DNA of 64,000 bases, taken from NCBI GenBank assembly GCA_032622095.1, contig CP136061.1, positions 39,933,797 to 39,997,796 on the forward strand, read 5' to 3'. The position numbers and the translations under genes were made by a program. This DNA comes from Siphonodentalium dalli (Eukaryota > Mollusca > Scaphopoda > Gadilida > Siphonodentaliidae). The number at the start of each line of letters is the position of its first letter. The first letter of the stretch is position 1. This document shows positions 1 to 64,000 of the stretch, piece after piece. The notes under the pieces were generated by a model. The model was not told where the DNA came from. It did no database searches and worked only from the letters and a program-made list of their open reading frames with translations.

Positions 1-464
1 TTGTTTGTTTTTTTTTGGTTTTGTAATAATTTTTTGCTGGTTTTGTTTTTTGTTTGTAATTTTTTTTTCGTCTTTACTGTTTTTTTGTTTGCTTTACGTT
101 TAAAATAAAATTACTTAAAACATCAGTATTATTCTTGTTCAAAATACTGGAATAATCTACGCGAATGGGCGGTACGAGTAATCCCTATTAAGAAGCATTC
201 CAACGTCAATTTTATGAATACGCCGGGAAAGCCCCGCATCCCGCCCATGCGATGTAAGACGAAAATGAAAATCCGATGTGCCATTCACTGTTATGCCGGG
301 TCGCCCATGCTCATCCATAGCAAATCGCCGGGGTACACGCATGCATGATTGTTACAATTATGATAGGTGACATTATATAAAACACAGTTACACTAGATCA
401 TTTCTAATGTCCAGTTAAAAGCCAGCTTGTGATTGCTCAAACTATTCACCATCGTGCCAATGAC
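1..464. other. T-rich low-complexity start, then AT-rich non-coding
   Basis: The first ~120 bases are T/G-rich simple sequence (runs of T broken by G). From there to ~464 I see no coding frame, repeat partner or RNA gene that I can support. Confidence 0.6.
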
Positions 465-1023
465 TGGCTTACAATCAAACTAATAATCCGTATTAGAGTT
501 CTGCACCATAAAATATATTCTCGAAACCAGACTTCGCTATTCTCGTCACAGGATCAAGTCTCGGTTTATACAAAAATCTCAGACCAGGGGGGGGGGACTA
601 GGTCTCAGTTGCAGACTATTACATATAACACACATAATTATGGATTATATTAAATCTTGTCCAGTTCATATATAATTATAATCTTTACTCTACACGACAT
701 ACAAATATAACACAATTACAATTTGGTTAACATAAAGATAAATGCTTCCAAAAAATACTCATGTTTCTGTTACCAGAACTTGTACGTTACCACATGGTTC
801 GAATTATGAACAGACCGACACAGGCTTGAATGACAATAAGAAGGCAAACCTTGGTTTACGTAAACCTGAGTTTCAAAAAGACGAGAATACGGACCAGTGT
901 TGACCAATAATCCCAGCTTACTCGCCTCGAAGCTGGGTAACACATCGCGATCACGGTGGTTTCGGCCTGGTCTAGACTATAGTTTACATGAAACCCTGGT
1001 CTAGACCAGGGACCAGAATTCGG
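465..1023 (+). repeat. Dispersed repeat, copy 1 (uninterrupted)
   Basis: This segment recurs in inverted orientation 10-13 kb away. Bases ~520-830 match the reverse complement of ~13217-13520 and bases ~810-1023 match the reverse complement of ~10983-11184. Shared landmarks are the 'aagtctcggtttatacaaa' stretch, a poly-G run near 587, 'accagaacttgtacgttacc' and 'gaccagaattcggccg', where similarity stops abruptly. No coding capacity is seen. Because copy 2 is split by an insertion, this copy shows the empty target site. Element class unknown. Confidence 0.8.
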
Positions 1024-1420
1024 CCGAGAGAGTCATGGCTATTGTTATCTCAGAAGTACATTGCTGTTTGGTTGAGTAACATGAATCGCGACTGCGGTTA
1101 CCTCCGAGGTGAACATGGAATGTATAGAGGATTATAACGCGTCCCCATTTTATAGTGAAATTTACAAACCGAGTCCAGTAAATTACGTCTTGACCGAAAT
1201 TTGGCGAGGTCCAGACATAATTTATTGGACGGGTTTTGTAAATTTCGCTAAAACTTTGGAAGAGTTGTAGATTCAATTTATTACTTGATCCAAGACCTCC
1301 ATAAAACATACTTAAATCAATAAATTAAACTTGAAACTAACAGTGGCTTCTATCAGGTGTGCGATGACGTTTCGTGTAACTATGCGTTGTTTGCCAGCGT
1401 AAAGAAATAGTCCCTATATA

Positions 1421-2240
1421 AATAAGACTCTTTGACGTATTATTGGCGTAAATGAACAGACTTGATAGTTGTGGTCCTTCCAATAAACAAGCAAACCGGG
1501 ACATAGGGTAGAAATCACAAGGCCAGTTGGTATAACGTCAATCCAGAGAGCATAAATGATGGTTATGGAAATAAGCTACTTTATGTCGCGGGAGTGACAG
1601 AGTAAATTTTAGTCATGCATAATACATGAGACGTACAGATCTAATGACGCATTCATACGTAGCTCGCGTAACCCAATAGAAATCGAGCTTTCTGTGATCG
1701 TCCAATGAGAACGCTTCTGACAAATTGTTTGACGTCATTTGTGAGACCGCATGGTTCTTTCGCGTCAGCCGCCCTTACAAGCAGGCCAGGCGTTATTTAG
1801 TAGGAACAGTTTCAATTCGGAAAACCCACCCACCCATCCCGTTGCTACGCGAGTTTAAAGTTTCAATGTGGAAGGCTCTAGGTCTAGATACAACCTCAGC
1901 ACCAATAGGGGATAAACTTCAATAGGGGATAAACTTCAAGTATTGCATTAGAATAGACAGTTTTATGCACATGTATGACAATTGTTAATGTTATTTTGGC
2001 GCTATAGGCCCACAACTGTATCGGAAGGACTATAAATATGTTCGGTTAATTCTAATTTGTGTCTGTATCAGACTTTTGAGCCATCATATGGCAATAAACC
2101 ATATGAAACAGACTTGATAGTTGTGGTCCTGCCAATAAACAAGCAAACCGGGACATAGGTTAGAAATCACAAGGCCAGTTGGTATAACGTCAATCCAGAG
2201 AGCACAAATAAGACACTTTGACGTATTATTGACGTAAATT
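1421..2240 (+). repeat. Pair of ~100-bp direct repeats with swapped flanking module
   Basis: A ~100-bp block beginning 'gacttgatagttgtggtcct' occurs at ~1459-1556 and again at ~2108-2207, almost identical. A second ~33-bp module ('ctttgacgtattattg...') precedes the first block (1421-1455) but follows the second (2208-2240), so the order is A-B-...-B-A with everything in the same direction. The 550 bases between include a 17-bp tandem doublet at 1905-1938. The region 1024-1420 has nothing I recognise. Confidence 0.75.
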
Positions 2241-3084
2241 TATGTAATCAATTTCCAATCTATAACAATATCAGTCACAGACACCGATTCTCACTATTTG
2301 CTGTTATGCAACGACCGCTGCATGTCATTATTATAAAATGGGTTTAATGAATGAAATAAGGGACGGATCTTGTAATAAATACATATTCGTCTCTGATGCA
2401 TCTGACAGCACACGACATACGTGTTTCACCTTTTGACGACTTGATTTTTTGCTCTTGCTATACTAGTATATTCAGTTCATTATAATTTACTTCATAGACA
2501 GACTCGTTTCAGTTCTAATTATCCATTTGGTTGCTGTTATTCGTGACGTTGTGCTTTTTAGACCACCCAATTGGCATGAATTTACGCGATACATGTACGC
2601 ATGGAATGTATATGGTTGAAAAACATAAGATGATTACGTCAGTACGTATGGACAACCCGCGACCAATAACCGATAAATGTATGTTACATGTGAGTTCCTG
2701 TACATATAAGAATGGAGTACATTTGTGATGAAAACTTCTTTTGTTAATGTTGGTTCCCTCCCTGAACTGACAGTGCAACTTACATTCCTCATGTCACGGA
2801 GATGTCGGTCTATATATATATACAACTTTGGACAACAAAATTATATTCCTCATATCAAGGAGATGCTCGTCTATATACACAAATATTTTCATAAAAAATA
2901 TTTCCCTGCTGAGTTACGTCAAACGGACATGGCTCTTTCGAGCTTCCAAATAATTTGTCTATGCAATTTGGAATGATGTATATAATAAGGTGGGTTGACA
3001 ATAATACACGAAATATTGACATATCGGCTTCTTATTGTCTGAAAAATGGTCACAGCATTTTCCCAGATGTATTAAATGTTCGTA
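2241..3084. other. Non-coding, no recognised feature
   Basis: Several short overlapping frames on both strands exist here but none has domain-like content or a family resemblance. A short TA microsatellite lies at 2811-2822. Confidence 0.5.
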
Positions 3085-3152
3085 CATAAGTGAAATAAAC
3101 GCTCTTTATTATTTACCATATAAGGAATACACTAATACGGAACGCTCTTTTC
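3085..3152 (+). repeat. Short dispersed repeat carrying AACGCTCTTTAT twice
   Basis: The motif AACGCTCTTTAT at 3098-3109 and a variant at 3141 flank 'ataaggaat'; the same arrangement recurs at 30565-30620. The motif is also repeated at 28931-29731. No coding is implied. Confidence 0.6.
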
Positions 3153-3507
3153 TTTTCCATGCCGTGCACATGGCTGTTTTTTATTTGTGTACCCAAACAT
3201 ATAATTCCCGTGGAAAGGTAGTTCAAGTATTTATTACTTATCTATCAACGTAATTCGCATGATCGCACGATGTTCCAGGCGTGTGATAATTCTCAGAATC
3301 TCACTAGTGCAATCTGTCGACGGAACTATTTTATTCCGTGTTGTTAGACTGGCTCTCGCCGTTACTATTTTTACTTTTTCAACGCAAGGGGCGACAACCA
3401 TCCACATGTCGAAATCGCAATGCGCTGATTGGGTTATATTTTTGGAAAATCGGGGAAAACCCAATTAACACCTTTGCGCGGGTCAAGATGGGTCAAGTTC
3501 ACTCACG

Positions 3508-3866
3508 GATAGACTGAAATAGAACCTCATGAGTGTCTGGATTTTGACGAATTATCGCACTCGATTTGTTGGCGGAACGCGATACCTCTCCCGCACTCAA
3601 GTTCACTCCCTGTCTGATTGTTGCGTCATAACTAAAATGCCGTTAAAACTCATTTAAATTCACATTTTCTGTACCGGGGATGTACGATTGTGAGTCAACA
3701 TTCTGTGATACTGAGATATGTAATAAAAATAGAACCTCATGAGTGTCTGGATTTTGACGAATTATCGGACTCGATTTGTTGGCGGAACGCGATACCTCTC
3801 CCGCACTCGAGGTATCGCTCCGCCAACAAATCTCGTGCGATAATTTGGTCAAAATCCAGACACTCT
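3508..3866. repeat. Direct repeat followed by a ~55-bp-arm fold-back hairpin
   Basis: A ~90-bp segment at 3510-3600 ('gagtgtctggattttgacga' ... 'cctctcccgcactc') is repeated at 3728-3810. The second copy continues straight into its own inverted complement (3806-3865), so 3741-3797 and 3806-3865 can form a long stem with a loop of a few bases. This suggests a small fold-back or MITE-type element with one solo arm. Confidence 0.8.
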
Positions 3867-4191
3867 ATCTATTTATCGACCTATTTCGATACGGGGAAAA
3901 AAATCAAAGCGAATATTATTAGGTGTGTTAATTTGGAGCGCAAACACGCCGTAAATTGGCACCATTTATCAACAGCATTGGATTCCCTCAATGTCCCTAG
4001 CTCATTGAGATGACTATTTACAAATATCGCATGAAACCCATATTATATCATTAAAAAGGCCACTTCATATTCCCTTATATTATATCTCACGTGACTTTCT
4101 CGCATTCTGATTGGCTGCACACTGCTATACTATTTTACGATAGTACCCCAGTAGGATTCCTATATGCCTACTATTCTGTTTCTATTTATAG

Positions 4192-4590
4192 TAACAAACT
4201 CATTTCGCGAAATCGGTTTACCGCCTGAAGATACGGCCGATCTTAAACTATACCGTGTACGATATTTGTTGCAATATAGGCATATCATTAGATTTATTGG
4301 TGAATTGTAATGATCTTACAATGGAACTTACCCCAGAATATATTATACTTGGATTGATGAATAACACCTCTAGTCTAAATATATTTAATATATGTATACT
4401 CTTATACAAGAGATACATATACTCTTGTAAAATGAGAAATAATGAACCTTGCATTCAAGGATTAGTTCAGTCAATCAAATATTACAAAAACATTGAGACT
4501 TTCATTCCATCTAATTCCAATTCATTAAAAGTGATTAGATTCAGAGAACGGTGGGACGAATTGACAAAGTTCTTTGAAACAACAACCTAA
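4192..4590 (+). pseudogene. LINE reverse-transcriptase ORF, C-terminal remnant
   Basis: The frame is open from just after a stop at 4192-4194 to a TAA at 4588-4590. The readable part (~4255-4590, ~111 residues) ends with a run centred on 'CILLYKRYIYSCKMRNNEP', followed by a basic helix and 'RFRERWDELTKF'. It resembles the extreme C-terminus of invertebrate non-LTR retrotransposon ORF2 proteins: a hydrophobic 'IILG' strand, then an aromatic/basic helix with Cys. The endonuclease, the polymerase and the FADD/YADD box are all missing, so it is a 5'-truncated copy. The first codon taken by frame prediction is GTG, not ATG, which fits a fragment. Family assignment (CR1/Jockey/RTE-like) is inference. 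Confidence 0.6.
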
Positions 4591-4850
4591 TTATTTTCAA
4601 TCATTTATCACAAATAACCCTCAAAACTTCACCTACATATCTCAACATCATTCCTGTTGACAACCACATATTATAAGGAAACAAAATTGATGCCAATTGA
4701 TGCCATTGATTGATAACTTAATATAATTAACAAGAACCTGATTAATACTTATTATATAAATTATACATGTTTTTATGTACACTGTAGTTGATATGCTATA
4801 TTTTGTGACCTAAATAAAAATTATTAAAATAAAACAAAAAACAATTCCAC
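4591..4850 (+). other. Probable LINE 3' UTR and A-rich tail
   Basis: After the TAA comes ~220 bp of AT-rich sequence ending in A-rich 'taaaataaaacaaaaaacaa' near 4825-4847. This is what a truncated LINE insertion would leave. I saw no clear target-site duplication. Confidence 0.45.
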
Positions 4851-5345
4851 CTCGAGGACCATAGTGTTTATGTCACTAGTGACGAATAAACGCGTGCTTC
4901 CCGCCTAGGCAGCGCGCCAACAAAATTACGTTACAGTGATTAGGCGGATTAATACTATTTTGAAAAGCCGCGCATGACACTAAAACAAGACAATGCAAAA
5001 TGATTGTTTTGTTCATTACTCTCCAATTTCGTTGCTCTAACGAAATGAAACACAAAAACAAAGAGGCAAATTGGGGGACTATAGTTGCAATTCTGAGCGC
5101 GCAATACTTTCGTATATACGGATGTGACGCGTCTCAGCCAACGTTGTAAATGTATGCATTTTTGAGCTTCTTTTAAGGATTTTGATCTGTTAAAAAGCAT
5201 AAAGCTCTAGTTTTTTCATGTAATATACAAGATCTTCAACTCGTTATGTTGGCATATGACATTTTTCGACTCTTTGTGAATCAAATTTATCAAACTCGTT
5301 TCATAAAATCTTAAAATCTTATATCCCAACATAACTCGTTGGATA

Positions 5346-6214
5346 TATATATTTTATCGATATATATACATATATATATATATAACGTCCGAATATAAGT
5401 ATTACATATATTTATCGACATATATACAAATATAACGTCCGAATATAAGTATTACATGTACTTATCGACACATATATATATATAGCGTCCGAATATAAGT
5501 ATTACATATATTTATCGACATATATACACATGTATAACGTCCGAATATATGTATTGCATGTATTTATCGACATATATACACATGTATAACATTCGAATAT
5601 AAGCATTGCACGTAAGTATCGATATGCATAACGTCCGAATATAAGTATTTCACATATTATCGATATATACATGTTTAACGACCGTATATAAGACTATAAG
5701 TTTTCTTGCCAAAAGTAGGTTAGATTTGTTATATAACATATATAACATGCGTATATAAGTATTGATTGGACGAATTTATCGATTTATATATAACATGCGT
5801 ATATAACTATTGATTGAACGAATTTATCGATTTATATATAACGTCCGTATATAAGTATTGATTGCACGAATTTATCGAATTATATATAACGTCCGTATAT
5901 AAGTATTGATTGCACGAGTGTATCGATTTATATATAACGTCCGTATATAAGTATTGATAGCACGAATTTATCGATTTATATATAACGTCCGTATATAAGT
6001 ATTGATTGCACGAATTTATCGATTTATATATAACATCCGTATATAAGTATTGATTGCACGAATTTATCGATTTATATATAACGTCCGTTTATATATAACG
6101 TTCGTATATAAGTATTGATTGCACGAGTTTATCGATTTATATATAACGTTCGTATATAACTATTGATTGCACGAATTTATCGATTTATATATAACATGCG
6201 TATATAAGTATTGA
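5346..6214 (+). repeat. 48-53 bp AT-rich minisatellite with two subfamilies
   Basis: About 17 head-to-tail units share 'taacgtccg(a/t)atataagt'. Units at ~5375-5680 carry 'attacatatatttatcgaca' after it; units at ~5740-6214 carry 'attgattgcacgaatttatc' and have a 48-bp period. One short partial unit occurs near 6082. The change of subfamily at ~5700 coincides with a unit broken by unrelated sequence. Confidence 0.9.
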
Positions 6215-6439
6215 CGACGATTCAATTAAGCATAACATGCTGATAAATTAATTAAGAAATGGCCATTGAATAAATAAACAAAGGTTACACAAAAATATTT
6301 CTTTCAAAGGGGTGGTAAGTGTAATTTAAACAAGTGACCAGACATCTCACAAACACAGCTACATGTACATGGCGACCCCCCCCCCCTCCCCAGCCCACAC
6401 CAACTTAATATATACCTTGCGGTCGGAAATTTCCAACAC

Positions 6440-7020
6440 TTAGAGAGCTTGGTGGCAGTCTAGATACTATAGGATTTTGCAGTCTTCAAGTTCATATTTC
6501 AAATTTTTCTCCCACTGGTTGTAAGAGGTCCTGATCCCTCCTGTGGCCAGTCAAAACGGCTAATTACTTTTTTTTAAATCCAGGCTTGAATTTGCCTGGA
6601 GTTACATCTCTAGATACTAGGATATTGCAGTTTTCAGGTTCAGATCTCAAAATGTTTTCCCAGTGGGCTGAGGGGGCCTGGTTCCTGCCATGTGGGCCGT
6701 GGCCAGTCAAAAACTGCTAATCAAATAAAAAAACATTGATGCATGCACTTTGCTGGAGTTACATCTCTAGATGCTAGGATTTTACAGTTTTCAGGTTCAG
6801 ATTTAAACATTTTCTCCGACTGGGCTGAGGGGTCCTGGTTCCTTCCATGTGGCCACTCAAAAACTGCTAATCAATTTAATAAACCGAAGCCTGAATTTGC
6901 CTGGGGTTAGACTTCTAGATGCAAGTATTTTGAAGTTTTAAGGTTCAGATTTTAAAATGTTATCCCACTGGGCCGAACCACAATGTGTCCTTTTCCCTCC
7001 TTGGTAGTTAATCAAAGACT
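6440..7020 (+). repeat. Four diverged ~150-bp tandem units
   Basis: Landmarks 'ctagatactaggat(a/t)ttgcag' occur at ~6461, 6610, 6768 and 6914 (spacing 149, 158, 146). Each is followed by 'ggttcagat', '(c)ccactgggctgag' and 'tggccagtcaaaa'. No coding frame persists. A C-run lies at 6377-6385 just upstream. The stretch 6215-6440 is otherwise featureless. Confidence 0.8.
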
Positions 7021-7371
7021 AATATTCATATTCATGAAATTAAAATATTATCAAGGCTGTGAAATTCCAGTTTGGAAATTTCAAGCCAATGGGGGGTGCA
7101 CTTAGTAGTACGCGAACTTGGGAGTTTGGTCTGTCCCAAGCGGGGGGTGCAGTTGGAAATTCCAAGGTCGGCACCCCCACAACGAAGACCCTCTAGCCAC
7201 GTCCCTGCATCGAATATAGCCACGTCCCCGCATAGCTACGACGTATATAGAATGCATGGGCCTCGTTCTCATCCGCATACATACGCATGCGTATACCTAA
7301 ATTAATAAATGACATTAAACAAGAAAACCATAATCAAAAATGGTAACGCGGTCAAGATAATATACTATATA
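7021..7371. other. Non-coding, G-rich patches
   Basis: Two 'ggggggtgca' patches (7089 and 7142) resemble the C-rich patch near 12150 (reverse complement), suggesting a shared old repeat. No gene is seen. Confidence 0.4.
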
Positions 7372-7379
7372 CCCATGAT

Positions 7380-8432
7380 CAGTGTTCACGCTGTCGGTAG
7401 CCAAATTAGCCAATGGCTAATCTTTTTCTAATTTGGCTAATAAAAATTTCATTTGGCTAAACTTTTGGCTAAACTTTTTTTTACCCCAAATGGAGACTGA
7501 AAGCATGGAGTCAGAAAGCTAATTCATAAAAGCGCTCAATAGATCGACATTCAAGACGAAGTTAGGTGACGAAAGTATTTCATTAATTTCGTACTTATGA
7601 AATATCGTTCCGTAACAGCAAAAGGTAAGCTCTAACATTTAGTGTACAGTAAACATATTTTTATTTTCAAATCTAACATAAATTTTGGCAAGTGGGTTTT
7701 CAATTCTGTGATGTGAACGATCTAGTCCGAAAATATCGAAAGTGGGAATATATTGCCGACTGTACAAAGGGAAACCCGATCGCGGACAGTACAAATGGAA
7801 ACCCGATCGACAACTCTATCAACCAAGCGATCACACAGTGATATGCAATCATCTTTAGTTTTCACAAGACGGACATTCAAAGACGCATGGACATTAAACC
7901 GACCGTGGTTGAATCAAGACAATGTGAAGAAAGCAATATTTTGTAAAGTGTGCATTGACGCTGGTATATAAGCAATTTGTTCGTAACAGGCTGTTTTAAT
8001 CTGGAGAAAAATTACGTCATTCTGCACGAAACAGCAAAAGGTTATTATTTTACATTTAATCCCCTAATCCCCCATTGTCTGTCTGGTCACTCACGGGACT
8101 CCCGCACAATGCATGTTTATGATGACATTGTATTTATGTCGGTCGAGGTTTATGAACACCAAGTGTAAGACAATAGCTTAATCAGCCAAATGTGAATCAC
8201 GACAGATATTTTGTGGCTATTTGTCGTCAATACCGATAAGGACAAAATAATATGCATGCTTTTATGACAGATTGTAATTTGATAATGGCGTAACAATATT
8301 AAGTTATTAGTTTCCAGATGTCACTTAGATATTTTCGCAAGGATAAATATTTAATGATTTAAAAAAAGATATCGATATAAAACAAAAAAATAATGACATT
8401 AAGAATTTTTTTTCGGTCCAGCGTGAACACTG
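7380..8432 (+). mobile_element. Non-autonomous hAT transposon with perfect 8-bp target duplication
   Basis: The left end reads CAGTGTTCACGCTG (7380-7393) and the right end CAGCGTGAACACTG (8419-8432), perfect 14-bp inverted termini. They are flanked by the same 8 bases, CCCATGAT, at 7372-7379 and 8433-8440. CA..TG ends of this form with an 8-bp duplication are diagnostic of the hAT superfamily. At 1053 bp it is too short for a working transposase; a zinc-finger remnant sits inside at 7753-7971. Just inside the left end is a run of 'gccaaat/atttggc' motifs also seen at 59984-60060 and 63661-63730. Confidence 0.93.
7753..7971 (+). pseudogene. hAT transposase fragment, N-terminal zinc-finger region
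   Basis: A short open frame (72 codons, TTG first codon, TAA stop) inside the hAT element. Its C-terminal part, with 'RPWLNQDNVKKAIFCKVC' and then 'IDAG', resembles the TTF/BED-type zinc finger found in animal hAT transposases and ZNF862-like proteins: an aromatic 'W(L)' pair, then 'FCKVC' supplying two Cys. The second metal-ligand half and the RNase-H-like catalytic and dimerisation domains are missing. It is transposase debris in an internally deleted copy, in the sense strand of the element. Assignment rests on its position inside a verified hAT insertion plus motif resemblance. Confidence 0.6.
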
Positions 8433-8440
8433 CCCATGAT

Positions 8441-9072
8441 TGTAATTATAGAATATAAAATATATTGGTATCGCGAATTCCGTTAAAATAACAATAACAA
8501 CCAGCACCTAATTAACGAACCGGCGACCGACTCCGCCGTTTCCGACAACAATACCCAGTGGGCTGCAGAACGAAAAATTTCTATAAAAGTTGAAATATAA
8601 AACTTACAAATTATCTTTTTCATTTCTTTTATTTGTAATTGACATAGCTTGTCACAAACCACAAATTAACATTATTGACATAATAATGTAAAAGATAATA
8701 AACGAAATTGAAATTCCCAACTACACCTTTTCACCGGACTCGGCCTCCGGATCGCAGTTCGACTTTTAATCATCCCAAAATTTCCCATTCTATAAATAAA
8801 ACACCCAACGTTAATGTCAGCGCCCACAGCTATCTAGAATCTCTTGGACAGTATACACTCGGCGCACGTAATAAACAAACATAGGTTGCACAAACATTTG
8901 CGTACTGTTGGAATCCCTGACACATGGACATACTCGACATAGAGTAAAAACCTTCGTCTTATGAGCAACGCTGGACGAGAGTCGGGCAGCACACGTGACT
9001 AGGAGTCCAACACTAGTCTGGGCGAATATTCGCAAAATGCCGAAATGTACCATAATATAATGCATTATTATA
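8441..9072. other. Non-coding, no recognised feature
   Basis: A 95-codon minus-strand frame (8817-9104) has no domain-like pattern and no context, so I do not call it a gene. Confidence 0.5.
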
Positions 9073-10105
9073 ATGAAAGTGTTAATGACACTGTAGCTCA
9101 ACACGGGGAGGCGTTAATAATGTTATGCTGAGCAGTCAATAGAATGATAAAGAAGGAAAGTCAAAAAGTTTCGGTAAATGGATTGTATTGTGTAAATGGA
9201 ATTAATTCCATTTCAAACATTTCTCCACTAAATGTGGTCTCCGGGGTTTGCCGATGGATTCAAATGTGAAATCCAAGATGGCTCCAGGCGCCCATGTTTT
9301 TTAAAACAAATTTCGGAAGAATTGGACAGCTTCCATCTAGAGGTCACACCAAATATCCATAAGAAGTTTGGATGAGGGGTGTGCCATGAAAAGAGTAAAA
9401 TCCAAAATGGTCGCTGGCGACCATGTTTTTAAACTAAATTCGGAAAATATCGTTGGTACTCGTCTAGAGGTCACCCTGAATATCCATATGAAGTTTGGCG
9501 AAGATCGGATGAGGGGTGTGGCCTGTAGGTTGTGCCGAAGAATTTAGTCATGCAAAGAGTAAAATCCAAGATGGCCGCTGGCAGACATGCTTTTCAACGG
9601 TTTCTGGGGAAATCGACGGCTCCCGTCAAAGGTCAATCTGAAGATGCGTATAGAGTTTGGTGATGATCGGATGAGGGATGTGGTATGAAGGCTGTGCCTA
9701 CCAATTAAGGATTTGGTATTTCAAAAAGTAAAATTCAAGATGGCTGCCGGCGGCCATGTTTTTCATCGAAAATCGCTACAATTCGATAGCTCCCATCTAG
9801 AGGTGATCCTAAACATGACTGTAAATGTTCAAAATATTTATCCAATAAATGCGGGCTCCAGGGTGTGCCGATCGATTCAAATTTGAAATCCAAATTGGCT
9901 GCTGTCGGCCATGTATTTTAACGAATTTCGGGGAGGGATAGATGGCTCCCATCTAGAGGTCACCCCGAGGATCCATACGGTGTTTGGTGATGATTGGATG
10001 AGGGATGTGGCCTCTCGGGTGAGCCATATGAAATTGTTGACGGGCGCGCATACTGATGCACGGAGGACGGACGCCAACACACGACAATAGCTCAAACTTT
10101 TCGTA
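9073..10105 (+). repeat. 'CCAAGATGGC' tandem block, locus 1 (about 5 units)
   Basis: The block opens with 'gtgttaatgacactgtagct' and closes with 'cgacaatagctcaaactttt', the same leader and trailer as the block at 31716-33136. Between them are ~5 diverged units of ~150-165 bp, starting near 9268, 9410, 9564, 9736 and 9889. Each carries 'aatccaagatggc(c/t)gc(t/c)ggc', then '(c)atgttttt', then 'gatgatcgga'-like text. A defined start and end around tandem units suggests a dispersed element, not a simple satellite. No coding. Confidence 0.85.
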
Positions 10106-10982
10106 AAAATTGTAGACGACTAATTGCGAATAACTAGTTACCAGACATCTCTGTTAAAATTTACATAATTTGCCAATTTGGTAAATGATATTTCTAAATT
10201 ATAACCTATTAGCTTAAACAGGCTTCCCTCCCTTCGAGAGCCTTTATTCGGCGCCAGAGGGGCCTGCAGCCCCTTTGTATGTTAGGGGCGTACAGCTCCA
10301 TGTGTGCGCTTCGAGCACATTTGGACCTAAATATTCACATAGATTCATATTCGACTCATTTGATTCTGAAATAAGCCAAGCCCATAGTGTACTTATACCA
10401 GTTATTATGTTGGATGGCGCGGGCCACTCGTGAATAGCAGTAAACAAGGTTGTTGACATTCGGACCGAGAGGTTTGTCTCGTAGTTTATATTGGATACTT
10501 CCTGAACACCTGTTTGCGTGACTGAGATATAATATAATAGGAGCTCGACTCTGTGTGAATCGTCAGTGATATCATTATACACACCCGAAAACACATGATA
10601 CACTAATGTGCAACTGCATGAGAACATGTATAATTGTCCGTCATTCAATTACATCTAGTTTACAACTAATGCACTGCATGAGTACACGAGGCATATATAC
10701 GACAATTGCTTTGTCGTATACTACCAAAACAAGCGCCTTCAAATTTGCGCTCTCGATGTCTTCTGCGAAGAATAACGTTTTGCGGAATTTTTACCAGACT
10801 GCTTATTTCATGAGAACACTAGCGAATGGGTGATACATTATGTTCAGATGCGTAACAAAACATAAACTGTTGTGGATCACTGAAGTTCATAGGTCAACTC
10901 AATGTTGGCACACCCAAGGCTGATTTTGTTTGATAGAGACAGGATATAGGAGGATTGTTCCATAGAATGAGTTCCATTGGTA
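10106..10982. other. Non-coding; short similarity to ~17230-17350
   Basis: A 134-codon minus-strand frame (10244-10648) is not convincing. Its region shares 'atttgattctgaaata' and 'atggcgcgggcc' with ~17235-17345, so it overlaps an old dispersed repeat. No gene called. Confidence 0.45.
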
Positions 10983-11184
10983 ATATACGGCCGAATTCTG
11001 GTCTCTGGTCTGGTCGCGTAAACTATAGTCTAGACCAAGCCCAAACCACGGTGATCGCGATGTGTTAGCTAGCTTCGGAGCGAGTAAGCTGGGATTAGTG
11101 GTCCGCACTGGTCCGTATCCTCGTCTTTTTGAAACTCAGGTTTACGTAAACCAATGTTTGCATTCTTATTGTCATTCAAGCCTG
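10983..11184 (-). repeat. Dispersed repeat copy 2, first half (inverted relative to 810-1023)
   Basis: Reverse complement of ~810-1023. It continues after the inserted element at 13217. The last three bases, CTG (11182-11184), form the left target duplication of that insertion. Confidence 0.85.
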
Positions 11185-13216
11185 AGTCGTTATCTCGTGG
11201 GAATCCCGATTCAGATTACAGATTAGTTCCCGTACGACTTGGTTCGGTAAACGAACAGACCGGGAATTGGCAGAATCAGTAAACGAACAGACCGTAATCT
11301 CAATCTCGTGGTAATCCAGATTCGGATTCGGATTCCGATTACGGACTCAAATGTTCGTAATGTAAACAAACCGAGATTTCGCCACCTCGGAGTTTAAAAA
11401 CACAATAAAACATAAGAATCCGTCTCTTGTGTACAAATTATTGCGGAATATAAACGATCTATATCAAAGAATTTTAAATGCGGAGACAAATTTGTTTTAT
11501 CGAATGTAAACTGGGAGAATATTACTGATATTAGCCAAATAATAACGCTATTGATAGTAACGCTGGGGGGCACTTCGGTTGATGGCGAAGCAAATCAGTA
11601 TAGATATTATTGTCACTTTCATATGTCCATTTCATAATTCCATCCATAAAATACCGCCCGAACGCATGTCGATTTCGAATTCGGCGGATACGTCACCATT
11701 GACCGAATTCATGTGAACCTGATTGGATATGTCTTCTGCTGTGTTCGTTATTATAATGTTTCTTCTTATTCAAGAAATAGTAGGATTATATGATATCGAT
11801 GGATTATCAGATACACGTATGTAATATCTAGTCTTATAGCAATTTCATGTTTAAAATGTTTTCGTTAAATGCAGTCGTTTTGCACAATAGTCTCTGTATA
11901 GACAACACACAGACATGTTTTGGCCAACGTGCTGTACAATAGTTGGAAAATAAAGATTTGCTCATGAAGCTAATGTTGTGGTCTTGTGATCGCAGGTGAA
12001 CTGCATCTCCCAATCGCACAAACAAAAATGTAAAGCTTATTCTAGGATCTCAGGACTATATAGTGGAAATGTCAGTCAATTTATTGATTAAGTACCCACA
12101 CGTACAAGTTCTATGGACGTGGCGGGAGGTTTCCTTAAATTTCCGACCAACTGCACCCCCCCCCCCCCCCCAATGAACCAAAAATCAATCTCACAGGTTC
12201 GCAGAATTCCATTTGCAACCCTTGGAAATAGCCAACCTGACACACACTAAGATTGGAAAATTACCAACTTTTACTGGTTGAAAAAATCAAACAATGAGAA
12301 CAATTCCAACCTATATATGGTGTCATATTAATGTACAACTAATGTTGTGTCATGCATGAAACTTCCAACTGCTGCAAATGTACCAAAGTTTAGTTTAAAC
12401 ATATTTATTTAAAATATTTGTCAATTTTAGAAAACACATGATATATAACACATACATAATTTGTTTATACATACAATAGGATTGGAGGACAAGTGCTGAC
12501 TCACTGAAGGGTATCCCCCTCTCCCATATGTTATTACACTGAAAACATAAATAATTAGTAATGGCAAAGCAACATGACTGCCAAAACAAGTTGAACATAT
12601 ATACAGATTACCGGTCACCCCTCTCCCGAGTTAGTCATAAGTTTGTATATGTATTTATTTAAAATCGTTTGTTGCGTTTGCTGGCTTGTACGTATCATTA
12701 TTTGGAACAGTTAGTCAAAAGAATCCTGATTTTCCTCATATGAATGACTGCACAGCTAAGCAAATTGTACCAAAGTTCGGGGGGGGGGGTCGAGACACCA
12801 GCCAACCCCTGTCGTCACGTCCCTGTGCAACTGAAAAGTTTCGTGTGTTCTTCACAACATCTTCGGAATTTGATTCAGGAGGCCTAAGGCTGTTAGAATT
12901 AAATGCTTGCGCTCATCAATAAACACACTTTAACTTGAAAAAAAGATGCGATTAAGTCGGATTGGCAGCAAATTATGTGCCGTGTATATATACGCATAGA
13001 AGAAAAGCATGACTTTCACAACAAACGTGAACTTTATAAATATAAGATACAAATGATACTTGTGTCAAATACATGAGCCGTGTTTGACGCTGGGAGAACA
13101 TTAAACATAGTTTCGGAGACCACGTGGATTTCAAAATCTGACCTAGAATCGGGAATTAGCCCCGCCCCCGTAATCGGCTTTGGATTCTGAATCGGGATTC
13201 CCACGAGAAAACGACT
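11185..13216. mobile_element. 2032-bp TIR element inserted in a repeat, CTG target duplication
   Basis: The ends are inverted: AGTCGTTATCTCGTGGGAAT at 11185 and its complement (one mismatch: AGTCGTTTTCTCG...) ending at 13216, with similarity over ~32 bp. CTG flanks both sides (11182-11184, 13217-13219). The empty site in copy 1 (~820-826, read in reverse) has a single CTG, so the boundaries are verified by comparison within the window. Subterminal 'gattcggattccgattacgg' repeats occur near 11320. No transposase frame is present. It contains a C-run (12153-12170), a G-run (12780-12789) and a segment at ~12395-12540 like ~41100-41245. A 3-bp duplication fits PIF/Harbinger, CACTA or Academ types; I cannot choose. 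Confidence 0.85.
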
Positions 13217-13520
13217 CTGTGTCGGTCTGTTCATAATTCGAACCATGTGGTAACGTACAAGTTCTGGTAACAGAAACATAAGTATTTTTTGGAAGCATTT
13301 ATCTTTATGTTAACCAAAAATGAATTGTGTATGCCGTGTAGATGATAGATTATCATTATATATGCACAGAACATCATTTAATATAATCGATAATGTGTGT
13401 TATAGGTAATAGTCTACAACTGAAACCTAGTACCCCCCCTGGTATGAGATGTTTGTATAAACCGAGACTTGAACCTGAGACGAGAATACCTATTTCTGAT
13501 TTCGCAGTAACGATTGGTAA
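13217..13520 (-). repeat. Dispersed repeat copy 2, second half
   Basis: Reverse complement of ~480-825, continuing the unit broken at 11184. Includes 'ggtaacgtacaagttctggt' and the C-run matching the G-run at 587. Confidence 0.85.
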
Positions 13521-13836
13521 TTTGATTGTGAGTTTAGTTGGATTTACAATGGAGTTTTATTTATAATATCCTTGTGTTGTTTGTAGCATATTACCGTTAG
13601 GTGAATTAAATCAGATTTTCGTGATATTATTTCTGCGCGCAATATGTTATCGATGGGTGTGGTCGATACGGATAAATAGGGAATGCTAGTATATATAGTT
13701 TTGCAATCGGAACGTAATTCGCGTTGGATGCGGTGTCTTTGGTTCCGTGTCTCTGAAATGAATTGACGTCGGAGCTTGTTTTGAAAGCACTAATTCAACA
13801 TTTGGGAATACATTATTGCTGGACTGGATATCTATA
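13521..13836. other. Non-coding, no recognised feature
   Basis: Unique AT-rich sequence without a coding frame or repeat partner that I can see. Confidence 0.5.
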
Positions 13837-16679
13837 TCTATATTTGCGAATGTCTGTCTGTCTGTGTTCTATAGAAATTCACAGGGGACCACCTAGATGA
13901 CACAGAAGGGGTTTAATAGGGGTAACTTTTTACGAGAAAGATAATGGCGAGGGTTAGAATTTTCTAAAGTGACGCCGTTGTTGTCAGGGGCAGAAAAGGG
14001 GAGGGGCAGAAAAACAATTTGTCGCCGATTGCCACCAAACTTATATATAATCATCCCCATAATATGAAGAATCTAATGGTGCGGTTTAAATATGGCAAAA
14101 GTCGCGCCGTTCGCGCCAGGGATGCCCGGAAGGGGAGAGGGGCACCAAAATTGATCAAAATAATTTTAGCACCGAATTCCACCAAATTGATGCACATTCT
14201 TCTGAGATCTTATCCGTGATACAAGTAATCTTATTGTGTGATTTAAAGACGCCAAATTGGTGTCGTTGGGATGAAAGATTTGGGGGGGTGGTGGGTGGGT
14301 ACTAAATCTGATAAGAATTGGTTTAGTCGCCGATTGCCACGAAACTTATACAAATTCATCCCCATTGTATGAGGCGTCTAATGGCGTGCTTAAAGCTGTC
14401 AAATGTGGCGCCATTCGAGTCAGGGGTGCAATGAAAGGGAGAGGGTCACCAAAATTGATACACAATATTTTTAGCACTAATTTCCACCAAATTGATACAC
14501 ATTCTTATCAATGATATGAGGAATCTAATCGTGTGATTTTAAATACGTCATATTGGTGCTGCTTTTGTGAGAGATGGGGGTGGGGTGGGGTGGGCACTAA
14601 ATTTGATAAAAAATTGTTTAGTCACGGATTAGCACCAAACTTACAAACAATAATATCCATGATATCAGGAGTCTAATTGTGTGGTTTAAAGATGTCAAAA
14701 GTGGAATCAGGGGTGCCTAGAGGGTGAGAGGGACACAAACAGTATGTTTAGCGCCGATTTCCTCCTGATTTATACATATTCTTCTCCGTGATACGAATAA
14801 TCTAATCGTGTGGTTTAAATGTGCCAAATTGGTGCCTTTTGGGTGAGAGATATGCAATGGTGGCCCTAAATTTGATACGAATTTGTGAACTCGCCAATTT
14901 TCATAAATTTTATATATATTCATCTCTATAATGAGTCTAAGTGTGTGGTTTAATGATGTCAAAAGTGGCGCCGCTTGAGTCCGAAATAGGGACGGGAGGA
15001 TCACCAAAAACTTATAAAAATATGTTTAGTGCCAATTACCATCAAACTGATACACGTTCTTCTCAAATACAATCAATCAAATATTTGCCAATATCTGTCT
15101 GTGTTATATATATAACTTTAAGGGTACAATCGAGATGGCACCAAGGCGGTCTAACAGGGGTAACTTTTTACGAGTAAGATAATGGTGCAGGTTAAAATTT
15201 TCCAAAGTGACGCTGTTGGTGTCGGGGGGGGGCTATTTTTAGCACAGATATCGACCAAATTGATATATTATTCTCCTCCGTGATACCAGGAATATAAACG
15301 TGTGATTTAAAGACGCAACATTGGTGCCGTTTTGATGAGAGATGGGGGGGGGGTAATAACTATGATAAGAATTTGTTGCCGATTACCACCAAACTTATAA
15401 ATAATCATCTCCATTATATAATGCATGCATGAGTCTAATAGACGTGGTTTAAAATGACAAAAGTGTCGCGGTTCAAGTCAGGCATGAGGGGAGTTGCACC
15501 AAAGGTGATACAAATATATTTAGCACTGATTCCACCAAATTCATGCACGTTCTTCTCTAATGATATGATGAATTAAATCACATTTGGGGTCGTTTGGGTC
15601 ATGGATGGCGAGAGAAGATTCACTAGCATTTATAAGATTGTTCAATTCGCCGATATCCAACAAAGTTATATATAGTCATCTCCCAGGCCATCTCCATGTT
15701 GTTTTAAGGAGTTTTTGGCATTCCAATTTCACAATCTCGACAAATGGTGACCGAATTAAGTCACTTGAACAATTTTATCTTCTCAACTGTCCTATTTATA
15801 TGGGGATGGAAATCGGGGCATTCCTGATCTATTTAAGAGATACATATATTCATTCAAACTGAGGGACCTTGAATCGTCAGAGGATTGCATATTAGAATGG
15901 CTCATGTATATATTATAACACGATTGAGTCTTATTCAAAATAGTTTCCACAAAAAAAAAGTTACAATTGTCAAGAGATATGGAATTGTAGAGCAGGCATA
16001 TTCAAAAATAGTGGTCACAGTGTGCAGTCAAATATGGTTACTTCTGATATAAAGGAAAACGCAGTTCGCAGCACATTACTTTTGCAGGATCCTCCAATAT
16101 TGACATCTGACAAGGGTATATCTGCCGATACAGAGGATTTATTTCATTTTTTAGAACAGACTCATCGCCTAACATAAACAACTCAAAATCTCGGTGTGTC
16201 GGGCACATGTAGCTGCTATACATGCATAACATCAATTCTTTTAAACTGAAAATGATTATCCAGTATAAAGCACCAGAACAGAGGAGCACATGGACATATC
16301 TTTAAAACATCTACATCTACATGAAGATATGATAAACTAGATTATTGATTGATTGATACATCTCTATGTAAACACAATTTTCGTCTTTTATTTTTTCGAA
16401 CTAATGTGTTTATGATGTTCATGTTTCATGCTATAACGTCTGAAGTATACGCAGTTATAAATAAATAAATATGATAAAATGATAATCGCTCCGACCTGAC
16501 AAGGTGAGCCACTACTTATATTCCACGTGTAAGAATCGTGTTTTGTGATGCCATTTGGATATACAATTTATGAGAATACATGTAACACTTTGAGAGCAAG
16601 AGTATTCTCTGTTCCCATCAAATATCCACAGAGGGTTTCACATCACTTTAACCTGGGCAACGCCGGGTAACTCTGCTAG
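13837..16679 (+). mobile_element. Non-autonomous Helitron, copy 1
   Basis: Begins A|TCTATATTTGCGAATG (TC start at 13837, possibly 13831) and ends CTAG|T at 16676-16679. A 6-bp hairpin 'acctgg-gcaacg-ccgggt' at 16651-16668 (one G-T pair) lies 7 bases before CTAG. TC...CTAG with a 3' hairpin and insertion between A and T are Helitron hallmarks. A second member with the same ends is at 41335-43964. The interior holds diverged ~280-bp units ('gccgatt(t/a)ccaccaaa', 'tctaatcgtgtg', 'gcgccgtt') and a second head-like module at ~15084-15180. No Rep/helicase frame, so it depends on a partner in trans. Small frames inside are not credible genes. Confidence 0.85.
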
Positions 16680-17599
16680 TACAATACAACAACAAAAACT
16701 ATCAAAATTATATTAAGACAAAACGACATTTCCGATTAAGTTGAATTAAATTAAATTAAATGGGACCCCCTGCTCCAGTTTCTTAAGCCTTGACATTTCA
16801 AATTGGTTTATTTGTTATAATTTGTCTTTAAAATTTGAGTTCCATAGAGGCGATAGCTCGTTCGACATCACATATACTGCAAGTTCGTTCCTTTTGTGGT
16901 CTCCTTCTGCCTGTGCAGAACTGATGCAGGCATAAATTTTATATTAAACAAGCTGAAACAGGCTCTCTGCGTTAGGGATTTTGAAAAATCAAGTGGTAAT
17001 ACGGTCAAATTTCGTGATACTTTAGTGATAATACGGCTATATTTTGTTGAACAAAATGTTGATAAATAACAAGTTTTGGGAAATTTGATACCATAGTTGA
17101 CAGTGGTTAGCATTATTTTGGTTGCAACATACCTATTCTGATAACTAAAGAAGACATGTTGTTGTTGTTGTTGTTGTATATTGGTGGTATGGGGACGTCT
17201 GGTTGGATTGAGTACCTTTAAACCCATCATTCTGTTGAATGGCGCGGGCCGCAGTGAAAAGACATATCTAAAGAGCATACGCCTGGTCCGTAAATTGGTT
17301 CATATTGAACCTAAATATTAAAATTTATTTGATTCTGAAATAGGCCCATAGTGAGCTCATTTCAATTCGTGTGTTTTTTTATTTATTTAATTAAAAATAA
17401 TTAATTAAAATTTTGAAAAACTAACGCCGTTATAACCTCCGCCAGGATACCCCGAGTTACCACACCAAATTTAGTTTAAATCGGACCAGCAGTCTACCGA
17501 CATAGTGCGACCATCGGTCATCATGTTGCCGAAAAATATACAACTTTCTTTCTTAGCGCGACCGTGGTCGCGTTAAGTAAAAGCCATTGGAAAAGTGTG
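16680..17599. other. Non-coding; short (TTG)n tract at 17158-17176
   Basis: A minus-strand frame (16868-17278) crosses the triplet tract and reads it as poly-Gln, so it is a simple-repeat artefact. The triplet tract resembles the longer one at 24441-24481. Nothing else is supported. Confidence 0.5.
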
Positions 17600-18090
17600 A
17601 AGGGTACGTGTTATGCTGTTTGTAGATAGTTCAGCGGCCAAATCGAAAAAGATCTCTAGTTTAACGAGATACCCCTACCCACGGTAGAACAAGTTAAAAC
17701 CAACTTTTCGTTAAGAAGAAATATATATTGTTCACGAAAATGACAGCGAAAAATAACGGAATTGGTGGTGGCTATTGTCAAATCGACGATGAACGATACC
17801 CACCAGTGTCTTTTTCCAGAAATTAACGATTTTTGTCAAGTGAGCCCTGTGGCTATGTCCTAACTTATTTGCCAACATTGTTGGGGTTAACATTACTATA
17901 TCATATCATATCATACCTCTAATTGATATGAAAACAGTGTTGGTTAATTTGGATTTTCCTGCCATTTGGAGCCGAAAACATTATTAGTGAAATAATGGAT
18001 TTTAGCTACCCCGCCCAAAAAATTACATATGTTTGTTAAGAACTTTACAAAATGTCCCAATTGATCATAATGGGTCTCAAAATGACTCGT
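17600..18090 (+). repeat. Left arm of an inverted repeat pair (partner 24500-25350)
   Basis: Bases 17690-17960 match the reverse complement of ~25010-25285 closely ('aattggtggtggctattgtc', 'atgaacgatacc', 'tggctatgtcctaac'). Bases 17995-18085 match the reverse complement of two tandem segments on the right (24545-24660 and 24700-24830). Confidence 0.85.
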
Positions 18091-18149
18091 TCGCTGAAAA
18101 TTGGGCTCTGGGACACTGCATACGTTACAAAAGACGTGTTCGGGATTCC

Positions 18150-18415
18150 AGACCCAAGTTACAACAACAACACATTTTATTAACTATTACCACAGTAAGT
18201 GTCGCATATCACAAGTATTCCATTATCGCTTAAGATTGAAACGCAGTAGTTTGAGCTGTGACCTATTGGGTAATCACATTAAAACGCCCACTCTCTGTCG
18301 TTGTGGCAAAATAGAAACAGGACAGCATTACTTAATGTGTTTACGCCATGACGATCAAATATCACACCCCAAAGATAGTTCCGCATGCTGGTCACAACAA
18401 ACGAAGAACAGTTGA
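18150..18415 (+). pseudogene. LINE ORF2 C-terminal remnant with Cys/His motif
   Basis: One frame of 18101-18415 reads 'HYRLRLKRSSLSCDLL', then 'PTLCRCGKIETGQHYLMC'. This is the typical C-terminal signature of many animal LINE polymerases: a basic 'R.RSSL' helix, then a C-x-C-G...ET..H-Y-x-x-C cluster thought to bind nucleic acid. No polymerase domain lies upstream, so the copy is truncated. The next 90 bases are not open in frame; a short (gatag)n tract follows at 18476-18491. The LINE lies between the left inverted arm and the first ribozyme repeat. The subfamily cannot be decided from this piece. Confidence 0.7.
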
Positions 18416-18509
18416 ATGCGTGAATCATCTCATTGTTGTATATGGTCCCACATATTTTGCACAGAATATTATTGGGATAGGATAGGATAGAATATTTTAT
18501 TTCAATATA

Positions 18510-18790
18510 CACATATTAATGACGTGGCAACCAAGTGGAATCCGATGTATTCCGTATATACATGTACTACATGTAAACAGACATATACAATGTCGACTTA
18601 TCTAAATTAAGCGCTTTGCCCCTGATGAGTTGTCGGCGATAAATAGACACGAAACACTAGCTTAACCTTAAAGTGACTATCCAAGTACACGTAGTGTCGG
18701 GCATCACGGGGAACGAACGTTACCACAGTCAACGGCGGATGGTTGGGTATACGTACACCATTTTATATACAATGGTATATATACAATTGA
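18510..18790 (+). repeat. Ribozyme-bearing repeat unit, copy 1
   Basis: Direct repeat of ~24030-24280. Shared text includes 'tggaatccgatgtattccgt', 'acatgtaaacagacatata', the hammerhead core and 'gatggttgggtatac' followed by 'caccattttatatac', where similarity ends. The upstream 'acgtggcaaccaa-tggaatc' junction is also shared with ~23215-23235. No coding frame. Confidence 0.85.
18617..18703 (+). ncRNA. Hammerhead ribozyme (type I), copy 1
   Basis: All parts of a hammerhead are present in order. Stem I 5' strand TGCCC (18617-18621); core CTGATGA (18622-18628); stem II GT-GTC/GACAC (18629-18634 with bulged T18631, and 18646-18650) closed by an 11-base loop ending 'ataaata'; core GAA (18651-18653); stem III ACACTA/TAGTGT (18654-18659 and 18692-18697) with a 32-base loop; cleavage-site base C18698 after GT (a GUC triplet); stem I 3' strand GGGCA (18699-18703). 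Known hammerheads of this open-stem-I type are self-cleaving RNAs in Penelope-like elements, retrozymes and satellites. The copy at 24120-24202 keeps the same design. Activity is inferred, not shown. Confidence 0.85.
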
Positions 18791-18859
18791 TTGATTAATG
18801 CTAATACATTTTACAAATATTGTATTGTGGATTCGAGGGGTGGCATAGTCATGCTAGAC

Positions 18860-21830
18860 CCTGATAGAACTATCCTATAGCCTCAGTTAAACTGAGATCA
18901 TATCCATTCAGTCCGTGGTGTTTTCATAACTTAAAATAGCGTAAGCGGTCACACAAACAGTTAAACACTTGCATTTTCTTTATTTGTCAGCCGCTTTTTT
19001 GTAAAGAGTCACAGGCTGTCGGACACCAACACAGCTTTATATAAGGATTAACTGTCATGTGGACTGTTTTTATGGAGATGTAACGGTGAGGTAAGTGGAC
19101 ATAACTTGTATGTAAAACTTACCTCACCGTTACATCTCCATAAAAATAGTCCACATGACAGTTAATCCTTATATTTATATACATTTAGCGAAAAAGCCAC
19201 TTTTGTAAATATATTTAAATCGAAAAGTGTATCGTGACAAGATCAGCCCAAAATACCCAATAGCACCCTTGGCAAAAGTTAATAGGAACAATTTCTCTTG
19301 TTGAAACCCGATGATGTATTAAGTCAATCCTGCGCGAGTCAAAATGCGCCCAAAGCATTACGTGTTCGTCTTTCCAAACCTAATGACGTATCGATGGTGT
19401 TATTAGCTTGGTGTTATGAGGCGTTGCGCATTCACCAAGAAATAACTGCAACTAGCCACGTGGGCGCCGACCAATCAGAATGCTGGATTTAGTGATGACA
19501 ACACTTAGTGTGTAAATATATATCGTATAGTGTCGGGTATCATAGCCATTTGGACACAACATATGTTGATATTGAGAGCATAATCCCTTCAGTACATGAT
19601 GTGTCAAAGACTTCAAATGTGCCAGTTGCTTGCTGTGGAGTGCCACACGGTGCAGGCTTTCGGGAATCAACACATGTATATCCTGATAAAAACTAACCGT
19701 TGGCCGCACACTCGGTTGATATTGAGATCATATCATATCAGCACGTGGTGTCTTCAAATAAAGTAGGGGGTCCTCAAAATTTTGCCTTTCTTAGTTTCCA
19801 GCCACTTTTCATTCAGTGCTCATGCTTTCTGAAACCAATCCATCTATATAAATTGTTTACTTCCTTATGCAACTACCTATTGTGCAATGATATCGTTCCA
19901 TTTCGTGGGGTGTTCTGGTTTTCAAATTGGGTAGGTGGTAATACAAACAGTGAAAATTGAATTATTTATTTTCCGGTCGCTTTTTGTTAAGTGTCCCTGG
20001 CTGTCGGGTACCAACCTATCTAGTTGGTTCGCAAGAGCATTGCATCTTTTCTGACAGAACAGCCATTCAGCCACAATCTCGGGTGATATTGATAGCATAT
20101 GCATTCAGCTTGTGGTGTGTTCAAGACTTCAAATAGGGATTGGAGTCCCTAAGATAGTGAAAATTTGCCTTTTCGTTTACCGGCCACTTGTGGTAAAGTG
20201 CCATAGTCTTTTGGGAACCATCTCATCCATAACAGATGCATATTTCCGGATAACACTATCATTTGTCCGCACCCTGAGTTAACATTGAGAGTATATAATT
20301 TGTTTAAGACTTCAAGTGGGATAGTGGGGTCCTCAATACCTAGAACATTCGCACCAGGATTTCGGGGGAACCAAACCACCCATACCAATTAATACTTCCA
20401 TGCTAGGACTACCTTTTGTTCATACACTCAGCTAAGTTTGATGGCATATTACTTCAGTTCATGGTGTGTTCAAGATATTAATTGGGTTAAGGGGTTTCCA
20501 AACTAGTGAGTATTTGCCTTTCTCATTTGACAACCACGTTTTGTAAAGTGACCCATACATTCAAGAACCAACCCATCCATAAAAGATGTGAATTTCTTGA
20601 TCTAGCGTCCATTTCTCTACACCTTCAGTTAATATTGGGAGCATATAATTTCGGTTCATGTTGGGTTCAAGATTTCAAGTGGGGTAGTGTTGCCTCAAAA
20701 CAAAGAAAATTCACATTTTCGTATTTGACAGCTACCTTTTGTAAAGTTTCCCAGGATTTCTGGAACTAACCCACCATTACAAATTGTATATAATGATACC
20801 ACTACCTTTCTCTCACACACTGCGTCAATATTGAGAGCATATATATTCAGTTCATAGTGTGTTCAAGAGTTCAAATTGGTTAAGGAGACACAAAACTGAG
20901 AATTCACTGTTCTCGTTTGCTAGCCACTTTTTGTAAAGTGTCCCAGCCATTTGGAAACCAAAACATCCATTAAAGATGTATATTTCCATATATAACTATC
21001 ATTTGTACACACCCTCAGTATATTGAGATCATATCCGTTCAATTCGTGGTTTATTTAAAACTTTAAATGGGGTAGGGGGCTCAAAGAAAATTAAACGTTC
21101 GCATTCTCTGATAGCACTACCTTATACTTTCACACTGTCAGTTAATAATAAGAACATATATATTCGGTGCATGGTGTGTTCAAAAGTTTAAATGGGTGTA
21201 TAAAGGGGTCCCACAAAACAAAAAAAATTCGCCTTTGGCCTTTGCCATCCGCTTTTTGTAAAGACTAGTGTCGAAGGCTTTCTGGAACCAACCCATTCAT
21301 AAACATGTTGTATGTCCTGACATTACTACCCTTTGCCCACATCCTTAGTCAATATTTAGAGCAATAATTTCAGTTCGTGGTTTATTCAACTTTAACACTT
21401 CAATTGTGTAGGGGTTCCTCAAAACATAACACATTCGTCTTTCTTATTATCAGCCGCTTTGTGTAAAGCGACACAGGCACAAGCCAAACCATACAAATTA
21501 TGTATTCTCTTATATCATTACCTTCCATTCACACTCTCTGTTATGATAGAGAGCATATAGCTGCAGTTCGTATTGTGTTCAAGACTTTAAATCGGGTAGA
21601 GTTTTCTCGAAAAATTGAAAATTGCCGCGTTTTGTAAAGTGCCACACTATTTCTGGAACCAACCCATCCATAAACATTGTGTATGTCCTTATATAGCTAT
21701 CCCTTGTACAAACCCTCAGTTAACATTGAGATCATATTCTTTCAGTCTTTCAGTTCAAGACTTCTAATAGCGTAGGGGCACCTCAAAATATAGAACGTAT
21801 TTGAAATAACGCTTGCCACCTTGGTCAAAA
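18860..21830 (+). repeat. Highly diverged ~190-210 bp satellite array, about 12 units
   Basis: Recurring landmarks in fixed order: 'cagttaatattgag(a/t)(g/t)catat', 'ttcagttc(a/g)tggtgtgttcaa', 'cctcaaaa', 'gccactttttgtaaagtg', 'ggaaccaacccatccataa'. Units are visible from 18880 and from ~19520 to ~21800. Between ~19175 and ~19520 the array is interrupted by other sequence, and a hairpin element sits at 19038-19174. Heavy divergence marks an old array. Open frames across it are accidental. Confidence 0.8.
19038..19174. repeat. Near-perfect 58-bp-arm hairpin (fold-back element)
   Basis: The left arm (19038-19096, 'ataaggattaactgtcatgt' ... 'ggtgaggtaagt') and right arm (19117-19174) are reverse complements with one visible mismatch, separated by a 20-base loop. 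It lies within the satellite array, after 'caccaacacagcttt'. Arms this similar in such diverged surroundings mean a recent fold-back/MITE insertion or gene-conversion palindrome. A transcript would fold into a long double-stranded hairpin. Confidence 0.9.
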
Positions 21831-21879
21831 TAGTTTATGAGATATATGATGATCCGGCAATGCTTGGATAGTCACTATA

Positions 21880-22265
21880 CAATTCATGGATATCTACAGT
21901 GCTATATTATTGCTATAGCTATACATATACAAATATCCCTCCTAAATGGGCACACTACAATTGTGTATATACCACCACGAGTATACGCTCGGGTCATAAA
22001 CTAATAATGCTATATTATTCTTATAGCTAAAGATACACGTTAAATATACACGTGAAATTTCACCATTTCATATACAAACATATAAATACCCCACTGAACG
22101 GGCGCACTAAAACTGTGCATATGACACCACGAGTACACGCTCAGGTCACAAACTAACAATGCTATATTATTCGTATAGCTAATATTACACGCTAAATATA
22201 CAGCTATATTATCACTATAGCTATACACATTAATATCCCAAATAAATGGGTGCACCTAGATGTGC
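21880..22265 (+). repeat. Diverged ~165-bp tandem repeat, about 2.5 units
   Basis: 'gctatattatt(g/c)(c/t)tatagcta' recurs at ~21901, 22009, 22151 and 22204. 'ccaccacgagtatacgctc' and 'caccacgagtacacgctc' recur at ~21972 and 22124. No coding. Confidence 0.75.
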
Positions 22266-22639
22266 AGATGATGTCTGGACAATACTCATGAATTAATTCT
22301 CATCCATTAGCAATGCATGTGCTACATAGAGCCCACTGTTACCTGTAAAGAATGACAAATTCGTAATTGGTATCATGTTCTGGCATGCTAGAAAGAACCT
22401 AGGGCCCACTTGTTCATTTGGACAATCCAATTTGATTCTTTGCTCTATCTTGTCTGGATTTGCACACATGCGGGGCCAACTGGCATTTACCATTATTTCA
22501 ACCCATATCGTTGGGATGAGTGGTGGATGTTATGCTCTATTTCGCTAACATGGAATTAACATACAGATTGCATAAATATGCAACTTCTCCTGAATGGCAC
22601 TGCTATATACTGGTCAAGCCATTGGAGCCTGCATATAAT

Positions 22640-24060
22640 ATGCAAACTTAAACTGGAATCCGATGTATTCCATCACGAATATGACATCTATATTGCATGG
22701 AATGTGCAGAATAACAGTGCACGTGAAATGACACCTAATTGGAATCATACGTATTCCTTATATACATGTAAACAGGCATAAATAATGTCTAATGATATAA
22801 ATTACGCGGGATGAATGCTTTGCTCTCAAACGCCAACACATAATAAACATATACAGTGGACAAGTGAACGATGCACAATACGTACACAAATAACATCTTT
22901 GATAACTCGAAGACGTCAAATCTCTCATATTCAGGAACTACAAATTCCTCAATTGCAACACTGGCATCGTTAAATTCTTAACAAACAAGCCAATTAATTA
23001 TTGATTATACACGGACGTTACATACGGAATGATTGCATTAAAGTTGCAAATCTAACAGAACGTGGCAAAGACTAATATGGAATCCTATGCATTCCAGATA
23101 CATGCACATACAGAATGATTGTATGTATTTAGCAAATCCAAAACTCCACATAACATAGCAAAAACTACCATGGAATCCTATGTATTCCGATTGCAAATAA
23201 ACATCTTCCACTTCACGTGGTAACCAACTGGAATCTCATGTATTCCGTAAACAGGCATAAACAATGTCTAATTATCTAAATTACGCTGGGTGAATGCTTT
23301 GCTCTAAAACGCCAACACGGAATGAACATATACAGCGGACAAATGAACGATGCATAATACATACATAAAATACATAACTTCAATAACCCGAAGCCGTCAA
23401 ATATACATATTTTGACATTATTTAATCTTCGCCAAACCTCGAAATCTAAAAACTTTGACGGGTGCCAGATTGAAAACAAATGCGCCAATTAATATTGATC
23501 AATTAATTCTTGACGCAACAGTCATAAATATCTCACACAAAGATACACGGAAAGTCAAAATTATGCCACTAACAAAGTTATTAATTTCTTATCCCAACAT
23601 ATAGAGTATCAATTTCACACCATCGATGTGGTATCGATCATCACGTGATCAAACCAGCTTAATTTGGCTGGACTAGACTGGTTACTTCAAAATCCATTGG
23701 ACCCGCCTCTCTGCATGATCGAATGCCAACTGGCCACGTGCATGCTATAATACTAATCTCAAAATATCGGAATTCGCACTTTTCGTGAGCGACGTTTTAA
23801 ACTGGAATCCGATGTATTCCTTCACAGATACTACATACAGAATGATTGCATGAAATTTGAAAACCCAACCTACCACAAACGTGGCAAAGACTAATATGGA
23901 ATCCTATGCAATCCGGATATACAGAATGATTGCATGATATTTGCAAATCCAACGATTCCACATAACGTGGCTAAAACTGCCATGGAATCCTATGTATTCC
24001 AGATAGACATATTGCATGACATTTGCAAATAAAACAAATGGAATCTGATGTATTCCGTAT
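22640..24060 (+). repeat. Array of TGGAATCC(G/T)ATGTATTCC palindromic units
   Basis: The dyad GGAAT-N-ATTCC occurs near 22658, 22738, 23079, 23170, 23230, 23803, 23896, 23980 and 24039, and also at 18534. It is usually preceded by 'acgtggcaaagactaatatgg'-like text and followed by 'agaatgattgcatgaaatt'. Two larger units (~22740-22920 and ~23230-23410) continue into 'aaattacgc...gaatgctttgctct' where copies with a ribozyme have the hammerhead core. The stretch 22266-22640 has no feature I can support. Confidence 0.75.
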
Positions 24061-24280
24061 ACACATGTAATACATGTAAACAGACATATAAAAATGTCGA
24101 TTTATCTAATTAATGCGCTATGTCCCTGATGAGTGGTCGCGCTAAAATAGACACGAAACACTAGCTTAAAGTGACCATCCAAATTCAAGCAGTGTAGGGC
24201 ATTACGTTGAACATAACGCTACCTCTAGCCAAAGGCTGATGGTTGGGTATACATTCACCATTTTATATACAAATACAATC
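24030..24280 (+). repeat. Ribozyme-bearing repeat unit, copy 2
   Basis: Same orientation and limits as 18510-18790. It differs by scattered substitutions and small indels, indicating an old duplication or two independent insertions of one family. Confidence 0.85.
24120..24202 (+). ncRNA. Hammerhead ribozyme (type I), copy 2
   Basis: Stem I ATGTCC (24120-24125) pairs with GGGCAT (24197-24202), six pairs including one G-T. Core CTGATGA is 24126-24132. Stem II is 24133-24138 with 24150-24154 and one bulged G at 24135, the same place as the bulge in copy 1. The 11-base loop ends 'taaaata'. GAA is 24155-24157. Stem III ACACT/AGTGT is 24158-24162 with 24191-24195. The cleavage-site base is A24196 (a GUA triplet, allowed by the NUH rule). 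Relative to copy 1, stem I has C-to-T changed to a G-T wobble, and stem I gains one pair while stem III loses one. Structure is kept although loops differ. Confidence 0.83.
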
Positions 24281-24440
24281 CATTGTTTCATTATTTTGGT
24301 AGATTTAGAGGGACTCCTAACAATCATTATGGCAGCAACAATAATTTTGTTATGTATATGTTAGTCTATATTATGTGTCGTTACTTTAGTTCTACAAAGT
24401 CGCTATAAATTAATATAAGATTACATGTTAGAAATAACAT

Positions 24441-24441
24441 G

Positions 24442-24480
<39 letters not shown>

Positions 24481-24481
24481 A
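24441..24481 (+). repeat. (TGT)n microsatellite, ~13 repeats
   Basis: Uninterrupted trinucleotide tract. Frame prediction turns it into poly-Cys, which is an artefact. Confidence 0.95.
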
Positions 24482-24499
24482 ACTGGGGATTTGGAAGCA

Positions 24500-25350
24500 C
24501 GAGGACATCTTTAACCACTCTCGCGGTGTCTATTGATCCGGTTTTCATCATATGTATCATGACTTGGTCCCCATTAGAATCATTTAGAAAAGTGTGTTGT
24601 CATAAACATGTATTTTTTCTACCAAAACGTGTTCGGGGAAGCGGTAGCTAAAACCCAAAATCTGGCAAACCGTTCACAATATCTGTCAAATTATTTCTAC
24701 ACGTGATGTCCATACAATATTGGGTCCCATTCAGATCAATTAGACAATGTTTGTAAAGTCGTTAACAAAAACATGTAATTTTTCAACCAAAAACGTGTTT
24801 GGGGGAGTGTTAGCTAAAATCGAGTATCTCGCAAACAGTTCATAATTTCTGTTAACTTCTTTTTTAATATGCTTGTCAGATAACTACTACACCATATGGA
24901 TTAAATATATTAGCATTATTACAATATCCGTTTGAATGATAATATTTGAAAAATAATATTTTTGTGAAAAAGAGCGATTTTTCAAAACAAATAAAATATT
25001 TCGGCTCCAAATGGCAGAAAAATATAAATTAACCATCACTTTTTGCATTTCAAGTAGAGATATGATATGATGTAGTACTTTTAACACCAACAATGTTAGA
25101 AAATATGTTAGGACATAGCCGCAGGACTCGCTTTACCAAAAACGGTAATTTCTGGAAAAAGTCGCTGGTAGGTATCGTTCATCGTCGATTTGACAATAGC
25201 CACCACCAATTCCGTTATTGTTTACTATCACTTTCATCAACAGTATATATTTCTCCTTCAAAAACATTTGGTTTTAACTTGTTCTACCGTGGTGACCACT
25301 TTTAGCGTTTGGCCGCTGCACAAAGAGGAATGGGTCATTACGCAGACCTT
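24500..25350 (-). repeat. Right arm of the inverted repeat pair (partner 17600-18090)
   Basis: Reverse-complement match of the left arm, with an internal tandem duplication: 'accaaaa(a)cgtgtt(c/t)ggggga' units at ~24620 and ~24788. The left arm has the corresponding segment once. Short frames (25093-25402) are accidental. Confidence 0.8.
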
Positions 25351-25740
25351 TTTTCTAAAAACATGGCAGCACAATAAAATGAAAATGAATTTCAAAAGAT
25401 GACAGCTATCGAATTTGAAAACAATTTAAATATAGCTTCGCAACGAGTATAGATATTATTCCTTTACCAACGGATGGGTTAAACATCTGTTAATAATAAT
25501 GAATTCAATTTGTGTTGTGTTATTTAGTGTTGGCTGTGAGATAAACAATGGTCAAACGGGCGGTTAAATAATTTCGTCAACATGAAAAGACACATTTAAA
25601 ATGGAACTATATTTTTCTTGAATGTGCCTTTACTTCCTCTTTGGTTCGGATAAGGAAATCAATATTAATTTGTTTTAACACCAACTGTTTCGAGGTCGTT
25701 CATCCTCGTCAAAATGTGATAAAAAGAATCTCAAGTTCAT

Positions 25741-25846
25741 CGCAATTATATACGAAATGTATTAACCTCGTCCGCTAAATTCTCGCTAAAGCTCGACTTG
25801 AATCGAATTTAGTGCACTCAGTTAATACATTTCGTTTACAATTGCG
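25741..25846. repeat. 26-bp-arm inverted repeat
   Basis: The arms 25741-25766 ('cgcaattatatacgaaatgt'...) and 25821-25846 are complementary with 2-3 mismatches. The 54-base loop contains a weaker nested pair ('ctaaattc'/'gaatttag'). Likely a short fold-back element. Confidence 0.7.
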
Positions 25847-25936
25847 TCTCATTACAGACCATACATGTGTTGAACTTTTCATTGCACATTATAACTTGGA
25901 ACTAAATTTACAAAACGATATATATAAGTTAACTCA

Positions 25937-26915
25937 ATAATTCTATGTTAAGTAGCTCATGGATGACCTGGTGCATGCATCTTAGTTTTATTCTATCAAT
26001 ATACTCATCACGATGAGCCAAGGGCCAAACAAATTTTTTTTTCAATTTCAGCAAAAAAGTTCTCGGCGGGTTCGTAAATCAACTTTTTAAATTTGTGTAG
26101 CGCCTAACCTGATTTAAATGAGTCGGTCACGCCTAACCTGATTTAGATGAGTCGGTCGCGCCAAACCTGATTTAAATGAGTCTGTCGTACCTGATTTAAA
26201 TGAGTCTGTCGCGCCTAACCTGATTTAAATGAGTCGGTCGCGCCTACCCTAATTTAAATGAGTCGGTCGCAATTAACCTGATTTCAATGAGTCGGTAGTG
26301 TCTGATTTAAATGAGTCGGCGGTCTGCGCTCGTAGTTCCCGGAGTGTCTGGGTTCGATGTGTAAGAGTAACCGCAGACGCTGCAATTAAAATCATAAGTG
26401 GGGGAAATCGCAGGTGGAGCATCCACTGCGCGTGCTCACGACAATATCGCAGACATATCGTAGAGATCAAGCAGTGTGTGATTTTTCCAGGAAAATCGTG
26501 GTGTGACATTGGCAACGCGCGCGATCGTAGCTGTCGAATGATCATGATCACGTGGATAAAATCGTAGCTGCAAACATCGCAGCACCGTAGCGTCTGCGGG
26601 CAAAGGGGCAAGCCAATTTTCTCCACCTGTTATTTTCCCCACTTAATATTTTAATCGCAGCGTCTGCGATGGTCTGAATGGGTACGCATTCCAAAACGCC
26701 GTATGGACAATGTTAATGTATGCCAACATATGAGAAGTGATTGAATTTAAAAACCGATTTTGGAGGAGACAGAAGCCTCGGCGCTCTTACCGCACTAACA
26801 GACGAGCGAACACGCATGGTAGTTAGTGTGCGATTATCGCGTTAACATAATTATACAAGAAAACTAAGATGCATGCATCAGGTCACCCATGAACTATTTA
26901 GCAATAGAATAATTC
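25937..26915. mobile_element. ~980-bp element with ~55-bp inverted ends
   Basis: 25937-25995 ('ctcatggatgacctggtgca', 'tgcatcttagtttt') and 26855-26915 are reverse complements at roughly 85% by eye. Inside are a ~28-bp tandem array (26098-26325), a GC-richer segment (26325-26690) and one monomer like the satellite at 39.95-41.1 kb ('acagacgagcga' to 'gtagttagtgtgcg', 26797-26833). No transposase. The overlapping frames at 26273-26642 on both strands are not convincing. Confidence 0.6.
26098..26325 (+). repeat. ~28-bp tandem repeat, about 8 units
   Basis: Units of 'gcgcctaacctgatttaaat' plus 'gagtcggtc', with truncated units near 26180 and 26300. Lies inside the 25937-26915 element. Confidence 0.9.
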
Positions 26916-27689
26916 AGTTCGGTTGCGGTTTCACAACGTTACAACTGACATACGATTACACAAGACACACCTTGAATGTGGAACTGTGTAAGAGTGAATA
27001 TTAATGTTCTAAATCCCATGTTTCACCTTTAGTTGTGATTGGGGGGGGGGGGGTGTCGTACTTTATTAACACGCAAGTAGTGTAATTAAGTACGGGTAAT
27101 TAGAAGTAACAAATCGTTTAGTTTCTATCGTATCGACTGAAAGGGGTGAGCAGATTATTGGTGATGAATGTTCTCGTTAGCTGTCAATATAATATGCATA
27201 TTTGCCCCGTTACGTTTATACACTGTAGCATTGGCGGGCCAGAGTGTGTTGACATGTTAATTGTTTGGTTCATTAATAACAGATCAGCGGGGATTTGTCG
27301 TGAAAACGTACACGTATACGTGGAAATATGCTACGGTTACGGTTAAATTAATGGTTCTTCTATTACACCACCGTGTATACTCGGTTTAAATATGTATATT
27401 ATATAGGGACGTGTGCTCAATTTTTTCAATAATTTTTAAAGAAATTGAGCAGTTGCAACAGAAGCAGCAAAAAAGGGTGTACAATTGGCAAATGATGAGG
27501 GGCGGTGTGACGTGTAACTAGGATTGAAATTAGATATGCAATTTGGAGATTATTGGATGAGGGATGTTATATTAATTATATTAAAGGGACGAGAGGGTTT
27601 AGTTGTCGAAAATATTTGTTCCAAACACCGTAAACAGATCAATATTAAAACGCATACATTTTGGTTCAAATATACGATCACTATATCCC
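26916..27689. other. Non-coding; G-run at 27041-27053
   Basis: Small frames only, none recognisable. The homopolymer G-run is a likely length-uncertain site in the assembly. Confidence 0.5.
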
Positions 27690-27693
27690 TTAA

Positions 27694-28276
27694 AGGGGTA
27701 CTGTACGCCAAATGTTGTTGTTGGTTTCTATAGTCACCGAGTCGGAGAATAAGGTAAAAAAAATTCCAATATTTGAAAGTCTGTTGAGTACGAAGTCATG
27801 TTACGGATGACAAATTTACCGGAATGCAAAAATACAAATTGTCGTTGTCGAGTAATGTTTGTAAAGTTTTCAACCAAATGAATCAAATAAAAGTTATATT
27901 ATATGCATACTAGTCCCATATAATCATTTAAGTTATTGTATCGTCGCTAGTCAGTGAGTGGCTTGAGTGTTCTCCCCGTATCATCATAATATTTTAAGCG
28001 ATCGTGTGTGCGATCGGTTTAACAATCCAGTATCCCTCAATTACTGTTTTTGATTACGGTAATTCGTAATTTAATTGACGCCATTTTATGGCTCCAGTCA
28101 TAAATTCAATTTATATCAAATTATTAACTTTTAAATTATTAAATTTTAAGATGGCCTATTAACCTGAGCGTTTACAGAATACATCTTCGACTCAAATTAC
28201 TTATGTTTCTATATATTATCGATATTAGATCGTTGTTGTCACCGGAAATTTAATGAAAATGGCGTACAGTACCCCT
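27694..28276. mobile_element. TTAA-specific MITE (T2/Kolobok-like), copy A
   Basis: Inverted termini AGGGGTACTGTACGCC and GGCGTACAGTACCCCT are flanked by TTAA on both sides (27690-27693 and 28277-28280). 583 bp, no coding. Two more copies in the window (30828-31419, 53049-53610) share the whole length and the same TTAA junctions. TTAA followed by AGG(G/A)(G/A) matches the T2-type MITEs attributed to the Kolobok superfamily; piggyBac-like origin is the alternative. Confidence 0.92.
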
Positions 28277-28449
28277 TTAAAGGAATACGGTCCTGAAAAA
28301 AACAATATTATTTTCTTTCAATATACCGATAATATATATATAAAATGTCCATTGGGCGCATATAATCTAATATTCGGCCGCCAATCGTTATTTTTATAAC
28401 GATTCAAAAAAATTCAGAAGTTAGCCGAAGATTTTGTTGTAGACGAAGT

Positions 28450-28519
28450 CACGTGATCATCAGCCCGATCACGTGATTGTCACATGTAAACAGAAGCATA
28501 GCACGTGATCGATCACGTG
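28450..28519. promoter_or_regulatory. Cluster of four CACGTG boxes
   Basis: CACGTG occurs at 28450, 28470, 28502 and 28514, each within a 'TCACGTGA'-like context. The last two form an 18-bp perfect palindrome (28502-28519). CACGTG is the E-box core bound by bHLH-zip factors (MITF/USF/Myc types). No gene is adjacent, so a regulatory role is only possible. Confidence 0.4.
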
Positions 28520-29339
28520 GTAACTCATTGACAACGCATAGATACGCGACGGCGGTATTTTAAGTTTGCATGTAGTCGATCGCGGCCTTTGACGATTGTC
28601 GCGTTATCACACTGCGAATGCAAAACTTCGCCGAAACATCGCCTTTCTCGTAATTAAATGTCGATCTTTATCGTGTTATTATTACTATTATTATATGTAT
28701 CGCGATGTGTTGTTACTATAAAGCCATGCCCGTATATTATTCAGTTTTGCGCGCATTTATCTATATAAACGCGTGCTCGTGTTTATATATATTTTTTCGT
28801 TACCGGAATAGTCCAAGTTATATTATATATGCATATCAAGATTGCATATATACGCGAAGACTTGCACAGTTATTAGGCAATTATCATCTCGTAAACATTC
28901 CAATTTCCAGATGCCATTAGTCGTGTGTCAATAAAGAGCGTTTCGTTTTAATTATCGTAACGCGGTTAAACAACACACAATTGGTTTATTGCTGTCGGAT
29001 TTAATCAATTATAATCAAGTCATTCATTACCAATATGATATTTCATTTTTCCTTGGTTATGAATCATGTAATTATTTGGGCAATATGGTGTTTATATATA
29101 TTTCGGAATATTGCTTCCCCACCCCAAAACAATCTAGCCGACTGTCACTGATGGAAATTCACTACATCTATGCATCGTTATTGACCTATTAAATTAGCAC
29201 TCTAGCGATGCGGTCTATTGAATATCCAGGTCATAAATCGACCTCTATGTGGCAATTACGCATAACAATAGGGTTATAAACATCCAATCATATATAACAC
29301 TTTTTGAAGGAGGGATAATAATCCGGTTTAATATGGAAT
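28520..29339. other. Non-coding, no recognised feature
   Basis: AT-rich, with several short frames lacking any family pattern. One inverted AACGCTCTTTAT motif is at 28931-28942. Confidence 0.5.
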
Positions 29340-29735
29340 CACATATTCAAGTGCTCTTTATTCGCAATATATCGTAATAGTGAACGCTCTTTATTGCGTC
29401 AAGGTAAAGGGACTCGACTTAGAACAGTTGTCATCGTGATTTTTTTTACTGATTACACCAATACAGGTCAATACATGTACACGAACTTCCGGTATGCATG
29501 CTTTATATATCCTTCCAAGTCATAGCAATTTCCGCTTTATTAAACTCTTTTTATTCGTACCATATTAGGAAAACTCTTAACATGGAACGCTCTTTATGGA
29601 GCCATGGTGAAGGAAATGGGCAATCGACTAAGAATAGTTGTTATCGTGATTTATTCAACATACTCTCCACTTTAACTGCAATTGTATGTATTCGTAACCA
29701 TGACTGACTTGTCAAATTAAACGCTCTTTATTTGG
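29340..29735 (+). repeat. Loose array built on AACGCTCTTTAT
   Basis: Motif at 29382, 29586 and 29720 plus a partial at 29353. The first two are followed by a shared ~75 bp ('gactcgactta-gaacagttg' versus 'aatcgactaagaatagttg', then 'tcatcgtgatt'), giving a ~204-bp period. Confidence 0.65.
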
Positions 29736-30827
29736 TATATGTAATCGGTTTCTGATGATTGCGCAACGGGTTTCCCACAGAAATCCCGCCAAATGGCACG
29801 TAAACGAACATCGTTTGGAAATGAATACAACATTATACCTAACTGAGAGTCACTAGACCGGCCACAGCCGAAAACATTGCATTTATATGGCAATGTTACG
29901 AATGAATGATTGTAAATACGGGACACTCGGGGCATATATACGGAAAATTAAAACAACATCGTGAACACGCGCCCGAATAGAGTTCACATGCCTGCTCATG
30001 TTTTTATAAGCTTTATTTTTTACACGAAAGTGTTACCTACCCCGCTCAATCGGCCTTCTATAGTTTTTTTGTCAAAACAATAACTTTCCAAACAGCGCTT
30101 AAGACAAATCACAAGTGAATATAACTCACCGCGCGATGACAATTAACCATGTGTACACAATGCTATTGATATGCCCCGCAGTAATTCCATCACGCTCACG
30201 AGCTGATGTCTATTCCGGATTTTCCATCGTCATATAGGTAGACACAAATAACTCCGATTCCGTGTTTTTAATTAGTTTACCTCGCTTGACGTCATGCGAG
30301 GTTTTGCGACGGAGATAGCCGACAACCGGTGGCGGTATTATTTATTTATTTCTCGGCTTAATTATTACGCGATTTTTATGGGACTTGGATTATTGTGATC
30401 ACAATAGGGGTGGCTTTCCGATAGAGTTTTGTTGTTTCATGAGCACTGTAATCCCTTAAACATCATGCTTACATAAAGACCTACTAAATTTTACCTAAAC
30501 AAGAGTCTGATTGTGTTATAGAAGGCAGCATAATGCTACTGGCTAATCACACACAAATGGTATAAACGCTCTTTATTATTTCCAAATAAGGAATTGAGCA
30601 ACAAAGAACGCTCTTTATGTTTACCATCATAATATAAAGAAACACCAGGAAAGTAACTTTGTATGCTTTGTTTACATAACAGTCGGCAAATTTACGACTA
30701 TACCATAATGTTTATGAGATATTTCTCATTTGTATATTAACAAAGTCTGTCTATATTTGAATATTATTTCGTTTGTAGCGGTGGAAATATGTTCACATGA
30801 TACCCACCAAGGCCTTCATACCTTTAA
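29736..30827. other. Non-coding; two more AACGCTCTTTAT motifs at 30565 and 30607
   Basis: No coding frame stands out. The 30565-30620 block matches 3098-3152. Confidence 0.5.
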
Positions 30828-31419
30828 AGGGGTACTGTACCCAAGATGTTGTTGTTGGTTTCCATAATCCCCGAGTCGGAGAATAAGGTAACAACTTTTC
30901 CATTTTTTGAAAGTCTGTTGAGTACGAAGTATTGTTACGGATGGCAAATTTACCGGAATGCAAAAATACAAATTGTCGTTGTCGAGTAATTTTTGTACAG
31001 TTTTCAACCAAATGAATCAAATAAACATTATATTATATGCTTAGCAGTCCCATATACTCATTTAAGTTAGTGTATGGTCACTAGTCAATGGGTGGCTTGG
31101 GTTTTCTCCCCGTATAAGCATAATGTTTCAAACGATCGTGTGTGCAATTGTTTTATTAATCCAGTATCCCTCAATTATAATTTGATTACGTTTTGTACAC
31201 GGAAATTCCTATTTTAAGAGACGCCATTTTATGGCTGGAGCCATAAAATCAATTTATATTAAATTATTAACTTTTAAATTATTAAATTTTAAGATAGCCT
31301 ATTAACCTGATCGTTTACAGAATACATCTTCGACTCAAATTACTTATATTTCTATATAGTATCGATAATAGATCGTTGTTATCACCGGGAATTTATTGAA
31401 AATGGCGTACAGTACCCCT
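30828..31419. mobile_element. TTAA-specific MITE, copy B
   Basis: Same family and orientation as copy A, 592 bp. TTAA lies at 30824-30827 and 31420-31423. Its left terminus reads GTACCC where the right reads the complement of GTACGCC. Minus-strand frames of 63-75 codons across it are accidental. Confidence 0.92.
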
Positions 31420-31715
31420 TTAAGGTATACTACAACTGTTTTTCTTTTCAATAGCAGAATACAGAATGCTATTAAGAAGTGACACAAAACACAGAACATT
31501 TGTTTTAATTATAAGTATTAAGAGTGAGAGATATGTGAGTCAAGGAAACCAGTAACGAAAGGCAATATTAACATGATTTGTCAGAGAATAATTGTTTACG
31601 TTCAAATGAATATGTACTGGAAACAAACTGTCTGTACCAGACTTTCATAAACACAAATTATGTATCAATGATCATTAATGGTGTAACGACATATTTCGTT
31701 CTTTAATGTCTCAAA

Positions 31716-33136
31716 TGAAAGTGTCAATGACACTGTAGCTCAACTTTGAGAAGAAGTTAAATTTGTGTGATGAGCAATGAATGGAAAGATTTAGAATTGA
31801 ATTTGGAAATCCAAGATGGCCGCTGGCAGCCATGTTTTTTTGTCGGAATGTCCCCAAAATGACTCATTCTCATCTACATTCCAATTTCAACAGCCATGAA
31901 ATTTCATGATGATCAGACTAAAGGTACGACCTGTAGCCCGTGCTAAAGGATTTAGTCATACAAAGAGTAAAATCCAAGATGGCTGCTGGCAGCCATGTTT
32001 TTTGGCCGAATGACCCCAAAATGACTCGTTCCCATCTACATGTCATTATTAACATTCTTGACAAATTTTATGATGATCAGACTAAAAGTACGACCTGTAG
32101 CCTGTGATAAAGAATTTAGTCATACAAAGATTAAAATCCAAGATGGCTGCTGGCGGCCATGTTTTTGGGTCAAATGATCCCAAAATGACTCGTTCCCATC
32201 TACATGTCATTATTAACATTCTTGACAAATTTTATGATGATCAGACTGAAAGTACGACCTGTAGCCCGTGCTAAAGAATTTAGTCATACAAAGAGTAAAA
32301 TCCAAGATGGCTGCTGGCGGCCATGTTTTTGGGTCAAATGATCCCAAAATGACGCGTTCCCATCTGCATGTCATTATTAACATTCTTGACAATTTTTATG
32401 ATGATCAGACTGAAAGTACGACCTGTAGCCCGTGCTAAAGAATTTAGTCATACAAAGAGTAAAATCCAAGATGGCTGCTGGCGGCCATGTTTTTTGGCCG
32501 AATAACCCCAAAAGTACTCGTTCCCATCTACATGTCAATATTATCATCCATGACAAATTTCATGATGATCAGACAAACAGTACGACCTGTGGCCCGTGCT
32601 AATGGATTAAATTTTGAAATCCAAGATGGCCACTGGCGGCCATGTTTTTTGTCCGAATGACCCCAAAATGACTCGTTCCCATCTACATTCCAATTTCAAC
32701 AGCCATGACAAATTTTATGATGATCAGACTAAAGTTAAGACCTGTAGCCCGTGCTAAAGATTTAGTCATATAAAGACTAAAATCCAAAATGGCTGCTGCG
32801 GCCATGTTTTTTGGCCGAATGACCCCAAAAGGACTCGTTCCCATCTACATGTCATTATTAACATTCTTGACAAATTTCATGATGATCAGACAAACATTAC
32901 GAACTGTAGCCCGTGCTAATTGATTGAATTTTGAAATCCAAGATGGCCACTGGCGGCCATGTTTTTTTTTTCCGAATGATCCCAAAATTAATAATCTGGT
33001 CTAAATGTTGATGTCAACAGCTATGACAAATTTCATAATGATCCGACCAAAGGTACGACCTGTAGCCTGCATTGTTGACGCCTTGCGTACACACATACAC
33101 ACGGACGACAAAGCCATGGCAATAGCTCAAACTTTA
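31716..33136 (+). repeat. 'CCAAGATGGC' tandem block, locus 2 (8 units)
   Basis: Leader 'gtgtcaatgacactgtagct' and trailer 'ggcaatagctcaaacttta' match locus 1. Eight units of ~155-167 bp start near 31811, 31973, 32137, 32302, 32464, 32621, 32783 and 32938. Each has 'aatccaagatggctgctggc', 'ggccatgttttt', 'gaccccaaaatgactcgttc', 'catctacat', 'atgatgatcaga' and 'acgacctgtagcc'. The middle units are the most alike, suggesting local homogenisation. No coding. Confidence 0.9.
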
Positions 33137-33660
33137 CAATTTAACGACATTTTCGGTCTTTAACAGTTTAATAGGGGCCCCCGGTGGTCCAGTCGGTGGA
33201 GTGCCATGTGCATTACGTCGTCCCAGGCCGTCCAGCGCCGACGAAGCTGGTTCTAACCCCACCATAGGGAGGGTGACCGGAATCGTGTATCTGGGCAAGT
33301 TTGTCAATTGCTTTCCGGGGGTCGGTGGTTTCTACACGCAGTGGAACAACTTCCCGGTGAAATTGAGCCTCTGCGTGGTCTTTCCTCCACCCGTAAAATT
33401 GACAACGTCGTGTGTGGCCTAGCGGCTAGAATGACGATAAACCCTAATAAACAACAGCAACAACAATTAATAGTTTAATGACATTTTTCGGTCTTTATAA
33501 TATCTCAAGATATAGGGGGTATTTGGATCTCTAGTTTAACGACATTTTTCGGTCTTTATAGTTTAACGACATTTTTCGGTCTTTAATATCTCAAGATAGA
33601 GGGGCCCTTAGGGGGTATTTGGATCTCTAGTTTAACGACAGTTTTCGGTCTTTGATAGCA
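33137..33660 (+). repeat. Tandem 'TTAACGACATTTTTCGGTCTT' copies, split by a SINE
   Basis: The 21-base motif recurs at ~33141, 33475, 33536, 33562 and 33632. Two larger duplicates include 'atctcaagata' and 'gggggtatttggatctctag'. The SINE at 33173-33471 lies between the first and second copies. Confidence 0.85.
33173..33471 (+). mobile_element. tRNA-derived SINE with 8-bp target duplication
   Basis: The tRNA-like head has an A box TGGTCCAGTCGG (33185-33196) and a B box GGTTCTAACCC (33249-33259), the spacing expected for an internal Pol III promoter. A ~170-bp tRNA-unrelated body follows, ending in an A/C-rich tail 'aataaacaacagcaacaaca'. AGTTTAAT flanks it (33165-33172, 33472-33479). A decayed relative of the body is at 50196-50311, directly before the GPCR gene. 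Non-coding; mobilised by a LINE. Confidence 0.85.
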
Positions 33661-34020
33661 AAATGGAAGAAGTACATATTTGGAAGATGTGGTGGCCCTA
33701 AAAAGGAAAGTTGTTTGGTGGTCTTGAAATGCAGTTTTTCTTAACAGTCTTCCTTGATTAAAGTGATGTGAAACACTCCGGCAGACACCGGGCAGAGTGA
33801 TCAAATAAATAGAAATTAAGAATAATCTTTCTCAAAGTAGTTATTTGTTACGAATATTAATCCAAATGGATGTTACACAACGTCATTCTTATATATTAGT
33901 TAAATGCAATGACTCTCGATGGCAAAATGATTTTTGTTTAATTACAGCCGATAGTTGCGCCCCGAATCGAGATGTAAATATTTACAATTTGGAGTAGTTC
34001 AGACGATGTTCTATATGAAG
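33661..34020. other. Non-coding, no recognised feature
   Basis: A 73-codon minus-strand frame is not convincing. Nothing else seen. Confidence 0.5.
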
Positions 34021-34916
34021 CAGGGTTGGTGATTTTTTTGATTTTTTTAAATAAATCAAAAAAATCGATTTAATTGATTTAAATCAGATTTATTTGATTT
34101 AAATCGATTTTTTTGATTTTTTTCTTCTAATTGTTATGAAAATATGCAATTGTGCAATGTCTTTGATAAATGAAGGTTCTAAAAGGTGTTGCTTATTATA
34201 TCCAAGGCTGGTTTAATCAAAATTCTGTTATTATTTATTATTTTTTGTATAACTACATGTATCGAGCACAAATATCATGGCAAAACAGATATAGCAACCA
34301 TGGACTTCAATTGTGCATACACTAGGTCCATGTGAGTTCCAATGTTGTGATATCTGGGTAAGTAGACCTGTACTTAAAGATTTACTAATAAATTTAGTAA
34401 ATTTTGGCTGAGAACTGAATATATTATCAATCACCTTTGCTCCTCCGTGACTTGAAGACATACATGTAATCACACCATATATCAAGTATGGACATTAGAC
34501 AACTAGAGTAGTTTAGATGGCAGAGTATATGGTAGAATTACTTGGTTGGCATATACATATATGGCAATCAGAAAAGGAAATTTAATAGTGTAATGAGGAG
34601 TGCTGAATCTGATTGTAGTTACAAATAAGCGGAACAAGCCGTTGGAGCAGTAATCACGGTACCATGCAGTATGACTGTTTTGTATAGGGTTGACAATTAC
34701 TGCACAATTTCATATCTATTATCCAATTTTGTATATTGTTTAATCATAATCATGTTATAGTTTACAAAAAACCTTGTTAGATAATGTAAATTCTTGACAT
34801 ATGCAATTATTTCCAATTTTTTGATTTAAATCAATGATTTTTTTTTTTTAAATCATTGATTTAAATCTTGATTTAAATCAATGATTTAAATCGCTTGATT
34901 TAAATCAGCCAACCCT
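34021..34916. mobile_element. hAT-like non-autonomous element with 'TGATTTAAATC' ends
   Basis: Left end CAGGGTTGGTGATTT (34021) and right end complementary, ending CCAACCCTG at 34916. Both ends are followed inward by many overlapping 'gatttaaatc'/'aaatcaatgattta' palindromes. CAGGGTTG ends are common in hAT MITEs. The flanks are 'atatgaag' on the left and, four bases beyond the right end, 'ttatgaag', so an 8-bp duplication is probable but displaced. No transposase frame. Confidence 0.7.
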
Positions 34917-35288
34917 GAAATTTATGAAGTGGTGTGGTAGATCTTTTTGGAAATTTTCAGTGATGTTAGTAGAATGATAACATTCCCCACGTTGGAAAAG
35001 TGCCTGAGCACTAACTTATCAATTTCTCGCTCCCGAAAAATTCCATAATATGTCTTTAAACATATATATAAATCTCCGAAAAAAAAAATTGTAAAGCATT
35101 AAACGATTTGCTATATTTCCACTAGGGCATATATTTCATCTGATTTTGAGAGAATCCATATATACTTTTTCATGAGAATCCAGGGTAATTTGCGAGAATC
35201 TAGATTTGGATTCTCGCCGAAATATAAGCCCAGATTTCACTCTGAAGTGTGCCTAAATGGCATAAATTGTACCTTGGTTCCCATGTTC
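34917..35288. other. Non-coding, no recognised feature
   Basis: AT-rich, no frame or repeat partner found. Confidence 0.5.
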
Positions 35289-36240
35289 GCTATAAACTAG
35301 CTTGAAATTCGCAAACCAATGAATTTTTTTTCTTCAGAAAATTTACATTTTTATGATTCGCGACATAAATTGTCACCAATTGAAACAAATTTGATTCATC
35401 GTGGAAGTTAGTCGGTGACTATAAATAATGTCACCATTCAACTGAATGTTGTTGAATTCTATTGAGATGTGGAGCAGACAATATATTGGGAGGCTCGGAG
35501 GCTCCATAGCATGAGGCCCCCACCCCCCTTTTTCGTATGCCGTATTCCATGCCCTGTTATGAGGTACGCCGTATTTCCGGCCCCTCTGTTAGGAGGTATT
35601 CGGTATTCCAAAAATACCGGTATTCGTACGCCGACCTTCCAAAAAATGAAGTTTTCATATATTTTTATGTATTCCATATGGTATTCCGTATTCCAACTTC
35701 TGTGTTAAGTGGTATTCCGTCTTCCATGAGGGGTGGGGGGTGGGGGCCTCTAGCAGCTGCTCCTCAATCCTTACCAGATGTCAGTAAAAGTTTCCCATTT
35801 CATTATTTCAGTTCTTTAGCAATCTTAAGCATTATATGTAATGCCCTGACCATGCTCAATACTAGCTTGAAATTGGCGAAACAATGAATTTTTTTTCTTC
35901 AGAAAATTAACATTTTTATGACTCGCGACATAATTGTCATCAATAAAAACAAATTTTATTCATCGTGGAAGTTAGTCGGTGACTATAAATAATGTCACCA
36001 TTCAACTGAATGTTGTTGAGCATATTTCAACCAATTTTGGAAGTTTAAATGAATATTTTCTTCACACTCAAAGTCAATTGACAAATTTCAGGATTTTAGC
36101 CTGCTTCGTTGGGACCAAATATTTGTTGTGCACACTGAAGGAACGTCTACCATCACTCGATAGGCCAGATTATGCCCTGACCATGCTATAAAGTATTAAA
36201 CTAGCTTGAAATTGGCAAAACTATGAATTTTTTTGGTTGA
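35289..36240 (+). repeat. ~165-bp direct repeats (two full, one partial)
   Basis: 'ctagcttgaaatt(c/g)gc(a/g)aa' followed by 'atgaattttttttcttcaga', 'ttcatcgtggaagttagtcg' and 'caactgaatgttgttga' occurs at 35295-35456 and 35862-36020. The first part recurs at ~36195-36240. The first copy is followed by the short inverted-end insert at 35508-35756. Confidence 0.85.
35508..35756. mobile_element. Possible small TIR element with C-rich/G-rich ends
   Basis: The 'gaggcccccacccccc' stretch near 35512-35528 has its complement ('ggggggtgggggcctc') near 35733-35750. Inside are repeated 'ggtattcc(g/a)tattcca' motifs. It lies between two direct-repeat copies. Ends and target duplication are not certain. 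Confidence 0.4.
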
Positions 36241-37246
36241 ACAAATTTACATGGGAATCTCCATAGAAAACGGTTATATTTCGATAAAAACGAAAGTAAT
36301 GCGAAATGAAAGTCGCCACTGGCCAGAATTGTGCAGAATAACATATGAGTCAAGTTATATGCGAATATTTGACCTCATTCGATTAAATAGTCTCGTATTT
36401 AAGGAATCAATGCCAATGGCGCTCGGACATGTGGAAATTTTGTCCGTCGCACTCGCAGACTGTAAGGCGGAATTGTGAAATGTAAACACGCATTACCTTT
36501 TGTGAGAATAACACAAGCGCAGACTTTATCAAAGTAATGCAATACACAACAAAAAATAGGATAAAACGGATATAAACACGGTATAAGTGAGAATAAACGT
36601 GGAAACAGTTGACAACATTTGTTCGGTTATTCGGCAAAACCGAAGGTATAGATTTATGGTCACTAACAAGAAATTCAATTAATTGAGGAAAAACACCCAC
36701 TGTCCTGAGTGGTATTGATAAGCTGTTGGGGGGGGGGGGAGAGATATTAATTGTGTTAAAGTGCAATGGGAAGTAATTGCGGTTAAGGGTAATAAGAAAT
36801 GTCTTATTGCATTCTCATTGGGCTTAATCATAATTAGAGATTCCTTAAGTTATTGCGGTTAATCGAAATTGTCTATCAAATGTCAATTTTGATTCCCATA
36901 GAGATCATCAATGATGTCTATGCGCAGGGTCGACGTGCCAATCTTCTCTATTTGGATTCCAATTGTTGGCTCATTAAATATGCACATATGCTTAAGATAC
37001 AGTCGTGCACGAAGCGAGCTCCTGTAAGTCGGGTTTTGGATCCCATGCAGTTAATGAAAATATCATTGAAATAATCAGTTTCCCCCAATAAACAACCATA
37101 TATTCAATATACATGTTTTGGAGCAGAATTAGGCAGTCCATATTGGACGCCATCATGGAATTTATTTTTTTTGGTTTAATTTTCACACATATTTATTAGT
37201 TATGTGGATGGAGTTCTCATTAAACCTCACATCCTTATATTGGTTA
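36241..37246. other. Non-coding; G-run at 36729-36738
   Basis: Frames at 36233-36478 (+) and 36407-36766 (-) overlap each other and have no recognisable content. No gene called. Confidence 0.5.
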
Positions 37247-37717
37247 CAGTAATGCCCAAAGTAATTGACCACTTAACCACATCAGAATTATTGGTAATTT
37301 TTCAGCATTTAAAATCCTGACAAATTACCCATTATTCAGCTGTGGTCAATTACTTTGTACATTACTGTATGAGGATTGAGTTATCATTACACCTCAAATC
37401 CTTATATTGGTTACAGTAATGCCCAAAGTAATTGACCACTTAACCACAGCAGAATTATGGGTATTTTTTCAGCATTTAAAATCCTGACAAATTACCAATA
37501 ATTATGCTGTGGTTAAGTGGTCGATTACTTTGGACATTACTGTATGAGGATTGAGTTATTATTACACCTCAAATCCTTATATTGGTTACAGTAATGCCCA
37601 AAGTAATTGACCACTTAACCACAGCAGAATTATGGGTAATTTTTCAGGATTTAAAATCATGAAAAAATACCCATTATTTTGCTGTGGTTAAGTGATCAAT
37701 TACTTTGGACATTACTG
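37247..37717. mobile_element. Three tandem copies of a hairpin MITE (TA...CAGTAATG ends)
   Basis: Units at 37247-37367, 37414-37542 and 37589-37717 each begin CAGTAATG(C)CCAAAGTAAT and end with the complement ATTACTTTG(G/T)ACATTACTG, with TA on both sides. Each folds into a ~55-60 bp stem around 'cagcatttaaaatcctgac'. The ~46-bp spacers ('tgaggattgagttat(c/t)attac'...) are also repeated, so MITE plus flank was duplicated as a block (period ~167-175). TA flanks suggest a Tc1/mariner-type origin. Confidence 0.88.
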
Positions 37718-38029
37718 TATGTAGATGGAGTTAAACCTCACATCAGTGTGTTGGGGATTTGGACCTTGACTTGGGACCTTTTGTTTTTAACGCGACAAAT
37801 GCGCGTACACCTTATACACAAATTTCTTATGTAACCAGAGTTTTTCTTGGATAAGATGAGTTTGAAGCCTGCTTACATTTCAAAATGTTGTCAGTTTTAT
37901 ATTGTCTGCAGCGGAACTCAACGCGTTGAAGCAAAAGTTAGAAAAGATAAAATGTGTACGTAATGAGACTATAATACAACTGAAAAAATAAACTGAGGGA
38001 GGGGTGGGCGATACAGGGAACTAAGGGTT

Positions 38030-38690
38030 GAACCGATATAAATTTGTAGAGCGATAACGACCGATGTTGACATAATATGCATCTGAACTCTACTGTTGCA
38101 ACATGGCTATACAATAGGGGGGTGTCAGAATCTTAGTCATCTCTATATAGTGCCAGAATAGTCATCTATAAGATGTTGGGTTGGTTATATGGACTCGGAG
38201 AAAAAGTGGTTTGTACCGATGAACTGACATAAATTAGTGGAGCGATGTTGCATCGCGACTGTACTAAAGCAGCAATGATGTAAAATGGGGGGGGGGAGTC
38301 TGAAATTATCTATCACTATAGATGGCATCAGGATTATATAGATAGGAATAGCAATTGATATACGTATACAGTATACTATAGTAATACCATAGACATATAA
38401 GTACAAATATCACGTGATAAAATATTACGTTACGTGAATATACCGATGAAAGAAATAAATAAATTGGACCGGGATTAGAGGTTGGGTTGGTTATATGTGG
38501 ATAATTGGATATGGAATTCATACCGATGAAACGATACAAATTAGTGGAGCGATAATGACCAATGTTGACACTTACCAGGCTACGCGCGGGAGAAAATAGG
38601 GGTTGATACGATAGACCAAAATAAATTTGTCAGGTGATAATGACCAATGTTGACCTATAAAGTAACGCGACTATACTGTCGCATAATTAT
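38030..38690 (+). repeat. Loose diverged repeats ('accgatga...aaatta(g)tggagcgat')
   Basis: Copies at ~38032, 38217, 38522 and 38608 share '(a)ccgat', 'ataaatttgt/aaattagtgg', 'agcgataatgaccaatgttg'. 'ggttgggttggttatat' occurs twice (38176, 38480). Old and irregular. The stretch 37740-38030 has nothing else. Confidence 0.55.
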
Positions 38691-38800
38691 CAGGTGTAAC
38701 CGGTCAAATATGAACTCTAGTGACCAATATAGAACAGGTCAGAAAACATTCGCAGGGCCCTAATTGGCCTAAAATTTATTTAACACTCCATTTGCCATTA

Positions 38801-39130
38801 TTGGCATTAAAATTGATTTATGTCGATAAAACTGTCATTTTTCAAAATTTTAAGCTGAGACTTGGAGTGTGTTGGTGGGATAGCTACATATTCGTAAAAT
38901 GACAGAGTACATCACGCAATTATGTTTTAGATGGAAGAAATGAATTTTTTTCAATGATAAAATTTAACATGGAATTTAACATTATGGCATTAACATCGAT
39001 TTATGTCGATAAAACTGTCATTTTTCAAACTTTTAGGCTGAGACTTGGTGTATGTGTGTGTGATACATATATGTTCCTAAAATGACCGAGTCCAGCGCGT
39101 AATTATGTTTTAGATGGAAGAAATTGAATT
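38801..39130 (+). repeat. Direct duplication, period ~185 bp
   Basis: 'gatttatgtcgataaaactg', 'tcatttttcaaa', 'ctgagacttgg' and 'aattatgttttagatggaag' occur in the same order at ~38815-38937 and ~38998-39120. Confidence 0.85.
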
Positions 39131-39949
39131 TGACATTTTCACAAAAACACGCCAATTCCGAATCCAGATGACCTACTTCAGTACTTGCAGACGAGCGCTC
39201 GTTAATATTCATGCCAAGAAATACAGGCGTCAAACTCATCTTTTTGGAAGGTTAATCCGATATACACATATTGAAATAATCCTTCCAGAACACCTTCCAA
39301 GATATAGAAGAATATTTTAATAGATTAGGACGCCAAAACAGTCGTAATGAAAGAATTAAAATGCACATCGCCTTCGCGTCGATTGTCATCGGCATTGGAA
39401 TTAGACCATTGTATCTGTTTTGCGCATGCGCAAGTCACTTTCCATATTTGGAATTTCCATATATGGGATTTGTGTTAACATGATCACCGATCAATCCATT
39501 AACAAACAAATTACCACGCAATTATCTTAGCATAAAAATATATTGTAATTTATGCAACTACGACCCTGGTAACCCTGATAACTAATAAAATATACCGGCC
39601 AATTCATTTTAAGATCGTTATTTCACTTTGCTTTAAGCATAAATACACTCTTAAACGCACATAAACGACCCATTGGCGTTAAAATTAAATATACTCGGTA
39701 TTTATTATATTAGTTTTTTATTGCTCAGTATAGAGTTAGACCCTTGACACCTGTCAATATATTTGGGCTGAATTCATATGATGCGGTATTATTCCTCGAA
39801 ATAAACAACAAAGCAGTCGTTACTTCGAAATGTCGTTTGGGCTAACATTTACACAAATCCTTCGCGTGTTCTCCTCAATTGGCACGCAGGTTCTCAGTCG
39901 ACACACAGGTTATCCCAGAAAGTGGTGTGAAATAAACACCCAAGGTTTG
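39131..39949. other. Non-coding, no recognised feature
   Basis: Only short frames without family resemblance. Confidence 0.5.
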
Positions 39950-41095
39950 GGTGAAACGAGCGATGATCACACAAGGCAGTAAGTGGGCGGTTACCGCACC
40001 AATAGACGAGCGATGACCACGCACTGTAGTCAGTGGTCGGTTACCGCAATGATATACGAGCGATGGTTACGGGTGGTAGTCGGTGGGCGGTTACCGCACC
40101 AATAGACGAGCGATGACCACGCACTGTAGTCAGTGGTCGGTCACCGCAATGATATACGAGCGATGGTTACGAATGGTAGTCGGTGGGTGGTTACCGCACC
40201 AATAGACGAGCGATGACCAAGCACTGTAGTCAGTGGTCGGTTACCGCAATGATATACGAGCGATGGTTACGGATGGTAGTCGGTGGGCGGTTACCGCACC
40301 AATATACGAGCGGTGACCACGCACTGTAGTCAGTGGTCGGTTACCGCAATGATATACGAGCGATGGTTACGAATGGTAGTCGGTGGGTGGTTACCGCACC
40401 AATAGACGAGCGATGACCACGCACTGTAGTCAGTGGTCGGTTACCGCAATGACATATGAGCGATGGTTACGGATGGTAGTCGGTGGGCGGTTACCGCACC
40501 AATATACGAGCGATGACCACGCATGGTAGTCGGTGGGCGGTTACCGCACCAATAGACGAGCGATGACCACACATGGTATATATAGTCAGAGGGCGGTTAT
40601 CGCACAAATAGACGAGCTATGACCACGCGTGGGCGGTTACCGCGCTAACTGAAGAGTGACGACCACGCATGGTAGTCAGTGTGTTGGGTTACCATCATAA
40701 CAGACGAGCGATGATCATGCATGGTAGTCAGTGTGTTCGGTTACCACCCTAACAAACGAGCGATGATCACGCATGGTAGTCAGTGGGCGGTTACCATGGT
40801 AACATACGAGTGATTATCACGCATGGTAGTCAGTGTGGGCGGTCACCGCGCTAACATACGAGCGATGACTACGCATGGTAGTCAATGAGCGGTTACCGCG
40901 GTAACATACAAGTGATGATCATTCATGGTAGTCGGTGAGCGGTTATCGCACCAATATACGAGCGATGATCACGCATGGTATAGTAAGTGGGCGGTTACCG
41001 CGCTAACATACGAGCGATGATCACGCATGGTATAGTCAGTGAGCGGTTACCGCGCTAACATACGAGCGGTGATCAAGCACCGTAGCGGTTCTAAC
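39950..41095 (+). repeat. ~49-bp satellite array with a dimeric higher-order stretch
   Basis: About 23 monomers of the type 'acgagcgatgaccacgca' + 'tggtagtcagtgggcggtta' + 'ccgc'. From ~40000 to ~40500 two monomer types alternate: one with 'gaccacgcactgtagtcagt' and 'cgcaatgatat', one with 'ggttacg(g/a)atggtagtcgg' and 'cgcaccaatag', giving a ~97-bp dimer. After ~40500 only single, more varied monomers follow. Related monomers are at 45003-45265 and one at ~26797. Confidence 0.95.
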
Positions 41096-41334
41096 ACACA
41101 AATGATTGGTTTAAACATATTTATTACCAATAAGTATATTGCAATACACATTGGCATTGGGATTGGAGGACAATTGCGACCCACTTATGCGTAACCCCGC
41201 TCCAAATTGCCGTTATAACACTGATATAGTATAATTGGGATTGTCAGCACAATAGGTATAACATATTTATAAGTGTATACATATATCATTATATATTCTT
41301 TGAAGTATAATTTGTAGTCTCACCACCCCACACA
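41096..41334. other. Fragment of a dispersed repeat
   Basis: 'ggtttaaacatatttatt' and 'gattggaggacaa' with matching spacing are shared with ~12395-12500, inside the 2-kb TIR element. Confidence 0.5.
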
Positions 41335-43964
41335 TCTATTTATATATTTGCGAATGTCTGTCTGTCTGTGTTCTATAGACATTTACAGGGGACCATCTAG
41401 ATAACAACAGAGGGGTCTATTTGGGGTACTTTTTTACGAGAAAGATAATGGTGGGGTTTAGAATTTTTGAAATTGACGCTGTTGTTGTCAGGGGCACAAA
41501 AGGAGGGGGGCAGAAACACAATTGTCGCCGATTTCCACCAAACATATACATAATCATCTCCATGACATGATGAATCTAATGTTGTGGTTTATAGATGTCA
41601 AAAGTAGCGCCATTTGAGTCAGGGTGCACGGAGGGGGAGAGGGGCACAAGAATTGATAAACCTGTTTAGCGCCGATTTCCACAAAGTTGATACACATGAA
41701 ACGAGGAATCTAATCGTGTGTGATCAAGATGGCAAAAGTGGCGCCCGTCGAGTCAGGGGTGCACGGAAGAAGAGAGTGGCACCAAAATTTATCAAACTTT
41801 TTAGCGCCGAACTCAACCAAATTGATATACATTCTTCTCCATGATACGACAAATATAATCGTGTGATGTGGAGACGCCATGTTGGTGCCGTTTGGATGAC
41901 AGATGGAGGGGGCACTTAATTTGATAACAATGTATTTTGTCGCCGATTATCAACAAACTTATACATTGTCATATTCATGATATCAGGAGCGTAACGGTGT
42001 GTCTTAAAGCTGTCATAAGTGGCGTGTGCTTTAAATATGTCAAAGTGGCATTTAAAGAGTGATTTAAAGATGGCTAAAGTGGTGCAATTTGAGACAGGGG
42101 TGCAATGAAGAGGAGAGGGACGCCAAAATTGAAAAAAAAAACTGTTTTAAGCGCCGATTTCCACCAGATGGATACAAATTCTTCTCCACCAAACTTATAC
42201 ATAATCATCGCCATGATATCAGGAATCTAATCGCCAAATTGGCGACGTTTGTTTAAGAGATAGGGCACTTGATACGAATTTGTTTGTCGCCGATTTCCAC
42301 AAATTTTATATAATTATATTCATCGTCATAATGAGTAGAGATGTCATAGTGGCGCCACTTGAGTCAAGGATAGGGTGGGGAGGAACAACATATATAGCAA
42401 TATGTTTAAGGCAAATTTCCACCAAATTCATACACATTGTTCTCCAATGATACGAGGAATCAAATTGTGTGGACCTGTTGAAGACGCCAAGGTTGGTGCC
42501 TACATTTGCGAATGTCGGGTCTGTCAATACCTTCATGTGGACCATCTATATGACACCAACTTATTACTAGAAAGATAATGGTCTGGGTTAAAGTTTTCTA
42601 AAAAGATGCTGTTTGTGTCAGGTGCAAAACATGGGGATTTCCCCAAACTGATACAATATCATCTCCATGATATGGTGTTGTTCGGGTCCGGAGTGCACAG
42701 AGGGCACCAACATATATTTATACGCACATTTCCTCCCAATTGATACACATTCTTCCACATGATACGCGAAATTTAATCGTGTGATTTAAATGGGGGTCGC
42801 TTGGATGAGTGATGGGGAGGCACTAAATTTTATAAGAATTTGTTTATTTTCCGATTGCTACCACACATATACGTAATCATCTCCGTGATATCAGGAATCT
42901 AATGGATGTGGTTTAGATATGGGAAAAGGGGCACCGTTCGCGTTATTAATGTGGAAGGGATGAACACCAAAGCTGATACAAATATTATTGGCACTAATTT
43001 CTTTCTACCAAGAAGGGGCGCTATACATGTAACATTGATGAAAATGTTTTAGTCGCCAATATCAACAAAAGTTGTATAAAGTAATCTCCATATAATTCGT
43101 TCTATAAGGAGTTTTTTGGCGTTCACATTTCACAGCCTCGACATGTGGTGACCTAATTAAGTCACTTGAACAATTACATCTTCTCAACTGTCATTCGTAT
43201 GGGGACGGGAATCAGGACATTCATACCGTGAGTTTGCAAAACAGATACATAGCAGAAAACATTATAAGTATACTTATCATTATATTTAAGAGATGCATTA
43301 TATTCTTCCAAAATCAGGGACCTTGAATCATTAGAGGGTGGCATTTTAGACTGGGCAATGTATTATAACACAAATTGAGTCAAGATATTTTTCGCAAGAT
43401 AGATACAATTTGTCAAGAGAGATGGAAATGCGTTGAAGACCCATTCGCAATAGTGGTGACAGTATGCAGTCAAATATAGGTTTTTCTGAGATAAAATAAA
43501 AAGTCAGTAGCGCATGACTTTTGAGGATCCTCCAATGCTGGAAGCTGACAAGGGTATATCACCCGATACAGATCATAAGGGTATATCACCCGATACAGAT
43601 CATAAGGGTATATCACCCGATACAAGGGTATATCACCCGATACAAGGGTATATCACCCGATACAAGGGTATATCACCCGATACAAGGGTATATCACCCGA
43701 TACAGATAATTTCTTTCAGTTTTATAACAGACTCATAGCCTAACATAAACAACTTAAACCCTCGCTCGGTGTTGGTTACATGTAGCTGATATATATAGCA
43801 ACTTGTATTAGCCACTACAACACCATGGACAGATGAGCAACAGGGCATTTCTTTAAAACATATTGATCAAGACTATTCTATATTCCCAGCACATGCATGT
43901 CCACACTACACAACAGAGGGTATCACCTCGATTTAACATGAGCAACGCCGGGTAACCCTGCTAG
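41335..43964 (+). mobile_element. Non-autonomous Helitron, copy 2
   Basis: Starts A|TCTATTTATATATTTGCG and ends CTAG|T (43961-43964), with the same head 'gcgaatgtctgtctgtctgt' and tail 'gcaacgccgggtaa' as copy 1. Its 3' hairpin has lost two pairs (43935-43952). Diverged ~280-bp internal units and a second head-like module at ~42503 mirror copy 1, as does the block from 'ccatgtggtgaccgaatta'-like text to the end. It carries an expanded minisatellite where copy 1 has one unit. No Rep/helicase frame. Confidence 0.85.
43551..43706 (+). repeat. 20/27-bp minisatellite inside Helitron copy 2
   Basis: 'aagggtatatcacccgatac' appears seven times: the first two are spaced by 'agatcat', the rest are pure 20-mers. 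The homologous site in copy 1 (~16113) has one unit. The 62-74 codon frames here are artefacts. Confidence 0.95.
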
Positions 43965-44074
43965 TTCTTCATAATTCCAATCAGATGATCGAGTAGCTGT
44001 TTTAAATGTGATGCATGTACCTCAATGTGCATTGATAACATTTTACAATTTGTATCTTGAGGCGAGCTTCTTAA

Positions 44075-44215
44075 CCTTTTCAGTGCCAAGTACGATTTTT
44101 GTATCAACCCATAAGCTCTTTCCATCAATGTATCACATTATTATAATCAATAAATTTGACAAATGATCAAGGAAATATGGGTTGATACAAAAATCGGATT
44201 TGGAACTGAAAGGGC
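44075..44215. mobile_element. ~140-bp hairpin MITE
   Basis: The left (44075-44113) and right (44177-44215) arms are complementary: 'cagtgccaagtacgattttt' plus 'gtatcaaccca' against 'tgggttgatac' plus 'aaaaatcggatttggaactg'. TAA flanks both (44072-44074 and 44216-44218). It sits at the 3' end of the LINE relic. Confidence 0.8.
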
Positions 44216-44218
44216 TAA

Positions 44219-45000
44219 TAGAACTTTGTCGGGTTTCCTCGCGTGTCGTATCTTGTAAGTAATTTTGCACAGCTTTAAAGATATCTTCATTTTCTAATTG
44301 TTTTAAGTTCTGATCCCCAAATAATAATGTCTTAACTGAATGTATATTAAAACGCAGAAGAATATTACGGAGTGTAATTCTTTCTTGAAAGTGTAGGTGG
44401 CATTAAAAATAGTGGATTAGAAGTGGGACGATTTAAATTCGAATCATTTCTCAGTTCGTAATCACATTTATCCTTAACTTTTGATGGAAGAAGCTGCGTT
44501 AGCTACATGTAGGCGGGAACTTTGCCGTTTGCAATGTTGTAAATTATACTCACTCGTTTAACATACCGCCTACTTTCCAGCTTCTCCCATCCGAGTTCAG
44601 TGAGTAACCGATCATGAGGGACAGATTTTGTACAGCCTCAGTGTAATTGTATACGCGCGGCTTCGATCTCTATATCATCTAGTCTTTATAATATATACTC
44701 ATGTGACCCAAACCACACACAACTATATTTGTTTTATAATATTTTCTATACTTGTAAACAGCAGTACTTTCGTTTTAGCAATATTGAATTTGACTATCCG
44801 CTTATCAACCCATTCACTGATTTTCCGCATGTCATGATTTATTGATGATTCTGAAGTTTGTAGATCAGAGTTTGCATTCATGAGACATATATCGTCGGCA
44901 AATAGTCTAGCTCGGGACTCTAACTTGTCCGCAATGTCATTTATATATATGAGAAACATAAGAGGGCCGATTACGTATCATTGAGGGACTACTGCAGCCA
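44219..45000 (-). pseudogene. LINE ORF2 relic: reverse-transcriptase palm and C-terminus
   Basis: Read on the minus strand, 44959 to 44723 encodes 'FLIYINDIADKLESRARLFA' and then DD, the LINE reverse-transcriptase palm. The catalytic FADD box is at 44891-44902. Just upstream the frame reads V-P-Q-stop-Y-V-I-G-P-L, with a TGA (44978-44980) where the family has Gly. Downstream, in shifted frames, come 'LGWEKLESRRYVKRVSIIY' (~44540-44600), 'KDKCDYELRNDSNL' (~44430-44480) and 'LLFGDQNLKQLENEDIF' (~44270-44330), the usual thumb and C-terminal order. The element is 5'-truncated where the satellite begins (~45003), internally shortened and frameshifted, so it is dead. Confidence 0.88.
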
Positions 45001-45002
45001 CA

Positions 45003-45265
45003 TGCGAGTGATGACCACGCAATGTAGTCAATGGGCGGTTACCAAGCTCACAGACGAGCAATGGTCACACATGTTGGTCAGTGGGTGGTTACCGAGCTAA
45101 CAGATAAGCGATGACCTCGCATGTTGGTCAGTGTGTGGTTACCGAGCTAACAGATAAGCGATGACCACGCATGGTAGTCAGTGGGTGGTTACTTAGCTAA
45201 CAGATAAGCGATGACTACGCATGGTAGTCAGTGGGCAGTTATCGCGCTAACATACTAGCTATGTT
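45003..45265 (+). repeat. ~49-bp satellite, second locus (~5 monomers)
   Basis: Monomers such as 'gcgatgaccacgcatggtag' + 'tcagtgggtggttaccgagc' + 'taacagataa' belong to the family at 39950-41095 but form their own subgroup ('gagctaacagataa'). The array abuts the LINE relic. Confidence 0.9.
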
Positions 45266-45318
45266 GACATGTGTATTGGTTTTATGAAGTGTGCATCATG
45301 CAGCGGGAATTGTGCATA

Positions 45319-48300
45319 TAGTAGAGTCGCTTATGTATTTTCGTGGGAATTTTTTGAACAAATGTAGAGACTATGATATTATGATAGGGTATCACTTACT
45401 TTGTCGGAAAAAGTTTGTTAGACTTCATGGGTCCGCGACTGGAGAGAATTATGACGTCACAAAGATGACGTCATTGTCAGTTCAGTTCAGATGTAGGGTT
45501 GTCATAAGAACTGACGAATTCAGCGCATATTTCTTAATTGTTATACATTCTTTTCAGTTAGGACAAATCATCAATAGTAGTTCTCGAAGTACAGTACCCA
45601 ATTTCACGGGAAAATGTTATTCCAGTCAAAGATGGCTGCCAAAATGGCACTAAAAAATCAACAATTTTTGCGATTTTCAGGAATCTCATGTAAATGACCT
45701 TCCGTTTGGTATCGACTGTGAATTGTGTCAATTCTGTGTTTAATTATTGCTTCAGAAATGTGGTGACCAATTGTACTGTGCAAATCATGTTCGATCTGTC
45801 AAAAATCCACTTTAGACAATCGAATTATAGCATCTTGTCAAAAATTCATTCCGATATTGTAGCAATAGATTTAAAGAAATGAGCGGCATTCAGTCATGGG
45901 AAAGAAGTATTCGTGCCACATACGGAATTATTATCACACTTCAACAAAACTGTTCAATTTCATCCAATATGGCTACCAAAATGGCAGTCAAAATACAAAA
46001 GTCAGTGTTCGTTACGGTACATCACCAAATGTTGCCCTGGCATCCCATCATGGGGAATTAGGTTAATCGGCTACTTTTAAGTAAATGCGCATAGCTTTAA
46101 TTTCTTATACACATTAGCGATGTCCTATACGGCATACGCGGCATTTCTTCAATTTTCCTGATATTAAGAGAGGAGGGTGTTGAAGAGAAAATCCAACTCA
46201 CTATGTGAAATTAGAAAGTATCTTAGACCGCCATATTAGCTTGGGGTGGGCAAGTGTTACTATTCCAATGTCTAGACTTCTGTGCTATACTCTAAGCCAA
46301 AGTACTAAGTGAGAAGTATTGGTGGTTACCATATCAAATGTGGTAATTGATGATGCAGTTAATCGTTAGTCTTGTGACATATCGGTAGAAAATGCATATA
46401 GTGTATCATAGCAGGTAGCAATACGCAATTGTTTATTGTGATAGCTATGAAGTGGGATTGTACTTCTCAGCTATACCATGAATCTTGGCAAGCAAGAAAC
46501 AACACATCCTTGTTTATAAAACACAAACAATAGTAGAATTAATGCTATGGCTGTCATTTGGCCTGCTTGTCTCACTGTTAGTTGCGCTGTAACCATTTGA
46601 ACCTCGTTTAGTTGAACTTAGCAGGTTTCAATCGTATTGATAACCACGACAGATCAAAATAGAATAGACACCCATAGGTGGGTAATATATCCGTATAAGC
46701 GGTAGTGTCCCGTGTCAAGCTTAAAGTGATATATTGTGAATACTAGGTTCTGAAATCTGGATGATTGTTTTCACCAAAGTAGTCCAACCACTTTCATTAC
46801 AAATGTGGAGTTTTGAAAAGTTAATATAAGTTAGTGACCCCACAGGACATGTTATTCAGTTGAAATGAACATTGCCATACACCAGGCTAGATCCACACAA
46901 ACTGGCGAAGTGGCATGTCTGGTTCTTGGCTTTCCTCGTGTTCAGTTAATTGGTGGTAGCCACACAAAGTGATTCGCCCAATATACGAAAGGTGGCTTGG
47001 CACGAACACGGTAGGCTGGTATGGACCATTGATAGTATACAGCAAACTAATATCCCATATTGATTTCTATGATTTAGGCATGTGAAAAGTTTAGTGAGAC
47101 AATGCATTACGTTTGTACATCAGTTTAATAGGAAAGTGGTTCTGGGAAATGGTTATGAGTGTGCTGCCGGTCGCACTTGATTAGCGGTTATTTTGAAGTT
47201 TATCGAAAACAACAGGGACTGCGCAACTGCTTTGCATATCCAACCATCCATCTTAGATGACGAAAGAATGTGAATGGTAAGCGCAATAGATACGAGCCAC
47301 AAATAGACAGGCGATACTTATTATGATAATAATTCCCGCGTTTTGACAAACTGTACGACCACATGGTGGGAAACGGGTGAAACGTCCATTGGTAGTGATG
47401 GGTCTTCCGGTCTCATGTCATCAGTTTGATTTATTATGTCCAATATACTCTGGAATTCAGGTTCTTAATACTGAATGACATTATGGGGCAACGCAGTCCA
47501 CTAACTTCTTACAACATAATGTGAAGTAATATTTGGAGTTAATAACAGCTCATGACGTGCCATGTTGATTATGGTTATAACGTTATCATGAACCAAAGGA
47601 AATGTGGAAATGAAGGAAGTTGAATTAGCACGCGTAACTACGGAGGTGGCCATGGTTCACTATAATAATAATGGCATCTTTCAGATCATATTATATAGGC
47701 CGATCCATAATAGACCCTAATGACTCAAACTGTTCTAATTCTATTCGACTAGGAGTTATCAGATCAGTCTGCTTATATCCCATAACTTGTATATATCATG
47801 CTGCATTCATGCATCTTGATAATCCCCCGAACCAAGTGGCATATATAGTTTAACTTCAGCAGAACACGGTCACGGTGAGGCTATTGTACGCAGAGCTCCA
47901 TACATGTTCACGTGGAAATCAATCCAGTTTGATCAGATAGACTTTAGTTCAAACAGTATTTATTCCATGAATATTACAAAAACTATTAGTATACGTTTAA
48001 TCGTGGACCGGATTCGACATCAAATGTGCAGGCTTATGTGAGTAATTTCCGGGAATCATTTTATATTCACCCTACCTAACTATAGTTTATGGTCCAGATA
48101 CACATTAGCGCTACTTTTATATGAGACAAACTAATTATATACATTTGTACATACATGTAGTGATACATAAATATGCTAATATCGCTGTAATACAAGTAAA
48201 TATATTGCTAGAGTTCTAGTTCAAATTTGTCAAGATCCCATCTTGGTCGTCATAGTAATGCACGTGTGGAAATGTAGCGGTACTTTGTATGAACTGGTAA

Positions 48301-50056
48301 CAAGAAGCAGTCTAAGCATGAGGCAATCATCAACATTTCTTCCTGCACATATGTTTGCCAGAATGGTAGAATGGGGTTTCTGATAATTTTATGTCGATTT
48401 TTTTCCATTCCAATCGACAAGAGTACACATACACGGATTGATTTTACGAAGACGTTTATTGATATTATGTCAGAAAACGTCGGTGTAACTTCGACAGACT
48501 ATCCAACCTCGTTCATCTACCAAGCCTATACCGGCGGTATACATGTATCATGGAAAAGAATAAAGTATAGCTAGAATATCTGAACAAGGCCCCGGGCGAT
48601 CTCCTGGTTTATATTTTCAATTTCAGTCTTCAAAAGCCAGCTACTGTTAGCTATATACAGTAATCCGATTGAGTCCGTCGCTATACCTTTTAGTATACGA
48701 GTAGATAAACTCAATCGTTATCGATATGCAAGAACGTATGGCGTCCACATGCATGATTTGATCATTGGTAGCTGACATCGCCTGAATTTGGAAACTTCAC
48801 TATTATCTCCACATACCACGTAGGTCTCTATTAAATTATTTATATAATATCAGAATCGAGTTTGGCACAAGTCCATATACTTAACGTGCTTGAACATATA
48901 TTTCAGTTTTATATATTTCTCACCGAAAGCCCATGTATGATAATGATATGCGTATGTACCTTTCTTGCACGCTGTGATATATTTCGGAAATATATCTATT
49001 TTAATGTCAAATTTCGCCATTTCCGCCACATTGGCGGCCATCTCGATTACAATGAGATATTAATAACTCCGGATAATCTAAATCGGAGTACATTCATTCA
49101 TATATCTAACACCGATATATCGTTCTCCTGTTGTGGACATGTTATTTGACGTGTGCAAATATAATGTTTGGCGAATTTTCACGATGCTTATTTGGACAAT
49201 GATTGTCATATGAACTCGCATATTGAGTCATTGCGGAAAGACAATGACTATGAATCTGTCGTAACATGGCGAATATGTATTTGTAAGAAGCAAATTAGTC
49301 TACTATATTCACCTTCTACATGACAGAAACGTAATTGGATGAAAAAGGGTAAAATTTGTGTATTATCGTATTTTGGCCGCCATCTTGGAAGCCATCTTGG
49401 ATTAAATTGACAGTTTCTGGATCCAGTTAGATGTAAATACCTTATTTAATGATCATACTCATTTCCATCATCGATTATTTCTAAATTTCTATAAGGATAT
49501 AGTTTGAAAATAAAAAAGTATATTATGGCGAAATTCATACCAATTCCTTTAAATCATCTCATTTGGAGAAGACAATCAAAGTTATGATACAAGAAATCAA
49601 CTAATGTGATGCCTAAGTGAGTTGTTATCAAGATTGAAGAGAAGTATATTCCCTAATCGTCACCAGTTCTATACAATCGGAAATGATGTAGGCGACATGT
49701 ATGGAAAATCATCAATTTCCCACTTCCGGTCGCCATTTTGGCGGCCATCTTTGATCGAGAGGACAATTTGTTATATAAAAACATAACATGGCATCACACC
49801 ATACACGATACAAAAGGATTGTCATTTATTTTATAGCAAAATTATATTTGTTCATGAAATCTAACAATGGCGAACTTACAAAAATGAGCATGGCGGCCAT
49901 TTTTGTGACGTCATCAGTCCACCCACTCGCGACCCCAGGGGGTCTAACAATTTGTTTTCTGAAGTAGAGACCATATACTGGCTCATGAACATGGTCTCTA
50001 TATTTGTTCATGAATTTCCCACGGGAGCCCAAAATGTGACATAAGCGACTCTACTA
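45319..50056. mobile_element. Putative 4.7-kb element with long inverted arms
   Basis: TAGTAGAGTCGCTTATGT begins at 45319 and its complement ends at 50056, with ATA on both outer sides (45316-45318, 50057-50059). Similarity in inverted orientation continues inward in patches for ~700 bp: 'aacaaat(g/a)tagagac', 'tgttagac', 'gatgacgtca', 'gccaaaatggc', 'catctttgatc'. The arms hold diverged 'ccaagatggc/gccatcttgg' motifs. The central 46.1-49.3 kb is unique non-coding sequence with frames of at most ~95 codons, none recognised. It could instead be two solo elements in opposite directions. Confidence 0.5.
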
Positions 50057-50195
50057 ATATACCGTCTACATTATAAATCATAATCTACGGAAACAATCAC
50101 TTGTAAGTTGTATCAAGCTTGAGAGGGGTTTTCCATGAGTTTACTTGGTAACCGGGTTTAAATAGATTCGGCAGTTTATACGAACAGTCGTCTGA

Positions 50196-50311
50196 TTTAA
50201 TTATAAAATAAATCCTCTGTGTATCGTTCCTCCTTCAGTAAAACTGGCAACGACATTAACACGGAATAGCGATTAACCAACGACGATAAACGCCAATACT
50301 CAAAATATAAC
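50196..50311 (+). repeat. Decayed SINE body next to the GPCR start
   Basis: 'cctctgtgtatcgttcctcc', 'cagtaaaactggcaacga' and 'acgacgataaacgccaata' parallel the SINE body at ~33371-33450. The tRNA head is lost or too diverged to see. Confidence 0.6.
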
Positions 50312-50360
50312 TGGATTAAATATTAACATAGAATCGTGTTTTTTCTTGAAGGGGAGTATT

Positions 50361-51422
50361 ATGGTTCGTGTGGAATATGGAATGGAGAACGCCACGGATT
50401 GGTTAGGCTATCCGTTATGGAATGGTTTCATGGCACCCGCTAATCACTCTGCAAATCAAAACATCTACAATCTGATTAATAGCTGGGTGTTGACTATTTT
50501 TCAGCCAGTAATTTTCCTTCTCGGTGTGGTCGGAAATGTTCTTTCTATTATCGTTTTCATTCGAGGTACTTGGAATCATGCACCAATGCCGATTTATCTC
50601 ATAACACTGGCTGTCACAGACACTTCCAGTCTGGCTTATGGCATGATGACTTCGTGGATACACGCTATACTTGAATGGAAGATAACAACCACTTCGAATC
50701 TTGCTTGTAAAAGTGTATTGTTCGCATATTATGTGCTCCCCTATTTCTCTAGTTGGATAATAGTTTCAATAACGGTCGAAAGAGCTATAGTTTTACTATT
50801 TCCAAACAGATGGAAGTGCACACGCAGAAAGGCCAAGTTCTTGCTAATTTTCCTGGGGATATTCATGTGTGTGATTTGCAGCCATTTTATATATGGAATG
50901 CATCTGGAAAGGGGCTATTGTCTCTGTAATACGAAGAAATACGATAATTTTATCAGATTTATTTGGTCATGGATAGACCTGTTAGTGGGATCTGTCGTCC
51001 CGTCAGTCATTCTTGTTGTCGCCAATGCCGCTATAATATGGCGAATTAGAAGGAATGCCAGAAACATGTCAGAATTAAGAGGAAACAACAGAGGAACCGG
51101 ACAGTCGTATTCAGAGACTACGTATACTAAGATTCTGATCGTGTTGAGCGTAGAGTATGTGGTGACCACGCTGCCTCACTGTGTCGTGACTGTAATCTGC
51201 GACAATGTGTCGGCGACCACATACAAGGAGTCCATCGGAAAGATAGATCTAGCTGCAACCATCAGTATTCTACTCCTGAATAGTCATAATGCCGCTAATT
51301 TCTATCTTTACTGTTTAAGCGTCTCGACGTTTAGGAGGCAGCTTTCACTGTTAATTCCATGTTGTCGTCCGTATCGTGGCCAACATCAACTTGTAGAAAC
51401 ACAAGAAGTACGAGGAGCATAA
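50361..51422 (+). CDS. Orphan class A (rhodopsin-like) G protein-coupled receptor, intronless
   Basis: A 353-residue seven-helix receptor of the plasma membrane. Start: ATG at 50361 with A at -3 and G at +4; an upstream in-frame TTG is ignored. Two N-glycosylation sites lie in the N-terminus (N10, N28). TM1 (~41-67) has GNVLS; TM2 (~77-96) LAVTD with Asp87; Cys116 at the top of TM3 probably bonds to Cys187/189 in loop 2. TM3 ends V-E-R-A, a DRY variant. TM5 has Pro214. TM6 (~255-279) has TTLPHC but lacks the CWxP Trp. TM7 reads N-F-Y-L-Y (313-317) where NPxxY is usual, then FRR and a CC pair (334-335) for palmitoylation. NFxLY in TM7 is typical of FMRFamide/TRH-receptor-like and lineage-expanded invertebrate receptors. 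A peptide ligand is inference; chemosensory use is the alternative. Confidence 0.93.
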   Translation: MVRVEYGMENATDWLGYPLWNGFMAPANHSANQNIYNLINSWVLTIFQPVIFLLGVVGNVLSIIVFIRGTWNHAPMPIYLITLAVTDTSSLAYGMMTSWIHAILEWKITTTSNLACKSVLFAYYVLPYFSSWIIVSITVERAIVLLFPNRWKCTRRKAKFLLIFLGIFMCVICSHFIYGMHLERGYCLCNTKKYDNFIRFIWSWIDLLVGSVVPSVILVVANAAIIWRIRRNARNMSELRGNNRGTGQSYSETTYTKILIVLSVEYVVTTLPHCVVTVICDNVSATTYKESIGKIDLAATISILLLNSHNAANFYLYCLSVSTFRRQLSLLIPCCRPYRGQHQLVETQEVRGA

Positions 51423-51607
51423 ATGTTTATGTTACTTTCGTAGAAAACTATTCGACAGACGATATATGTGTATGATAGCGAACACTCCCCCCCCCCCCTT
51501 GTCACCGAGGGCTACGCTATAGCACGAAGGCTATCGGATATAAGATGTGTATATGATAGCGAACACCCACTGTGGACGGTCGGTATGAACAAGAAACAAC
51601 GACAAGC

Positions 51608-51613
51608 AATAAA
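51608..51613 (+). terminator. Candidate polyadenylation signal for the GPCR
   Basis: AATAAA 186 bases after the stop codon, the first canonical signal downstream. A short duplication ('gtgtatatgatagcgaacac', ~51467 and ~51547) and a C-run (51487-51498) lie between. Confidence 0.45.
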
Positions 51614-51748
51614 TCCTAAATTATCACAAATGTACGAGCTCATATTTTTGGCGAAATTTATTCGAAGTAGCTAACTGCAATTATTTTCCAAACTTTCATG
51701 AAAAACACACATATACTTAACCCTGCATGAAATAACTCACCGAATAAT

Positions 51749-51914
51749 AATAATACCCGAAGTTTAGTAAATAATACCCGAAGTTTAGTAAATAATACCC
51801 GAAGTTTAGTAAATAATACCCGAAGTTTAGTAAATAATACCCGAAGTTTAGTAAATAATTTTATGTTGTATATTGTAATATACAACATAAAATTATTTAC
51901 TAAACTTCGGGTAT
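51749..51914. repeat. 21-bp tandem repeat ending in a perfect 38-bp-arm palindrome
   Basis: Five direct copies of 'aataatacccgaagtttagt' + 'a' (51749 onward) are followed by a unit that folds back on itself. 51837-51874 and 51877-51914 are exact reverse complements with only two bases between ('gt' at 51875-51876). The right arm ends in an inverted copy of the 21-mer. Confidence 0.95.
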
Positions 51915-52679
51915 GAGGTTTGGTGTTGATGTGTACGAAACTAGTCAAGTATTGCCATCTACCTGTACGGCAGCATTTTATTATACTTTAGGCTTCTTAG
52001 ATTTAGCACTTTGGCTCCCTTTATAAATTTCTCGCAAACAACTGAGCTTTGACAAACATTAATCCTAATAAAATGTACTAAAAGATATTAACATTTGATT
52101 TCAATTTCATGTATGAACAATAATTAATTGCCAACAATTAATGTCCATATATTATACATGTATATGCATACAATATATTTATATGATATTCAACTGCGCA
52201 TGTGCCTTGTATTTATATATCGCATGATTTCTGATAGCTGGTGTTAGCAGAATGCAAGTTCATTTAGCTCTCCAGATATCACAGTATTAATAATACCAGT
52301 GGATCCTTCTGATTTATCATATTTTTAGATATTCCTTGACGTCCTACCACCTGAACTGTATCACTAATTAGAACATGTGTTCTAAATATGACGTATTATC
52401 AGGACCTGTATTGAGTGCATTCACACTGTGGTAGATCAGTTAAGGAGATATATAGCAATATACACATATATCCCATCATATTAAAGGCGATCAGATACAT
52501 GTATGTGTACACAAATGAGCAATTTTTTATTGAACAAAAAGTATATTTCCGCCATTATAATGCATCATATTTCATTCAGCTTCGAGCGGTGCACATACTC
52601 TGTATATATCGATGTGGATGACACAGTAGATTTGAGGTCCAAGTAACGAGACCCTATTCAAAGCTGTGTTTGCATAGAT

Positions 52680-52990
52680 TAGTAATTATCTTCAGGGAAG
52701 ACATTATAATTACGATAATAGACTAGTAATTATCTTCCGGGAAGACATTATAATTACGATAATAAATTAGTAATTATCTTCCGGGAAGATATTATAATTA
52801 CGATAATAGATTAGTAATTATCTTCCGGGAAGACATTATAATTACGATAATAGACTAGTAATTATCTTCCGGGAAGACATTATAAAGGTCGTTTTATAGC
52901 TGAAATAATTTGTCGCAAGTCACCTCTGTCTGGAAATAATGTGTCGCAAGTCACCTCTGCCTGGAAATAATTTGTTGAAATGTTGAGATA
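52680..52990 (+). repeat. 44-bp tandem repeat (5 units) and a ~30-bp doublet
   Basis: Units of 'tagtaattatcttccgggaa' + 'gacattataattacgataat' start at ~52679, 52724, 52768, 52812 and 52856. Each contains the palindrome ATCTTCCGGGAAGA(T/C). Just after, 'ataatttgtcgcaagtcacc' + 'tctg' repeats at ~52906 and ~52937. The 51915-52679 stretch has nothing else I can support. Confidence 0.9.
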
Positions 52991-53048
52991 AATAATTCCC
53001 AGAGATCGATTTATGAGCCGAGTTATAGATAGTCCACTTGACTGTTAA

Positions 53049-53610
53049 AGGGGTACTGTACCCAAGATGTTGTTGTTGGTTTCTATAATCCCCGAGTCGG
53101 AGAATAAGGAAACAACTTTTCCAGTCTTTAAAAGTCTGTTGAGTACGGAATGCAAAAATACTAATTGTCGTTGTCGAGTAATTTTTGTACAGTTTTCAAC
53201 CAAATGAATCAAATAAAAATTATATTATATGCATAGTAGTCCCATATACTCATTTAAGTTATTGTATCGTCACTAGTCAATGAGTGGCTTGAGTGTTATC
53301 CCCGTATAAGCATAATATTTCAAACGATCGTGTGTGCAATGGGTTTACTAATCCAGTATCCCTGAATTATAATTTGATTACGTTTTGTACACGGAAATTC
53401 GTATTTTAATTACGCCATTTTATGGCTCCAGCCATAAATTCAATTTATTTTAAATTATTAACTTTTAAATTATTAAATTTTAAGATAGCCTATTAACCTG
53501 AGCGTTTACAGAATACATCTTCGACTCAAATTACTTATGTTTCTATATAGTATCGATAATAGATCGTTGTTATCACCGGAAATTTATTGAAAATGGCGTA
53601 CAGTACCCCT
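53049..53610. mobile_element. TTAA-specific MITE, copy C
   Basis: Third family member, 562 bp, with TTAA at 53045-53048 and 53611-53614. It lacks ~30 bases present in copies A and B after 'tctgttgagtacg'. Confidence 0.92.
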
Positions 53611-53614
53611 TTAA

Positions 53615-55630
53615 TAATATAAATACAGATTTAAATACAGATGTGTTGATGACATATGGGTTGCATAAATGTATACATATATTGATATACTATGCTGGTT
53701 TAAATGTTGGATTATCCAGTACAATGATATTTCCATTTTCCAATGGTTTTCCACCAATATGAAATTACTGTACACTCATTTGTAGAGTTTGCTGCATTAT
53801 AATTCAGTAAGGGTGAATAGACACATGCATGTAATTTATGTATGCAAAATCCATGTATTTTACATGGTCACACCAATCATTGATATCATTAGTGGCCAGC
53901 GCGCGATCGGGCAATATCAACAGGCGAGACAAATGAGCAGTTATATATACGATAATAGCATAGTGTGTTTTGAGATGTGTTAGAAGTGTGAGTTTTCGAG
54001 TTTTCATACTTCTAACGAGTTGAGATAACACAATTGTTGTATTTATCTTATGCCAACTGATACTATAATTTGTGTTCAAATTAAGCCTAATTTATGACAG
54101 TTTTCAGACAAAAACAACTTACATTTTGGTAATTTCGAAGTACAATTCCCGTTACGCATGAATACGCAATTGCAGTACATGTGATGAGGTCACAAATTTA
54201 TGGAACATTGGGGTGATTTATCAGCAACAAACAAGATATAAGTCCTGATTTAATATGAATCCATGTACAGAAATCGGAACAGTGAAATTCTTTCAATAAA
54301 ATATCAATGTTCTCAGACAAAGGGCAAAGATATTCAAACTGTTACAGTTCAGAATTCGTTAGATTGAAAATAACCTGATAACCATGCAAGTTCTGAGAAA
54401 AGTGTACATCGTACATTTTGCAAATTTTGTGCGATGCAAGCTGTCTAAAATGACGGGAACAGAATAGTGAAAGCTTAAAATTTAGTCATATTAGGGGCAT
54501 GTGATCATGTTTCATTGAATGTGTTGCTACATTACTATTTTATTCCACTTCTATGCATTAATTTATTCGTTTAAACCTTCGAAATGCTGAATTAAATGTG
54601 ACTCAATTTCGAGGCGAGAGTTTTTGTTGATACGTCGCCAAGGCAGCAACGTCGTGATGTGAAAGGTAACATTGTGCATAGTCCTTTCTTGAAATGATAA
54701 TACACATATGTAAGATATTACAAGAATTTAATACACAGTATAACATCACACCGGTATAAGATAAAAGCTATTATCAAACTGATAACTGCTATCGAGAAAT
54801 TTCAAGCCGAAATTAATATTGCTGTTTTTTACGAGTTTTAATTTATTTCGAAAAGTGGAGTTGAGTCCGTCGATTGATAAAAATCAAAAGCAGACTCACA
54901 ATGATTTTAACAGAAAGTCCAACATTTGGGTTGTCGCGCGAACAATTATTTTTAGCGGCCTGACGACTTCGTTCAGGCAACGGCTCTCTGTGCGTTCAGA
55001 GCTTGGCTCACTGTGGTCAAACATATCCGCAATGATTGGGTTGTCAGCGGACACATATTACATGGTCTGTATGAGCCATGTAAAACGACAAATATACGAC
55101 ATTTACAGAGATGACATGCATGCGTGTATCCACCCTAATACTCAATCAGTTTCAGTAATATTCAGTTATTACCTGATATTTCAATTGAGAGTTATTGTAG
55201 TTCGGTATGGTGTTGGTAATACTTGTGTGATCGGAGATGACTTACCCGCAGGGGTTGCTTTGCTTCCTTCATTTACTCGCCCCGGGTCGTATATTCTTTG
55301 TGATGCGACTTAGGAGTCTATTCTGAGATGTTCACACATTTATTTCTGTCACTATATATACGAGTCTACAATTATTAGTGTTTATTACACTCATATGCGC
55401 CATTTACATTGGAAACGCCGTTAAATAAAAATGGTAACGTCACTAGTGATTTATGTTATTTCTCGTTACGTCATTGACGTTAATGTCGCTTACTGATTTT
55501 GACTGAAATTTCGATTGTTAATCTTTCTCCACATCGCGACTTCCATGCTTTAATTTTGTGTGCTTAATCATATTGGGCGAACCAAATTGATGCAGAAGTG
55601 TAATAAATAGTGTAATCAACTAGCTCCGAG
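53615..55630. other. Non-coding; unexplained 164-codon frame at 54819-55313
   Basis: The frame at 54819-55313 (+) has no early ATG (it begins at TTG; the first in-frame Met is far inside at ~55033). It has no recognised domain and no signal peptide. It may be chance or an exon of an unknown gene. Nothing else in this interval is supported. Confidence 0.35.
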
Positions 55631-55738
55631 AATTACGTTAATTTATTCACTCGAGGTGAGAGACGTTTAGGTAAGAAACGCGCGCTAACGCGCACTCGTT
55701 TCTTACCGACGCCTCTCTTGGATTATTTAACGTAATTT
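55631..55738. repeat. Imperfect ~45-bp-arm hairpin with a GC-rich loop
   Basis: The left arm ('aattacgttaa' ... 'ggtaagaaacg', 55631-55680) and right arm ('cgtttcttacc' ... 'ttaacgtaatt', 55697-55738) pair with several bulges. The loop 'cgcgctaacgcgc' is itself a small palindrome. Likely a fold-back element. Confidence 0.75.
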
Positions 55739-56040
55739 TGATTACTCTCTATATAATGCAGCAACATGAGTGTACAGCAATGTCATGGGTGGAAAACATG
55801 CGTTTCTTTATCATACTGAGTATATATTATCGGTGAGATTGTATTATTGTTAATTCTATCAGTAGAATTTAGTCTATATATAGGCTTTGTAAAATATTAA
55901 CTGAGCTTAATTGAGACACACCCATGTTGTATAAAAAAATCATAAAAGGACTGTAACTTTGGCAAATATACAGTTAAGACCTATATATATACTTATATTT
56001 TTTTTTTTTGAATGGTAAACCTATATATTTAGATTTTGGA

Positions 56041-56120
56041 ATGGTATACATGTACATTGCATACATATATTCCTATATATATTTGTTTAATGGTTTCCAT
56101 GTACATGTCATACCTATATA

Positions 56121-56154
<34 letters not shown>

Positions 56155-56985
56155 ATGGTATCCCTGTACATGTCATACCTATATACCTATATACATTTAT
56201 ATATATTTAATGGTATTCCTGAACATGTCGTACCTATATACCTATATATATATTTGAATGGTATCCTGTACATGTCATACTTATATACCTATATATTATT
56301 TTTTTTAATGGTATCCATGTACATGTCATACCTATATACCTATATATAGTTAATGGTATCCCTGTACATGTCATACCTATATACCTATATACTTTGTATA
56401 TATATTTGAATGGTATACCTGTACATGTCATAGCTATATGCCTATATATTTTTTTTTAATGGTATCCCTGTACATGTCATACCTATATACCTATATACTT
56501 TGTGTTGAATTGTATACGTGTACATGTCATGCCTATATACCTATTAGGTATATATGTATGACATGTACAGGTAACCTATATATATCATTTTGAGTGGTAT
56601 ACCTGTACATGTCATACCTATATACCTATATATTTTTAATGGCATACCTGTACATGTCATACCTATATACCTATATATTTTTAATGGTATACCTGTACAT
56701 GTCATACCTATATACCTATATATTTTTAATGGTATACCTGTACTTGTCATACCTATATACCTATATATTTTTAATGGTATACCTGTACTTGTCATACCTA
56801 TATACCTATATATTTTTAATGGCATACCTGTACATGTCATACCTATATACCTATATATTTTTAATGGTATACCTGTACTTGTCATACCTATATACCTATA
56901 TATTTTTAATGGTATACCTGTACTTGTCATACCTATATACCTATATATTTTTAATGGCATACCTGTACATGTCATACTTTTGTAA
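56041..56985 (+). repeat. 45-bp minisatellite, ~20 units, with one inverted unit
   Basis: Unit 'aatggtatacctgtacatgt' + 'catacctatatacctatata' + 'ttttt'. Early units (56041-56530) are diverged and include a (TA)n run at 56125-56152. Units from ~56590 are nearly identical, differing mainly at catgtcat/cttgtcat and gcata/gtata. Around 56545-56575 one unit is inverted ('gacatgtacaggta'). Frames of 113-152 codons on both strands are repeat artefacts. Confidence 0.95.
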
Positions 56986-57577
56986 TTGTCTTCTATTATT
57001 GTATTCTCCTACTCTGGATATTGATACTATTACTGTAAATCAAATTAACTAAAATATAATAGTATTGAGAATTTGAAATAAGTTTTTATAATAAATATGT
57101 TCTAAACATGTATTTATTATATGCTTGCCTATAAAATATCGAGAAATTACGGTAACGTAGATCTTTGTATGTATCTCTTAGAAGCCACAATGAAATACGA
57201 TTTCGTTATTTCACTGTAGGTTTCGTTATATCTCACTATAGCCTGACGTTGGTTTACTTGAGCGAAAAATTTGAAAACAAATTCTTTTACAGCACGTTAT
57301 AGTAAATAATCTGCAAACTTATCGGTTAATATAATTTATGTTAGTTCTTTCTGTGTGACAGATCTGAAGTGTGTTGTTGGGTTTCACAGACGATGGGTTG
57401 ATATCTTTGAGTGAAAATTTGACGAGGATGTCTTCTACACATCTCCAATTTAGTTGCAAAAGCTCTCTCCGTGGTATATCGCGATTCATTCTTTGTTGGA
57501 AGATTCATCAGAATGTCAAATCAGAAGGGATGCCATAATCAGCTAGTAGGTTACAATACACCAAATACAAATTAGTA
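56986..57577. other. Non-coding, no recognised feature
   Basis: AT-rich, no supportable frame. Confidence 0.5.
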
Positions 57578-58308
57578 GAGTGATTTACCCTTGCACTACC
57601 ACGCTAGGATCAGCATAAACAAATTCTGGCAGCTGAATGGTCAATGATACATGGATGAAAAGTGCACGAAAAAATGCACAAATGTGTTTCCCGTCGAGAA
57701 ACATCAAATATAACCACACGGTAAACGGTTATGGTTGTGCAAATGGCGAATAATTTATGGGAGGTGTTTGTGTTTTTTTCGATGTTATTTTTTTTCTCAA
57801 TTTTAAGGGTAGTGTGACGTTTGTCAAGCTGCAGTGTGATTTTCCACGTACACAAGTACTTTTGGGCATATTTATGTGTGTCTAAAAGGACGTTCTTTAA
57901 TTTCAAATACTCGTGCAGGGTCAATTAAGCTTTCCTGCGAATACAGGCCAGCGGGATTTGTTAACACTGAGGCATATGTAAATCATTTAGTGTATTGTAA
58001 CCAGTACTATAGGGACATGACAATCTGCGGGATGGGATGGAATATGGAATAAAATAACAATCTGCGGGGTGGGATGGAATATGGAATAAAATGACAATCT
58101 GCGGAACAGATTTAGAAAGGATACAGTACGTAGAGGGCTCCTTTTAGTGTCTAACGAAAGTCCGATATTTGCCCCAGCCACACATATTAATCAGCCACTG
58201 GCTGAAAACTGATCTGACATAAAATTGTCGAAATCAAGGCCGTGGAACAGCTGTAGAAATGTGTTTTTTCAGCAATAACTCTATGCCCACATGTAAACCG
58301 CCAATGTA

Positions 58309-59275
58309 TCAGTGTGTGCAGCACATGTGATCGTTATTATGGAGCGCCGTCTGCTCTCTGGGATCAGTGTGTGCTGCATGTGATCGTTATTATGGAGCGC
58401 CGTCTGCTCTCTGGGATCAGTGTGTGCAGCACATGTGATCGTTATTATGGAGCGCCGTCTGCTCTCTGGGATCAGTGTGTGCAGCACATGTGATCGTTAT
58501 TATGGAGCGCCGTCTGCTCTCTGGGATCAGTGTGTGCAGCACATGTGATCGTTATTATGGAGCGCCGTCTGCTCTCTGGTATCAGTGTGTGCTGCATGTG
58601 ATCGTTATTATGGAGCGCCGTCTGCTCTCTGGGATCAGTGTGTGCACCACATGTGATCGTTATTATGGAGCGCCGTCTGCTCTCTGGGATCAGTGTGTGC
58701 AGCACATGTGATCGTTATTATGGAGCGCGGTCTGCTCTCTGGGATCAGTGTGTGCAGCACATGTGATCGTTATTATGGAGCGCGGTCTGCTCTCTGTGAT
58801 CAGTGTGTGCAGCATGTGATCGTTATTATGGAGCGCGGTCTGCTCTCTGGGATCAGTGTGTGCAGCACATGTGATCGTTATTATGGAGCGCGGTCTGCTC
58901 TCTGGGATCAGTGTGTGCAGCACATGTGATCGTTATTATGGAGCGCGGTCTGCTCTCTGGGATCAGTGTGTGCAGCATATGTGATCGTTATTATGGAGCG
59001 CCGTCTGCTCTCTGGCATCAGTGTGTGCAGCACATGTGATCGTTATTATGGAGCGCCGTCTGCTCTCTGGGATCAGTGTGTGCAGCATGTGATCGTTATT
59101 ATGGAGCGCCGTCTGCTCTCTGGTATCAGTGTGTGCAGCATGTGATCGTTATTATGGAGCGCCGTCTGCTCATCTGGGATCAGTGTGTGCAGCACATGTT
59201 ATCGTTATTATGGAGCGCCGTCTGCTCTCTGTGATCAGTGTGTGCTGCATGTGATCGTTAATAAAACAGCACCGT
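58309..59275 (+). repeat. 55-bp satellite in unit copy 1, ~18 monomers
   Basis: Monomer 'gatcagtgtgtgcagcacat' + 'gtgatcgttattatggagcg' + 'ccgtctgctctctgg'. Variants: 52-bp monomers reading 'gcagcatgtg' or 'gctgcatgtg', and a C/G switch in 'gcgc(c/g)gtc'. Frames on both strands are artefacts. Confidence 0.97.
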
Positions 59276-59284
59276 CTTCTCTTC

Positions 59285-59985
59285 TGGGATGAGACTAATC
59301 AGCGTATCATCAACAGGGTTCTAATCAGCGTATCATCAATAGGGTTCTGGGATGAGACTAATCAGCGTATCATCAACAGGGTTCTAATCAGCGTATCATC
59401 AATAGGGTTCTGGGATGAGACTAAACAGCGTATCATCAATAGGGTTCAGGGATGAGACTAATCAGCGTATCATCAACAGGGTTCGGGGATGAGTCTAATC
59501 AGCGTATCATCAACAGGGTTCTAATCAGCGTATCATCAATAGGGTTCTGGGATGAGACTAATCAGCGTATCATAAGGGTTCTAATCAGCGTATCATCAAT
59601 AGGGTTCTGGGATGAGACTAAACAGCGTATCATCAATAGGGTTCAGGGATGAGACTAATCAGCGTATCATCAACAGTGTTCGGGGATGAGTCTAATCAGC
59701 GTATCATCAACAGGGTTCAGGGATGAGACTAATCAGCGTATCATCAACAGGGTTCTGGGATGAGACTAATCAGCGTATCACCAATAGGGTTCAGGGATGA
59801 GACTAATCAGCGTATCATCAACAGGGTTCGGGGATGAGTCTAATCAGCGTATCATCAACATGGTTCAGGGATGAGACTAATCAGCGTATCATCAACAGGG
59901 TTCAGGGATGAGACTAATCAGCGTATCGTCAACAGGGTTCGGGATGAGACTAATCATCAGCGTATCATCAACAGGGTTCGCTCTA
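59285..59985 (+). repeat. 25/36-bp composite minisatellite in unit copy 1
   Basis: A core 'taatcagcgtatcatcaaca' + 'gggttc' with or without 'tgggatgagac' gives two unit lengths mixed along the array. The last unit runs into the CAGGGTTCGC end at ~59973. Confidence 0.95.
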
Positions 59986-60065
59986 CCACTTGCCAAATCT
60001 GCCAATGGCAACAAATTATTCACATTTGGTAAAAAATAATTTCATTTGGCAAACGTTTTGGCAGG
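59973..60065 (+). mobile_element. hAT-end-like segment in unit copy 1
   Basis: CAGGGTTCGCTCTACCACTT, then 'gccaaatctgccaatggcaa' and 'catttggcaaacg', resembles the left end of the hAT at 7380 (CAGTGTTCACGCTG, 'gccaaattagccaatggcta', 'catttggctaaac'). The opposite end was not found. Copy 2 has the same at 63646-63733. Confidence 0.5.
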
Positions 60066-61445
60066 TCACTTTTTAATTCCTCAACAAAAAGTTAACATAT
60101 CATCGCGCAAATTGGTGACATCGACGTTTAATACCACGCCGTTCGTGTAACATCACTATTTCATTGCCTCGAAATGCCAATTGAACATAAATTGTGGATA
60201 TCGCAGGGGGGGGGGGGTCTGCAAAACAATGCCGTATATAGGGCCGGGTTGGGTGGGTGGGTGGACCAGATGCCGAATAAATTGTGCTTGTAAATTTGTT
60301 CCAAAATGGGGGTTTTTTTTTCAAACAATTTACAAGTACTGACCATGTAATGTTGTTTGTAAGCATGTTAGTACCATGCTTGTTGGTATAGGGCTATATA
60401 GGCAGCTATAGTGACTCTTTAGCCTCAGATTTAGCAACATTCTGGATTTCACAGGATCCCGGCCCACTTCATAGTGGACCACCGTAATAGAGTTCAGGAA
60501 ACTTATGATCAACGGAAGAAATATGTGACTGTCTGATACTTTCGAAAAGCGCTCCCGATAACAATTAATGGTGATTTTCAGAAAATGCAGCAAATATTTA
60601 TACATTTACATGTACCAATCAGTACCAAAAGGCAAAATTAGTAATATTTGGCCTATTGTTACAAGTCAATAAAGGACAATTACTCTGGCATGCATTGATG
60701 GACGAGTGATTTACGAGTGATTTACCCTGGCACTACCAAGCTAGGATCAGCATAAACAAATTCTGGCAGCTGAATGGTCATTGATACATGGATGAAAAGT
60801 GCACGAAAAAATGCACAAATGTGTTTCCCGTCGAGAAACATCAAATATAACCACACGGTAAACGGTTATGGTTGTGCAAATGGCGAATAATTTATGGGAG
60901 GTGTTTGTGTTTTTTTCGATGTTATTTTTTTTCTCAATTTTAAGGGTAGTGTGACGTTTGTCAAGCTGCAGTGTGATTTTCCACGTACACAAGTACTTTT
61001 GGGCATATTTATGTGTGTCTAAAAGGACGTTCTTTAATTTCAAATACTCGTGCAGGGTCAATTAAGCTTTCCTGCGAATACAGGCCAGCGGGATTTGTTA
61101 ACACTGAGGCATATGTAAATCATTTAGTGTATTGTAACCAGTACTATAGGGACATGACAATCTGCGGGATGGGATGGAATATGGAATAAAATGACAATCT
61201 GCGGGGTGGGATGGAATATGGAATAAAATGACAATCTGCGGAACAGATTTAGAAAGGATAAAGTACGTAGAGGGCTCCTTTTAGTGTCTAACGAAAGTCC
61301 GATATTTGCCCCAGCCACACATATTAATCAGCCACTGGCTGAAAACTGATCTGACATAAAATTGTCGAAATCAAGGCCGTGGAACAGCTGTAGAAATGTG
61401 TTTTTTCAGCAATAACTCTATGCCCACATGTAAACCGCCAATGTA

Positions 61446-62945
61446 TCAGTGTGTGCAGCACATGTGATCGTTATTATGGAGCGCCGTCTGCTCTCTGGGA
61501 TCAGTGTGTGCTGCATGTGATCGTTATTATGGAGCGCCGTCTGCTCTCTGGGATCAGTGTGTGCAGCACATGTGATCGTTATTATGGAGCGCCGTCTGCT
61601 CTCTGGGATCAGTGTGTGCAGCACATGTGATCGTTATTATGGAGCGCCGTCTGCTCTCTGGGATCAGTGTGTGCAGCACATGTGATCGTTATTATGGAGC
61701 GCCGTCTGCTCTCTGGTATCAGTGTGTGCTGCATGTGATCGTTATTATGGAGCGCCGTCTGCTCTCTGGGATCAGTGTGTGCAGCACATGTGATCGTTAT
61801 TATGGAGCGCCGTCTGCTCTCTGGGATCAGTGTGTGCAGCACATGTGATCGTTATTATGGAGCGCGGTCTGCTCTCTGGGATCAGTGTGTGCAGCATGTG
61901 ATCGTTATTATGGAGCGCCGTCTGCTCTCTGGGATCAGTGTGTGCAGCACATGTGATCGTTATTATGGAGCGCCGTCTGCTCTCTGGGATCAGTGTGTGC
62001 AGCACATGTGATCGTTATTATGGAGCGCGGTCTGCTCTCTGGGATCAGTGTGTGCAGCATGTGATCGTTATTATGGAGCGCCGTCTGCTCTCTGGTATCA
62101 GTGTGTGCTGCATGTGATCGTTATTATGGAGCGCCGTCTGCTCTCTGGGATCAGTGTGTGCAGCATGTGATCGTTATTATGGAGCGCCGTCTGCTCTCTG
62201 GGATCAGTGTGTGCAGCACATGTGATCGTTATTATGGAGCGCGGTCTGCTCTCTGGGATCAGTGTGTGCAGCACATGTGATCGTTATTATGGAGCGCGGT
62301 CTGCTCTCTGGAATCAGTGTGTGCAGCACATGTGATCGTTATTATGGAGCGCGGTCTGCTCTCTGTGATCAGTGTGTGCAGCATGTGATCGTTATTATGG
62401 AGCGCCGTCTGCTCTCTGGGATCAGTGTGTGCAGCATGTGATCGTTATTATGGAGCGCCGTCTGCTCTCTGGGATCAGTGTGTGCAGCATGTGATCGTTA
62501 TTATGGAGCGCGGTCTGCTCTCTGGGATCAGTGTGTGCAGCACATGTGATCGTTATTATGGAGCGCCGTCTTCTCTCTGGGATCAGTGTGTGCAGCACAT
62601 GTGATCGTTATTATGGAGCGCCGTCTGCTCTCTGGGATCAGTGTGTGCAGCACATGTGATCGTTATTATGGAGCGCGGTCTGCTCTCTGGGATCAGTGTG
62701 TGCAGCATATGTGATCGTTATTATGGAGCGCCGTCTGCTCTCTGGGATCAGTGTGTGCAGCACATGTGATCGTTATTATGGAGCGCCGTCTGCTCTCTGG
62801 GATCAGTGTGTGCAGCATGTGATCGTTATTATGGAGCGCCGTCTGCTCTCTGGGATCAGTGTGTGCAGCACATGTTATCGTTATTATGGAGCGCCGTCTG
62901 CTCTCTATGATCAGTGTGTGCTGCATGTGATCGTTAATAAAACAG
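61446..62945 (+). repeat. 55-bp satellite in unit copy 2, ~28 monomers
   Basis: Same monomer and variants as in copy 1, with about ten more units. Confidence 0.97.
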
Positions 62946-62959
62946 CACCGTCTTCTCTT

Positions 62960-63655
62960 CTGGGATGAGACTAATCAGCGTATCATCAACAGGGTTCTAA
63001 TCAGCGTATCATCAATAGGGTTCTGGGATGAGAATAATCAGCGTATCATCAACAGGGTTCTAATCAGCGTATCATCAATAGGGTTCTGGGATGAGACTAA
63101 ACAGCGTATCATCAATAGGGTTCAGGGATGAGACTAATCAGCGTATCATCAACAGGGTTCGGGGATGAGTCTAATCAGCGTATCATCAACAGGGTTCTAA
63201 TCAGCGTATCATCAATAGGGTTCTGGGATGAGACTAAGCAGCGTATCATAATGGTTCTAATCAGCGTATCATCAATAGGGTTCTGGGATGAGACTAAACA
63301 GCGTATCATCAATAGGGTTCAGGGATGAGACTAATCAGCGTATCATCAACAGTGTTCGGGGATGAGTCTAATCAGCGTATCATCAACAGGGTTCAGGGAT
63401 GAGACTAATCAGCGTATCATCAACAGGGTTCTGGGATGAGACTAATCAGCGTATCACCAATAGGGTTCAGGGATGAGACTAATCAGCGTATCATCAACAG
63501 GGTTCGGGGATGAGTCTAATCAGCGTATCATCAACATGGTTCAGGGATGAGACTAATCAGCGTATCATCAACAGGGTTCAGGGATGAGACTAATCAGCGT
63601 ATCATCAACAGGGTTCGGGGATGAGACTAATCATCAGCGTATCATCAACAGGGTT
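62960..63655 (+). repeat. 25/36-bp composite minisatellite in unit copy 2
   Basis: Unit order follows copy 1 nearly one-to-one, including the odd short unit with 'tatcataa' (~59567 and ~63245). It was therefore duplicated as a block, not expanded independently. Confidence 0.95.
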
Positions 63656-63850
63656 CGCGCTACCACTTGCCAAATCTGCCAATGGCAAAAAATTATTCAC
63701 ATTTGGTAAAAAATAATTTCATTTGGCAAACGTTCCTCAACAAAAAGTTAACATATCATCGCGCAAATTGGTGACATCGACGTTTAATACCACGCCGTTC
63801 GTGTAACATCACTATTTCATTGCCTCGAAATGCCAATTGAACATAAATTG

Positions 63851-63950
63851 NNNNNNNNNNNNNNNNNNNNNNNNNNNNNNNNNNNNNNNNNNNNNNNNNN
63901 NNNNNNNNNNNNNNNNNNNNNNNNNNNNNNNNNNNNNNNNNNNNNNNNNN
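63851..63950. other. Assembly gap (100 N)
   Basis: A run of exactly 100 N, a usual placeholder for unknown gap length. It begins inside unit copy 2. The 50 bases after it do not match the expected continuation, as far as can be judged. Confidence 0.98.
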
Positions 63951-64000
63951 TTCACCACGATATTTTATTGAAAAAATTAGAACATTATGGAATTCAGGGT

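What the first reader, a model, noticed from the sequence alone, without database searches (positions are those of the whole stretch)
18617..18703. Hammerhead self-cleaving ribozyme in a non-coding repeat, copy 1
The motif has both invariant core strings (CTGATGA at 18622, GAA at 18651), a G-C pair closing stem II, a 6-bp stem III separated by a 32-base loop, a GUC cleavage triplet and a 5-bp stem I that starts exactly where it should. So many correctly placed constraints are unlikely by chance. Open stem I makes it type I, the kind found in Penelope-like elements and metazoan retrozymes. Stem III is longer than in many minimal element ribozymes.
Basis: partly seen in the sequence, partly recalled or inferred. 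Interest (0 to 1): 0.92.

Follow-up and report, generated by a model that had tools for sequence, protein, structure and literature searches.

The report
Self-cutting RNA in a jumping element
A repeated, apparently protein-free jumping element in this large genome carries a hammerhead motif that should make its RNA cut itself, and a few genomic copies begin at the predicted cut, which suggests that the cut RNA was sometimes copied back into DNA.

Summary
The motif is real and at the stated place. A strict hammerhead descriptor gives two hits in the window (cuts after 18698 and 24196) and one in 200 simulated windows. Rfam models do not see it, even at E 10; I blame the long loop III. It lies in a dispersed non-coding repeat (40 of 696 candidates scored) with variable left ends and a fixed right end about 75 nt past the cut. 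The core is intact in 52 of 68 aligned copies; within subfamilies it deviates at 2.5%, flanks at 11.7%. Stem covariation does not exceed shuffles.

The strongest evidence is genomic. Of 28 left ends (25 places) between -110 and +10 of the cut, five lie at it: 0, 0, -1, -2, -3 by script (p 0.002 for -3..0); by hand, with each copy's own bases, four are exact and one ambiguous by 2 nt. Four of the five directly follow another unit's right end. I read this as reverse transcription of self-cleaved RNA. The anatomy resembles Penelope-like elements, but no coding partner was found and catalysis was not tested. New variant of a known kind.

The parts
18617..18703 (+). hammerhead copy 1: stem I 18617-18621/18699-18703, core 18622-18628 and 18651-18654, stem II 18629-18634/18646-18650 with one bulge, stem III 18654-18658/18693-18697, C17 at 18698, cut between 18698 and 18699
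   Evidence: sequence, descriptor hit, family alignment A1
18611..18615 (+). GCGCT, proposed Watson-Crick contact with loop II (18635-18638) in copy 1
   Evidence: three of these pairs kept in 92.6% of cells (helix 1); one compensatory swap between subfamilies
18699..18772 (+). 74-nt post-cut fragment of copy 1 up to the family's fixed right end ..ATACAA; homologous fragments stand alone or in tandem elsewhere in the genome
18518..18772 (+). repeat copy 1, 5'-truncated; a 97% identical copy on C3
24121..24201 (+). hammerhead copy 2: core 24126-24132 and 24155-24158, A17 at 24196, cut between 24196 and 24197
24197..24273 (+). post-cut fragment of copy 2 up to the fixed right end ATACAAA
21850..24273 (+). 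long repeat copy 2 (left end to within about 50 bases), non-coding, ending in hammerhead copy 2
   Evidence: no stop-to-stop stretch of 100 aa between 18415 and 26273
22712..22823 (+). internal repeat of the region just upstream of the hammerhead, without a hammerhead
23194..23303 (+). second internal repeat of the same kind, without a hammerhead

Best explanation
A non-coding retroelement family with Penelope-like anatomy carries a type I hammerhead ribozyme about 75 nt upstream of the point where reverse transcription starts. The long transcript (unit about 2.3 kb, often head-to-tail) is mostly reverse-transcribed uncut from that internal start leftwards, giving copies with a fixed right end and variable 5' truncation. 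When the hammerhead has cut first, the template ends at the cut, so the cDNA is only about 75-80 nt long and begins at the nucleotide after the scissile bond; the enzyme can then go on at the start site of another RNA and join the two. Shown: motif, family, conserved core, fixed right end, left ends at the cut site, neighbouring right ends. Inferred: self-cleavage in the germ line, reverse transcription of the cut RNA, jumping between templates, and supply of the enzyme by a GIY-YIG retroelement of the same genome.
For: Descriptor: 2 hits in the window, 1 in 200 simulated windows. Core intact in 52 of 68 aligned copies, 28 of 68 also with all 14 tested pairs; deviation within subfamilies 19 of 748 core cells (2.5%) against 119 of 2261 in loop III (p 0.0017) and 222 of 1901 in flanks (p 7e-16). 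Left ends: places found with queries that start 9 and 12 bases past the cut (all listed places but one were read) give 28 left ends at 25 places between -110 and +10, tandem units and segmental duplicates counted once. Script values: 5 in -3..0 (p 0.002), 9 in -3..+4 (p 5e-5), 2 exactly at 0 (p 0.02). With each copy's own subfamily base at -1 taken by hand, L050, L051, L070 and L113 are exact and L052 lies in -2..0: p 8e-5 for four, 3e-6 for five; 9 in 0..+4 p 1e-6, 8 of 27 without the doubtful L073 p 9e-6. L050, L051, L052 and L070 follow another unit's right end, L113 follows other DNA. 76 of 127 units (redundancy not removed) reach past the ribozyme or to the start of the stretch held. Right ends: of 47 distinct ones 41 keep at most 6 matching bases past ATACAA and 6 read on 9 or more. 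Published parallel: a Penelope-like element of Anolis starts reverse transcription internally, by my subtraction 85-92 nt past its hammerhead cut (PMC11167929, parts 1-2 of the text). The genome has 146 listed GIY-YIG matches, many in 780-820 aa open frames in tandem arrays.
Against: No Rfam hammerhead hit at E up to 10 in the window stretch or in 6 further loci; genome-wide best RF00163 score 24.1 bits, cut-off 34. Stem covariation no better than shuffles. The hammerhead is not the minimum-energy fold. By script alone only 2 of 28 left ends are exactly at 0; two of the four 'exact' ones rest on a hand correction. The uniform model is crude: with the local density (-20..+10, n = 18) p is 0.002 for four and 0.0002 for five. 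Left ends also cluster, post hoc, at -77..-74 (4 of 28, p 0.013). L070 and L132 show the same insertion with 5 units and 1 unit, so such arrays also change in number in DNA. None of 16 stretches from GIY-YIG elements (10 with or behind the domain, 6 near frame starts) holds the right end (up to 9 errors) or matches profiles of the ribozyme or of the 3' region at E up to 10. No convincing target-site duplications in 30 loci, only 6-7 bp repeats in some.
Confidence: 0.68

Rival explanations
1. An ordinary metazoan retrozyme: the hammerhead cuts a multimeric transcript twice, the monomer is circularised, and the circle is reverse-transcribed into tandem copies.
For: Type I hammerhead in non-coding, partly tandem repeats that coexist with GIY-YIG retroelements, as described for retrozymes (PMC7229834, sections 13, 14 and 17 read). 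Some hammerheads lie only 489 and 552 bp apart (L003, L009).
Against: Longer units of about 2.3 kb (L034, L035, L039) instead of the published 150-450 bp; a fixed right end about 75 nt past the cut that is not a ribozyme end; at the cut-site junctions the ribozyme halves are not rejoined, as a circle would do, but the cut end sits next to a right end plus 2-3 bases.
Confidence: 0.13
2. A dead relic: the hammerhead sequence is conserved only because copies are young, and left ends near the cut are stops of reverse transcriptase at a structured RNA or coincidence.
For: No Rfam hit, no significant stem covariation, non-optimal predicted fold; a second, post hoc cluster of left ends at -77..-74 (4 of 28, p 0.013) shows that ends also pile up at a place that is no cut site.
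Against: A stall at the hammerhead should come before stem I is opened, not after its innermost pair has been copied (reasoning); core less variable than loops and flanks, though not significantly less than the stems (p 0.10), with changes at the tolerated positions N7 and 17.
Confidence: 0.13
3. A DNA transposon or rolling-circle (Helitron-like) element that carries a hammerhead by chance.
For: No convincing target-site duplications; tandem copies; a short hairpin-like stretch near the right end (by eye).
Against: Left ends are scattered while the right end is fixed, and repeats of the last bases at some right ends (L052; L080, L101) fit priming there; descriptor chance is low.
Confidence: 0.05

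Closest known systems
Penelope-like elements with hammerheads (Poseidon of Anolis, PMC11167929, parts 1-2 and passages read)
   Same: Hammerhead upstream of an internal start of reverse transcription that defines the right end of copies; similar distance (85-92 nt there by subtraction; here 75-76 nt to ATACAA in 54 of 63 units); tandem or partial-tandem units.
   Different: Here non-coding, with a stem III of 5-6 bp and a long loop, where hammerheads of such elements are described as minimal and lacking helix III (PMC7761336, passage); that paper reports no reads at the hammerhead cut and insertion without cleavage in vitro, whereas here a few genomic copies begin at the cut.
Metazoan non-LTR retrozymes (PMC7229834, sections 13, 14, 17)
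   Same: Non-coding repeats with type I hammerheads, partly tandem, coexisting with retroelements of the Penelope kind.
   Different: Unit about 2.3 kb, not 150-450 bp; junctions do not look like circles; a fixed right end outside the ribozyme.
R2 and other LINEs with 5' HDV-like ribozymes (PMC3774820; search listing with start of abstract only)
   Same: Self-cleavage that sets the 5' end of the RNA template; template jumping by a non-LTR enzyme is the subject of PMC8857657 (listing only).
   Different: Other ribozyme; there it frees the element at its 5' end, here the cut leaves only about 75 nt attached to the start site.

Membership tests
hammerhead ribozyme, type I (structural definition) | invariant core C3 U4 G5 A6 N7 G8 A9, G12 A13 A14, A15.1-U16.1, H17 | tested here: met
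   both window copies; 52 of 68 aligned copies
hammerhead ribozyme, type I (structural definition) | three helices around the core, stem I open | tested here: met
   94.6% of cells paired over 17 pairs (3 of them the loop II contact), slid controls 21-48%; both copies hit the descriptor
hammerhead ribozyme, type I (structural definition) | tertiary contact between stem I side and loop II | tested here: inconclusive
   GCGC/GGCG pairing in most copies; a G-C to U-A swap in 8 of 17 g3 rows, 6 of them exactly TCGCC/GGCGA, probably one inherited event; that type I contacts are mostly non-canonical is from PMC6155905 (passages)
hammerhead ribozyme, type I (structural definition) | self-cleavage after residue 17 | not testable with these tools
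   only indirect: left ends of genomic copies at the cut
Rfam hammerhead families as modelled (RF00163 and others) | score above the gathering threshold | tested here: not met
   so it is not filed under those models
Penelope-like element | open frame with reverse transcriptase and GIY-YIG domain | tested here: not met
   no stop-to-stop stretch of 100 aa in 18415-26273; therefore not filed as a Penelope-like element, only compared in mechanism
Penelope-like element | tandem or partial-tandem units, right end downstream of the hammerhead | tested here: met
metazoan retrozyme | repeat of 150-450 bp with type I hammerhead | tested here: not met
   hammerhead-to-hammerhead distance 2304-2417 bp in L034, L035 and L039; spacings of 489 and 552 bp in L003 and L009
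metazoan retrozyme | circular RNA | not testable with these tools
   no RNA data

The most novel reading that the evidence does not exclude
The genome records, as DNA, that a hammerhead cuts in the germ line and that the cut RNA of about 75 nt is a template for retrotransposition: copies begin at the scissile bond and are joined to the internal start site of other RNAs. The hammerhead would then act as a length limiter that cuts most of a copy away, and the fraction of copies starting at the cut would be a read-out of ribozyme activity over evolutionary time.
Probability: 0.48. Interest if true: 0.75.

Novelty: new variant of a known kind. Interest (0 to 1): 0.62.

Why it matters
[quoted passage not shown] Genomic copies that start at the cut would turn that question into a counting problem that can be done in any assembled genome. 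They would also show that standard covariance models can miss hammerheads with a long loop III.

Tried and rejected
Rfam on the window and on six more loci: no hammerhead, only unrelated hits. RF00163 over the whole genome: one sub-threshold match, and sub-threshold matches in 11 of 14 control genomes, so without value. Target-site duplications: only 6-7 bp repeats in some of 30 loci. A first idea that the units are linear dimers with their own 5' end at TGACATTC was dropped: of 10 loci read with that sequence (53 matches listed) nine, 7 distinct, have another unit's right end directly before it and the tenth (L049) is truncated, and right ends often run a few bases into it, so it is the natural continuation of a tandem unit. 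Helitron-like and satellite readings were considered and set aside (scattered left ends, fixed right end). Junction pattern ATACAAA-N0-6-GGGCAYCAC: 16 matches (backward control 1), 10 in the element, 6 chance after reading them; a control pattern was near noise level (32 against 23) and told nothing. Stem covariation by shuffles: not significant. Coding partner: none among 16 stretches; the BLAST was printed only in part, so one search replaces it. The sampled 670-aa frame has a GIY-YIG domain but no reverse transcriptase match in Pfam or PDB sequences, so calling those elements Penelope-like rests on context. No tRNA gene in 17500-25500.

Rows left out: 4 of 74 distinct hammerhead copies with large deletions and 2 identical rows before alignment A1; A1 still holds near-duplicates (L024/L025, L026/L029, L013/L015, window copy 1/L002). 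From the left-end count: L109 (-50 by script, an internal deletion), L045 (-113), ends beyond +10 such as L115, L042 (+3; not found), L118 (only), and inverted second copies in L071, L072 and L073, which the script did not score. L096 was kept at its script value of -9 although I think that match is chance. Place C1:40054880 was not fetched (probably the duplicate of window copy 2 that L033 belongs to).

Literature: searches listed no paper on copies that begin at a hammerhead cut (rows seen 20 of 25, 15 of 24, 15 of 37, 8 of 8; titles and starts of abstracts); two key papers were not held.

Full report
Observation. Window 18617-18703 holds every element of a type I hammerhead. A strict descriptor (5-bp stem I, CTGANGA, stem II with at most one bulge, GAAA, 5-bp stem III, H17) gives two hits in the window, both strands, namely this one and the one with its core at 24126, and one hit in 200 simulated windows of the same dinucleotide make-up. 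The bare core string is not unusual. Rfam reports no hammerhead for either copy nor for copy 1 alone in 151 bases. Minimum-energy folding prefers other structures by 2.7 and 4.9 kcal/mol.

The repeat. The stretch belongs to a dispersed repeat: the search scored 40 of 696 candidates and reports 52 matches. Copies share a sharp right end (..CACCATTTTATATACAAA) and differ in where they begin. Window copy 2 is a long copy, about 21850-24273. It has no stop-to-stop stretch of 100 aa. In L034, L035 and L039 two hammerheads lie 2304-2417 bp apart; spacings of 489 and 552 bp also occur. I read 10 of the loci that hold the sequence found right after the right end in L034: in nine (7 distinct) another unit's right end stands directly before it, the tenth is truncated. 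Of 47 distinct right ends 41 keep at most 6 matching bases past ATACAA and 6 run on 9 or more. This is the pattern of a tandem unit whose copies start at an internal site. From the first base after the cut to ATACAA it is 75 or 76 nt in 54 of 63 units (range 69-80).

Conservation. In 68 distinct copies of the ribozyme region (alignment A1; 4 deleted copies and 2 identical rows left out) the counts are: C3 67, U4 65, G5 68, A6 68, G8 64, A9 68, G12 63, A13 65, A14 68, A15.1 67, U16.1 66; N7 is T 48 or C 20; residue 17 is C 52 or A 16, never G or T. The core is intact in 52 of 68, and in 28 of 68 together with all 14 tested pairs. Within three subfamilies set by my own script (37, 14, 17 rows) deviation is 2.5% in the core, 3.9% in stems, 6.5% in loop II, 5.3% in loop III, 11.7% in flanks; core against stems is not significant (p 0.10), against loops and flanks it is. 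Pairs are kept in 94.6% of cells, but covariation does not exceed shuffles. One compensatory swap links the GCGC side of stem I with loop II (G-C to U-A in 8 of 17 rows of one subfamily, 6 of them exactly TCGCC/GGCGA); it is probably one inherited event.

The cut site in the genome. A pattern for the bases after the cut matched 29 places; 24 are preceded by the ribozyme's own 3' strand and 5 change at the cut. Because that pattern demands the bases at the cut, I drew a second sample with queries that start 9 and 12 bases past it and read all listed places but one. After counting tandem units and segmental duplicates once, 28 left ends at 25 places lie between -110 and +10 (what was left out is told under Tried and rejected). 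By script five lie in -3..0 (0 for L051 and L070, -1 for L050, -2 for L052, -3 for L113; p 0.002) and nine in -3..+4 (p 5e-5); exactly 0 is found twice (p 0.02). The script aligns to the best-scoring reference, which may be another subfamily. Taking each copy's own subfamily base at -1 (L050: its own first unit has GTC, the junction has A; L113: its nearest relatives L005 and L010 have GTC, it has A), four are exact and L052 stays ambiguous (-2..0). Then the chance under a uniform model is 8e-5 for four, 3e-6 for five, 1e-6 for nine in 0..+4, or 9e-6 for eight of 27 without L073, which is doubtful because of an inverted repeat beside it. With local density p is 0.002 for four and 0.0002 for five. 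In L050, L051, L052 and L070 the cut end directly follows another unit's right end plus 2-3 bases, and L051 and L070 are tandem arrays of the post-cut fragment with periods of 80 and 79 bp. L132 is the same insertion as L070 with one unit instead of five, so arrays also change in number in DNA. A second, unforeseen cluster of four left ends at -77..-74 (p 0.013, post hoc) is unexplained.

Mechanism. Frangieh et al. (PMC11167929; parts 1 and 2 of 4 and passages) show for a Penelope-like element that reverse transcription starts internally, in an AC-rich stem loop 111-118 nt into the frame, while the hammerhead cuts at +26; genomic right ends coincide with the start sites. Here the right end lies about 75 nt past the cut, next to a short AC-rich stretch that looks like a hairpin by eye. 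I therefore read the element as a non-coding element moved by such an enzyme. Uncut RNA would give the many long copies; cut RNA the short ones. That the enzyme comes from the GIY-YIG elements, which abound here (146 matches), is inference: none of 16 sampled stretches shares the ribozyme or the right end, and a reverse transcriptase domain was not recognised in the one sampled frame.

Known or new. Retrozymes (PMC7229834, sections 13, 14, 17) are 150-450 bp and thought to move as circles; this unit is longer and its junctions are not circle-like. Minimal hammerheads in Penelope-like elements are known (PMC7761336, PMC6155905, passages). New here, as far as my searches go, are the non-coding long unit, the long loop III that hides it from Rfam, and above all copies that begin at the cut. 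The searches listed no report of such copies; they cover open-licence papers only and I saw titles and starts of abstracts.

Noticed in passing
window 19067-19146: Long, nearly perfect inverted repeat that folds into a hairpin; sub-threshold matches to microRNA families on both strands.
   Followed up: no
window 50277-51422: 381-aa open frame with a rhodopsin-type 7-transmembrane receptor domain, PF00001 E 1.8e-16.
   Followed up: partly
G000, e.g. C5:66869267-66882835, C1:118763839-118777947: Tandem arrays of 790-820 aa GIY-YIG open frames with periods of about 4.4-4.6 kb; a second open frame between them (479 aa in L127) has no Pfam match at E 0.001.
   Followed up: partly
L050, L070, L071/L072, L078: Left ends of copies also cluster at -77..-74 from the cut, at the start of the hammerhead core.
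   Followed up: partly
L070 (C3:214464900-214465740) and L132 (C6:43589450-43589740): The same insertion (same right flank) with five post-cut units on one chromosome and one on another.
   Followed up: partly
L073 (C4:46980700-46981060): Short tandem array of inverted right ends (about 41-bp period) next to a direct copy.
   Followed up: no
L126, L127 (behind GIY-YIG frames): Short motif CTGAAGAAGGTA..TAC[CT]GAAACG, which I recall as resembling minimal hammerheads of Penelope-like elements; not tested.
   Followed up: no

Follow-up and report, generated by a model that had tools for sequence, protein, structure and literature searches.

A probable extended type I hammerhead in the 3′ region of endonuclease-less PLEs and their RT-less derivatives in the scaphopod Siphonodentalium dalli

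Introduction

What kind of element left two hammerhead-like sequences about 5.5 kb apart on a scaphopod chromosome, and is their fold under selection? The question is raised by a stretch of 64,000 nucleotides from Siphonodentalium dalli (GenBank assembly GCA_032622095.1, contig CP136061.1, positions 39,933,797 to 39,997,796 of the forward strand), here called the window; positions refer to it unless a fetched locus (L number) is named. Hammerheads of Penelope-like elements (PLEs) and Terminons were reportedly described by Cervera and de la Pena in 2014 and by Arkhipova in 2017. PLE and Terminon hammerheads are portrayed as minimal, without helix III or loop contacts, and perhaps cleaving as dimers (PMC7761336, PMC6431247); their role is given as unknown, and PLEs are named as likely candidates for moving animal retrozymes (PMC7761336). 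Metazoan retrozymes, known in mussels among others, have units of about 150-450 bp with a canonical type I hammerhead (PMC7229834). For the lizard PLE PAc, insertion in vitro did not need ribozyme cleavage (PMC11167929).

Two hammerhead copies in the window

The CTGATGA cores start at 18622 (copy 1) and 24126 (copy 2), both on the + strand and 5504 bp apart, in agreement with a sequence-only reading of this DNA, which had claimed a second hammerhead some 5.5 kb from the first in the same orientation. Copy 2 is assigned to 24120..24202 (+) as a type I hammerhead by sequence reading, by a structural descriptor and by the covariance model R1 described below. It consists of helix I (24120-24125/24197-24202; pairs A-U, U-A, G-C, U.G, C-G and C-G), the core CTGATGA (24126-24132), helix II with a one-base bulge (24133-24138/24150-24154), GAAA (24155-24158), the core and GAAA being taken by sequence reading, and helix III (24159-24167/24187-24194), in which CACT[A]GCTT faces AAGCAGTG. 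By reading, the strands CACT-[A]-GCTT and AAGC-AGTG make helix III longer than its outer 4 bp; copy 2 is read as a hammerhead whose core and helices are all still present. Copy 1, also of type I, occupies 18617..18703 (+) with its core at 18622-18628 (descriptor, model R1). CACTA/TAGTG is left of its helix III, the inner part of which is partly lost by reading, and when fetched from the genome as L001 this copy shows one broken helix III pair. Both copies have the CUGANGA...GAAA...UH core, three helices and an open helix I, as in type I hammerheads.

The differences that had been described between the copies hold for the most part. By reading, the U.G pair in helix I of copy 2 corresponds to C-G in copy 1, which is the C-to-T change tolerated as a wobble, and the cleavage base does change from C to A: cleavage is predicted after H17, namely C18698 in copy 1 and A24196 in copy 2. 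The bulged base of helix II does differ, copy 2 having G and copy 1 having T; that it sits at the same place is uncertain by one base in copy 1. All three helices are present in both copies by the descriptor, with the inner helix III of copy 1 partly lost.

The pattern CTGATGAGN{8,30}GAAAC matched the window twice, against a mean of 0.06 after shuffling, and two matches were reached in one of 100 shuffles. The descriptor, which demands the core, helix I of at least 4 bp, helix II of at least 4 bp with at most one bulge, helix III of at least 3 bp plus A-U, and UH, matched copies 1 and 2 only and found nothing in 200 dinucleotide shuffles (both strands). Three results count against a hammerhead. 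First, Rfam gave no family at the gathering threshold in the whole window. Second, a relaxed Rfam search of 17000-31000 gave eight sub-threshold matches, none of them a hammerhead. Third, the energy minimum was a hammerhead in none of five copies folded; the energy-fold z values of the two window copies are 0.81 and -1.24, and their minimum-energy folds are not hammerheads. Neither the Rfam nor the energy-fold negatives are decisive.

Elements that carry the window copies

Copy 1 lies in a solo, 5′-truncated 3′ end of 254 bp (18519..18772, +), whose limits are those at which genome copies align: against the query 18480-18780 most other genome copies align over about 40-293, and the full 301 bp are common to L002 only. 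Copy 2 closes an RT-less, PLE-derived element of about 2.4 kb (21847..24274, +; blastn of units, 5′ boundary approximate). Copy 2 is considered to be the end of an old RT-less element because 21847-24274 is collinear in pieces, at 76-92% identity by blastn, with units of 1.9-2.0 kb that are repeated in tandem in L061-L063. Upstream of its ribozyme, imperfect tandem units of about 84 bp were recognized by self-similarity at an 84-bp shift (23835..24030, +), and similar units of about 84 bp precede the ribozyme in other copies as well. No similarity to the PLE ORF described below was found in the window at E 0.01, and the window copies are therefore non-autonomous members only. They are old RT-less insertions of two subfamilies, probably inactive as elements by now. 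A single PLE bounded by copies 1 and 2 was considered, as their distance of 5504 bp comes close to the 5.6-kb period of a PLE array, and was rejected because the interior lacks ORF similarity and the L064 unit of that array matches mainly 3′ regions.

Several other features were recorded in the window. Inverted arms at 17679-17977 and 24999-25292, about 85-88% complementary, flank both ribozyme copies and may either delimit a larger element or be two copies of a repeat; a palindromic, MITE-like hairpin lies at 19067-19146, its microRNA-like score being below threshold on both strands; and satellite arrays with 55-bp and 37-bp units extend over 58308-63656, the array pair being present twice in the window. 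An open frame of 381 aa (50277-51422) resembles a rhodopsin-type (peptide) G-protein-coupled receptor.

Copies in the genome, tandem units and the 3′ end

The genome searched comprises 2.23 Gb in nine contigs. Copy 1 with its flanks gave at least 58 matches (40 scored of 1381 candidates, a lower bound). The motif CTGATGAGTN{12,24}GACACGAAAC gave 115 genome matches against none for the reversed pattern, the loci taken from it being ones chosen by an intact core, and a looser motif with an upstream ATCTAA gave 378 against 18 for the reversed control. Among 99 of the first 100 of these 378 matches (one row, which reads as a chance match, was left out), 42 same-strand ribozyme spacings are below 7 kb, and they are not independent because some places are duplicated regions. 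Among the matches listed, 19 of the 42 fall at 1875-2148 bp, ten at 4770-5663 bp, the window pair included, and six below 700 bp, none being shorter than 485 bp. At L065 (3079-3418) the ribozyme region forms a 170-bp head-to-tail dimer, 99.4% identical and of the size of a small retrozyme unit.

In L061, L062 and L063, RT-less units stand head to tail, with lengths of 1875 bp, 1879 bp and about 2000 bp. A 3′-terminal stretch of about 365 bp in the L062 and L063 units is shared with the RT element described below at 88.5% (blastn); for the L061 unit the match to that element covers 228 bp at 76%. A gag-like ORF on the - strand of L062 (449-1270; Pfam Retrotrans_gag, E 2.1e-5) adjoins a tandem ribozyme unit. 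The 3′ end is sharp (CACCATTTTATATACAA) and lies about 0.1 kb downstream of the ribozyme; 62 distinct flanks follow it, and in arrays the 3′ end of one unit runs straight into the next, head to tail. The unit start TGACATTC occurs within 20 nt in eight of the 62 flanks, with L027 differing after TGACATTC, and telomere-like doublets (four motifs) were found within 60 nt of the 3′ end in none of the 62.

Reverse-transcriptase relatives

A 5.6-kb tandem unit with a reverse transcriptase (RT) was found in L064, its ORF broken by a stop and a frame shift. The RT protein of L064:5057-5836 gave at least 148 matches in the genome (147 scored of 1352 candidates). Other RT families among the matches stand at about 82, 60, 56 and 50% identity. 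In the twenty loci fetched the RT is 97-100% identical to that of L064 and the open frames are long, so that these copies look recent; in L077 the ORF is open over 694 aa. The ribozyme lies downstream on the same strand, about 0.8 kb from the RT ORF, in 19 of the 20, or in seven of eight places, by the core motif, with which model R1 agrees. The loci are not 20 independent cases because they represent eight places, several of them tandem arrays. The sole exception is L080, in which no ribozyme was found in the stretch examined. In L072-L075, L077-L079 and L081 an extra C stands beside helix I (CCTGTCCC before CTGACGA); the helix can still form with a bulged U, and activity may be lower.

The RT matches RVT_1, and the L077 ORF aligns along the RT to the relative P0027, the one among 31 relatives listed with a C-terminal GIY-YIG domain (precomputed domains). 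The layout of P0027, an RT followed by GIY-YIG, is that of a PLE, as also described in PMC11167929. Pfam gives no GIY-YIG match for the L077 ORF, which stops short of the GIY-YIG region; P0001, P0002, P0006, P0008, P0021 and P0023 (634-665 aa) end before it or pass it without matching, and in an alignment of nine proteins only P0027 and P0028 extend into it. A shorter relative, P0026 (417 aa), is named as Mytilus edulis. The relatives of the window copies have a PLE-type RT ORF, terminal repeats and tandem arrays, as PLEs do, and the L077-type RT points to an endonuclease-less PLE lineage. Within family A, to which copy 1 belongs, L022 carries RT remains (83% over 239 aa) beside a ribozyme whose core is not intact; it is the one locus with RT remains among the 30 from the copy 1 search, each taken with 1.5 kb of flank on either side.

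Conservation of the fold between families

Model R1 was built on families A, A2 and B (13 sequences), with the window copies and family C left out. It scored copy 2 at 98.5 bits (E 1.4e-24) and copy 1 at 106.7 bits (E 7e-27), and it also recovered the unseen family C, with a score of 21.1 bits (E 0.007 in 317 kb), from two places, L037/L038. The locus search covered 73 of 86 sources, 13 loci that overlap others being left out, and did not report a further family C variant at L023 1236-1347. The family C sites are L037 2096-2209 (identical with L038 592-705), L038 2052-2165 and the L023 site; helix II of this family is GATTC/GAATC with a longer loop II, and the L023 variant has a mismatch in helix II.

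The covariation of stems that had been proposed as a check was seen in the relatives: when 90 matches, 63 of them distinct, were aligned by the model, 95.9% of the cells held standard pairs and seven of 17 pairs were changed on both sides. These counts are to be read against the fact that the alignment was fitted to the structure, that the loci from the motif with 115 matches were chosen by an intact core, and that most double changes rest on one divergent family. None of 500 shuffles reached either the pairing or the both-side value, and partners slid out of register pair in 23.6-44.7% of the cells. Nine cells carry both-side changes: five in the single family C row, two U-A in L037 copies whose own family has U.G, one in L009, where helix II begins with A-U instead of G-C, and one in L085 that appears to be an alignment shift. 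Across the 17 modelled pairs, family C leaves nine unchanged and has five changed on both sides, two on one side and one unpaired. A count of 13 of 17 pairs on another alignment, A4, was rejected and replaced by that on the 90 matches, because A4 included three weak matches, one at L002 2286 and two, L009 1317 and L061 3879, that represent a single place. Comparison between families supports selection on the fold. The sequence-only reading had drawn past selection from the two window copies; selection is upheld between families but does not follow from that pair.

Decay within families

Decay was examined in 31 distinct copies, aligned over at least 190 bases and ranked by overall similarity regardless of ribozyme intactness, and the expectation was obtained by simulating decay at each copy's own flank rate. 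Substitutions per site amount to 0.025 in the core, 0.045 in the helices, 0.044 in the loops, 0.084 in the supposed loop contact and 0.065 in the flanks. The core is intact in 22 of the 31 against 15.1 expected (0.005 of simulations as high), and helix II has seven broken pairs against 14.2 expected (as few in 0.023 of simulations). Helix I (12 broken pairs, 14.2 expected), helix III (21, 23.0 expected) and the supposed loop contact (14, 13.5 expected) lose pairs as fast as the flanks predict. Five copies are intact in the core and in all pairs, where 3.4 would be expected (0.234). With only the core and helix II better kept than the flanks, it follows that the source elements were constrained and that most copies are decaying. 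Many genomic copies with stems disrupted as often as their flanks had been named as the finding that speaks against selection. In the 31 copies this applies to helices I and III, with the core and helix II standing apart; single copies largely behave in that way and the conclusion of selection holds for the source families, so that the claim is partly supported.

A possible contact between loops I and II

The bases 5′ of helix I are complementary to the start of loop II over 5 bp in family A (GCGCU/GGCGC), family B (UCGCC/GGCGA) and family C (ACGCG/CGCGU); at the two outer positions the families are distinguished by compensating changes. In copy 2 the 5′ strand of the possible contact is GCGC at 24115..24118 (+), complementary to GCGC at 24139-24142. 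For segments that were picked after being seen, shuffle p values for the Watson-Crick run are 0.09 in family A, 0.04 in B, 0.04 in C, 0.17 in copy 2 and 0.64 in copy 1, and they become 0.09-0.63 when G-U pairs are counted. Some loops exchanged between families pair as long or longer, and after this swap test the pairing was rejected as a firm claim; within family A no constraint on the contact was found in the 31 copies. A Watson-Crick contact between loops I and II is hence kept as a lead, the complementarity being suggestive only. Published examples of such contacts come from type II and HDV-like type III hammerheads, and the loop contacts of type I hammerheads are described as non-canonical (PMC6155905, PMC7936874). 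The motif here would share with the former the pairing, so far only suggested, and differs from them in its type I topology; if real, the contact would bring Watson-Crick pairing of the two loops to a hammerhead of type I.

Discussion

The motif is best explained, with a probability of roughly 85%, as an extended type I hammerhead in the 3′ region (pseudo-LTR) of endonuclease-less PLEs and of their RT-less derivatives. Catalysis and a role in copying are what we infer from this arrangement. A read-through transcript of an array would cleave itself after H17, either C or A, in every copy; this would yield unit-length RNAs of 4.8-5.6 kb from RT-coding units and of about 1.9 kb from RT-less ones, and such RNAs, linear or circular, might serve as templates for the PLE reverse transcriptase.

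A bolder version, which we hold only tentatively and consider on balance doubtful, regards the RT-less element of about 1.9 kb as a large retrozyme, that is, one with a full-strength, monomer-active hammerhead held by a Watson-Crick helix between loops I and II, whose transcript, once cut and circularised, is reverse-transcribed by the endonuclease-less PLE that shares its ribozyme end. If true, the autonomous partner proposed for animal retrozymes (PMC7761336) and its dependents would be found in one genome.

Less probable still is the reading as a true non-LTR retrozyme of metazoans: a small, non-autonomous element would multiply through circular RNAs of 170-400 nt, and the PLE would only borrow similar ribozymes. 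A type I hammerhead with a stable helix III is indeed typical of invertebrate retrozymes (PMC7229834 and PMC7761336), and both the 99.4% identical 170-bp dimer of L065 and the six of 42 spacings below 700 bp among the matches listed fit such an element; however, the commonest tandem spacing among these matches is about 1.9 kb instead of 150-450 bp, and the same 3′ end and ribozyme are present on RT-coding PLE copies. Those copies also make it very improbable that the motif is a decayed repeat, hammerhead-like by inheritance and functionless in every living copy: although helices I and III of the 31 copies lose pairs as fast as the flanks predict, PLE copies that look recent by their RT identity of 97-100% and their long open frames carry the motif, and compensatory changes separate the families. 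Recruitment by the host of a ribozyme regulating a gene at the window locus can practically be dismissed, since, although hammerheads of such a kind exist (PMC6155905) and the core is better kept than the flanks, there are hundreds of dispersed copies, most of them decaying, and no open frame of at least 120 aa is present in 17.3-35.5 kb of the window (introns not considered).

The extended hammerhead of the PLE lineage can be set beside three further known systems. With the hammerheads of PLEs and Terminons it shares type I topology, a location in the PLE terminal repeat and tandem arrays, and it differs from them in a bulged helix III of eight pairs (family A, copy 2) to about ten (family B) and in loops I and II that are partly complementary. 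Metazoan retrozymes (PMC7229834) are alike in their type I hammerhead with stable helix III and in RT-less tandem repeats; in contrast, the units here are mainly of about 1.9 kb, and their ribozyme end is common to an RT-coding PLE. Athena and other endonuclease-deficient PLEs (PMC3846280, PMC6431247) likewise have an RT without C-terminal GIY-YIG and head-to-tail arrays, whereas the 3′ flanks here, unlike those of Athena and Terminons, are without telomere-like doublets (0 of 62) and the copies are dispersed along the chromosomes. In the titles and the beginnings of abstracts of the open-licence literature, no description of such a PLE family was found.

As read from the genome, an apparently endonuclease-less PLE lineage and its non-autonomous offspring carry an extended hammerhead at their 3′ end. 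With a putative full type I hammerhead both next to RT-coding PLE frames and on tandem derivatives that lack RT, this family joins PLEs to retrozymes. The same complete ribozyme end occurs in one genome in three settings: next to RT ORFs, on tandem units without RT and on solo ends. Therefore, whether the ribozyme sets the length of the template and whether the PLE enzyme moves the RT-less element, that is, a template-length role and PLE-driven movement, become testable on one family.
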